Source of the DNA: Candidatus Omnitrophota bacterium
Lineage (GTDB): Bacteria; Omnitrophota; Gorgyraeia; Zapsychrales; Zapsychraceae
Length of the DNA: 38,879 nt
NCBI GenBank assembly: GCA_015233405.1
Contig: JADFXT010000018.1
Coordinates: 1 to 38,879, forward strand
Direction: 5' to 3'
Shown here: positions 1-38,879 of the stretch, one piece after another
Numbering within the stretch: position 1 is the stretch's first letter
How the letters are laid out: every line of letters begins with the position of its first letter
Translations under genes and position numbers: made by a program
The notes under the pieces: generated by a model
The model's database searches: none
What the model saw: only the letters and a program-made list of their open reading frames with translations
Told to the model about the DNA's origin: nothing

Positions 1-212
1 AGTATGACCGGCATGCCGTCATGGCTCGGTTTAAGTAGGTAATTTGCCGCTGTGGTGATGATCGTATAGGCCTTGACCCCGTCGTGTTCATCCCATAACC
101 CAGACATCGCAAACGGTTCTTCGTTTTTTAGATAAATCCGATTGAGTAAAAGCAAATCGTCCGCACATGGATGCACTTTAATATTGCCGCAAAACACACC
201 GAGAAAAAAATT
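1..212 (-). pseudogene. SRAP (HMCES/YedK-like) remnant, 5'-truncated, runs off window
   Basis: The minus strand from about 212 down to 1 is open and reads PFAMSGLWDEHDGVKAYTII, then TTAANYLLKPSHDGMPVI. This matches the core of SOS-response-associated peptidases (PFAFAGLWD ... TIITT-x-N ... HDRMPVIL), which form a protective covalent crosslink to abasic sites in single-stranded DNA. The family begins with a catalytic Cys2 (MCGR...) and has about 100 residues before this block; here only about 30 residues precede it and they do not look like the family. The HDR motif is HDG. The reading frame continues directly, in frame, from the stop codon of the gene at 213-1079. I infer a 5'-deleted pseudogene whose 3' part lies outside the window. 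Confidence 0.7.
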
Positions 213-1079
213 TCAAATTTCTTTCAGCCATGTCATGAACTTTCCGTATAACATCTGCCGTTCTTCTGAATTCATATAATCCATCAGCGCTGTCGCGGCC
301 AAGACCCTGAGCGCCCCTTGACATCGGCCGACCACCCAAACATTTCTCGGTTTGACCTCATCGCCGCGGTCGACCGAAATCGCGAAAACAACATTGTCTT
401 TATCGAATTTACCGTTCACCGATTGCAAGGAAAAAGAGACCAATAAGCCATTCCTGATAAAAAGCGGCCTCGCTTGACCTATTTCGTAAGTCATGTTGGA
501 GTTTCTGTTCATAAACATGGCCAAGCCGTCCTTGATATCCATAAAACGGTATTTCGCAAAATCTTTTTGCGTTCCGTATTTATGAAAACTTGGATCGATT
601 AAATATATTTCTGAGTCCGACTTTCTAATGAGAGCAAGAATATAATGCGACGATGTTCCCGTCGAGAAAAAGGTCGGTTCTTCGGTTTGGGCAAATTTGA
701 TCACATAATCATCTTTCAGGATTGGATAAATTCGATCATAGACATACTGAGTTAATTTCGCGCAAAGTCCATAGTGGCCTTGTTCTAATTGGACATAACC
801 TTGCTGGTTATACTGGTGAATATGATGAAGGGTCCATGTCTTTTGATGATAATCAACTGTCAACGTCACATCTGGCCTGGACATGGCCTGAATGCCGTCA
901 TATTCGAGATCCGACAAAATTTTCATGATCTCAGCATAATGCGGCAGGGCGGATTGAGCCGGGATGATCGCGGATGGCGCTAACGGTTCCTTTAAAGTCT
1001 GGCTGGCAAAACAGCAAATCGTCGTCATCAAGACCAAGACAACGGCGGGCCCAACGGATTGTCGGAGCGGAGGACTCAT
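213..1079 (-). CDS. Secreted protein of unknown function with possible papain/transglutaminase-like triad
   Basis: 288 residues. The N-terminus (hydrophobic VVLVLMTTICCFA after a basic stretch) is a signal peptide or a lipoprotein-like signal with CC near its end, so the product is probably exported. In the middle, YGLCAKLTQYVYDRIYP, then SSHYILALI, then YLIDPSF give Cys, His and Asp in the order and spacing of transglutaminase- or papain-fold cysteine hydrolases. I see these residues but recognise no family, so a catalytic role is only a suggestion. The C-terminal 80 residues look like a beta-rich domain. Its stop codon is in frame with the SRAP remnant downstream. Upstream, 1080-1175 holds no gene that I can see. 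Confidence 0.6.
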   Translation of the reverse strand: MSPPLRQSVGPAVVLVLMTTICCFASQTLKEPLAPSAIIPAQSALPHYAEIMKILSDLEYDGIQAMSRPDVTLTVDYHQKTWTLHHIHQYNQQGYVQLEQGHYGLCAKLTQYVYDRIYPILKDDYVIKFAQTEEPTFFSTGTSSHYILALIRKSDSEIYLIDPSFHKYGTQKDFAKYRFMDIKDGLAMFMNRNSNMTYEIGQARPLFIRNGLLVSFSLQSVNGKFDKDNVVFAISVDRGDEVKPRNVWVVGRCQGALRVLAATALMDYMNSEERQMLYGKFMTWLKEI

Positions 1080-1175
1080 AGTGTTTTTGGTGGATCATTT
1101 TATGACTTATTATATCCATTGCCTAAAAAATGAGATAAGTGAATTTAACAATTTTCTTAGATCTTTTGAAGCCAA

Positions 1176-1210
1176 TATTTGATTTCATTGTCTTCGATAA
1201 TCCCTTCAAT
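1176..1210. repeat. 35-bp repeat, copy 1 (pairs with 3789-3823)
   Basis: 35 bases match 3789-3823 with two differences, in the same orientation. Read on the minus strand both encode IVEDNEIK or IIEDNEIK. In this copy the frame is an 18-codon ORF whose ATG overlaps the TGA of the AbiEii-like gene (ATGA). It is probably the 3' end of a small gene left behind by recombination, because the other copy is the end of a 57-codon ORF. The two copies bracket the AbiE pair and the DUF1016-nuclease gene. Confidence 0.7.
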
Positions 1211-1953
1211 CATTTTCCCGCCAGATTCTTTTCAATTTCTCTGAGCAAAGTCCCCGGAAAACCTTTAATGATCAAATGTTGATTAACGGGAAGAAATGGC
1301 TTAAGCTCATGCGAAAAATCGCGCCCCCGTTTGTTAATCGCGGTCAAAAGTTTTGTTTTCAGTGTTTTGTCTTTGGCGAAAATTTCCTTAAACGCCATTC
1401 GGCCACGCATTATGAAATACAGATCATAAAAATCCCGCGGCTTGCCGCGCGTGAGACATGCCTGCACCTTTTCGCCGACGAGCAAAGCCTCATCTAAATG
1501 GATAAGCGTATATGCCGGAGTAAAATCGGATTGGATCAGCGCAGCCGTCCCTTTGATCTTTCTTTCTTTTCGTAATGAGACTTCAATCTGGATCCGGCTT
1601 TTATAATCGCCGGTTCGAAAATCAAAAATCGCCCGATATCCTCCCGATGTTGCTTTCGACTCCTCAATTCCCGCTTCAATCCCGGATTGCTCAATTTTCG
1701 AAAGAGCGTCCTGCATGATTTCTTCAATATCTTTTATCTTCAAATGAAAACCGGTGAAATCCAGATCCTCGGAAAAACGCGGACTTTGCCAAACAATACG
1801 CAGGGCAGTCCCGCCTTTGAATAGAAGTCCCTCCGATCCTTTCTCTTGATAAAGCTGGGAAAGGAAAAGGTGCTGGAAATATTCTCGGACGATATTATCG
1901 GACGTCGTCTGATACCGGTCAGAAAGCTGTAGGATTATTTTTTTCTCAATCAT
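1210..1953 (-). CDS. AbiEii/AbiGii-type nucleotidyltransferase toxin
   Basis: 247 residues. The DNA polymerase-beta-like nucleotidyltransferase core is visible: KGGTALR at about 46-52 and RFSEDLDFTG at about 59-68, carrying the GG-(S/T) and the D-x-D metal-binding residues of the family. KPRDFYDLYFI near 175 is the other conserved block. AbiEii toxins transfer nucleotides, in characterised cases to tRNA acceptor ends, and cause bacteriostasis. The start overlaps the stop of the upstream AbiEi-like gene by 4 nt (1950-1953), the usual antitoxin-first arrangement. Motifs look intact. Confidence 0.85.
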   Translation of the reverse strand: MIEKKIILQLSDRYQTTSDNIVREYFQHLFLSQLYQEKGSEGLLFKGGTALRIVWQSPRFSEDLDFTGFHLKIKDIEEIMQDALSKIEQSGIEAGIEESKATSGGYRAIFDFRTGDYKSRIQIEVSLRKERKIKGTAALIQSDFTPAYTLIHLDEALLVGEKVQACLTRGKPRDFYDLYFIMRGRMAFKEIFAKDKTLKTKLLTAINKRGRDFSHELKPFLPVNQHLIIKGFPGTLLREIEKNLAGK

Positions 1954-2543
1954 AGGACCTCTCGGATAAGTTTAAGAAGACTGGAACGGTTATAAAGAGC
2001 GGCATATCCCATGACGGTTTTTTTGTTTAAACGACGAGTATCCAGCCGATCATTAAGCTTCCTTAGTTTAAGATCTACAAAATAATGATAATCGACAAAC
2101 GCCTTTTCCGGCTCCGCAATGAGGACCGTAACTCCGTCAATTTTTTCTGCCCGGTATCCGCGATACGCTTGTTTTTTGATGTGGGCGTAGGCAAAGCTTA
2201 TATGATTCACTGTGAATTCGCGGGTGATCTTTGTTGTCGCTGAGGTCATTGTATAAACGGATTCTGGAATGAGGCCATACCGGGCCATGGCGTATTCGAA
2301 AGAGATATAGCTGGGAGCATAAAGACGGTTGGCGATCATTCCGTCCGTCGGCGGGTCGATCCGCAATGAGTATAAACCATTGCGCACTTTCACAAACAGA
2401 TCTTGGGAATGGCCTTTAATGAACTCTTGCGCTGCCGTTAATGACACAGAGAAAATCCGCTGGAATTCGACGGGGGAAAACAGCCGCATCCCTTTCTCTT
2501 TCAAGATATTCTGGACATCGATCGATTTCAATTTTCGTTTCAT
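1950..2543 (-). CDS. AbiEi-type antitoxin/transcriptional repressor
   Basis: 197 residues. The N-terminal ~75 residues (KSIDVQNILKEKGMRLFSPV ... FVKVRNGLYSLR) form a winged helix of the AbiEi type. The rest contains the family blocks YISFEYAMARYGLIPESVYT, FTVNHISFAYAHIK and VLIAEPEKAFVDYHY. In this family the wHTH binds operator DNA and the C-terminal domain is needed for antitoxicity. It overlaps the toxin gene by 4 nt, so the pair is a type IV-like toxin-antitoxin unit. A promoter with a perfect palindrome lies just upstream (2574-2603), consistent with negative autoregulation. Confidence 0.85.
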   Translation of the reverse strand: MKRKLKSIDVQNILKEKGMRLFSPVEFQRIFSVSLTAAQEFIKGHSQDLFVKVRNGLYSLRIDPPTDGMIANRLYAPSYISFEYAMARYGLIPESVYTMTSATTKITREFTVNHISFAYAHIKKQAYRGYRAEKIDGVTVLIAEPEKAFVDYHYFVDLKLRKLNDRLDTRRLNKKTVMGYAALYNRSSLLKLIREVL

Positions 2544-2573
2544 ATAGACCTAAAAGTGAAATGGCATCCATAT

Positions 2574-2603
2574 CCAGTATACTGGCTTCCTCCTTAAATT
2601 CAA
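2574..2603 (-). promoter_or_regulatory. AbiE promoter with palindromic operator CCAGTATACTGG
   Basis: On the minus strand TTGAAT (2603-2598) and TATACT (2581-2576) are separated by 16 nt. The -10 element lies inside the perfect 12-bp palindrome CCAGTATACTGG (2574-2585). This is 31 nt before the antitoxin start, the position expected for autoregulation by an AbiEi repressor. Binding is inferred. Confidence 0.55.
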
Positions 2604-2725
2604 GGCTTTTCTTCCATCGGATTGCACAAAATGGCTTTCCGTTTTCGCGCTATATCGGCCTAAAACGGCTACTTTCATTTTGCGATGACAGGCGCGCAAT
2701 CGACGTCCTTAAATGAGGGTCAGCA

Positions 2726-3772
2726 TCATTTATACACGTCGGCCATGGCGGCGTCGACGATGCGGCCGTTGAGCCATAACCCTTCGGCTGCGACCGCCGG
2801 CAGATCGATTGGGCCCGTGGATTTCCCGGAGCGGCGGGACGGATAAAACACATCGGCCAGATAGCGGTCCCATTCGTCGCTATGGTAGGTTTTCACGACG
2901 ATCTCCTTGGTATGCGCCAGTTCGTTCTCGACCCATTGTTTCGAGCGCTGTCCATCCAGCGTCGCTGGCTCGGGGGCATTGATCCCTTTCAACCGTAATC
3001 GGTGTTCGGACCAGCAGCTGAATCCCTGGTCCACGACAACGAGTAACGTGTCACCGTCGACGACGCGGCGCAGGACGGCCCGGAACGTGAATAGGTCCGA
3101 CGCCAACGCATCCGACGCCTTCAGCCGGTAACCCTGGCCGGTCTTTTCACTGACATACACATATTTATTGTTCAAAACCCCCTTTGCCGGCGGCGCTTCG
3201 CGGCGTGATCGAAACCCAAGGTCCACAAACCACGGCACATCGAAATTGCCGATGTCATCGGCGGCCAGCAACCGGTACGTATAAAGCCTTCCGCGGACAG
3301 GCGGTTTCATTTTGTCCACGTCCGACGGAGATACGGGATGCGGTTTCAATATCAGCCGCAGTCGGTCGGCCGGGATATGCTCTGTTTCAATCCGCTTCAT
3401 CCACCGGAAACGTTTCTTCGCGTCCGGTTCGACGAGGAGAAAACGGTAATGCGACCATCGCAGGTCAGGGTATATTTTCAGGCAGGTTTTCACGTCGGGA
3501 AAATAGCGGAAAAATTGTTCGCATTGCTGCAGTGTGCGGTCATGCACGCCGAGATCTTGACTCAGGTGAAGATAAAATGGACCGATTTTCCCGGCCGGCA
3601 ATTCCGGGCCGTTCAGGTAAGCATTGATTTTGCCGCCAATCGTCCAGTATGTGCGGATTTTATGGTGTTCGAGCAGAAGCTGCGCCCGCCGCACGCTGCC
3701 CGTCATTTCCCGACGGATCGAGTCGACGAGATGGAGATAGGAAGAATTTTTTAGGAGAGCTGCAGGAGTCAT
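2726..3772 (-). CDS. DUF1016-N (YhcG N-terminal) fused to staphylococcal nuclease domain
   Basis: 348 residues. Residues ~10-150 match the DUF1016/YhcG N-terminal domain (LLEHHKIRTYWTIGGKINAY, LSQDLGVHDRTLQQCEQFF, LRWSHYRFLL). Residues ~225-348 are a thermonuclease domain: VVDGDTLLVV, then HRLRLKGINAPEP with the Arg and Glu of the SNase active site, then DEWDRYLADVF, which supplies the second Arg before the YLADV strand. In ordinary YhcG proteins the second half is a PD-(D/E)XK nuclease, so here one nuclease fold appears swapped for another. No signal peptide is visible, unlike secreted SNases. No clear Shine-Dalgarno precedes the ATG. It follows the 57-codon ORF by 15 nt and lies upstream of the AbiE pair, so a defence or mobile-element role is likely but not shown. 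Confidence 0.8.
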   Translation of the reverse strand: MTPAALLKNSSYLHLVDSIRREMTGSVRRAQLLLEHHKIRTYWTIGGKINAYLNGPELPAGKIGPFYLHLSQDLGVHDRTLQQCEQFFRYFPDVKTCLKIYPDLRWSHYRFLLVEPDAKKRFRWMKRIETEHIPADRLRLILKPHPVSPSDVDKMKPPVRGRLYTYRLLAADDIGNFDVPWFVDLGFRSRREAPPAKGVLNNKYVYVSEKTGQGYRLKASDALASDLFTFRAVLRRVVDGDTLLVVVDQGFSCWSEHRLRLKGINAPEPATLDGQRSKQWVENELAHTKEIVVKTYHSDEWDRYLADVFYPSRRSGKSTGPIDLPAVAAEGLWLNGRIVDAAMADVYK

Positions 3773-3787
3773 CGCGCACAGCGGCCG

Positions 3788-3961
3788 TTATTTGATTTCA
3801 TTGTCTTCGACAATCACTTCAATTTTCGCGATCCCTTGAGGAAACGGCTGCGGCGTCTCATTGTTCATTTTATAAACGCCTTCGTCATAATCAAACGCCA
3901 CCGCGTAACACCTAAACGCCGTTTTTCCGTTGAACTTCACGACAAAACCGCCATCGGGCAT
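3788..3961 (-). CDS. Small protein, 57 residues, unknown
   Basis: The ORF reads MPDGGFVVKFNGKTAFRCYA and ends AKIEVIVEDNEIK. It ends 15 nt before the DUF1016-SNase gene and may be co-transcribed with it. Its last 35 bases are repeated at 1176-1210, where only the 3' tail survives, which suggests this is a real gene that exists in more than one copy. No family recognised. Confidence 0.5.
   Translation of the reverse strand: MPDGGFVVKFNGKTAFRCYAVAFDYDEGVYKMNNETPQPFPQGIAKIEVIVEDNEIK
3789..3823. repeat. 35-bp repeat, copy 2 (pairs with 1176-1210)
   Basis: Direct repeat of 1176-1210 with two differences. It covers the last codons of the 57-residue ORF. The two copies bound a 2.6-kb segment carrying the AbiE pair and the nuclease fusion. 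Confidence 0.7.
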
Positions 3962-4125
3962 CGGGGCCTCCTTGGTTTACGCAAATGGGCTGACACACGC
4001 GCAATGCGATCTCCTTACGTCTATGGAATTAAATGGATGTCACCGGAATTTTAAAACAAAACAAATCCCAAACTCATATCATAATTTTATTTTTTTTGCT
4101 TTGCAAATTGCTTCATTAATTCGGG

Positions 4126-4266
4126 TTACGGTCTGTGTCCGGGGATTTCGTGACTCATCGCCGAAAAAAATTCAGATAAGATCCAGGCGCTGCGACCAAG
4201 TTCCGTCTTACACTCATCGCAAACAGATTCTCGGGAGGAAATGAAAATTTTAATGTCGTTTTCCAT
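4126..4266 (-). pseudogene. Short remnant with CxxC knuckle (ISSRESVCDECKTELGRSAW)
   Basis: A 46-residue ORF begins MENDIKIF and continues with FISSRESVCDECKTELGRSAW. That block resembles the start of a conserved bacterial family whose members read roughly 'ISSR-x-xCDEC-x-x-LG-x-x-AWI' and carry on for 100 or more residues. Here the similarity stops after RSAW and the frame ends soon after. An AGGAA sequence sits at a reasonable distance upstream of the ATG. I take it as a 3'-truncated gene; the family memory is not precise enough to name. Confidence 0.4.
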
Positions 4267-4298
4267 GATAAATTTTCCTATGTCTCTTTCTTCAAGTT

Positions 4299-4316
4299 GT
4301 CAAGTTGAGACTTGAC
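4299..4316. other. Small palindrome GTCAAGT-TGAG-ACTTGAC
   Basis: A perfect 7-bp stem with a 4-nt loop lies between the truncated exported protein and the CxxC remnant. There is no U-tract on either side, so a terminator is not supported. Confidence 0.4.
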
Positions 4317-4324
4317 CCCTATCT

Positions 4325-4510
4325 CTATCTTTCGGGCGTGAAGGCGGATGTGACGCTGATCACTTGTCCCGGCGGCGGTAATATTGACGCGACGGGAACT
4401 TGGCCGAAACCCAACGCGGGATTGAGAATTAACGCGGCGGTCAAAAACGAGCAGATCAGTTTATGGCAAGATTTGATGAATGAGGAATTGATTTTGTTGG
4501 CGGTGAACAT
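4325..4510 (-). pseudogene. N-terminal fragment of an exported protein
   Basis: Starting at the ATG at 4510, which has AGGAG about 8 nt upstream, the ORF encodes 61 residues. It has a basic N-terminus (MFTANKINSSFIKSCHK), a hydrophobic core LICSFLTAALILNPALGFG and then VASILPPPGQVISVTSAF before TPER and stop. Proteins from Omnitrophota-like genomes that I recall continue after a similar '(L)PxPGxxVxLSPAF' stretch into a large exported domain. Here the frame ends at that point, so this is probably a truncated gene. The longer start at 4540 adds ten residues before the signal peptide and lacks the better ribosome site. Confidence 0.45.
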
Positions 4511-4725
4511 TTTTAAACTCCTATTTTTTAGCCTACACAAGATACCGCGTCCCCTCGTCCAGAAACAGGACGCCGGAAACCGCGCTCTTCCTCCGTGGCT
4601 GAAAAAATAGGAAAAGGCAGGATGAATTTAAATTAAACCGTGCTTCCCTGGCAAAAAAAGTATGCAATATGTTTAATGAAAAAGCAATTTATTTTTATTA
4701 ACTGTCAAATCAACAACCTTTGCCT

Positions 4726-5382
4726 TCACGCTGCGAGGAATTTCCGACGGAAGAACATTCCTAATAGCCCGCTGCTGAGAAGCAAGACTGTAGCTGGTTC
4801 GGGAACGGCTGAAGAAGAAGTATCCACGAATGTCCGAAAATGTAAGTCCCCTCTATCTGTATAACGGTTCCAAGTTAATCCATCTGAATAATAAATGCCA
4901 CCTGCTGAATAATCCACATCAACGACTCCTTCCCAAACTCCATCTCCCATTGGCGATGCTGGGGCATCCGGATAGGAAGCGACAATCGCATATTGCTTAC
5001 CGGAAACAATAGGAATATTTTCATTAAAGCTCACAAACAATGAAAGAGGAGCAAGATTTGTATTCAGAGTTGTATCGCCTAATATATTGAATGTTGGGAG
5101 ACCTTGTTGGACGTCATGAATAGAAAGATTAAGGTTATGAAATGGTGGATTAATTGGCCCACCATCGACATTGACATTAATACCTGCCAATTGTCCAGTT
5201 ACTCCGGCAGTAAATGTTTGCGCAATGTAAGGAAATGCTGCGTTTATAACCCAACCTAAACCCGACGTTCCTGTTTCAGTAAATGATTGATCGAGAACGA
5301 CCAGAGCATATGATTTAGGCGTCAAAATAACTACGCTCCACAAAAAAACAGCCAAACTCAATGATATGATTTTCTTTAACAT
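4726..5382 (-). CDS. PEP-CTERM sorting-domain exported protein
   Basis: 218 residues. An N-terminal signal peptide (MLKKIISLSLAVFLWSVVIL) is followed by a beta-rich domain (residues ~28-190) with no recognised catalytic motif. The C-terminus carries a complete PEP-CTERM signal: VPEPATVLLLSSGLLGMFF followed by RRK. Such proteins are exported and then processed by an exosortase, usually on the way to the cell surface or an extracellular polymer layer. No exosortase gene is in the window. AAAGGAG sits at good spacing before the ATG and a near-consensus promoter precedes it, so it is transcribed alone. Confidence 0.85.
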   Translation of the reverse strand: MLKKIISLSLAVFLWSVVILTPKSYALVVLDQSFTETGTSGLGWVINAAFPYIAQTFTAGVTGQLAGINVNVDGGPINPPFHNLNLSIHDVQQGLPTFNILGDTTLNTNLAPLSLFVSFNENIPIVSGKQYAIVASYPDAPASPMGDGVWEGVVDVDYSAGGIYYSDGLTWNRYTDRGDLHFRTFVDTSSSAVPEPATVLLLSSGLLGMFFRRKFLAA

Positions 5383-5446
5383 TTCTTGGATCTCCTTTCA
5401 TAATAATATGCTGTGTCAATGAAGATAATCACTAAAAAGTAGGGTT

Positions 5447-5475
5447 AATATAAAATAGTGTTATTTACTTGTCAA
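5447..5475 (-). promoter_or_regulatory. Sigma-70-type promoter of the PEP-CTERM gene
   Basis: On the minus strand TTGACA (5475-5470) and TATATT (5452-5447) are separated by exactly 17 nt. This is 65 nt upstream of the start codon at 5382. Confidence 0.65.
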
Positions 5476-5589
5476 CGGGAATCACTAGGACATTCAAATT
5501 CCGCGGCTCGAGAAGCAATATTCCAAAAGTCGTTATCAGAGAATGCCGACAGGCATCCTTTTCCACGAATTCTCTTTTTGTGAAAAAAT

Positions 5590-6585
5590 TTATTTCCCAG
5601 TCTTCAGCAAAAACTCTGGGTTAATGGCTTTGAATGACACCCGGCCGATCTCGGGATCCCGGCGCTCGATCAACGGCCGGATGACAATGCCTTCAGCCCA
5701 CGCATCCGGACAGACAAGACTTTTCCGGGTTGCCAGCGTGACGATGACGTTGATATCATTCTCCAGCTTGTAATCCGTCGCGATAACCGGGACGGTTTCC
5801 AGTCGAAGCCCGCGCATCAACTCCGTAAACGGGCCAAATGAAAAATGCCTGTACTGGTCGACATCAAAAGCATTAAAGAACCAGACTGTCTGGCCGCGCA
5901 ATTTCAACGGATTCCCCTGGATGCCCTCACCGATCACCTCGCCCTGAATCGCGATATTCAGGCCAAGCGCGCGCAATTTGTTTTCAATATCCAGTTCCCG
6001 CGCAATTTTCCAGATGGTGTTCGCAGGATCCTCGACCAGCTCAAAATTACGCGTGCACACTCCGAACTCTTGATTATTCACATAAAAAGTTACCGAACTG
6101 CCGTCCACTTTCTCGGTGATATAACATACCTCGCCCTTGCACCGATCCAGCAGATCCTGCAAAACCTGAACTCTCGTCTCATCCGTCTTGGGAATAAAGG
6201 AAGGGAACGCGCCCTTTGCTGTCCCGTTGAGACATGCCGGGATCGGCGGCTCGTACTTCGTGATTCCCAATGCTTCCGTACAGTCGATATCTTCATGAAC
6301 ATCAAAACCAGCGGGCAGGATCGATAAGGGAAAACAAATCCCTTGCGATATCTGTCCGCGCAACCTGATCGTCTTGATCCGCATACCTCGGGGCTTAAGA
6401 AATTCAAACCGCGGCTCGTCCGGCATGAGACAATCCACCTCACAATAAACGCACAATTCGCCGACCTTGAACTCGCCCTTCTTGACGACAAGTTGCCACC
6501 CCAGGACCGTTGCCCGCTCAATGGCGTCCGCGCCGGGAATCGGGTCCAGCGCCTTGATCTTCTGAATACTGGCCAGTTTTCTCAT
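5590..6585 (-). CDS. ATP-dependent RNA ligase, Rnl5/DraRnl-like
   Basis: 331 residues. The nucleotidyltransferase motif I is TEKVDGSSVTF at about 158-168, with the Lys that is adenylated, followed by FGVCTRN (motif Ia/III region), IQGEVIGEGIQG (motif IIIa/IV-like Glu) and AEGIVIRPL (motif IV), then VSFKAINPEF (motif V Lys). The N-terminal ~115 residues (IQKIKALDPIPGADAIERAT ... KKGEFKVGELCVYCEVD) are the OB-like domain found before the ligase core in the Deinococcus radiodurans Rnl group, whose length is similar. These enzymes seal 3'-OH/5'-phosphate RNA ends in nicked duplexes. It is 28 nt downstream of a small gene that probably belongs to the same operon. A role in RNA or tRNA repair is inferred. 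Confidence 0.85.
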   Translation of the reverse strand: MRKLASIQKIKALDPIPGADAIERATVLGWQLVVKKGEFKVGELCVYCEVDCLMPDEPRFEFLKPRGMRIKTIRLRGQISQGICFPLSILPAGFDVHEDIDCTEALGITKYEPPIPACLNGTAKGAFPSFIPKTDETRVQVLQDLLDRCKGEVCYITEKVDGSSVTFYVNNQEFGVCTRNFELVEDPANTIWKIARELDIENKLRALGLNIAIQGEVIGEGIQGNPLKLRGQTVWFFNAFDVDQYRHFSFGPFTELMRGLRLETVPVIATDYKLENDINVIVTLATRKSLVCPDAWAEGIVIRPLIERRDPEIGRVSFKAINPEFLLKTGK

Positions 6586-6613
6586 AAAATATCACCCGCT
6601 TCCTCTCACTCCT

Positions 6614-6934
6614 TCACCAAGGATAGGCTTCCAGTCCAGCCATCATTGCGCCTTCAACGGTCCCGTCGACAAAATCGGCGCCTGGGAAAAAAAATTCTTC
6701 ATCATCATACTGCTCACTGCTGTATTTGAAAATGGCGAAATCCCAGTCATCCAATTTGCCGTTGTACGTTAAACGGCAAATACACGACAACGCTTCGCCA
6801 TCCTGCCGGTCGAGATATAAGCAGTCGTTCTTATACCGCGGAATGTATTGACAGCGATGTTGTTTGTTGAACCGGTTGATCCGCCCTTCAATCACTTGCT
6901 TGGTTTCGTTAGGAATAGACATTTTTTTTGCCAT
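6614..6934 (-). CDS. Small protein upstream of RNA ligase
   Basis: 106 residues, soluble and rich in acidic and aromatic residues (YNGKLDDWDFAIFKYSSEQY, VEGAMMAGLEAYPW at the C-terminus). No transmembrane segment or catalytic motif is seen. It lies 28 nt before the RNA ligase on the same strand, so the two are probably co-transcribed and this may be an accessory protein. The family is not recognised. Confidence 0.65.
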   Translation of the reverse strand: MAKKMSIPNETKQVIEGRINRFNKQHRCQYIPRYKNDCLYLDRQDGEALSCICRLTYNGKLDDWDFAIFKYSSEQYDDEEFFFPGADFVDGTVEGAMMAGLEAYPW

Positions 6935-6961
6935 TTGTCATTCACGCTTTCTTTGTCGATA

Positions 6962-7135
6962 TTAACGAGTGTGTCCGTCTTCGAGTGCCCTTCGTTCAGC
7001 CTCAAGTTTTTTTTGAACGCCGCTGACAAATATTTTGTATCTCATCGCCGGATTACCTTTTGATAAGTTTAGCGCACCGGCACCTTGGGACAACACAATT
7101 TCTTTTCCCCGCAGTGCCTCCTCATAAAAGAGCAT
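6962..7135 (-). pseudogene. Small ORF or remnant with DUF4062-like start
   Basis: 57 codons from the ATG at 7135, with an internal ATG at 7045. From 7045 it reads MRYKIFVSGVQKKLEAERRA, which resembles the first residues of DUF4062 proteins (KYKVFVSSVQKELEAER-x-A), a domain commonly fused to the AlbA/RecG-like ATPases of COG2865. It then stops after seven more residues. A C-terminal fragment of exactly that kind of ATPase lies at 7465-8046, but upstream on this strand, so the two pieces are not collinear. I read it as debris of a broken gene; a real small gene is possible. Confidence 0.4.
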
Positions 7136-7201
7136 ATAAGTTAATGATTGGGGTTCAGTTGTGATGGTTGCCGTGGTCAGGCGTGCCTACCGGCATCCTG
7201 G

Positions 7202-7230
7202 TTTGAACCAACGATCCTCAGGTTATGAGC
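7202..7230 (-). pseudogene. tRNA-fMet fragment (T-loop to anticodon)
   Basis: 29 bases match the T-loop/anticodon part of the intact initiator tRNA at 35986-36062 with two differences, including TTTGAAC and the CTCATAACCTGAG anticodon arm on the minus strand. Beyond the T-loop the acceptor end is replaced by a small TGCC-TACC-GGCA hairpin (7188-7199). The 7150-7180 sequence just left is shared with 21652-21675. It is probably an old island boundary. Confidence 0.6.
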
Positions 7231-7464
7231 ATGCTCGACGAGGTTTTGCTTGATTGCCCTTACTGCTATCTTTCAATGGAGTATGCCATCTCTTTTCGCC
7301 GCGTCAATATCCTTGGCGTACACCTTCAACCTCGCCATCGCCAATCGCGCACTAATTGAGCAAATCGCGCACATGTTTCGTATGTTCCATAAGTTCCTTG
7401 CTCGGCCCCTCTACCAGTTCCTCGAATCGCCAACTAATCGCCATAATCGCCAACCTTGCGCCAA

Positions 7465-8046
7465 CTAATGGCCAATCATGGTATAGCTAATACTGCGTCC
7501 TTGGCCCATGATTTTTAAGACCTTCTTTTCAACCATCACTAAGAGGTCTTTTCTAGCCCCCTCATCAGAAAGTCCTGTCAGCTGTCTATATTCGCGATTA
7601 GTTATACGTCCTTTTTCTTTCACATATTTGACAGCCTTTATTTGCCGTTCGTTTAAACCCAATCGAACCAATGAATCTTCTGTAAAAATATCTCTGGGCA
7701 AAATCGCTCGGAATTCCTTATTTCGAATCAGCACAAACTCCGGCTCCGGCGCATGCTGAGCCTTACATTGCTCGACCATTTCAATCGTCCCCGACCCTGC
7801 CCTCTGCGCATAATCTGCAAGATAAAGCGCATTCGCCAAAAATGGATTTGCCGGGAATGATGTATGCGGTTTTTTTAAATCATCCACGCTCAATTCAGGA
7901 GGCAGGCTTCCGGAATTCCAGACTTCAACCCTATCAACAAAAACCATCACCTGGACGCCAGAAGTATTGTTGTAATTGCGATGAGCGACCGCGTTGACGG
8001 TCTGTATGCAATTGATAATTTGAGTCATTTGTTCCTTTCTGAGCAA
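7465..8046 (-). pseudogene. C-terminal fragment of RecG-like ATP-binding protein (COG2865)
   Basis: 193 codons. From about residue 15 it reads QTVNAVAHRNY, then VFVDRVEVWNSGSLPPEL, then NPFLANALYLADYAQRAGSG, the C-terminal half of COG2865-type proteins (VNA-x-AHRDY ... DR-x-EI-x-NPG-x-LP ... R-x-GSG). A winged helix follows (KGRITNREYRQLTGLSDEGA). Full-length members have an AlbA_2 DNA-binding domain and more ATPase sequence before this, roughly 250 further residues. The 5' part is missing because the serine recombinase gene occupies that position, and the first codons of this ORF are recombinase sequence read in another frame. It is unlikely to be functional as it stands. Confidence 0.75.
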
Positions 8047-9613
8047 CCGGGATCGAGTGCTTAATCGTAATCCCCTCAGGAGATACGAGAATCTCCTTCA
8101 CAACAAGACGCAACACCTTTTGACGATCCTCGACGCTGAGACTATTAGCCGATTGACGTAATCGCTTCATAAGTTCTTCAATATTTTCCGTAAGTTGCAA
8201 TCGCTGTTGTTGATCAATAAAATTCATTTCCAAAGATTCCAACTCTGTATTTAAAACTGCCTCTCTTTTTTTAAGATCCGGTATCCGTCGACGCAAGTCC
8301 GTTAAAGGAAGCAGCCCTTCCTGATAAGCGTCAAGCAATCGGTCCATCCCGCTCCTGATCCGAATCTGTTCTTTAACAAGAGACTCTTTGCGTACCTGCA
8401 TTGGATTTGATTGTTGCGCCTGTTGAATTCTGCGATCAATCTCGGCTCTTATCACTTCAGGATTTTCCAAAAGCTCGACGATCTTACCCCAGACCAATTC
8501 GTCCAAATAATCTTGTCGAATAGGTCGATTCGAGCAGACTCGATTGACACCCATTCTCCATCGCTCCGAACAGGAACAACGGTAATAATGCAGTTTTTTT
8601 CCTTTCGCATTCGTCCTCGGTCCAGACACCCGATACACTGCATAGCCACATAATGCACACACTAAAACACCTTGCAACAAAGTGTGATATTTTGTATTAC
8701 GTTCAGAAAAATGTTCATTCTTTTTTAGACGTTCTTGCGCAAGATCAAACACTTCAGCCGTAATGATTGCTGGAACTGGAATAGATATCCACTCTTCTTC
8801 AGGACGTTCTCGACAAACAAGACCCCGAGCAAATTTCCCGCGCCACCGACGACGAATTACCCCATGAGTATCCACCGTGTTTGAGCGCCGGCCGAATGCC
8901 GCCTGGCCTTTATACGCCGGGTTTCGAAGTATGTCCCGGATCGCGCTGGGCAACCACTTTCCTTTTCCGCTGCTCGTGGCAATCCCTCGTTTATTTAGCC
9001 ACTTTGCAATCCCCAATATTGGCCGGCCTTCTTGGATGTACGCTTGAAAAATCTGCCGCACTATTTCCGCGCGATCCTCGACGATCTCATACAACGCATT
9101 CGAATGTTCTGCCTTCTTTAAATATCGGTACCCATAAGGCGCGCTGGAAAGAACATTAACTATCCCTAACGTCGCTCGATGTTTCTTCCCTCGGCGACTG
9201 CGCTCCACAATTTGCGCTCTTTCATACTCGGCAATCATCCCTTGAAATTGCAGCAACAACTCTTCTTCTGGCGTCGTCGCATTCGGTGATTTTAGAAAAA
9301 CCACTTCTACACCTTTTCGTTTAAATTCTTCCATTAATAAAACCTGATACGCATATTTCCGGCTTAACCGATCTGGAGAATAAATGAGTATCGTCGTGAT
9401 TTGCCCTTCCGCCGCTAGATCTCTCAAGCGTTCCAATCCAGGCCGGACAAGGTACGCCCCGCTAAATCCCGCATCTCTAAAACACCACTCATCGGGAACA
9501 CTATAGTCGTGCTGTGACGCATATTCTTTTAACGCGCTCACCTGACTCTCAATTGTTTGATCTTCCTTCTGCTGTTCCGAAGATACCCGCGTATAAATGG
9601 CCGCCAATTTCAC
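7934..9613 (-). CDS. Large serine recombinase
   Basis: 559 residues from a GTG at 9613 with GGAGG upstream. The N-terminus AIYTRVSSEQQKEDQTIESQ is the serine-resolvase catalytic domain; its nucleophile is the Ser in TRVSSEQ. LIYSPDRLSRKYAYQ is the second catalytic Arg block. A recombinase domain follows (~160-290), then a zinc ribbon (CALCGYAVYRVSG ... YYRCSC ... CSNRP) and a coiled coil. The natural C-terminus probably lies near SPEGITIKHSIPV at ~520; the last ~30 residues (YQLHTDRQRG...) are an out-of-frame reading of the RecG-like gene fragment. It overlaps a 53-codon ORF by GTGA and follows an HTH-RHH gene, so the three form an operon. It probably mobilised this element. Confidence 0.9.
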   Translation of the reverse strand: MKLAAIYTRVSSEQQKEDQTIESQVSALKEYASQHDYSVPDEWCFRDAGFSGAYLVRPGLERLRDLAAEGQITTILIYSPDRLSRKYAYQVLLMEEFKRKGVEVVFLKSPNATTPEEELLLQFQGMIAEYERAQIVERSRRGKKHRATLGIVNVLSSAPYGYRYLKKAEHSNALYEIVEDRAEIVRQIFQAYIQEGRPILGIAKWLNKRGIATSSGKGKWLPSAIRDILRNPAYKGQAAFGRRSNTVDTHGVIRRRWRGKFARGLVCRERPEEEWISIPVPAIITAEVFDLAQERLKKNEHFSERNTKYHTLLQGVLVCALCGYAVYRVSGPRTNAKGKKLHYYRCSCSERWRMGVNRVCSNRPIRQDYLDELVWGKIVELLENPEVIRAEIDRRIQQAQQSNPMQVRKESLVKEQIRIRSGMDRLLDAYQEGLLPLTDLRRRIPDLKKREAVLNTELESLEMNFIDQQQRLQLTENIEELMKRLRQSANSLSVEDRQKVLRLVVKEILVSPEGITIKHSIPVAQKGTNDSNYQLHTDRQRGRSSQLQQYFWRPGDGFC

Positions 9614-9771
9614 TGTTTCTTTCCTCCGTGAACTAATTCTTTAATATCGTTCTCGCATTCCTGAAAAAATTTCGAAAGCAAAATATCATAGGCCTGTTCC
9701 ATCTTTTGTTTGCCTAACCGGTCAAACTCATACTTAAATTCCACCCGTCTATAATTTTTCTTTTGCGCCAT
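9610..9771 (-). CDS. 53-residue protein coupled to the recombinase
   Basis: The ORF reads MAQKKNYRRVEFKYEFDRLG and ends ENDIKELVHGGKKQ, a charged, probably helical protein. It overlaps the upstream HTH-RHH gene by 23 nt, and its TGA overlaps the recombinase GTG (GTGA). The double overlap supports a real, translationally coupled gene, perhaps a recombination accessory factor. No family recognised. Confidence 0.6.
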   Translation of the reverse strand: MAQKKNYRRVEFKYEFDRLGKQKMEQAYDILLSKFFQECENDIKELVHGGKKQ

Positions 9772-10084
9772 GTCGTTTTAGATAGACACTTATCGCTTCT
9801 GTTATAATCCCACTGATACTTTCTTTTATTTTCTTGCTTAATCTCCGGACTTCTTTGATGATACTCACAGGTAATTTTACAATCACCGCTTCTTTCTCGT
9901 CGGGAATTTGCAGCTCTCTCGGCAACTTCCCCGCCGCTTGCACATAACGATACGCCTGTGGCCGCGATATCCCGTATTCCTCCCCCAAACGTTCGATGGC
10001 CTGACTCGATTCGAATTTCTTGAGCAGCTTCACGGCCCGGTTGAGTCTCTTGACCCGTTCGACTTCTGTGCTTCGTTGTCTCAT
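9749..10084 (-). CDS. HTH plus ribbon-helix-helix DNA-binding regulator
   Basis: 111 residues. Residues ~10-55 (RVKRLNRAVKLLKKFESSQA ... YGISRPQAYRYVQAAG) contain a helix-turn-helix of the Mor/terminase-small-subunit kind. Residues ~68-105 (AVIVKLPVSIIKEVRRLSKK, SGIITEAISVYLKRH) look like a ribbon-helix-helix. It is the first gene of the recombinase operon and could act as its repressor or as a directionality factor. No ribosome-binding site is obvious before the ATG. Confidence 0.7.
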   Translation of the reverse strand: MRQRSTEVERVKRLNRAVKLLKKFESSQAIERLGEEYGISRPQAYRYVQAAGKLPRELQIPDEKEAVIVKLPVSIIKEVRRLSKKIKESISGIITEAISVYLKRHGAKEKL

Positions 10085-10150
10085 AATTCATAATTATATA
10101 TTTTTTTATGAACATAGCAAATAGAATTTTCAGATTCTTCATGCCTTTCT

Positions 10151-10264
10151 TCAGCTCTGCGTTTTACGATTCTCCATCATCTCGTACCGTCTGCGTTCCC
10201 TTTCTTTCCACTCTTCTGGAAAGAGAGCAGCCCGATCAAATTCGAACTTATCTATTGCGATCAT
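10151..10264 (-). CDS. 37-residue ORF coupled to primase remnant
   Basis: MIAIDKFEFDRAALFPEEWK is followed by a run of charged residues (ERERRRYEMMENRK). Its ATG overlaps the TGA of the primase remnant (ATGA). It could be a displaced tail of the same broken gene or a spurious frame. No family recognised. Confidence 0.3.
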   Translation of the reverse strand: MIAIDKFEFDRAALFPEEWKERERRRYEMMENRKTQS

Positions 10265-10995
10265 ACCGCAATATCCAGGGCTTCCGGTAATTCGTTTATA
10301 CTGACTTTGTATCGCCGTTTTCCCGATGGCAAACGCAGCCAAGGCTCATCATTTTCCTCGACGGGGCTATGTCTCACAGCAATCACTTGACCATTACGCG
10401 AGGCTTCATCAACAAAATTTTCAACATCCCGATACGACATTTTTTTGATAGCTGCGAGAAATGCCCATTGATCATGAAAAGGATTCCCGTTCTTATCAAT
10501 AAAGACGCTGTTGCCCTGCGCTGCGGCTTCCTTCTGCAACGGCAGAGCGATCAGATTTCCGAATCCGCCTTTTGGTAAGGTGTCCTGAATGGGATATACG
10601 CCGATTACCTGATATCCGTCTAAATGCTGCTGGATCGCGGTCTCATCAAGCGGCAGGAATTCCTGATTCGGGCATTCGGAACATTTAATGGTGGGTTTAC
10701 GGCAGAGCGAGCGCACCCATTCATGTTTGCAGACGGGGCTATATCCGCGTTTGCCGGTACGGTTGTTCATCCATAGTTTGGCGAAGACATCTTCCCGGCC
10801 ATGGAAATAGCTTTTGAACATCGTTATTTTGTCGACGATAGAATTCGTAGTGGATTGAATTGGCTTAGATATGGTGGGAACTGATAAGGCTTGGAGTTTT
10901 TGAATACACTGCGACTTAATGTTTGTCAAAAGGTTGATCTGCTCGTCAAGACGTTTAACGCGCAACTCAAGTTCTTTTCTATCGTTGAGGTTCAA
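10261..10995 (-). pseudogene. Internally deleted TOTE-type archaeo-eukaryotic primase
   Basis: 244 codons. After a coiled coil (~1-45) the sequence MFKSYFHGREDVFAKLW ... KRGYSPVCKHEWV ... KPTIKCSECPNQEFLPL is the N-terminal zinc-containing part of the primase domain of TOTE conflict systems. QDTLPKGGFGNLIALPLQKE, then NPFHDQWAFL, is the later conserved block. In complete members roughly 100 or more residues lie between the 'GVYP' strand and 'QDTLPKGG', including the catalytic acidic motif near 'AVDFD'. Here GVYP runs directly into IQDTLPKGG, so the catalytic centre is missing, as are the helicase and nuclease parts expected downstream. The join is in frame. It follows the membrane-protein gene of the biosynthetic operon by 27 nt but is functionally unrelated. 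Confidence 0.75.
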
Positions 10996-11022
10996 GATTA
11001 CTCCTAAAATGAAAAATTTTCC

Positions 11023-11412
11023 TCAAAGGGCTTCACTGGCAATTTTTTTCTTGGCAACAATAAATATAACAAGGAAAATTAAATCAAAAAAAGCAAAATA
11101 AACCCACATCAGCGGTATCGCGGCCTGCGCCCAATGGAACAAAACCACTCCAGAATAAGAGGCCTTAAAAAAAATGCCATAAAGAATCAAATTGCGATTA
11201 GCTGCCGGATCCCGTGCTATGTTGAAAAACATTGTCGCAAAAATGATTAATAACAGCGCCGGGAAATGAATGTATCCCACATGATTAGGCGGCGTAATAT
11301 TTGCCATGCTCAATAACTGTTGCGGAAAGAGTAAAAATAACATCCCCAAGATCCCGTCATAGAGGCCCGCCACAATGAAGAAAGGTTTAATCCATTTTGG
11401 CATGACCATCAC
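11023..11412 (-). CDS. Small four-helix membrane protein
   Basis: 129 residues with four hydrophobic segments (FFIVAGLYDGILGMLFLLF, FPALLLIIFATMFFN, LYGIFFKASYSGVVLF, FAFFDLIFLVIFIV). Similar short integral membrane proteins with a GLYDG start and a DPAANRNLILYG motif occur widely, without assigned function as far as I know. It begins 27 nt after the radical SAM gene and is the last gene in this strand run, so it probably belongs to the biosynthetic operon and could serve in transport or as a membrane anchor. Confidence 0.7.
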   Translation of the reverse strand: MMVMPKWIKPFFIVAGLYDGILGMLFLLFPQQLLSMANITPPNHVGYIHFPALLLIIFATMFFNIARDPAANRNLILYGIFFKASYSGVVLFHWAQAAIPLMWVYFAFFDLIFLVIFIVAKKKIASEAL

Positions 11413-11439
11413 GTTCCCCCTTTCGTCAACTCGCCATTT

Positions 11440-12762
11440 CTATTTCAACTTTTCTTCTATCTGTTTATACATTTCTGTTTGGTTCCCACGACGCCAATTC
11501 GCATAAATCCGTTGAGACAAATTTTTATTGAGTGGCAGCGTCCTTAAATTATTTTCTTTCGATAATTTTACGATTTCAGAAGAATATTTTTCGCACAGCC
11601 AGCATTCTCCCGGCGGCTGAAAATAACTTCTCATTCTGTTATAAATCTCATCGAAGTTCTCTTGCGCGATATTCCCGAAGGAAATATTTAGGAATTCGCA
11701 AGGCTGTACATCGCCTTTTGCGTTGATATAAAATCGGTCCGTTCCTCCGGCAGTGCACCCAAAAACTGCAGCGTCTTCTTCAATAATCTGAGCCGATATA
11801 GAAGGATAGTCTTTGTATTTCACGTCTTGATTATACTTGCGCACCGATTCCTTGACTTTTCCTAAATCCTCGACGGTAAATACGCCCGCTCCTGATTCCA
11901 ACCAGGCGCCTGCTGATTTAGGCTTTATAATCTGAATCAAGCAAGCGTTGAATTCTTTTGCCCTATTCATTAATTTTTCAAAGTTACCGTTATAAAAATC
12001 ATCGCGCATAAGACATGAATTAAATGCTACCGGAACATCGATGCTGTGACATAAACGAATTCCCTCGACCAATGTATCCCATGCCTTGTCCGATTTCATA
12101 AAAGCATTCAGCTTTTGCGGCTCGTGACTATGTAAGGAAAACATGACAGCTGTAAGCCCCAATTGTTTAAGTTCACGCAAGCGGTCAAGCGTCATTCCGT
12201 CACCAGTAGAATTAACCCAAATTTCCGCGTCCTTGCCGATAACGGCACATAATTTTTTCAAACGATCATAAACTAAGAAAGGCTCCCCGCCTTCAATGTT
12301 AAAAAATGCGACGCCCCTTTCTTTCAATCGCTGCGCAGCTGAAATGATCAAGTCAATATCAACGTCCCCGCCTAAATCATTTCTTTGGTAGCAATGCTTA
12401 CACTTGAATCGACAAGCTGAAGTCACAGAAATTAAAACTGTTGTGCAGGGAAGTTTTTCGTCAAAAACAAAAAATTTTCGACATGCTGTAAAAAATGCTT
12501 TCGAAGGAAATCCTGGAATGTAAAGTCCTGGGCGTACGGCGCTGCCAATTTTTACGAACTTGTTGTGATAAACCTTTGAGAGAAAATAAAGCAACCGCTT
12601 TAAAAACAAGATGTATCGACGAACGGAAATTTTGCCTTTAAACATCTCCGGCAAGTAATAAAGCAAAAGGCACAACTTCATTCTCGTTGTGAATACAACT
12701 TTTCTAAGGCCCGTAACATTTTCTATCTTCATCATAGGGAATGCCGGTGTTTTCGGTACCAT
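11440..12762 (-). CDS. Radical SAM enzyme with SPASM domain
   Basis: 440 residues. The radical SAM cluster motif SACRFKCKHCYQRND (C-x3-C-x2-C) is at about 117-131, followed by FFNIEGGEPFLVYD (the GGEP SAM-binding motif). The C-terminal part has SPASM/twitch cysteines: GCTAGGTDRFYINAKGDVQP, CEFLNISFGNI, then GECWLCEKY. SPASM enzymes use extra Fe-S clusters and modify peptides, alcohols or other substrates. About 100 residues precede the barrel (KISVRRYILFLKRLLYFLSK), basic and hydrophobic, possibly membrane-associated. It overlaps the SDR gene by 31 nt. A role late in assembling the lipid-like product is likely, but the chemistry cannot be read from sequence. Confidence 0.85.
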   Translation of the reverse strand: MVPKTPAFPMMKIENVTGLRKVVFTTRMKLCLLLYYLPEMFKGKISVRRYILFLKRLLYFLSKVYHNKFVKIGSAVRPGLYIPGFPSKAFFTACRKFFVFDEKLPCTTVLISVTSACRFKCKHCYQRNDLGGDVDIDLIISAAQRLKERGVAFFNIEGGEPFLVYDRLKKLCAVIGKDAEIWVNSTGDGMTLDRLRELKQLGLTAVMFSLHSHEPQKLNAFMKSDKAWDTLVEGIRLCHSIDVPVAFNSCLMRDDFYNGNFEKLMNRAKEFNACLIQIIKPKSAGAWLESGAGVFTVEDLGKVKESVRKYNQDVKYKDYPSISAQIIEEDAAVFGCTAGGTDRFYINAKGDVQPCEFLNISFGNIAQENFDEIYNRMRSYFQPPGECWLCEKYSSEIVKLSKENNLRTLPLNKNLSQRIYANWRRGNQTEMYKQIEEKLK

Positions 12763-13766
12763 TCAACTGTGTTTTTAATTCCTTCCTCCAAAGTGCAGTG
12801 GCTTTCAAAACCGAGTACCTGTTTTGCTTTCACCGTCGAGTATTCGATATTATCGTAAAACATATTGACTCTGCCTCTCGTCATAAGCGGCGGATTTTTA
12901 ACGCCAAATACTGTATAAAATAACTCCATAAAAAAACCAACAGGATATGCCATCCATCGGGGCAGCAATGTCGGCTTGGGAAGTCCAGCATATTTACAAA
13001 ACTCAGATAAAGTTTCGTCCATATAATCGCATTGACTGCCGCCGATAATAAAACGATTCACTCCTTTAAGCCGTTTGCAAAAAGCCGAGTAATGCGCTTG
13101 GGCCACGTCTTTGACGTAAACGACATGAAATTTGTTTCTTCTTGATCCAGGCGACAAATGAACCCCTTGTTCGATCGATCTTAAATATTGAATGAAAATC
13201 GTATCATATCCGTTTTCGCCATAAACCCAAACTGGTTCTAAGATCGTAAGATTCATTTTCTCTCTTAAGGCAAAGTCTGTTGCTTTCTGAACAGCCAGGC
13301 ATTTTGTATCTCGATAATGATTGAGCTGGCAGGGAAAAATGCCGTCGAGGAAATAGCGATAGTGTGAATGATATGGGAACTCTTCATCCTTGATGTCTAT
13401 AGAATTTTCTTCTCCATAAACAGAGTTTGTTCCTGTCATAATCACATCCGTAATGCCATTGGCCTGGCAGGCGCGAAGCACATTCAATGTTCCCTCCACA
13501 TTCACTTGATAAAATTTTTTGTACTCTCCCCAGTCTTTGACGTAAGCCGCCGTGTGAATAACGAAATCATGGCCATAAAACGCCTCCATCAATGTTTTTG
13601 GATCACAAATATCGCCGTATTTATATTCGACGGGAATGTCTTTAATTGCGTCTAAATTGCTGGCCTTGCGCACCAGGCACGTCACCTGGTTTCCTTTCTC
13701 ATAAAAGAGACGAACGATGTGGCTGCCAATAAATCCATTGCCTCCGGTGATAATAACTTTACCCAT
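12732..13766 (-). CDS. Extended SDR / NAD(P)-dependent epimerase-reductase (CerR- or 3-beta-HSD-like)
   Basis: 344 residues. The Rossmann motif TGGNGFIGSH is at about 6-15, DFVIHTAAYV is the second conserved strand, TGTNSVYGE carries the active-site Ser/Thr region, and NHYRDTKCLA gives the catalytic Tyr-x3-Lys at about 151-155. The C-terminal half resembles 3-beta-hydroxysteroid dehydrogenase/NDUFA9-like SDRs, the group that includes the bacterial ceramide reductase CerR and the hopanoid-associated HpnA. With an alpha-oxoamine synthase and ACP in the same operon, reduction of a 3-keto group on the amino-ketone product is the simplest role. It overlaps the KS gene by 8 nt and the radical SAM gene by 31 nt. 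Confidence 0.85.
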   Translation of the reverse strand: MGKVIITGGNGFIGSHIVRLFYEKGNQVTCLVRKASNLDAIKDIPVEYKYGDICDPKTLMEAFYGHDFVIHTAAYVKDWGEYKKFYQVNVEGTLNVLRACQANGITDVIMTGTNSVYGEENSIDIKDEEFPYHSHYRYFLDGIFPCQLNHYRDTKCLAVQKATDFALREKMNLTILEPVWVYGENGYDTIFIQYLRSIEQGVHLSPGSRRNKFHVVYVKDVAQAHYSAFCKRLKGVNRFIIGGSQCDYMDETLSEFCKYAGLPKPTLLPRWMAYPVGFFMELFYTVFGVKNPPLMTRGRVNMFYDNIEYSTVKAKQVLGFESHCTLEEGIKNTVEWYRKHRHSL

Positions 13767-15036
13767 TGCACTTCCTCAGGGCGATTCCGGCATTGTGACC
13801 GCCGAATCCATACGACGTTGATATCGCAATATTGATATCAGCGTCCATCGAATTTTCCGGCAAATTAAGATTTTCTCGAGGAGCAGGAACGCGATTGCTA
13901 TGTATTTTTGATTCCCTTATTGCTAATGCTGTCACAGCTGTTTCAAGAGCTCCACTTGCGCCGAGTGTATGGCCGAGAATTCCCTTTGTCGAGTTGATAT
14001 AGGGCTGATTTTCCCTGGAGCCGAAAATCTCTATGATTGCTTCTGCTTCAATCGCATCATTGGTCATGGTGCCGCTGCCATGAGCATTTAGATAATCAAT
14101 GTGTCCATGCGCTTTAAATTTTTGAAGCAGCCGTTTAATTTGAACGCCAGAAAGATCCATTTGAACAATGTTATAGGCATCACTATTGCTTTGGAAATCA
14201 ATAATTTCAGCATAAATGTTTGCCCCTCGTCGGATCGCATGTTCATATTCTTCCAACACAAGAACGCAAGCGGCTCCTTGAGAAAACAAAAATCCCGTGC
14301 TTGTTTTGGAGAACGGCTGTGGAACACCGTCGGGTGATTGAGAAAGCACACCTAAAACGTCAAAGCCTCTCATCACTCCGCCAAACGCGTCAGATAAACA
14401 TTCCACTCCACCCGTCAGCATAACTTTTTCAGATCCGCTTTGAATCCTATGAAAAGCATCGCCAATAGCCAATATTCCCGACGCACAAGCTGCATTCACT
14501 GTATAGCTTGCTCCATGCAATCCATAACTAATCGAAATCCAACTCGACACGGAATTTGGCATGAGCATGGGAACTATCATGCGGTTGAAATGGATTTTTG
14601 AACGATCGAAGTTTTGTGGAATCTCCTCTTTCGTTTTTATAACATGCCCCAAATATGAATGAAATCCAGCCTCAAGACTACTGATACCAATTCCCATGAT
14701 GACGCCGCAATAATCAAGATTTTCAACAACAAACTCTTTTTGAGCTTTATGAATTTTGAATCTGGCATCGTCGAGGGCTAAGGATGCAGCGGCAAGCGCG
14801 AGCTTATCTCCATTCTGTGTAACTTTATCGTAATACTTAGGAAAACCATATGTGTTTAAATCGATCTCAGGGCAAGGGCTGTAATAACGCGATTTGAATG
14901 AGTATCCACCGCGCTCGAATTGAGCAGGAATTTCACGGATGCATCGACGTTGATTGATAACACCCTCAAAAAAATCTTCCCTTCCCGTTCCCGTCGAGGT
15001 CACGGGACCGATTCCGGTTATAACAACACGCCGCAT
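13759..15036 (-). CDS. FabF-like beta-ketoacyl synthase
   Basis: 425 residues, full length for FabF-type enzymes. The nucleophile is in NAACASGILAIG at about 182, the first His in NAHGSGTMTND at about 318, and Lys and His in STKGILGHTLGASGA at about 348-353, so the Cys-His-His centre is intact. NAHGTGT appears as NAHGSGT. It catalyses decarboxylative Claisen condensation of a malonyl-ACP unit with an acyl chain. The start codon shares one base with the stop of the ThiL-like gene (TAATG). Only one KS and no chain-length factor, acyltransferase or dehydratase is in the operon, so it probably makes a special acyl chain with help from general fatty-acid enzymes. Confidence 0.9.
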   Translation of the reverse strand: MRRVVITGIGPVTSTGTGREDFFEGVINQRRCIREIPAQFERGGYSFKSRYYSPCPEIDLNTYGFPKYYDKVTQNGDKLALAAASLALDDARFKIHKAQKEFVVENLDYCGVIMGIGISSLEAGFHSYLGHVIKTKEEIPQNFDRSKIHFNRMIVPMLMPNSVSSWISISYGLHGASYTVNAACASGILAIGDAFHRIQSGSEKVMLTGGVECLSDAFGGVMRGFDVLGVLSQSPDGVPQPFSKTSTGFLFSQGAACVLVLEEYEHAIRRGANIYAEIIDFQSNSDAYNIVQMDLSGVQIKRLLQKFKAHGHIDYLNAHGSGTMTNDAIEAEAIIEIFGSRENQPYINSTKGILGHTLGASGALETAVTALAIRESKIHSNRVPAPRENLNLPENSMDADINIAISTSYGFGGHNAGIALRKCNG

Positions 15037-16052
15037 TAGGATTGCTCTCCCAAATAACGAATAAGGTGGTCCAAATATTCTTTTCGATTAATAAAATCGC
15101 GTGCACGGATGGTTATGCGGCTCAAATCTACGATTTTGTTTCGACACGATAGAGTTCTCCCAGAATCAACAATATTTCCGATCTTGTAAAAGGTTAATCT
15201 TTGCTGTTTTGCCGTCGATAACAATTCCGGTTCGCGTTCCGGCTTTATGGTAAACAATAATTCGTATTCACCTGCCTCTCCTAAAAATAATAATTCCTTG
15301 GGCAAAGACACAAGTGAAGCTCCAACGGCGCCAATCTCGACGTAAGGTAAGTCGCTTATTTCATATCCAACTCCGTTTATTTCCGCGATGCTATTAAGGC
15401 CGTTAAACACACCGTCACTTGTATCTATACAACAATTTGCGCAGTTCGATATCAAAGCTGCCTCTCTAAGACGTAAATGAAAACGATTTTTGATGAATGG
15501 GGATGAAACTTTCCATCGAGGATCCGGCGAAAAAAAAGAAAGCGCCGCTTCGAGATTCCCTGAACCAATCTTTCCAGAAATATAAATCGAATCGCCAGCA
15601 ACAGCACCCTTTCGATTCAGGAGCCGTTCCCTTGGTTGACCAATAACAGCGGCGGTGTAGCGCCAGTTCTCAGCTTTACCGAAGTCGCCTCCGATAAAAA
15701 CTATCCCTGACTTTTTCAAGACGTCGGACACGCCATTCGCAAATGTTTTCACAAAATCATCATCCCACGACTTGTCGACGACCATTGCGTGACCATAAAA
15801 TAGCGGGACACCGCCGCAAGCCGAAATATCACTCATTCCTCCCGCCGCAACATTCCAGCCTAATGAATATGCATCATTCTCCCGGAACATGTCTTCGGAA
15901 GAAAACTCATCCATGGTGAAAAGCATACGCTGGCCTGAAAAAGACAGAACTTCAGCGTCGGATTCAAAACATTTACTAAGCCGCAGTTTGCTTTCCGCAA
16001 ACACACTTGAAATCATTTCAATCAATCTTTTTTCGTCATTGATCTGGCCCAT
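15036..16052 (-). CDS. ThiL-like AIR-synthase-family kinase paralogue
   Basis: 338 residues, the length of thiamine-monophosphate kinase. The fold is recognisable from GWNVAAGGMSDISACGGVP, then FIGGDFGKAENWRYTAAVIG (ThiL has GGDT...), then GSGNLEAAL, CIDTSDGVFNGL (ThiL: DISDGL) and GEAGEYELLFTI (ThiL: GEDYELLFT). The N-terminal block that in ThiL reads roughly 'TDMLVEGVHF' is TMDEFSSEDMF here, and GEDYE has become GEAGEYE. The nucleotide-binding residues look kept while the substrate end has diverged. It lies in a lipid-like biosynthetic operon rather than with thiamine genes. I infer an ATP-dependent phosphorylation of a different substrate. It overlaps the LCB-kinase gene by 17 nt and the KS gene by 1 nt. 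Confidence 0.8.
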   Translation of the reverse strand: MGQINDEKRLIEMISSVFAESKLRLSKCFESDAEVLSFSGQRMLFTMDEFSSEDMFRENDAYSLGWNVAAGGMSDISACGGVPLFYGHAMVVDKSWDDDFVKTFANGVSDVLKKSGIVFIGGDFGKAENWRYTAAVIGQPRERLLNRKGAVAGDSIYISGKIGSGNLEAALSFFSPDPRWKVSSPFIKNRFHLRLREAALISNCANCCIDTSDGVFNGLNSIAEINGVGYEISDLPYVEIGAVGASLVSLPKELLFLGEAGEYELLFTIKPEREPELLSTAKQQRLTFYKIGNIVDSGRTLSCRNKIVDLSRITIRARDFINRKEYLDHLIRYLGEQS

Positions 16053-16983
16053 TGATCAACTCCAATTCATCCCTCGTCATTTCAATGCGACAAGGCAATA
16101 ATCCTTGAGGGTCGCCGTCAAATTCAACTTCCGTTTTGCGGTCGTTATCAAAAATTTCGATGCTTTTAGCGTATTCAAGGCTGATTGTGTCACTGTTTAA
16201 GATCGGTTTACCGCTATAAAGGACATTTAGGCAATAGGGGACATTAATCCAGCGGACATTTCTTATTGTCAAAACATAAAATTTCCCGTCGCCCGACGCA
16301 AGCGCATGAGCAACCTTTATGCCGGAGGCGACATAAAATGTTTTTCCGACGGATAAATTGACGATTCCATAGAGTTGAGTTGCTTTGCCGTCCAGCGATA
16401 TTGAAAAAGCTCTTGGCCGATGATGCATAAAGGCTTTCATTAATGCCAAAAGCGTTCCTGCAAAGTCGCCCGCAATCTTCCGAGCCCCCCAATTAGCATA
16501 GCGGGCTACCGACGCGCCCAACCCAACGTTGACACAACAGGAAAAATAGCGAGTAACGGCCGTTGATTTATTTTCGTTTTCCATTAGCGAGATTTTGCCA
16601 ACCTGAATCCTTGTTGTCTTGCCTGCGAAAAGAGCACTTAGCGATTTTCGTATATCATGGTACGGGACATTATAGCTTTTGCAAAAATCTGGACTCGTTC
16701 CTGTGTAAATAATGCCGAGTTTTGCGCTCGACGATCTATTGCCATTCCCGTCGTAAAATCCATTCAAGACCTTGTTGATTGTTCCATCTCCGCCGACAGC
16801 AACCACAACATCATAGGCTGATAGATTTGCCCTTTTCGATAGTTCGTATGCGTCATTTAAAGAATCGGTCACGCCATAGTCATATGAGATTTTCTTCTCA
16901 TGAAGCAAATTCTTGATGGCAACAATTGAATGTTTGCTCTTTCCGTAACGCGATCCCGGATTAAAAATAAAAAAATATTTCAT
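16036..16983 (-). CDS. Diacylglycerol/sphingoid long-chain-base kinase family protein
   Basis: 315 residues. The DAGK catalytic domain is clear: FFIFNPGSRYGKSKH at the N-terminus, VVVAVGGDGTINKVLNGF with the GGDGT ATP-binding loop at about 60, and LGIIYTGTSPDFCKSYNVP where the family usually has GTGNDFAR. The C-terminal beta domain with EVEFDGDPQG matches the 'DGE' lipid-kinase C-terminus. The family phosphorylates diacylglycerol, sphingosine or ceramide; in Caulobacter an LCB5-type member (CpgB) is a ceramide kinase. Next to an alpha-oxoamine synthase and ACP, phosphorylation of a long-chain amino alcohol is the favoured role. The start overlaps the upstream gene by 4 nt. Confidence 0.85.
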   Translation of the reverse strand: MKYFFIFNPGSRYGKSKHSIVAIKNLLHEKKISYDYGVTDSLNDAYELSKRANLSAYDVVVAVGGDGTINKVLNGFYDGNGNRSSSAKLGIIYTGTSPDFCKSYNVPYHDIRKSLSALFAGKTTRIQVGKISLMENENKSTAVTRYFSCCVNVGLGASVARYANWGARKIAGDFAGTLLALMKAFMHHRPRAFSISLDGKATQLYGIVNLSVGKTFYVASGIKVAHALASGDGKFYVLTIRNVRWINVPYCLNVLYSGKPILNSDTISLEYAKSIEIFDNDRKTEVEFDGDPQGLLPCRIEMTRDELELINGPDQ

Positions 16984-18167
16984 GATAGATTTAAGTCCTT
17001 TGCGATCTTTTTAAAGATCTCCGTGGCCTTTAGTACACTTCCCCTCGACAAATTTGCTCCCGCAATGAGCCGTATCTTATTTTCATGGGGTGGCACTGAC
17101 GGCGGCACAAACGGCGTTGCCAAAATACGATGGCTGTGAATGGCTTTTGCCAGTCGCGCACATTCTTCTAGATCCCTTACCAAAATCGACGTGATGGGCG
17201 CCTTGCCTTCAGTTAAACAAAATCCATTATCCATTAAGCCATTGCTTATCATTTGTTTATATTCCCACATTCTGCCGCTGATCTCAGAGAACTCTTTGTC
17301 TATGATGTCAAGCACGGCTTCTATCCCTGCCAACGTGCAAGGCGTTAACGCCGTCGAATAAATAAGCCCTGGACAAGTGTACTTTAAGTAATCAATCAGC
17401 CGTTTGTTCCCGCTAATAAATCCCCCCGCATTGGCAAAAGCCTTGCCTAACGATGCCGTATAAACACCGGTAAAATTTTGGACACATTTTTCTTCTAAAA
17501 TTCCTCGCCCTGTTTTTCCTAAAACGCCAATGCCATGTGAGTCATCAATGACCGGCAAGGCATCATATTCCGCGCATAGACTCCCTATTTCATCAAATGG
17601 CGCAATCGTTCCTTCCGTCGAGAATACCGACTCTGTCACGACGAACACTTGTCGATAATCAGAAGCCATTTGCAACAATTTTTTAAGATGGCCGGGATTA
17701 TTATGCAAGAACGGTTTGATTTTTGCGCCAGACAATCGTACTCCCTGTATGAGAGAAGCATGCGCATAATGATCAATGAGAATCAAGTCCCCGGGCTGAG
17801 CCAGAGAAACGAATAAAGCACAATTCGCCTGATATCCCGACGGAAAAATGACAGAATCTTCAAGGCCAACAAATTCGGAAAGTCGGCTTTCAAGTCTTTT
17901 AAAAAGCAGCATGGATCCTGTGGCTATCGGCGTGCCGCACATTGAGGCGCCATATTCTTTCGCCGCTTCGACGATAGCATGAATAACTCTTTTGTCGGCA
18001 GCGAGGCCAAGATAGTTGTTAGATGCTAAATTTATGAATTCCTTGCCGTCGACAATAATCGGATCGTCTAAACTGGATCCAATTCCACAATAGTAAGGAT
18101 TGAAATCATATTTAACCGTTAAACTTTTATCAACTTCCAAGCTGGAGTAAAAATTGATTGATCTCAT
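16980..18167 (-). CDS. Alpha-oxoamine synthase (SPT/KBL/BioF family)
   Basis: 395 residues, typical family length. Visible motifs are NLASNNYLGLA, CGTPIATGSMLLFKRLE, DHYAHASLIQGVRLSGA (the His that stacks on PLP), VIDDSHGIGVLGKTGRG (Asp for the pyridine N) and ASLGKAFANAGGFISG (the PLP Lys at about 241). SGAKIKPFLHNNPGHLKKLL is closer to SPT and KBL than to BioF. These enzymes condense an amino acid with an acyl thioester, losing CO2, to give an alpha-amino ketone; SPT uses serine. The adjacent ACP gene overlaps by 4 nt, as in bacterial SPT-ACP pairs. The PATP-like loop of SPT is FVPPSVPP here, so the amino acid used is uncertain. Confidence 0.9.
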   Translation of the reverse strand: MRSINFYSSLEVDKSLTVKYDFNPYYCGIGSSLDDPIIVDGKEFINLASNNYLGLAADKRVIHAIVEAAKEYGASMCGTPIATGSMLLFKRLESRLSEFVGLEDSVIFPSGYQANCALFVSLAQPGDLILIDHYAHASLIQGVRLSGAKIKPFLHNNPGHLKKLLQMASDYRQVFVVTESVFSTEGTIAPFDEIGSLCAEYDALPVIDDSHGIGVLGKTGRGILEEKCVQNFTGVYTASLGKAFANAGGFISGNKRLIDYLKYTCPGLIYSTALTPCTLAGIEAVLDIIDKEFSEISGRMWEYKQMISNGLMDNGFCLTEGKAPITSILVRDLEECARLAKAIHSHRILATPFVPPSVPPHENKIRLIAGANLSRGSVLKATEIFKKIAKDLNLS

Positions 18168-18412
18168 GAAAATGACCTAAGGTTCGGGGAGTATTGTTTT
18201 AAAGCACTGATGATGTCGGCGACGCTGTTTATGCCTTTATAATGATGGTCCTCAATGGATACGCCGAATTCATCTTCAAGCGCATTCACAATAATGACCA
18301 TGCCAAAAGAATCCAATCCAAGTCCCTCTCGCAAATTCGTATGAACTGTAACTTCCGATTTCTCTTCCAAATTTTCCTCAATAATTTTTATAACTCTTTG
18401 CTCTAAATTCAC
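18164..18412 (-). CDS. Acyl carrier protein
   Basis: 82 residues. The phosphopantetheine site is GLGLDSFGMVIIVNALEDEF, with the modified Ser in DSF at about 36, and the usual acidic helix II follows. It is a dedicated ACP placed between the old-yellow-enzyme gene (1-nt gap) and the alpha-oxoamine synthase (4-nt overlap). It probably delivers the acyl chain made by the KS to the synthase. No phosphopantetheinyl transferase is in the window, so a genomic one must serve it. Confidence 0.9.
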   Translation of the reverse strand: MNLEQRVIKIIEENLEEKSEVTVHTNLREGLGLDSFGMVIIVNALEDEFGVSIEDHHYKGINSVADIISALKQYSPNLRSFS

Positions 18413-18413
18413 A

Positions 18414-19643
18414 TCATTCTCCTAATTTATAATGCCCGAAGTAACATCTGGTTGAACGGCCGCTGTCGCACATGACAGCACACATATTGCAATTTAAGCA
18501 TTTCGCCTGATACGATTCATTCATCTTGATTTTATGGATGAGATCTGGTTCACAGATAAACGGACGGCAAATACTAACGATATCGGTGTTTTGATTTTCA
18601 ATCGCGGCAGTCATATCTTCCATTTTTCTGAAACCGCCGACACAAACAATCGGTATTTTTGTAAAGCGCTTAGCCATTTGGGCCCAATGGAGATTGTACG
18701 CAGGGGTGAATTTCTTGAACCGGTGTTTTGCAACGGGATAGATGATTCTTTTGGTTAAAAAGCGGCGGAAAATGTTGCGAGTTCTATAGCGCGGATTGAG
18801 CTCAAGGATCGTATCAAGCGGCACACTTTCGCCTCGGAAAATATTCAAGGCGCAATCCATCGTGCCATAACTGATTTCAATGGCATCGACTCGCATTTCG
18901 TCGAGAAAACGTACCAACTGAACGAAATGGTTTTGAGTGAAGGTTGTCGCATAATCGTCGCTGGCACTGATCTTTATCAATATTGGAAAATCTTGCCCGC
19001 ATTTTGCTCTGATCTCTCTGATGATAAGCTTTAGAAATAATGTCCCGATACGCGACTGTCTGTCGATTCCGAACTCATCTTTCCGGTCATTGATGCTGGG
19101 CAAAAGAAATTGATGGATGAGATAGCCGTGAGCCGCATGCAACTGTACGCCATCGAAACCTGATTCTTGGCATCGCTTTGCCGCCTCGGCAAAACGTCCT
19201 ATGAGGATCTTCACTTCATCGGCACTCATTTGCGTCGGAGCACTTTGGAAATACGGCGATTTTTTTTGAGATACGCCTTTAACGACTCCGCCAACAGCTT
19301 GAGGCATTGTCTGGCGGCCGCTGTGAGCGATTTGCATAAAAATTTTACTTCCGTTTTCATGGACCTTATGGCAGACGCGTTTGTAATAAGAGATTTTGGC
19401 ATCCTCATCAATGCCAGCTTGGCCCGGATGCATCGCCCTCCCGCAAGAGGAGATATATGCAAAACCTGTGATGATCGCTCCGATGTTATTTTTGGATAGG
19501 TCGCGATATAAATTGAAATATTTCTCCGTCGGGAATCCTTGTTGATCGCACATTCCCTCAAAGGTCGCGGATCTTACGATCCTGTTTTCTAAATTAACAT
19601 TGCCGATTTTAATTGGTTCGAAAAGCTGCATATTATCGTTCAT
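18414..19643 (-). CDS. Old-yellow-enzyme-family flavin reductase with Fe-S cysteines
   Basis: 409 residues. An FMN-binding TIM barrel begins LFEPIKIGNVNLENRIVRSA and continues FMQIAHSGRQT, GFDGVQLHAAHGYLIHQF, PSINDRKDEFG and PIVCVGGFR. The C-terminus has CLNCNMCAVMC and a further Cys, like the Fe-S-binding loop of 2,4-dienoyl-CoA reductase and BaiC-type reductases, which receive electrons through a 4Fe-4S cluster. The FAD/NADPH domain those enzymes carry after this point is absent, so an outside electron donor is needed. It could reduce an enoyl or dienone bond in the product. It overlaps the UbiA gene by 4 nt and precedes the ACP gene by 1 nt. Confidence 0.85.
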   Translation of the reverse strand: MNDNMQLFEPIKIGNVNLENRIVRSATFEGMCDQQGFPTEKYFNLYRDLSKNNIGAIITGFAYISSCGRAMHPGQAGIDEDAKISYYKRVCHKVHENGSKIFMQIAHSGRQTMPQAVGGVVKGVSQKKSPYFQSAPTQMSADEVKILIGRFAEAAKRCQESGFDGVQLHAAHGYLIHQFLLPSINDRKDEFGIDRQSRIGTLFLKLIIREIRAKCGQDFPILIKISASDDYATTFTQNHFVQLVRFLDEMRVDAIEISYGTMDCALNIFRGESVPLDTILELNPRYRTRNIFRRFLTKRIIYPVAKHRFKKFTPAYNLHWAQMAKRFTKIPIVCVGGFRKMEDMTAAIENQNTDIVSICRPFICEPDLIHKIKMNESYQAKCLNCNMCAVMCDSGRSTRCYFGHYKLGE

Positions 19644-20635
19644 GATTTTGCGTTTGGATGTAATTCGAACAAAAATTCAACAAACATATAAGACATAATG
19701 AACAACCATAAAGCCAGGTCAGGATTAAAAAACGCAATGATTGTCGCTTCGCCGCACACACAAGCGCGAAAGTTTGTTTTAAGCGATGCATATGTCGCGG
19801 TTCCCGTCGGGCTACGATAATAAAGCAAGCCTGTCCATACTTGCATAAACATAGTTAGACAGCCTAACATGATAAATGTACTGTTTATTTTGACCGCCCA
19901 CATGTCCAGCGCTTTAAAAATGAAAAAAGCTATCGTCGGCAAAAAGGTGGCAAAAATGGCCATCGAACGAGCATTATCTAAACCATATTTCACGACGAGA
20001 GTATTCTTGCCAGCCGCCTTATCGCCTTCGTAATCCTTAAAATAGGTATAGAACGTCATTAATCCATTGATGATCCATATAAGTATTAAAGCCGCGAGAC
20101 GATGCGGCGCTAAAAAAGATGCTTGCGTCGGTCCACAGGCATAAAAACCAAAAAAAGTTGCCATGGTAATCATTAAACCAAAAACGATATTGCCGAAAAT
20201 ACCATGCCCCTTTGCGAACTCATAAATGACATTAAGGACCGCTCCAGCAATAATAAAAATTATGGCGATGGGCTGAAGATAAAACCAAGTCATGACTATT
20301 GACGTCGAAAGTATCGCAAGCGAAACAAATAAGGCTTTATTGGCGTCGAGTTCGCCCGTCACCATTGGGCGATCAGGTGCATTGATTCTATCTTCTTTAA
20401 GACCCAAATAATCGTTTATGATTTGGTTAACTCCCCACCCTAAAAACAGCATGATGAGGATGACAATTTTTTTCTCTTGGCTCGGAAGAACTTCAATCGT
20501 TCTTTCCACATGATGGTTGGCCAACAATTCATAATAGGCAACGCCAATCCACCCAGCTATTCCCGTTACAAAGGAATAATACAAACGCATGGACTTAATG
20601 TATTCCTTAAGGAACTTCATCATCTTAATCTCCAA
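19640..20635 (-). CDS. UbiA-family membrane prenyltransferase
   Basis: 331 residues with about nine hydrophobic segments. The first Asp-rich motif is NQIINDYLGLKEDRINAPDR at about 70-90 (N-D-x-x-D type), and the second is YFKDYEGDKAAGKNTL at about 198-213 (D-x-x-x-D). Both bind Mg-prenyl diphosphate in this family. Members join isoprenoid chains to aromatic rings, to glycerol phosphates (archaeal DGGGP synthase) or to other acceptors. Nothing here shows the acceptor. It overlaps the marR stop by 11 nt and the OYE gene by 4 nt, so a prenyl chain may be part of the operon product, or the prenylated compound may be a second one made in parallel. Confidence 0.85.
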   Translation of the reverse strand: MEIKMMKFLKEYIKSMRLYYSFVTGIAGWIGVAYYELLANHHVERTIEVLPSQEKKIVILIMLFLGWGVNQIINDYLGLKEDRINAPDRPMVTGELDANKALFVSLAILSTSIVMTWFYLQPIAIIFIIAGAVLNVIYEFAKGHGIFGNIVFGLMITMATFFGFYACGPTQASFLAPHRLAALILIWIINGLMTFYTYFKDYEGDKAAGKNTLVVKYGLDNARSMAIFATFLPTIAFFIFKALDMWAVKINSTFIMLGCLTMFMQVWTGLLYYRSPTGTATYASLKTNFRACVCGEATIIAFFNPDLALWLFIMSYMFVEFLFELHPNAKS

Positions 20636-21140
20636 TTTTCAGATTAACGTTCTCCGAATTCTTCTTTCCAGAATCAACAAATTGCATCCAGTCCGACAAC
20701 ATTTCAGACAATATTCGTTTCTTCTCTTTGTCCAAGCCTTCGGTTAAACTTACCAATTTCTTCGTGTACCCAGGCCACACTTCATCTAATAACTTTGATC
20801 CTTTTACCGTAATATGAATTGTTTTAAAACGTTTATCCGTGGCAATGCTCCCCCGGCGAATCAATCGATCGCGTTGAAGCTTAGCCAATACACGCGTCAG
20901 GTTGGACGTGGACACCATGAGACGTTGACTTAAATCAATCTGACTCATTCCACTTTCTCCACCCTGATGTTTTACAATCATCAACGTGTTCATTTTTGCG
21001 GGTGTCAGCTTATAGGTCTGCAAATAAATTGATATCTCATCGATAATTCGATTAGACAAGATGACCAACCGGTAAACAATCTCCTCATGATACTTCCCTC
21101 TTCCCACCTTTACGCCATACGGTTCAAGATAGTCCATCAT
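20625..21140 (-). CDS. MarR-family transcriptional regulator
   Basis: 171 residues. The winged helix is MSQIDLSQRLMVSTSNLTRV followed by LAKLQRDRLIRRGSIATDKR and FKTIHITVKG, the standard MarR DNA-binding helix and wing. Flanking helices at both ends would form the dimer. It is the first intact gene of the biosynthetic run, with AAAAGGA before the ATG, and it overlaps ubiA by 11 nt. MarR proteins bind 2-fold symmetric sites; two near-identical palindromes lie over the promoter at 21488-21542. Autoregulation of the whole operon with release by a small molecule is likely. Confidence 0.9.
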   Translation of the reverse strand: MMDYLEPYGVKVGRGKYHEEIVYRLVILSNRIIDEISIYLQTYKLTPAKMNTLMIVKHQGGESGMSQIDLSQRLMVSTSNLTRVLAKLQRDRLIRRGSIATDKRFKTIHITVKGSKLLDEVWPGYTKKLVSLTEGLDKEKKRILSEMLSDWMQFVDSGKKNSENVNLKIGD

Positions 21141-21178
21141 GATTATCCTTTTGTAATTTTTAAGACAACGTGACCAAC

Positions 21179-21495
21179 TTAGCGCGCCATGTGTGAAATC
21201 GCTGCTCTTAATCCCTCGACAACAGCGGCAATTTTTTCAATATTAACGATGTAAACATTTGCGTAATAAACTCCGAGGCCTTTTTCAAATGATCATAATT
21301 AATATAATTGCGAGGCCCAATGTCTTCACTTAAATATCGGATGATGTGATTAACATTTGCCGGTGAGATGGTCGCGGATTGATTGAATCGAGGCGGAACT
21401 GATGGCCACCAACCATAGGTTGATGCGGCGATAAAAGCAACGCCTATTACGAAATATCGGGTGAATCGGATTATCTTTAAAAAAATAGTTGACAT
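21179..21495 (-). pseudogene. Gutted M28-family peptidase pseudogene
   Basis: From the ATG at 21495 (GGGAGAGG upstream) the frame gives a signal anchor (FLKIIRFTRYFVIGVAFIAA) and then ISPANVNHIIRYLSEDIGPR and NYINYDHLKKA, the start of M28 zinc aminopeptidases. That frame stops at 21208. In another frame, from about 21258 to the TAA at 21179, the same strand reads VYIVNIEKIAAVVEGLRAAI and SHMAR, which looks like the last helix of an M28 peptidase. The roughly 200-residue metal-binding core is missing and the join is out of frame. The remnant occupies the leader of the marR operon, 38 nt before marR. Confidence 0.65.
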
Positions 21496-21542
21496 GTCAA
21501 CCTCTCCCGTAAAACATATCATGCAAAAGTTGTCATGTCAAC
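21488..21542 (-). promoter_or_regulatory. Promoter with two palindromic MarR-type operators
   Basis: On the minus strand TTGACA (21541-21536) and TATGTT (21518-21513) are separated by 17 nt, with TG two bases before the -10 (extended -10). Operator 1, GTTGTCATGTCAAC at 21529-21542, covers the -35. Operator 2, GTTGACATGTCAAC at 21488-21501, is a perfect 14-bp palindrome just after the predicted start of transcription and covers the pseudogene ATG. The centres are 41 bp apart, about four helical turns, so dimers would lie on the same face. Binding by the downstream MarR protein is inferred. Confidence 0.75.
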
Positions 21543-21613
21543 TACAGCGCATATAATCTTCTTGAGCGAGGTTTGTTCGCACGGTGTCAGCACGGAGGTT
21601 TTGTTACGAAAAC

Positions 21614-21648
21614 CAAAAAGGAGCCGATGACATAAGTCAAAGGTTCCT
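21614..21648 (-). terminator. Rho-independent terminator next to repeat A
   Basis: On the minus strand AGGAACC pairs with GGCTCCT (one G-T pair) around an inner GAC/GTC stem, and a run of T follows (21618-21614). It lies just left of the 21652 repeat and resembles the terminator seen at the other tRNA-like remnants. Confidence 0.55.
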
Positions 21649-21651
21649 CAT

Positions 21652-21713
21652 TGGTTGTGATGGTTGCAGTGGTCAAACCCGCCTACCGGCAGGTTTGACG
21701 CCCAAGCCGCTAC
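21652..21713. repeat. Repeat shared with 7150-7210, with TACC hairpin
   Basis: The stretch TGATGGTTGC-x-GTGGTCA is shared with 7160-7180 and is followed in both places by a small hairpin with a TACC loop (GCC-TACC-GGC) and a TTTGA sequence. Here TTTGA joins CGCC at the same point as in repeats B1 and B2. It may be old tRNA-end debris, but the match to the tRNA is too weak to claim alone. Confidence 0.45.
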
Positions 21714-21878
21714 TGCGGCTCGGGCACTTCCTCGCCGTAAATGTTTAACGCCTCTAGGCGTTAAACATTTACAGAGCCCGCCATGCTTCGTGGCGGGCGA
21801 TCTAATGTTCAAATGCTCTCATGCTCAAGCTATGACTTACGGCTAAACTTCTACCTCTCGCCCATGCGGGCTCGGTCG
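21714..21878. repeat. Hairpin-rich repeat A, copy 1
   Basis: 165 bp almost identical to 24570-24734 (about four differences). It contains a perfect 16-bp stem with a TCTA loop (GTAAATGTTTAACGCC and its complement), followed here by GCCCGCCA/TGGCGGGC. The second stem is damaged in copy 2. No credible ORF. Probably a non-coding mobile or structural repeat. Confidence 0.75.
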
Positions 21879-21937
21879 GAGAAGCCATAGTGGCGGATTT
21901 GTGGCAGAAAAAAAATTATTAAAACTAAGCCGGAGAT

Positions 21938-22924
21938 TTATAAATGCAGCCCATTAATTTGATCTTCCAAATTTTTAATTTCTTTTAAAATATCCTCAAA
22001 ACTCGGATATTCCCCGAATATCATTTGTTCCATCGCGGCATAATCGTCCCGCAAGACTTTTTCAACATAATGCGGCGGCATTAACTTCATCGATCCCGGT
22101 CGAGCCAACTCATACCGAGCCCACGTACTCGGGAAAAATCGTTGGTTAAATTCAATGACCTTTCCCAAAAGATGGACATCTTTAAGCGCGTTTTCTTTAA
22201 TTGCTGATCTACTCATAAAAGCTAAATCATAATAATGTCTCGAGTATCTCAATGGCGGCATCTTATCGTCGGGACGAAAAGCTTCTTGGTGTAATATCGT
22301 CGCCTTTTCCCAGAACGTTCGCTCAGCTTTAATCGCAACCACCTGCGCTTCTGAAACCTTAAACTGTTCGGGAAACACTTCCGCGGCATAGGGAACAACT
22401 TTATATTCTCCGTGCGGAATCCAATCGGAACGCGGACCGATTTCAAGCCTGACTTCCGAACGCAAATATTTGTCTTTGAAAACTTCCGGGTATTTTATAA
22501 GAATCACTCCTCCGTGTTCTTCATCGATCGAAACTTTGCAAAGCTCTCCCGTCAGATCTTCTACCCAGCCTTTAACAAAATCCCTGATGTAAGTTTGTGA
22601 CTTTTGAATTAAATCTTCGTTAAATAACTTTTGTTGTTTTCTGGAGCGATCGGCATTTGGATCTTCATCGGTCAGTAAAGTCCAATCCAGGACTAAATCA
22701 ATATCCTCGGAAAAACGATCAATGAGATGAAATGCTTTTGATAAAGACGTTCCTCCTTTAAAAAGAATCTTGCTGGACAACTCAGGATGCTCGAACAAAT
22801 GCAATAAAGTCCAGCAGACCCAGAAATCTTTCTCCATGATCGCTTCGGACATGCCTCTTTTAGCCGACGCTTCCTGAAATAATTCCCTACGCTTATCATG
22901 AGAAAGGGCGGCGATGTTATCCAC
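21938..22924 (-). CDS. AbiEii-like nucleotidyltransferase toxin (second pair)
   Basis: 328 residues. KGGTSLSKAFHLIDRFSEDI continues into DLVLDW, giving the GG-(S/T) and D-x-D nucleotidyltransferase motif at about 56-80. Further blocks are EVRLEIGPRSDW and SRHYYDLAFM, equivalent to the 'RDFYDL' block. It is longer than the AbiEii-like protein at 1210-1953 and belongs to a different branch. It overlaps the upstream DUF6088-like gene by 8 nt, giving a typical antitoxin-toxin order. Motifs look intact, so activity is plausible. Confidence 0.85.
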   Translation of the reverse strand: MDNIAALSHDKRRELFQEASAKRGMSEAIMEKDFWVCWTLLHLFEHPELSSKILFKGGTSLSKAFHLIDRFSEDIDLVLDWTLLTDEDPNADRSRKQQKLFNEDLIQKSQTYIRDFVKGWVEDLTGELCKVSIDEEHGGVILIKYPEVFKDKYLRSEVRLEIGPRSDWIPHGEYKVVPYAAEVFPEQFKVSEAQVVAIKAERTFWEKATILHQEAFRPDDKMPPLRYSRHYYDLAFMSRSAIKENALKDVHLLGKVIEFNQRFFPSTWARYELARPGSMKLMPPHYVEKVLRDDYAAMEQMIFGEYPSFEDILKEIKNLEDQINGLHL

Positions 22925-23531
22925 GGTTCTCCTCAGAGCAAATCTGTCTTATCAATTCATAGATCCAGCCATTCACAACCCGGGCGTCTTTTAAAATTTT
23001 TTTCCGAATGGCAGGCTCAAAATAATCTCTTATTTTTTTTATAACGGAACCGTCAATTCTTTCTTTTTGTAACACGCTTAAAGCCTGCACGATCAACGCG
23101 CTTTCCGCAATTTTAAGTGAAGCATATTTCAGCGCGTTTTTCTGAAAAACAATTTGTCGATGACCTACTTTATAAATACGATTAGGCCCATCTGACAGAT
23201 AAACCATTTTATTGGGAATTTGAGTAGAGATCCCCAAAACATTCAAAGCTGTATCGCCAGAAGGCTGTATGCGCCATCCGAATTTACGCGCTAATGCTTG
23301 AGCAATTTGATTAAGATCCGGACTTAATAACTGCTTCAACATTTTACTATACTTAGGATAATCATATACCCCTCGCACAACCCTTCGGATACGCCCCTTC
23401 TTTGTTAAACGTGATAAGGATTGCCGCACAGTATCCCCTGTGGCAATGTCCTTAAAATCAGTGTCCGAAAACGCCCAGGCACGTCCTTTTCCTCTTATAC
23501 GCTTATGTATTTTGTCTTCAATGGTTTGCAT
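22917..23531 (-). CDS. DUF6088-type antitoxin/regulator of the AbiEii partner
   Basis: 204 residues. An N-terminal winged helix (FKDIATGDTVRQSLSRLTKK, GRIRRVVRGVYDYPKYSKML) is followed by RIQPSGDTALNVLGISTQIP and YLSDGPNRIYKVG, the usual layout of DUF6088/AbiEi-like partners. It precedes and overlaps the nucleotidyltransferase gene. No Shine-Dalgarno sequence is present before the ATG, and the best -10 element (TTTAAT) ends only 10 nt upstream, so the transcript may be leaderless. A palindrome at 23552-23581 is the likely autoregulatory operator. Confidence 0.8.
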   Translation of the reverse strand: MQTIEDKIHKRIRGKGRAWAFSDTDFKDIATGDTVRQSLSRLTKKGRIRRVVRGVYDYPKYSKMLKQLLSPDLNQIAQALARKFGWRIQPSGDTALNVLGISTQIPNKMVYLSDGPNRIYKVGHRQIVFQKNALKYASLKIAESALIVQALSVLQKERIDGSVIKKIRDYFEPAIRKKILKDARVVNGWIYELIRQICSEENRG

Positions 23532-23542
23532 ATGAAGAAATT

Positions 23543-23581
23543 AAACCATATTGTCACAAAAAATGCAAACATTTTGTGACA
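23543..23581 (-). promoter_or_regulatory. Operator palindrome TGTCACAAAA-N10-TTTTGTGACA with promoter
   Basis: A perfect 10-bp inverted repeat (23552-23561 and 23572-23581) with a 10-nt spacer lies 20 nt before the antitoxin start. On the minus strand a weak -35 (TTTGCA) lies in its spacer region, and TTTAAT about 18 nt further on is the candidate -10, so binding would block RNA polymerase. Assigning it to the antitoxin is inference from position. Confidence 0.6.
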
Positions 23582-23647
23582 GATAATTCATCGCTTCTAA
23601 CCCTCTAAATGATGTGACATTCCCCAATTCAAATCTTCCCTAGTCGC

Positions 23648-23854
23648 TCAACAAAGAGTCAAACTCTTTACCGCAATGAACGCCTTTTGATAAACTTCCA
23701 CCTTAGTCAATTTTTCCGTGTTGATGCGAATATCAGCAGGGATTAATTTAAATTTTGTGTAAAGCTTATTCACAAATGCAAATTTATCCGGGAGGCTCGA
23801 GCTAAACAACCAATCACCGCCCTGCTCAGTCTTTTTCTTTAATCGGAAAATCAC
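23648..23854 (-). CDS. Small protein, 68 residues, unknown
   Basis: It starts with GTG at 23854, 6 nt after the stop of the metallophosphoesterase gene. The sequence DWLFSSSLPDKFAFVNKLYT then KFKLIPADIRINTEKLTKVE looks like a compact soluble domain rather than a random frame. It is probably co-transcribed with the phosphoesterase. No family recognised, and the GTG start leaves some doubt. Confidence 0.45.
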   Translation of the reverse strand: MIFRLKKKTEQGGDWLFSSSLPDKFAFVNKLYTKFKLIPADIRINTEKLTKVEVYQKAFIAVKSLTLC

Positions 23855-23860
23855 GGTTTT

Positions 23861-24490
23861 TCATAAATCTATAACAACGGGCTTGTTAACGACTTGATAA
23901 TCTTCGTCGAGAACAGAACAATTGATGTAAGTCGTTTTGCCGACTTTCTCGATCCCATACCCGCCGTGGATATGACCGCAGACAATGTAAGGGATTTTTA
24001 ATTCGTTTATTTTTTTAGCCAATGTTTCACTACCTAAATGATCTCCGCCGGGTACGGCGATGTCCAAATGTTTATCGGCGGGGCCGTGAGTTAAAAGGAT
24101 GTCCGTATTCTTGGGTATTTTGCTCCAATAATATCGACCTAAATTTTCCTCAGTGTCCATAAACGCCCAATCCAGAAAATTTTTGGTCATCGGCGAGCCC
24201 CAAACAGATATCCCGTTGGGCAAAACATATTGTTCATCTTTTAAATAAACCGCTTCGGTTAAATAGGCCTTCGCCTCGCCGGGAAATCGTTCACAAAAAA
24301 AATCGTGGTTGCCGGCAATGACAATTTTGTGTTGATGTGGCTGCGCAGCGAGCCAGTTATTAAAATCGATCAAATCTAACGACGAACGGAATTCACCGTC
24401 GCCGGCAAAAAGAAGAACATCCCCGTCGGGAATTTTAATATCCCGATGTTGAGTGTGCGTATCGCTAAAAGCAACTATCCTCATAAACAA
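23861..24490 (-). CDS. Calcineurin-like metallophosphoesterase
   Basis: 209 residues. All metal-binding blocks are present in order: FSDTHTQH (D-x-H) at ~8, LLFAGDGEF (GD), IAGNHDFF (GNHD) at ~58, LLTHGPADKHLD, and VCGHIHGGYG (GH-x-H) at ~172. The layout with a short insert-poor core resembles the MPPED1/YfcE-like small phosphoesterases. The substrate cannot be predicted. An alternative start two codons downstream (MRIVAFSDTH) fits the family better. It lies between the second AbiE pair and the repeat region and has no obvious functional link to either. Confidence 0.85.
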   Translation of the reverse strand: MFMRIVAFSDTHTQHRDIKIPDGDVLLFAGDGEFRSSLDLIDFNNWLAAQPHQHKIVIAGNHDFFCERFPGEAKAYLTEAVYLKDEQYVLPNGISVWGSPMTKNFLDWAFMDTEENLGRYYWSKIPKNTDILLTHGPADKHLDIAVPGGDHLGSETLAKKINELKIPYIVCGHIHGGYGIEKVGKTTYINCSVLDEDYQVVNKPVVIDL

Positions 24491-24569
24491 AAACTTTTCA
24501 TCCCATATTTTAGGAAATTTATAAACACTATATTACTGGCTTCGCGTTGTGACAAGCTCAAGTTGTCCT

Positions 24570-24734
24570 TGCGGCTCGGGCACTCCCTCGCCGTAAATGT
24601 TTAACGCCTCTAGGCGTTAAACATTTACAGAGCCCGCCATGCTTCGTTGCTAGCGATCTAATGTTCAAATGCTCTCATGCTCAAGCTATGACTTACGGCT
24701 AAACTTCTACCTCTCGCCCATGCGGGCTCGGTCG
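24570..24734. repeat. Hairpin-rich repeat A, copy 2
   Basis: Direct copy of 21714-21878. The 16-bp TCTA-loop stem is perfect in both, while the following GCCCGCCA stem is broken here (TTGCTAGC in place of TGGCGGGC). It runs straight into the 24725-24800 repeat. Confidence 0.75.
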
Positions 24735-24800
24735 CTGATAGCTCCGCTTGTCTGTTCATTCACCGTACCCCCGCAATTATAAAAAAACCCATCGCCCCAA
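24725..24800. repeat. Tandem repeat, copy 1 (pairs with 24870-24945)
   Basis: About 75 bp, starting GGCTCGGTCGCTGATAGC and ending in the CCCCGCAATTAT/AAACCCATCGCCCC arm of the large hairpin, repeated 145 bp to the right. The first 41 bases occur a third time at 35887-35927. Confidence 0.7.
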
Positions 24801-24812
24801 AAAGGACCTGCC

Positions 24813-24910
24813 CAGATTTGACGCCTGAAGCGCTCCTGCGCTTCAGGCACTTCCTCGCCACCTCTCGGTGGCTCGGTCGCTGATAGCTCCGCTTGTCTGT
24901 TCATTCACCG
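24813..24910. repeat. Repeat B, copy 1 (98 bp, identical to 35830-35927)
   Basis: 98 bp identical to 35830-35927, 11 kb away. It begins CAGATTTGA, which is the T-arm of the tRNA lineage found at 24969, and changes at once to a hairpin (GCCTGAAGCGC-TCCT-GCGCTTCAGGC) and then CACC-TCTC-GGTG. Perfect identity over 98 non-coding bases implies recent duplication, gene conversion or selection. Confidence 0.85.
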
Positions 24911-24945
24911 AATCCCCGCAATTATAAAAAAACCCATCGCCCCAA
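24870..24945. repeat. Tandem repeat, copy 2
   Basis: Second copy of 24725-24800 with few differences. Its right part is the left arm of the hairpin at 24914-24976. Confidence 0.7.
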
Positions 24946-24976
24946 AAGGGCGGTGGGTTTTTTTATAATTGCGGGG
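24914..24976. terminator. 29-bp-arm inverted repeat / terminator of the tRNA remnant
   Basis: Arms 24914-24942 and 24948-24976 pair over 29 bp (one G-T pair) around a 5-nt CAAAA loop. The GC-rich inner part followed by seven T makes a strong terminator in both directions. The outer part copies the tRNA 3' end, because the right arm is tRNA acceptor sequence (TTGCGGGG). Confidence 0.75.
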
Positions 24977-25011
24977 GTCAGATTTGAACTGACGACCCTC
25001 AGGTTATGAGC
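24969..25011 (-). pseudogene. tRNA-fMet 3' half remnant
   Basis: 43 bases match the intact initiator tRNA (35986-36062) from anticodon to acceptor with four differences. All four are in the T-stem and compensate each other (CAG/CTG against AGG/CCT), so this came from a different functional tRNA-fMet rather than from decay. The match stops at GAGC after the anticodon, where the sequence changes to GGTATCTTG. It is a likely attachment-site product. Confidence 0.8.
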
Positions 25012-25021
25012 GGTATCTTGT

Positions 25022-25148
25022 TATTTTACAATAGTTTACGATGTTTTATAATCTTTTACCTTCGTAGTAGTTACGGCAAAAATCATTTTACGATCGTTTT
25101 TCTTTTTTTACCGCTTTTGAGCCTCGTACATTAGCAGGGCATTAGCAC
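25022..25148. repeat. Short direct repeats next to tRNA remnant (left island end)
   Basis: ATTAGCA at 25130 and ATTAGCAC at 25141 are 11 bp apart, the same spacing as at 35731 and 35742. Between the tRNA remnant and these lie several TTTAC motifs 11-13 bp apart (25026-25060). Such arrays next to a tRNA fragment resemble arm-type integrase binding sites. The remainder of 25012-25152 shows no gene. Confidence 0.5.
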
Positions 25149-25152
25149 GAAG

Positions 25153-25692
25153 CTAAACGATTTCCATTACCAAATTATCGAGGGAAGGAATGATTTGCAT
25201 TGGCACATCAAAATTATTTTCAGACGTCTCAAAACGTTCCTGCAAGCTGTATGCCTGAAATTCTAATGGACTTCGTTGGTATCCATGTTTTTTTAATCCA
25301 AGGCCATATAATAATACAAAAGCATCAATGCCCAAATGATACCATTGAACAATATGAACAAGTTCATGGAAATGTATAGATTCCTGATTAACATAGTTTT
25401 TGTTTACAAAGTATGTATTCATATACGTAACGCCGATCGCGTCCATACTTTCAAAATCTCCGAACCACGGAATACCAAGTTGGGATAAAGGTATCATTTT
25501 AACTTTATCAATAATCACGACTCGTGCTGTATCCAAAATGGTCTTTGGAAAATATTGCAAGAGTCTTGAAAATCCAAATTCCGAAACAGTTTTACTCTCT
25601 AATGAATGTTCCTTAACATAATCAATTATCCAATTCTTCACCGTCGGAAGAAATGGTTTGAGTGTATCGATAATAATTTTATTTTCATTCAT
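25153..25692 (-). CDS. HExxH zinc-metalloprotease-like protein paired with Fic
   Basis: 179 residues. HFHELVHIVQWYHLG at about 107-121 contains a HExxH zinc motif (H109, E110, H113), and PLEFQAYSLQERF about 30 residues later offers a Glu third ligand, as in gluzincins. The preceding SIHFHEL strand fits the fold. No signal peptide, so it acts in the cytoplasm. Its start overlaps the fic stop by 4 nt, so the two are translationally coupled. The substrate is unknown; acting on the Fic protein or on a shared host target is possible but unsupported. Confidence 0.7.
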   Translation of the reverse strand: MNENKIIIDTLKPFLPTVKNWIIDYVKEHSLESKTVSEFGFSRLLQYFPKTILDTARVVIIDKVKMIPLSQLGIPWFGDFESMDAIGVTYMNTYFVNKNYVNQESIHFHELVHIVQWYHLGIDAFVLLYGLGLKKHGYQRSPLEFQAYSLQERFETSENNFDVPMQIIPSLDNLVMEIV

Positions 25693-26747
25693 TTCAATTT
25701 TCTATACCTTGTTGATCTTCCTAATCCAATACGCTCAATCTTTTTTAGCCTCATCAATTTGTCCAACACTTGATTGACTGTTGGACGCGCTATTTTGGCA
25801 TTTTGTGCAATCTCTCCCGGGGTTGCTTCTTCGACAGATGTTAAATAGTTCCAAACGACAATCTGTTTGGGCGAAAATATTTTCTCGATGTTCTCTTGGG
25901 AAAGTAAATCCAGTGCCATCTCAGATTGTTTCTGCACTACCGTTAAAAAGAAATCAAGCCACGGAACAATGTTCGCCTTTTTTGCACGCATCGTTTTTTG
26001 GCTCTTGCGTAAAGTGAGATAATAATCTGCCTTATTGTCTTCGATCAATTTTTCATGCGAGACATATGGAGTGTACTCATAACCGCTTTGTAATAATAAA
26101 AGGTTGGTCAACACACGAGAAATCCGGCCATTCCCGTCTTGAAAAGGATGGATCAATAGAAACTCGACGAGAAAATTGCCAACAACTAAAAGCGGATGAA
26201 ATCGTTTTTCCTGAAAAGCTTTTTGCGTGGCTTCAACCAACTCCAACATCTCCTTTTGTGTTAAATAAGCCGGCGTTGTATCAAAGAGGATTCCCACAGA
26301 TTGGCCTGCGGCATCAATCATGTGGACTTTGTTCTCAGATTTTTTGTATTCGCCGCGATGGAGTTTATCTTTTTCGACGTATTTTAAAAGCTCTTTATGA
26401 AAATGTTTAATCGCGTTTTCCGAAAACCGGATCGTTTTCCACGCTTCAAAAACATTTCGCAAAAGCTCATAATAACCTTTAACTTCTTGTTTATCACGGT
26501 CGGCAAATTTTTGGACGGAAATTCCCCGCATGAGTTTTTCCACGTCCTCATCCGAGAGTTTCGAGCCTTCAATGCGCGTTGAAGCTCCGGTTGAAGTCAC
26601 AAGCACAAACCGCTTCAACCTCCCCAAAACCTGAGGATTGAGTTTAACTCCGGAAATCCATTGGCCTTTCAGTTCGTCAATTTTGACGACCTTAGACCAA
26701 ATTTCCGGGGGAAGATTTTCTAAACGTTTGATAAAGGGTTGTCTCAT
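25689..26747 (-). CDS. Fic-family AMPylase-like protein with intrinsic inhibitory motif and C-terminal HTH
   Basis: 352 residues. The Fic motif HPFQDGNGRISR is at about 203-214 and matches H-x-F-x-(D/E)-GNGR fully. The N-terminal inhibitory helix ASTRIEGSKL at about 55-64 has the S/T-x3-E-(G/N) signature, so this is a class II Fic protein. The C-terminal ~70 residues (TPGEIAQNAKIARPTVNQVL, DKLMRLKKIERIGLGRSTRY) form a winged helix. Fic enzymes usually transfer AMP to Ser, Thr or Tyr of target proteins. The HTH and the palindrome over the promoter suggest autoregulation. It overlaps the HExxH gene by 4 nt. Confidence 0.9.
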   Translation of the reverse strand: MRQPFIKRLENLPPEIWSKVVKIDELKGQWISGVKLNPQVLGRLKRFVLVTSTGASTRIEGSKLSDEDVEKLMRGISVQKFADRDKQEVKGYYELLRNVFEAWKTIRFSENAIKHFHKELLKYVEKDKLHRGEYKKSENKVHMIDAAGQSVGILFDTTPAYLTQKEMLELVEATQKAFQEKRFHPLLVVGNFLVEFLLIHPFQDGNGRISRVLTNLLLLQSGYEYTPYVSHEKLIEDNKADYYLTLRKSQKTMRAKKANIVPWLDFFLTVVQKQSEMALDLLSQENIEKIFSPKQIVVWNYLTSVEEATPGEIAQNAKIARPTVNQVLDKLMRLKKIERIGLGRSTRYRKLK

Positions 26748-26750
26748 AGG

Positions 26751-26802
26751 AATCTCATATTTCAGATATATGAGATTATATAAGATTATGGCAGAATGTC
26801 AA
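26751..26802 (-). promoter_or_regulatory. Consensus fic promoter overlapped by a palindrome
   Basis: On the minus strand TTGACA (26802-26797) and TATAAT (26780-26775) are both perfect, with 16 nt between. A perfect inverted repeat, AATCTCATAT (26751-26760) and ATATGAGATT (26768-26777) with a 7-nt spacer, touches the -10 and reaches to within 3 nt of the ATG. An unregulated promoter this strong would be costly for a toxin-like enzyme, so repression through the palindrome is likely. Confidence 0.75.
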
Positions 26803-26850
26803 TGCAAGCGGCGTATGGCTTTTGATTTGAGCCAGGAGGGTAGTTTTTAT

Positions 26851-26924
26851 TTTCCGAACTTTCCGAACCAATATTTTTATATTCCCCGTCGATAATATTT
26901 CCGAACCATACATTATGGTTCGGA
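26851..26924. promoter_or_regulatory. TTCCGAAC repeats with 11-bp palindrome
   Basis: TTCCGAAC occurs at about 26852, 26861 and 26899, and the last copy forms a perfect palindrome TCCGAACCATA-CAT-TATGGTTCGGA (26900-26924). No U-tract follows in the direction of the ATPase gene, so this is more like an operator cluster than a terminator. No gene starts to its right, so the regulated promoter is unclear. Confidence 0.45.
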
Positions 26925-26970
26925 GATTACTAAGTAAATAAAAAATCGTTTCTAAATTCAATTCCCTGGT

Positions 26971-29589
26971 TTATCCAGTTGCATTATCCGTTTTTCTTCG
27001 AGCCTTGATTTTATTTATAAGAATTTTTAAATCCGCAATATTTTTACCCAGTTGTTGTGGTGATGGGACAGAGGCATTTTTAAAAGAGGATGGGTCATGA
27101 GAATCTATAACGCCACAACATATTTTATATAGTCGCTCAATTTCTTTATATTCGGCCTCAGCAAAACCAATTACTTTATCAAGGTTTCCAACATTGATCC
27201 AATCGCTGTATCTTTTAATGACTCCATTAAATACAACATCCTCAATAGCTCGTTCAATAGTAGCGCGCAACTTAGCGTATTCATGACGCATTTTAAGACG
27301 ATCCTCTTCATTAGGATACGTGGGCCAGTTCTTTTCTAATTCCTTTTGCGATTTTTCGAGTTTATCTAAACGGTCTAAACAAGATTTATGTTCCCACGGT
27401 AATCCATTTTGCACGTTCCCTGGACAACCATTTTTCCATTCCAGATGATGTATTAAATGGTCAACTTTTTGTTCTTTTATTGTTTCATGCAATTCCCCAA
27501 GAAATACTGTGTCATGAGTTAATATAATAACCTGCCGTTGGCGAGCCTCGTTGACTAAACGACGGACAACATTCTTACGCCAATGATGGTCGAGGGAAGA
27601 GACAGGATCGTCGAACACGATTCCGCCCTTATGCCCGGCTAAATGTAATTCGGCGAGAAATGATCCGATGGCAATAGCCCGCTGCTCACCTTCGCTCAAA
27701 ATTTCATCTAATTTTTTCATCACCGGAAGATCAAGTATGAGTTTATGCTTCATCTTGCCTTGTTCAGCACGTCCAAAAAGTTTGGTTTTTATATAATGCA
27801 CTTCCAAAGCCTGAAATTCGGAATCTAATGCGGTTTTTAATGATTCCGTAACAGCTTGATTGGCAAATTCTTTTGCCTTATCAGAAATGGCCTTAGTTTT
27901 TAGCTCATCTTTGCATTTTATCAATTTTGATTTTATTTTAATTCGTTCAATCAAATTTAGCACTGATTCGAGACGCAGAGCTAAACTTGTTCTCGAAGAA
28001 AGTTCAGCGACCTCATTTTCAAAGACTTTTTTTTGTTTTTCATCACTGGCTTTTTCTAATTCATTTGCTTGATTGATTAACTTCGCTGAAATAGCTTTTA
28101 AATCTTCTCTTGGATCATCCTCGAGAAGTGGAATCTGCCCCCAAATGTGTGTTCTGAAAGAATCTAAGATCAACGTTTTACGGGCATCCGTCGCTTTTTC
28201 AAAATTTTCTATGACATTTGGAAGAAATGGATTAAGCAGTTTAATTTCTTCAAGCGTTGATGAATCTAACCTGAAACCAAGCATGCTTAATTGAATTTTG
28301 TTTTTCTCGGACTCCCGTCGTTGGCATTTTTCGGCAGCGAGCTTAGCAGTATCTTGTTTTATGAAATCATCGAAACGCTGTAAGCGTTTTGTGGCTTCGG
28401 CTGTTAGTTGCTGTTGACATAAAGGACATTGGGCATTCAACTCTAAATTAGGAAATGGTTTATCCGGATAAACCAACTCAGTTGAAAATCGTCTGGCTGC
28501 TTCAAAAAGAGATTTCCATATTTCATCGCCTGTTCCTAAAAGCAATGATTCGCCAGCTCGAAATTTTTCCGCCGCGATAGATTCTGTTTTAATTGCAGCT
28601 TCGGCTTCTAAATCACAATTTTTTAATTTATCCAATTTGCCGTTTTCAACCAGATTAAGGGCATTGTCGATACAAGAAATTAAGGTATTCATACGTTGAG
28701 ATTGAAGCCTCAGTGCTTGCGCCTTACTTTTTGGATCGCTTTCGGCTAACATTCTTTTAAGCTCATCAATCCTTTTTGTTTCATAAACAGTTAATGTTGC
28801 AAGTTTTTTCACTTGCTCTGGGGCTGTGGTCTCATTAAGCGACGTAAGCATTTTCCCAACGTTTGTTTGACCGACTAAATCAGCAAATTGAGCTATATCA
28901 GTATTAACTGTTCCGATTTCGGCGTTTAACATTCTTGCCAGTGTGGGAAGCACTTGTTGGCCAAAATTTTCTACAATATCAAGACCGTAAGGAAGATAAG
29001 CGACATCTTGTTCATTATCCAAATAGGCTCTGGCACATCGGCTATCAAATACAGCAATAGTAGAAAGTTCATCCGGAGGATTTCTATCTCTATTCCAAGA
29101 TAACGAAAATGTTGTTCCATCCCTTTCAATGTCAAAGATTGCTTCTGGAATATTTTGGGCGGTTAAAGGATCAAACACATTAGAATGAACAGTTTCTTCA
29201 AGATCACGAGCACGACAGGCTCGTTTTAAAACTCGCGAGTATCCAGATTTTCCCGTGCCATTCCCCCCATAGATCACAGTAATCCCATTCGGACAAAATT
29301 CGAGTTTTTGTCCAACCGCAATTCTGTTCACGTATTTAAGATCACGTATTGATTTTAGGATTACAGGCGTAGTGCCATCTATTTGGGTAGGCAAATGCGT
29401 TTGAGCAAAAGGAATAGCTTGATACATTTTGGGATCGGACAACCCATTGGCAGATTTCAACATTCCATATAATTCTTCATAATCTTGCTGATCTAACATC
29501 TGCTTATGAAATAAACGACGTATCGCATCTCTTTGCCATAGTGTTAAATTTGAAGTTGACCACTCTAAAATGTTACTAAGTAGAGACAC
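26971..29589 (-). CDS. AAA/ABC-type ATPase with zinc-hook-like CxxC; RloC/PrrC-like candidate
   Basis: 872 residues. Walker A is YGGNGTGKSGYS at ~107-118, the ABC signature-like LSEGEQRAIAIGSF lies near 630, Walker B/D-loop is GGIVFDDPVSSLDHHW near 655, and the switch His is in IILTHDTVFL. The middle is a long coiled coil interrupted at ~388 by CPLCQQQLT, a CxxC like the zinc hook of Rad50 and RloC. After the ATPase core, RATIE (Arg-x3-Glu) at ~775 and a His in DSHDPSS at ~830 recall the R-E-H residues of anticodon nucleases, though the spacing to His is longer than in PrrC. It is the last gene of the type I R-M operon and overlaps hsdS by 14 nt. RM-linked PrrC/RloC ATPases are activated when restriction is blocked; that role is inferred here. 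Confidence 0.75.
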   Translation of the reverse strand: MSLLSNILEWSTSNLTLWQRDAIRRLFHKQMLDQQDYEELYGMLKSANGLSDPKMYQAIPFAQTHLPTQIDGTTPVILKSIRDLKYVNRIAVGQKLEFCPNGITVIYGGNGTGKSGYSRVLKRACRARDLEETVHSNVFDPLTAQNIPEAIFDIERDGTTFSLSWNRDRNPPDELSTIAVFDSRCARAYLDNEQDVAYLPYGLDIVENFGQQVLPTLARMLNAEIGTVNTDIAQFADLVGQTNVGKMLTSLNETTAPEQVKKLATLTVYETKRIDELKRMLAESDPKSKAQALRLQSQRMNTLISCIDNALNLVENGKLDKLKNCDLEAEAAIKTESIAAEKFRAGESLLLGTGDEIWKSLFEAARRFSTELVYPDKPFPNLELNAQCPLCQQQLTAEATKRLQRFDDFIKQDTAKLAAEKCQRRESEKNKIQLSMLGFRLDSSTLEEIKLLNPFLPNVIENFEKATDARKTLILDSFRTHIWGQIPLLEDDPREDLKAISAKLINQANELEKASDEKQKKVFENEVAELSSRTSLALRLESVLNLIERIKIKSKLIKCKDELKTKAISDKAKEFANQAVTESLKTALDSEFQALEVHYIKTKLFGRAEQGKMKHKLILDLPVMKKLDEILSEGEQRAIAIGSFLAELHLAGHKGGIVFDDPVSSLDHHWRKNVVRRLVNEARQRQVIILTHDTVFLGELHETIKEQKVDHLIHHLEWKNGCPGNVQNGLPWEHKSCLDRLDKLEKSQKELEKNWPTYPNEEDRLKMRHEYAKLRATIERAIEDVVFNGVIKRYSDWINVGNLDKVIGFAEAEYKEIERLYKICCGVIDSHDPSSFKNASVPSPQQLGKNIADLKILINKIKARRKTDNATG

Positions 29590-30955
29590 TAACAGACTCC
29601 TTGGAGATGATGCCCTTACTTTTTTCTTTTAGATTTTTTATTTTTTTAAATAAAACGCTTGCCGGTTCGTCATTTGGGTCCTGGGGCACGAGTTCACCGC
29701 GAAAGGCTTTGGCAAGAATGGATTGCGTGAGTTTATCAACTTGCGACTGGGCTTTCTTATATCGAGCTTCGATTTTGTCAGCCAACACAAATAACTCGAC
29801 CACCCGTTGAAGAATCTCTTTTTGCTCTATAAAGGGAGGTAATGGTATCGGCAACATTTTAATTCGCCCCAAAGCAAGCTTCCCTTGGGCCGCAGATAAG
29901 ACAGTGCGCCTTATAAAATCCTGGCATCCCGGCGACTGTAGCCAACTCGCAAGATATTGATTATCAACACCACTCAGATCGCAGATTTTCACTGCGTTCT
30001 CGGTAAGATTTGCCCCTTCAAGATCGTTAGGAATAATCCCCGCATCTCCGATGCAAGCACCGACATTAGTTAAATACACATCGCCAGCTTTGACGATGTA
30101 GCGTTTAATCTTTGATTGGACTTCAGGCGTTAAGTATTCAAGTTTTTCCCGAAGGACCGATCCACCCTTCAAACATCCTGCTTTGATATATGGTAAACCT
30201 GTATTTTCTTTAACAAGTTTTGCACCTTTTGGCACTCGTTTGCCACCTTTAACTTCTCCAACATCATTGATTCTCAACCAGACCCACGTCGAAGGCAAAT
30301 CGAACTCGTCATAACTATCAATGGTGTCGGAAATAACATGTCCACTATGTTTATATTTCCAGAGCTTCTTATCAATTTCAGAGGAGGGATTTTTATTCCG
30401 CCAGTCGGCGGTCAAACGACCGCTATAAGCGGCGGCGAGGACCGATTGACGAAAACGTTTGAGGAGGATAGGGATTTTCGCCAATCTTTTTTGACAGACA
30501 TCCACTTGGCCCAACAATTTCTCTAACTTCGCCATAATTCGCCGTTGCTCAGCAAGGGGAGCAAGAGGGACATCTATCGCATAAATATCGTCGCGGCTGA
30601 TTCCTGGTATGGCAGAGGATTTCTCTTGCTGCCCAAGTCGAAGCGACTTCAAATAGAGGGCCCAGTAGTTCGCTGGTAAACCAACAGGAAACTCATCAAT
30701 AAAATAAGTCGTATCAATGGGCCAACATTTTTCTCGTGATAAATGGACCTCACCAACTGAGCCTTTACGGCCAATGATTATTGTTGTCCCTTTTGTCACT
30801 GCGCTATCGTGAACCCCTACGGCCCCATTGGAACCATAAACCTTAACTGAGCCTTTGATGTTTCTTTTTTCCTGAGGCAATCCTTTGCCGTATTTGAACT
30901 CGAAAAGTTCATTAAGTGTAGTAATTTCCCATCCTTTCGGAAATCCATCTTTCAT
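29576..30955 (-). CDS. hsdS: Type I restriction-modification specificity subunit
   Basis: 459 residues in two similar halves. Each half has a target recognition domain (~1-150 and ~215-375) followed by a conserved helical spacer: PLAPLAEQRRIMAKLEKLLG in the first and PLPPFIEQKEILQRVVELFV in the second. FRQSVLAAAYSGRLTADW and LTQSILAKAFRGELV are the matching ends of each half. The protein binds a bipartite DNA site and sets specificity for HsdM and HsdR. Both halves look complete. It overlaps hsdM by 4 nt and the ATPase gene by 14 nt. The recognition sequence cannot be read from this. Confidence 0.92.
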   Translation of the reverse strand: MKDGFPKGWEITTLNELFEFKYGKGLPQEKRNIKGSVKVYGSNGAVGVHDSAVTKGTTIIIGRKGSVGEVHLSREKCWPIDTTYFIDEFPVGLPANYWALYLKSLRLGQQEKSSAIPGISRDDIYAIDVPLAPLAEQRRIMAKLEKLLGQVDVCQKRLAKIPILLKRFRQSVLAAAYSGRLTADWRNKNPSSEIDKKLWKYKHSGHVISDTIDSYDEFDLPSTWVWLRINDVGEVKGGKRVPKGAKLVKENTGLPYIKAGCLKGGSVLREKLEYLTPEVQSKIKRYIVKAGDVYLTNVGACIGDAGIIPNDLEGANLTENAVKICDLSGVDNQYLASWLQSPGCQDFIRRTVLSAAQGKLALGRIKMLPIPLPPFIEQKEILQRVVELFVLADKIEARYKKAQSQVDKLTQSILAKAFRGELVPQDPNDEPASVLFKKIKNLKEKSKGIISKESVSVST

Positions 30956-32367
30956 TTTTCCGCACCTTCTTCTTTTTCAATCAGCTCAACCATTTCTCGG
31001 AGATCATCGACGACGGCTTCGAGTTCAGTGATGGCTTCACTGGCGAGGTCCTGCGGCTCTGGTAATTCGTCACTATCTTCAAGCGAGTCATCTTTAAGCC
31101 AGGTCATATCAAGTTTATAACCACGTTCTTTGATTTCATCGACGTGAAAATGCCGGAAACGACCTTCTTCGCCTAAATTTTTACGCTTACTTGTGCCGTT
31201 AGGATCAACGCCATAACACTTTTCAAACTCCTCAAAATGTTTTGCTGAAAGAGGCCGGTCTTTTTTAGTGATCCCCGGAACATTTGAACGAGCATCGAAA
31301 ATCCAAACATTTTCTGTCGGTAAACCCTTTTGAAAGAAGATGACATTTGCCTTCACGCCTTGACTATATGGCGTAAATGTCCCTCGAGGGAGACGTAAGA
31401 TAGTATGGAGATTGCAATCTTGCATTAAAATTTCCATCACCTCACCAGCTTTATCCTCGAAAAGGCAGTTATCTGGCAAGACCATGGCCGCTCGACCGCC
31501 TGGTTTAAGAATGCTCATGACATGTTGAACAAAATTTAATTGTTTGTTGCTCGTCTCAATCGTGAAATCATCTCGGGTGGGGGCTTGGTTCGCACCTTTC
31601 GTCCCAAACGGCGGATTCGTCAGGACACAATTATATTGAACGCTCTTCAATGGTTCATAGATTGCATCGCCGAGGTAAATATCGCCGTGAATCCCGTGGA
31701 GGTAAAGATTCATAAGACACAGACGCCGAGGGCGATGCACCAATTCTGTCCCGGAATACGTTTTAGTCAATATCCTCTTGGAATCATCGCGATCAAACTT
31801 GCCTCCGGTCTGAGCAAAGAGCCATTCATACGCGCAAACCAAAAATCCGCCGGTTCCTGCTGCCGGGTCGTGAATGGTAAAATCTTTTACCTTTATCGGA
31901 TCCGGTTTCATACACCGGACAATCGATTGAATGAGCACCCGCGGCGTGAAGTATTGGCCGGCTCCTTTTTTACCTTCGGATGCTGATTTCTCGAGGAGAC
32001 CCTCATAAGCCGCGGCTTTAACATCAACATTAAGAGCCGTCCATTCAACCTCGTCGATCAGATTGATGAGATGTTTCAAATTTACCGGATTGCCGAACCG
32101 GGAAATCGCGCCGCCGTAAATGTCACCTAACACGCCTTTTTGTTTTCCCAAACCTCGCAAGGCATCAACATAAAAATCAGTTAGAGACGTTCCGGATTTT
32201 TCTTTTAGAACATTCCACGAATATTCCTTCGGGATGCTGGCCCCTTTTTCCTCTGCCATTTTTAAAAACAGCAGATAAGTCAACTGCTCGATGTAATCAC
32301 CATAATCCACACCGTCGTGGCGCAAAGTGTTACAAAAACCCCAAAGTTTTCCGACGACATCACTCAT
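30952..32367 (-). CDS. hsdM: Type I restriction-modification DNA methyltransferase subunit
   Basis: 471 residues. An N-terminal helical domain (GKLWGFCNTLRHDGVDYGDY) precedes the methyltransferase core, with the SAM motif DPAAGTGGFLVCAYEW at ~165-180 and the catalytic N6-adenine motif NPPFGTKG at ~252. GQYFTPR is the usual start of the core. It methylates adenine in the site chosen by HsdS. It overlaps hsdS by 4 nt and starts 1 nt after the membrane-protein gene, so it belongs to the five-gene operon. Confidence 0.93.
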   Translation of the reverse strand: MSDVVGKLWGFCNTLRHDGVDYGDYIEQLTYLLFLKMAEEKGASIPKEYSWNVLKEKSGTSLTDFYVDALRGLGKQKGVLGDIYGGAISRFGNPVNLKHLINLIDEVEWTALNVDVKAAAYEGLLEKSASEGKKGAGQYFTPRVLIQSIVRCMKPDPIKVKDFTIHDPAAGTGGFLVCAYEWLFAQTGGKFDRDDSKRILTKTYSGTELVHRPRRLCLMNLYLHGIHGDIYLGDAIYEPLKSVQYNCVLTNPPFGTKGANQAPTRDDFTIETSNKQLNFVQHVMSILKPGGRAAMVLPDNCLFEDKAGEVMEILMQDCNLHTILRLPRGTFTPYSQGVKANVIFFQKGLPTENVWIFDARSNVPGITKKDRPLSAKHFEEFEKCYGVDPNGTSKRKNLGEEGRFRHFHVDEIKERGYKLDMTWLKDDSLEDSDELPEPQDLASEAITELEAVVDDLREMVELIEKEEGAEK

Positions 32368-32368
32368 A

Positions 32369-32965
32369 TCAAGCTCCTGGTAATACAGCTTTTATTAACG
32401 CCACAACACTAAACTTATTTAAAATGGCAAAACCTGCGAGGATTATAAAAATTATTTGAATAAATATGAGATGCGGGAAAAAATGCTGCGGTGGCACCAT
32501 GTAGAAGAAAGATTCTTGCTTTATTTTCTCCCCTTTGAGGCATCCGTCATAAAACCGAGTTTCTTCATCTGCTATACTTTTCCATAATTTTAAGATTTCT
32601 ATGTCGTTATTCTCTTGAGTAAAAACCTTGTCATATAGATTCTTCATAATATGAGCACGAACTTTATTTTCACTCCTGGCTCGTCGTAAAGCAACTCTTG
32701 ACCAGCTAAGTTTATGAAGAATCCCCAACAACAACGAAAAGCCCAAAAAGAGAAACACTTCCAAATTAAGCTGTATAGTAGTCTTAGGAATGTTCAAAAG
32801 GGCAATATAGAAAAATATTGCCCCTCCTGCTCCTTTCATAAGAAGGTCACATACGTCAAACTCAAATTTATTTCCTTCAATGATGTGCTGATTTGCCGAC
32901 TCACCGTGGGCCTTTGCTATATCGATTATTTGACCAACAAATGGGTTGGTTTTACTGGTATTCAT
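32369..32965 (-). CDS. Membrane protein embedded in the hsd operon
   Basis: 198 residues. There are three likely transmembrane segments: AGGAIFFYIALL at ~46-58, LEVFLFLGFSLLLGILHKL at ~69-87, and LIFIQIIFIILAGFAILNKF at ~165-185. Between the second and third is a charged soluble stretch (RRARSENKVRAHIMKNLYDK ... LWKSIADEETRFYDG). It overlaps hsdR by 4 nt and ends 1 nt before hsdM, so it is part of the operon by construction. Membrane proteins are not components of ordinary type I R-M complexes. A membrane-linked effector or localiser is possible. No family recognised. Confidence 0.75.
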   Translation of the reverse strand: MNTSKTNPFVGQIIDIAKAHGESANQHIIEGNKFEFDVCDLLMKGAGGAIFFYIALLNIPKTTIQLNLEVFLFLGFSLLLGILHKLSWSRVALRRARSENKVRAHIMKNLYDKVFTQENNDIEILKLWKSIADEETRFYDGCLKGEKIKQESFFYMVPPQHFFPHLIFIQIIFIILAGFAILNKFSVVALIKAVLPGA

Positions 32966-35649
32966 GCCAACACCGCCTCATTTAGTTCGTTGATAATTGT
33001 ATCCAGCTCGCCGCCAAAGATCCGGTCAAGCCGGTTGTAAGAAATTCCTTCGTGAGAAAATATTGGAAGATCATCCAGATCATCTTTTTCAAGAAGAAGA
33101 GTGGCAATCATACTCCCACGGATCAGCTCAAGCCATTTTTCTTGTTCCGCAGTGAATTGACGTCGATGATGTATAATTTCAAATGCTTTATTGACGCGCG
33201 ATTCAGCCGTGAGAAGTTCCTCTCCAACGGCAGCGTGTTTAATCATTGAAATAATGTCCGCCAGTTCGACATTGTAGGCACGGCGTAGATTGCGTTCGTT
33301 AAATTTGTCCTTAAGCGTTTCCGGCTCTGTTTCTAACTTCATTCGTAATTCTTTCAATTCTTTTGTATGAAAATCCTTAGGACGAGAAAGAAGTATTTCC
33401 AACGCCTCGACGTGTTCCGGATTTTCCCGCACGAATCGCTCAAACATCTGGATATAATCTGCCGGCTTAAGTTCCCGACCATCTTGGGCTCTAAATAAAA
33501 CCTCCGACGAGACTTTGTCGTACACGCCGATTGCTTCAATAAAACTTCTTGTCGGCCGTTCGTAATTCTCACACATATCCAAAAAAGCCTTCTTCTTCAA
33601 AATTTCCATTGTGCCCACCCAATCCCGATCAAGCCGCATTTGTAATTCCCGGGCAAAGTCCGCAATATCGGCCCCCAGAAGAAAGTTAAAATTTTCCCGA
33701 CTGTCTTCCGTAATATTTTTTGCAATCCGGAGCAAACGTTTGGCAACAACTTTAATGTTGTAATCCCGGTCTTGATTATCAGCAATTCGCTGAACAAGTT
33801 CGGGCATGGTGATCGTCGATTTCGCGGGAGCTTCGGCCGTAATGCTCGTCGTATTTTTGAAGTATTCAAGAAGTGTCCCGCCGAAGCAATCGAATACAGT
33901 GAAATGAGTTTTATTGATTTCCGGGCAGAGACGGGTTCCTCTCCCCATCATTTGCTCAAAGAGAATCCGCGATTTGACTTTACGAAGAAAAACTATGTTC
34001 TCGATTTTAGGGACATCAACTCCCGTCGAGAGCATATCCACCGTGATAACGATGCCGGGGTTCTGCCGATTGCGAAACTCGCGGATCTTTTGTAAAGGAC
34101 GATCCACCGTCTGGCTGCCGGTTATTTTTTGAACAAAAGCATCGCCACGCCCAAACGCATCGCGAAGCATGTCCGCCAAAATATCGCAGTGGGAAGTATG
34201 CGGCAGGTCATTATCGGCAAAAATTAACGTTTTTGGAAAATGCCCGAATGTTTTCTCTTGCCCGAGTAAATAAGTTTTTAGTTCCTGGACAATTTTTCGA
34301 TTGCGATCTGGAGCAGTCCATTCAGATTCGTTCTTTTCAGGGGCTAATTGTCGTTCATCTTCAAGCGTATCAAATAGAAGTTGCCCCGTTGTCGTATCAC
34401 GCAGTCCAACTTCATCGCCTTCATTTAAGAATGTTCCGTTGATAGTGATGTCTGAGTTGATAGAAACAGCATCATAATCGACGAGAAAATTATCTTTAAC
34501 CGCGCTTTCATAATCATAACGGTATACAACTTCTTTGAAAAACGCAGTTGTATGTGCCGCCGGCGTTGCAGTGAGGCCAATACGTATTGCATCGAAATGT
34601 TTGAGTACCTCTCGCCATTTACTATCCTCTTGAGCGGTGTATCCCCGGTGACATTCATCCGCGATAATAACGTCAAAGGCGTGAATCGGAATATCTAATT
34701 TCTCAGCGTCTTCCTCTTCGCGCAATGTCGCCCCGAACATGCCCTCTTTTCCGAAAAGATTAATCATCATCCGTTGAATCGTGCATACATAAACAAACGC
34801 ATGTCGGCTTTGAGGGTTGGTCAAATATTGATTAGGTAAAACTTTAGGATCGTAAGTTTCTCCTTCTTCAAAATCTTCTCGACGGAAACGCTGGCTATAA
34901 ACCTCATAAATTTTGTCGAATTTCAAACCGGGTTCTGGTTCAAAACTTGCCAAAGCTGTCACGGCCTGGGCCGCGAGTGCCTTCCGATCGACGAGGAAAA
35001 GAATCCGCTTAGCATGGCCGGATTTCATCAAACGATAAATAAGATTAACCGTGGTGAAAGTCTTGCCCGTGCCGGTCGCCATGGCGACGAGCATATTGCG
35101 CTTACGGTCAATGATCGCTTCCTCAGTTTTTTGTATAGCTTCTTTCTGGTAAGGCCGCAGATAGGGATTATCGACAGGATTTTCAACCAACCATTTGATC
35201 AAGCTTTCTTCATCTCTGGCCAATATTTCTTCGAGCGCATCCGGGGTGTGCATCGTCGCGACTTCGCGGGATCGACTCAATGGATGCCGTAAATCTTGAA
35301 ACCATTGTACGACGCCATTTGTTGAGTAAATGAACGGCAATTTATATTCACCGAATTGAAAGGAAGTGTTTTGAATGTCTCTTGCGTATCGCTGGGCTTG
35401 TTGTAAGACGTTTTGAGGGCCGACAGCGACCTTCTTGCCTTCGACAGCGGCTAAGGCGTTGCCTTTGTTAAACAAGACGTAATCAGCAGGGCCGGAAGAT
35501 GTGGGATATTCCTCGACGGAGGCACGCTTATAAGATTTCTTTCCATCGTGAGAGGTTATTGGGCCCCACCCAGAATTGGTGAGGAGTTTATCAATATATT
35601 TTTTTCGTGTTTTTTGTTCGTTTATGTTTCCATCGGGGAATAGGGACAT
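32962..35649 (-). CDS. hsdR: Type I restriction enzyme, R (motor and nuclease) subunit
   Basis: 895 residues. An N-terminal nuclease domain has GPADYVLFNKGNALAAVEGK at ~53-72, the D...E-x-K of PD-(D/E)XK enzymes (EGK rather than the usual EAK). The SF2 translocase core follows: Walker A AMATGTGKTFTTV at ~190, DVIIADECHRGYT (DECH box) at ~330, GLTATPAAHT, and FEQMMGRGTRLCPEI (motif VI). The C-terminal third is the HsdM-interaction region of EcoEI-type subunits. There is no Shine-Dalgarno before the ATG (AAAATAGCGGCC), and a possible -10 (TAAAAT) lies close by, so the transcript could be nearly leaderless. It is the first gene of the operon. Confidence 0.93.
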   Translation of the reverse strand: MSLFPDGNINEQKTRKKYIDKLLTNSGWGPITSHDGKKSYKRASVEEYPTSSGPADYVLFNKGNALAAVEGKKVAVGPQNVLQQAQRYARDIQNTSFQFGEYKLPFIYSTNGVVQWFQDLRHPLSRSREVATMHTPDALEEILARDEESLIKWLVENPVDNPYLRPYQKEAIQKTEEAIIDRKRNMLVAMATGTGKTFTTVNLIYRLMKSGHAKRILFLVDRKALAAQAVTALASFEPEPGLKFDKIYEVYSQRFRREDFEEGETYDPKVLPNQYLTNPQSRHAFVYVCTIQRMMINLFGKEGMFGATLREEEDAEKLDIPIHAFDVIIADECHRGYTAQEDSKWREVLKHFDAIRIGLTATPAAHTTAFFKEVVYRYDYESAVKDNFLVDYDAVSINSDITINGTFLNEGDEVGLRDTTTGQLLFDTLEDERQLAPEKNESEWTAPDRNRKIVQELKTYLLGQEKTFGHFPKTLIFADNDLPHTSHCDILADMLRDAFGRGDAFVQKITGSQTVDRPLQKIREFRNRQNPGIVITVDMLSTGVDVPKIENIVFLRKVKSRILFEQMMGRGTRLCPEINKTHFTVFDCFGGTLLEYFKNTTSITAEAPAKSTITMPELVQRIADNQDRDYNIKVVAKRLLRIAKNITEDSRENFNFLLGADIADFARELQMRLDRDWVGTMEILKKKAFLDMCENYERPTRSFIEAIGVYDKVSSEVLFRAQDGRELKPADYIQMFERFVRENPEHVEALEILLSRPKDFHTKELKELRMKLETEPETLKDKFNERNLRRAYNVELADIISMIKHAAVGEELLTAESRVNKAFEIIHHRRQFTAEQEKWLELIRGSMIATLLLEKDDLDDLPIFSHEGISYNRLDRIFGGELDTIINELNEAVLA

Positions 35650-35730
35650 GGCCGCTATTTTAATACTTCTTCATTTGTTCAACAAGCAAAACGTTCTAAC
35701 AGCATAAACAATAATAAAAAATGAACAAAC

Positions 35731-35764
35731 ATTAGCACGCCATTAGCACAGACAATTTTAGCAC
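35731..35764. repeat. ATTAGCAC direct repeats (right island end)
   Basis: ATTAGCAC at 35731 and 35742 (11 bp apart) and TTAGCAC at 35758. The same 11-bp-spaced pair is at 25130/25141 just inside the other tRNA remnant. They resemble integrase arm-type sites bounding the 25.0-35.8 kb segment. Confidence 0.55.
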
Positions 35765-35773
35765 AAAAGAACA

Positions 35774-35812
35774 AAAAATAACCCTCCGTAAGTCTATGAC
35801 CTACGAAGGGTT
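35774..35812 (-). terminator. Terminator of the 35816 tRNA fragment
   Basis: AACCCTCCGTA (35780-35790) pairs with TACGAAGGGTT (35802-35812) with one mismatch, and the stem continues inwards (GTC/GAC). On the minus strand ATTTTTTG follows. It is placed relative to the tRNA fragment exactly as the terminator of the intact tRNA is. Confidence 0.7.
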
Positions 35813-35815
35813 AAA

Positions 35816-35838
35816 TTGGTTGCGAGGGTCAGATTTGA
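35816..35838 (-). pseudogene. tRNA-fMet 3'-end fragment
   Basis: 23 bases including the CCA end match the intact tRNA with three differences and share the CAG T-stem of the 24969 remnant. The match stops inside the T-loop at TTTGA, where repeat B2 begins. Confidence 0.7.
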
Positions 35839-35927
35839 CGCCTGAAGCGCTCCTGCGCTTCAGGCACTTCCTCGCCACCTCTCGGTGGCTCGGTCGCTGA
35901 TAGCTCCGCTTGTCTGTTCATTCACCG
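35830..35927. repeat. Repeat B, copy 2 (98 bp, identical to 24813-24910)
   Basis: Identical over 98 bp to 24813-24910. Here the flanking tRNA sequence is longer, so the tRNA T-loop/repeat junction is clearest in this copy. Confidence 0.85.
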
Positions 35928-35940
35928 CCTCTCGGCCAGT

Positions 35941-35987
35941 CAAATTAAAAAGGGTCACCCCAAAAACGGGTGACCCTTTTTAATTTG
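35941..35987 (-). terminator. Terminator of tRNA-fMet
   Basis: Perfect 20-bp arms (35941-35960 and 35968-35987) with loop CAAAAAC. GGGTCACCC is the core and T-rich arms flank it, so it works in both directions. It begins directly at the tRNA CCA end. Confidence 0.8.
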
Positions 35988-36062
35988 GTTGCGGGGGTAG
36001 GATTTGAACCTACGACCCTCAGGTTATGAGCCTGATGAGCTACCTGGCTGCTCCACCCCGCG
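35986..36062 (-). tRNA. Initiator tRNA-fMet (CAU)
   Basis: 77 nt with an encoded CCA. The 5' end CGCGGGG pairs with CCCCGC but C1 faces A72, the unpaired end that marks bacterial initiator tRNA. The anticodon is CAT in GGCTCATAACC. D-arm, T-arm (GTAGG-TTCAAAT-CCTAC) and variable region are all complete. It is the only intact copy here, and fragments at 7202, 24969 and 35816 derive from it or a sister. Islands are stacked on its 3' side. Confidence 0.97.
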
Positions 36063-36096
36063 GCTATGTTTTATATTTTTTGTAAATATTCAGCAG

Positions 36097-36153
36097 TGGA
36101 TAAACCCGCGCTTTTTGTTTATCCAACGGGGAGACGCAACCGTGTTGCGTCTC
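36097..36153. other. Two hairpins between ftsB-like gene and tRNA
   Basis: TGGATAAAC (36097-36105) pairs with GTTTATCCA (36117-36125), and GAGACGCAAC (36131-36140) pairs with GTTGCGTCTC (36144-36153). Neither has a T-tract on the minus strand, so they may be processing signals between the gene and the tRNA or weak terminators. Confidence 0.45.
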
Positions 36154-36161
36154 GACGATCG

Positions 36162-36437
36162 TTATTTTTTTTCTTTATTTTCCGGCACGATTTGGATGAC
36201 TTCTTCGCCTTCTCTGACCAGACCCATATTTTCCCGGCCGACCTTCTCTAAATATACGGGGTCTTGCTCCAGCCGGTTTTTTTCGCCTTTAAGTTTGGCT
36301 TGCCGTTCTTCCAGCCGCTTGATCTGTTTGTCGTACTCGGCGATCTGTCGCTCTTTTTCCTTGACCAAGGTGAACGGCGGTAAAAAAATCACCAAAACCG
36401 CAATGGCTATGACTAAAAGCCAAAAAGCGTTTTTCAT
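36162..36437 (-). CDS. FtsB/DivIC-type septum formation initiator
   Basis: 91 residues. One transmembrane helix (FWLLVIAIAVLVIFLPPF) near the N-terminus is followed by a coiled coil (KERQIAEYDKQIKRLEERQA, KLKGEKNRLEQDP) and the family's DPVYLEKVGRENMGLVREGE block. FtsB/DivIC proteins bridge FtsL and FtsQ in the divisome. It lies between eno and the tRNA, and an ftsB-eno neighbourhood is common in bacteria. The MITE-like element at 36444-36612 separates it from eno. Confidence 0.85.
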   Translation of the reverse strand: MKNAFWLLVIAIAVLVIFLPPFTLVKEKERQIAEYDKQIKRLEERQAKLKGEKNRLEQDPVYLEKVGRENMGLVREGEEVIQIVPENKEKK

Positions 36438-36443
36438 ACAGTT

Positions 36444-37921
<1,478 letters not shown>

Positions 37922-37929
37922 GTGTTAGA

Positions 37930-38167
37930 ATAAATTTATCTGTAGGGAGACAGCTTGCAAACCCCCTTATGGCCCCGTCTCTGGCGGGGACCATTCAAAG
38001 AAGATTGTTGCTTCCTGCGGGCCTAACTGGGAATATTCATTAAGGATGCTATGGGGGCCGGTTGACATCGGCCTACCATTTATATCCCAGGATATATTGA
38101 GTTAGACGCCGCCGGAATATCCTCCCTACTCGCGTATAAAAACAATTTCAAAAAAAGGACAACTACT
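37930..38167 (+). ncRNA. Candidate IS110 bridge RNA / left-end non-coding region
   Basis: The ~240 nt before the transposase hold no ORF but several hairpins. 37969-37994 folds as ATGGCCCCG...CGGGG-A-CCAT with loop TCTCTGG; 38051-38079 as ATGG-G-GGCCG...CGGCC-TA-CCAT with loop GTTGACAT; and 38081-38096 as TATATCC-CA-GGATATA. In the IS110 group the region upstream of the transposase encodes a structured RNA with target- and donor-binding loops that guide recombination. Position and folding agree with that. The exact RNA ends and loops, and the IS left end, cannot be fixed by eye. Confidence 0.5.
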
Positions 38168-38879
38168 ATGAACTATCTCGGTATCGACGTCTCAAAATCA
38201 ACGTCCCGTTATGTCCTTCTCGACAACGACGGGGAACAATCAACCAAACCCTTCACGCTCAACAACGATAATCAAGGCTTTGAAAAACTTCTCGCACGAA
38301 TGACAGAACTTTCTCTAACGCCCGACAACGTTCTCGTCGGCATTGAGGCCACAGGCATCTGGTGGGAAAATCTTTACTGCCTTCTCACCGAAAAAAAATT
38401 CAAGGTCATTGTTTTAAATCCACACCAGACAAACAAATTCCGCGAGGCCCTTCGATTCAAGGCCAAGACCGACGACATCGACGCTTATGTCATCGCCGGA
38501 CTTTTACGTTCCGGGAAATATGCTTGCAGTTATATCCCCGAAGAAAATATCCAAGTCCTTCGCGAAATCACAAAACTCCGATTCCAGCTCGTCAAAGATC
38601 GACAGAATTATGAGCGTCAAGTCTGCGCTTTGCTCGGCCTGTTGTTCCCTGAGTACGAAAAGACGGCCATCAAAAATCCATTCTCCGTCGCATCCGTAGC
38701 CATTCTTAAAGCGTACCCGACGGCAAAACATCTTGCCGAAGCTAAACCGAAACACATTGAAAAAATTGTCCGTTCCATCAAAGGCAACAACTTCAACATC
38801 GACGAGATTCAGTCGCTCATCGCAACCGCTAAAAATTCCATTTTCTCCGGCCGTGCCAAAGACGCGCGCGGCATGAATC
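38168..38879 (+). CDS. IS110-family transposase, 3' end beyond window
   Basis: 237 codons visible. The N-terminal DEDD RuvC-like domain shows NYLGIDVSKSTSRYVLLD (first Asp), VGIEATGIWWENL (Glu) and KAKTDDIDAYVIAGLLRSGK (Asp pair). The Tnp20 domain with its catalytic Ser is beyond the window edge. AAAAAAGGAC precedes the ATG. IS110 enzymes act with a bridge RNA and leave no target duplication. It is inserted 5' of eno on the opposite strand and may have replaced part of the eno promoter region. Confidence 0.9.
   Translation, partial: MNYLGIDVSKSTSRYVLLDNDGEQSTKPFTLNNDNQGFEKLLARMTELSLTPDNVLVGIEATGIWWENLYCLLTEKKFKVIVLNPHQTNKFREALRFKAKTDDIDAYVIAGLLRSGKYACSYIPEENIQVLREITKLRFQLVKDRQNYERQVCALLGLLFPEYEKTAIKNPFSVASVAILKAYPTAKHLAEAKPKHIEKIVRSIKGNNFNIDEIQSLIATAKNSIFSGRAKDARGMN

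Follow-up and report, generated by a model that had tools for sequence, protein, structure and literature searches.

The window, a stretch of 38,879 nucleotides from a contig of an Omnitrophota MAG, carries a tightly packed operon of eleven minus-strand genes at positions 11023-21140, as delimited from the ORF listing and from Pfam and NCBIfam matches. The ORF coordinates agree with the layout proposed in the initial annotation, namely eleven genes on one strand with nine of the ten junctions overlapping or at most 1 nt apart. The ORFs of the first two genes, encoding a MarR-family regulator and a UbiA-family prenyltransferase, overlap (a 1-nt gap results when the first ATG of UbiA is taken as start), and are followed by genes for an old-yellow-enzyme (OYE) family reductase (4-nt overlap), an acyl carrier protein (ACP; 1-nt gap), an alpha-oxoamine synthase (AOS; 4-nt overlap), a lipid kinase of the DAGK family (4-nt overlap), a ThiL-like kinase (17-nt overlap), a ketoacyl synthase (KS; 1-nt overlap), an extended SDR (8-nt overlap), a radical SAM protein (31-nt overlap, or 4 nt with the start used by its orthologues) and, after a gap of 27 nt, a small membrane protein. 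The families recognized by Pfam and NCBIfam are MarR, UbiA, Oxidored_FMN, ACP, Aminotran_1_2, DAGK_cat with YegS_C, AIRS/ThiL-like, ketoacyl synthase, Epimerase/3Beta_HSD and Radical_SAM with SPASM. The earlier claim that the main catalytic motifs are intact stands for the other enzymes, in which they are also mostly invariant among orthologues, but fails for the first aspartate motif of UbiA. No ceramide synthase-like (CerS) acyltransferase or headgroup gene lies within the operon. This copy sits on a contig rich in defence and recombinase genes, and a truncated M28 peptidase N-terminus (21208..21522, minus strand; 33% to the M28 protein of locus L052, E 5e-10) is likely the remnant of an accessory gene that is intact in genome G018, as judged from Pfam analysis of the intact copies.

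Enzymes of the operon

The PLP-dependent AOS (16980..18167, minus strand) was assigned by Aminotran_1_2, a tree and PDB matches, the best of which is SPT (3a2b, 1.7e-60), with CFAT (28eh) also among them. It scores below every NCBIfam cut-off for BioF, KBL, SPT and CqsA: the top model by bits is bioF (304.7 vs. a cut-off of 426.45), CqsA reaches 208 vs. 428 bits, and the SPT models reach 270/640, 231/500 and 170/670 bits (score/cut-off). The PLP lysine K242, the stacking histidine H136, D208 and H211 of the D208-D209-S-H211 motif, and R366, which is the substrate-carboxylate arginine, are invariant in 10 orthologues. In the tree, the cluster AOS make up a clade that lies apart from BioF, KBL and Bacteroidota SPT and is separated from SPT with support of 100/99, the SPT references being from Bacteroidota only. 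The window genome has one other AOS, a BioF-clade paralogue, and genome G451 has an SPT-clade AOS in addition to that of its cluster. A scan of viral contigs with the AOS gave no match, and plasmid matches (Bacteroides, Parabacteroides, Aureispira and a bioF operon) were rejected as they come without the cluster. The ACP (18164..18412, minus strand; PP-binding 3.2e-11), with an intact G-L-D-S motif, adjoins the AOS upstream, and its gene is confined to full Omnitrophota clusters (present in L026, L028 and L042, absent from the Ignavibacteria-class clusters). The same confinement holds for the FabF-type KS (13759..15036, minus strand; ketoacyl-synt 5.2e-32; fabF model 271.9, cut-off 493.75), in which C184, H319 and H356 are intact, as compared in three close sequences only.

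The lipid kinase (16036..16983, minus strand; DAGK_cat 3.1e-23) belongs to the DAGK/YegS/LCB-kinase family and matches DgkB (4.4e-29) and sphingosine kinase (2.9e-07) in the PDB; its GGDGT motif is invariant, DGD is also intact, and it reaches no LCB-kinase equivalog cut-off. The second kinase (15036..16052, minus strand) shares with ThiL the AIRS family and the ATP/Mg residues (D32, D48, D75, GGD123, DxSDG and GEYEL, all invariant), but scores 131.9 bits with TIGR01379 against a cut-off of 184.15, whereas a true ThiL is found elsewhere in the genome (L137, 288.8 bits). Judged by its sequence, the ThiL-like protein is thus distinct from the housekeeping ThiL, and it is linked to OYE in that the two are jointly present or absent in the clusters examined. 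The OYE-family reductase itself (18414..19643, minus strand; Oxidored_FMN 5.6e-60) has intact H169/H172, an invariant five-cysteine, Fe-S-like C-terminal motif (Cys 382/385/388/392/400) and no NADH domain.

The membrane prenyltransferase (19640..20635, minus strand; Pfam UbiA 1.1e-26) is nearest to archaeal DGGGPS, by analogy with which the acceptor would be a lipid backbone that is phosphorylated and has a free hydroxyl. DGGGPS was best in two PDB searches (6m31, 4.9e-17 with an 11-row profile), and the best named NCBIfam models for three members are GGGP geranylgeranyltransferases. The DGGGPS models PRK12882 and PRK12883 score 69.6/296 and 66.2/353 bits, below their cut-offs, and the UbiA/MenA models score far under these. 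The cluster sequences form their own clade in the tree and, unlike archaeal DGGGPS, carry in motif 1 a glycine in place of the middle aspartate of NDxxDxxxD (NDxLGxxxD, 11 of 11 orthologues); motif 2, KDxxGD, is kept. Because this aspartate is missing, the donor or the mechanism may differ. The idea that this is the genome's sole UbiA was rejected, as Pfam finds four. A single GGPP/FPP-synthase-like gene elsewhere in the genome could be the source of a prenyl donor.

The SDR (12732..13766, minus strand; Pfam/NCBIfam) is a ketoreductase of the 3beta-HSD/OleD/HpnA type and keeps the motifs G8xxG11xxG14 and Y151xxxK155. The radical SAM protein (11440..12762, minus strand; Radical_SAM 3.1e-17, SPASM 1.7e-07), which starts at 12735 according to an alignment of eight orthologues, has an N-terminal extension of approximately 100 residues, a CxxxCxxC motif and a three-cysteine SPASM/twitch-like C-terminus (Cys 336, 355 and 390). 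Its best NCBIfam model is NirJ2 (81.7/500 bits), no named-family cut-off is reached and Tes is absent among the best 25 families listed; its best PDB match is SkfB (7.1e-14), and its predicted structure is weak (pLDDT 57). More distant radical SAM matches (L050-L054, L086-L096 and L108; E near 1e-40 to 1e-69) were set aside as not representing this cluster. The 129-residue helical membrane protein encoded by the last gene (11023..11412, minus strand) was assigned by fold prediction as mainly four-helix; it has no match in Pfam or NCBIfam, and its model found none in a PDB fold search. In Omnitrophota, its gene pairs with that of the radical SAM protein even where other cluster genes lie elsewhere. 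The regulator (20625..21140, minus strand; Pfam MarR_2 4.8e-10) is in the equivalent position in L026, L042, L028 and L048.

A five-gene core in two phyla

The full set, from MarR to the radical SAM protein, is also found in three other Omnitrophota MAGs, and Ignavibacteria-class MAGs carry seven genes in fixed order (ThiL-like, SDR, radical SAM, UbiA, OYE, AOS and lipid kinase). Other Omnitrophota have a smaller set without KS, ACP, ThiL-like and OYE, with SDR and radical SAM fused once, in L048 (one ORF, 8651-11014). The cluster comparison across genomes therefore defines an invariant core of AOS, lipid kinase, SDR, UbiA and radical SAM. By gene content, the KS, the ACP, MarR and the ThiL-like/OYE pair are accessories, KS and ACP being dispensable, UbiA and radical SAM not. 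The expectations of the initial annotation that the operon is conserved with a sphingoid-like core, and that its genes stay together outside this genome, are borne out by their recovery in other genera and in another phylum. Its view of the KS as the maker of a special acyl chain central to the pathway finds no support, since KS and ACP are missing from the Ignavibacteria-class and the reduced Omnitrophota clusters, nor does that of UbiA and radical SAM as add-ons, since both occur in every complete cluster version.

The trees of AOS, UbiA, DAGK and SDR contain the same three deep clades, with which the other genes are consistent, and the co-occurrence of the genes in two phyla is far beyond chance. 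The distribution is patchy: a close radical SAM orthologue is present in about 5 of 294 Ignavibacteria-class genomes and in 6 of 384 genomes of the window's class, and the genomic context differs between carriers. A scan of genome contigs, limited to two peptide patterns, returned five loci, which include a radical SAM gene of a distant archaeal kind.

A proposed amino-lipid pathway

Because the operon brings together enzymes resembling those of sphingolipid synthesis, a prenyltransferase like that of archaeal lipids and a radical SAM protein, it probably makes an undescribed lipid. That it is a pathway dedicated to a phosphorylated amino-lipid, with substrates, product and steps deduced from family chemistry, is our leading proposal, to which we give slightly less than an even chance. 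The AOS would join an acyl thioester to serine or a similar amino acid, with glycine and cysteate as other candidates, giving a 3-keto long-chain base. Where the full Omnitrophota set is present, the private ACP would supply the acyl chain after loading or extension by the FabF-like KS. The SDR would then reduce the 3-keto group, and the DAGK/LCB-kinase-like protein would phosphorylate the 1-hydroxyl. The DGGGP-synthase-like UbiA would attach a prenyl chain, taken from prenyl diphosphate that the cell itself provides, to the hydroxyl or amine that is left, much as DGGGPS acts upon geranylgeranylglyceryl phosphate. Next to the SDR step, the radical SAM protein would introduce a further modification, in Omnitrophota with help from the small membrane protein. 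In an optional branch, the ThiL-like kinase may add a second phosphorylation, from phosphate to diphosphate, and OYE may reduce an enone or dienoyl intermediate.

Membrane-lipid chemistry is indicated by the accessory ABH and M28 genes that related clusters share with another type of Omnitrophota cluster (type 2), in which a Tes-like radical SAM occurs together with a prenyl synthase and a UbiA resembling DGGGPS. The radical SAM (31%), M28 (52%), UbiA and ABH proteins (63% for L042, 43% for G018) are homologous between the two, but type-2 clusters have a prenyl synthase, a methyltransferase and a Tes-like radical SAM, and AOS, SDR and lipid kinase were not seen in them. More specifically, and only tentatively, the product may be a hybrid membrane lipid of Omnitrophota and the Ignavibacteria class, in which a sphingoid-type amino-alcohol is joined to an isoprenoid by the DGGGPS-like UbiA and modified by the new radical SAM family. 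Among open-access papers, we found no account of an AOS/SPT cluster with UbiA and radical SAM, and none linking DGGGPS to sphing- terms or long-chain base to UbiA. The model scores, in which no family attains the SPT, LCB-kinase or DGGGPS equivalog cut-off, count against the amino-lipid reading, as do the missing CerS-like and headgroup genes and the lost aspartate of UbiA motif 1.

Alternative explanations

A diffusible specialized metabolite such as a signal or antibiotic, in which a CqsA-like alpha-aminoketone or hydroxyketone is reduced, phosphorylated, prenylated and radical-modified, in place of a structural lipid, is unlikely but deserves attention. The patchy distribution, the MarR regulator, the differing contexts of the carriers, the defence- and recombinase-rich contig and the match to the CqsA-type model would fit such a product. 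However, that match is less than half of its cut-off, lipid-kinase and DGGGPS-like families stay together in the five-gene core, and neither NRPS/PKS modules nor a gene for transport or resistance are conserved with the cluster.

It is improbable that the DAGK-family and ThiL-like kinases successively turn a lipid alcohol into a diphosphate that serves UbiA as donor, with OYE setting its double bonds. Phytol kinases supply the donor for homogentisate phytyltransferase in this manner, phosphate-to-diphosphate conversion is ThiL chemistry, the ThiL-like protein and OYE are jointly present or absent in the clusters examined, and the altered UbiA motif 1 is compatible with an unusual donor; yet the reduced clusters L048 and L097 retain UbiA without ThiL-like or OYE.

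Quite improbable, too, is a variant of the standard bacterial route to sphingolipids or sulfonolipids (capnine) to which further genes have been added. The de novo ceramide pathway of Caulobacter and other Rhodobacteria comprises aasR, cerR, acpR, spt and cerS, with CC_1160 as ceramide kinase. In the acpR-spt operons of these bacteria, the ACP gene directly precedes that of the synthase (PMC9386255). AOS with its private upstream ACP, the NAD(P)-type ketoreductase SDR and the DAGK-family kinase have parallels in SPT/CFAT, AcpR, CerR and the ceramide kinase of Caulobacter (PMC9386255, PMC11324152, PMC9304779). In contrast to that pathway, the operon has no acyl-ACP synthetase, CerS or CerR orthologue, its AOS is under all SPT models, separated from the Bacteroidota SPT with full support and, in G451, coexists with an SPT-clade enzyme, the SDR is of the HpnA/OleD/3beta-HSD type, and the added UbiA, radical SAM, ThiL-like, OYE and KS genes include two, UbiA and radical SAM, that this explanation leaves unaccounted for. 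Sulfonolipid synthesis with the Alistipes cysteate fatty acyltransferase shares the logic of AOS and ketoreductase, but the operon lacks a cysteate-forming gene, and UbiA, radical SAM and kinases are foreign to the described capnine pathway.

A pathway for the prenylation of quinones or other aromatics, in which the synthase has been misread, is very unlikely and was rejected: the UbiA family and a UbiE-like methyltransferase in the separate type-2 clusters speak for it, but aromatic-precursor genes are absent, the core contains a lipid kinase and AOS, and DGGGPS models far outscore those for UbiA/MenA. Biotin synthesis or a chance assembly of genes can be dismissed with near certainty, as the bioF model, although the top one by bits, stays below its cut-off, the phylogeny places the synthase outside the Omnitrophota/E. 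coli BioF clade, as the initial annotation had anticipated, the genome has a second AOS that does group with BioF, and bio genes are seen in no cluster.

Implications

If the amino-lipid reading is correct, bacteria of two phyla would build a single lipid by steps of both the sphingolipid and the archaeal type. Unlike archaeal ether-lipid synthesis, the operon has no glycerol-1-phosphate or GGGP synthase gene. The conserved core narrows the enzymes to be tested to a few, among them a new radical SAM family, together with an unexplained ThiL-like kinase. The product would represent a class of lipids intermediate between the sphingolipids of bacteria and the ether lipids of archaea. It would bear on the orphan lipids found in anoxic waters and sediments, and on how bacterial lipid chemistry is divided from that of archaea.

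Organization and Distribution of the Operon

All eleven open reading frames of the operon lie on the minus strand (11023-21140), and the families found for them agree with the names given in the initial annotation. The tight packing claimed there holds as well, with nine of the ten junctions overlapping or 1 nt apart, while the last one, between the radical SAM (rSAM) gene and the small membrane protein gene (11023..11412), measures 27 nt. The catalytic motifs, described as intact, are kept and largely invariant among orthologues, except that motif 1 of the UbiA prenyltransferase is altered, reading NDxLGxxxD in 11 of 11 orthologues, whereas the UbiA-family norm is NDxxDxxxD; for the ketoacyl synthase (KS), motif conservation refers to three close sequences. 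The window is Omnitrophota DNA and makes up the entire contig C9 of a 2.38 Mb assembly (84% complete). The operon flanks (7465-11000 and 21938-38879) are a defence/mobile region: besides IS110, a serine recombinase and RecG-like and TOTE primase fragments, they carry AbiEi/AbiEii and Fic genes and a type I restriction system that includes an additional ATPase. A truncated M28 peptidase N-terminus (21208-21522) lies immediately upstream of the MarR gene, whereas the same-family genome G018 has an intact M28 gene and a hydrolase gene between MarR and UbiA.

The full set occurs in identical order in G018 (loci L026/L041) and G005 (L028/L043), both genomes of the window's family, and at locus L042, with 57-77% identity to the window genes and a more divergent MarR (28-38%); the small gene was not found in the G005 cluster. 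An Ignavibacteria-class version has the fixed order ThiL-like, SDR, rSAM, UbiA, old-yellow-enzyme reductase (OYE), alpha-oxoamine synthase (AOS) and lipid kinase (DAGK) in Ignavibacteria bacterium RIFOXYC2_FULL_35_21 (L044) and at two further loci of its class (L098, L101), two others (L099, L100) being truncated by contig ends, and no KS or acyl carrier protein (ACP) homologues were found in the clusters of this class. There, a membrane protein is encoded 3' of the lipid kinase (L044 15698-16693, L098 12262-13275, L101 3629-4648); that of L044 has a weak PDZ match, and farther downstream lie a large protein with a similar opening segment and a response-regulator-like protein. A reduced Omnitrophota set comprises MarR, AOS, DAGK, a fused SDR-rSAM (single ORF of 787 codons, L048 8651-11014), UbiA and the small protein in genome G099, and is split in G087 between one contig with AOS, DAGK, SDR and UbiA (L097) and another with rSAM and the small gene (L047). 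Common to all versions are AOS, DAGK, SDR, UbiA and rSAM, and ThiL-like and OYE are co-present or co-absent in the sampled clusters.

The AOS, UbiA, DAGK and SDR trees agree in their three deep groups, which correspond to the full Omnitrophota, the Ignavibacteria-class and the reduced Omnitrophota versions, and the remaining genes are consistent with this split, hence the core has travelled together. Close rSAM orthologues are patchy, with carriers numbering about 6 among 384 genomes in the window's class and 5 among 294 in the Ignavibacteria class, and cluster surroundings vary from carrier to carrier, as expected for a horizontally moving cassette. The survey covers two groups plus one scan of genome contigs, and the named relatives are all MAGs. 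In genome G046, a 10-kb contig carries an rSAM C-terminal fragment (L049 2395-3404, 71% identical) and the small gene, with the other cluster genes absent, which is a probable decayed remnant. A lone divergent oxoamine synthase is encoded on a conjugative Bacteroides plasmid (L022 9938-11898), beside a TetR regulator and near a MAC/perforin gene.

Enzymes of the Cluster

The AOS scores below the NCBIfam cut-offs of bioF (304.7 bits against 426), KBL (285/460), SPT (270/640) and CqsA (208/428), distant members score similarly, and the closest solved structure is SPT 3a2b. A phylogeny against SPT, KBL, BioF and CqsA had been proposed; in a tree without alpha-proteobacterial SPT, CqsA or ALAS references, the AOS forms its own clade (100/99 support) outside BioF, KBL and Bacteroidota SPT, and the genome's second AOS falls within BioF.

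For UbiA, digeranylgeranylglyceryl phosphate synthase (DGGGPS) 6m31 is the top PDB match in two profile searches and GGGP geranylgeranyltransferase models are the best named NCBIfam matches in three members; the tree does not resolve where the cluster branch stands relative to DGGGPS. The DAGK is nearest to DgkB/YegS, with a weaker sphingosine kinase match, and the SDR is of the HpnA, OleD and 3beta-HSD type. Since the ThiL-like protein scores under the ThiL cut-off and a true ThiL is encoded elsewhere in the genome, it probably acts on another substrate. No named family fits the rSAM among NCBIfam models or in a PDB search, and its three invariant C-terminal cysteines suggest, by analogy with MoaA, one auxiliary cluster. 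The small protein folds mainly as four helices, and fold comparison with the PDB found no relative.

Lipid Context and Proposed Pathway

Two accessory genes of the Omnitrophota relatives have counterparts in separate Omnitrophota clusters: the alpha/beta hydrolase is 63% identical for L042 and 43% for L026, and the M28 peptidase of L026 is 52% identical. Some of these separate clusters encode a prenyl synthase together with a DGGGPS-like UbiA and a tetraether-synthase-like rSAM (best PDB match archaeal tetraether synthase 7tol, 6e-37), and the shared genes hint at a lipid setting for the operon. A second Omnitrophota cluster, itself undescribed (L050 6738-14200, L051, L052 and, in part, L053), has three rSAMs, one of which is tetraether-synthase-like and carries an HMPTM zinc ribbon; its other genes encode an alpha/beta hydrolase, a polyprenyl synthase, a UbiE-like methyltransferase, a DGGGPS-like UbiA, a lipoprotein and an M28 peptidase, and it is possibly an isoprenoid ether-lipid cluster.

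In the pathway that we infer as a whole, with substrates and products predicted at every step, AOS would form a 3-keto long-chain base, to be reduced by the SDR and phosphorylated by the DAGK; UbiA would then add a prenyl group to the phosphorylated base in the manner of DGGGPS, with a donor possibly supplied by the genome's single GGPP/FPP-synthase-like gene, and the rSAM may modify the lipid further, the SDR-rSAM fusion suggesting that these two steps are neighbouring. ACP and KS would provide a private acyl chain in the full Omnitrophota version, and ThiL-like and OYE may form an optional branch. In Rhodobacteria, an ACP gene immediately upstream of spt is the rule (PMC9386255), and the Caulobacter sphingolipid genes are aasR/cerR/acpR/spt/cerS plus ceramide kinase (PMC11324152).

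The operon resembles sphingolipid synthesis in its workings but falls outside that system by its membership tests, and the same holds for archaeal ether-lipid synthesis. No description of the gene combination was found in the open-access papers searched, subscription papers and preprints lying outside that scope. The enzyme families are all known; the gene assembly is not a known one, and its product probably is not either.
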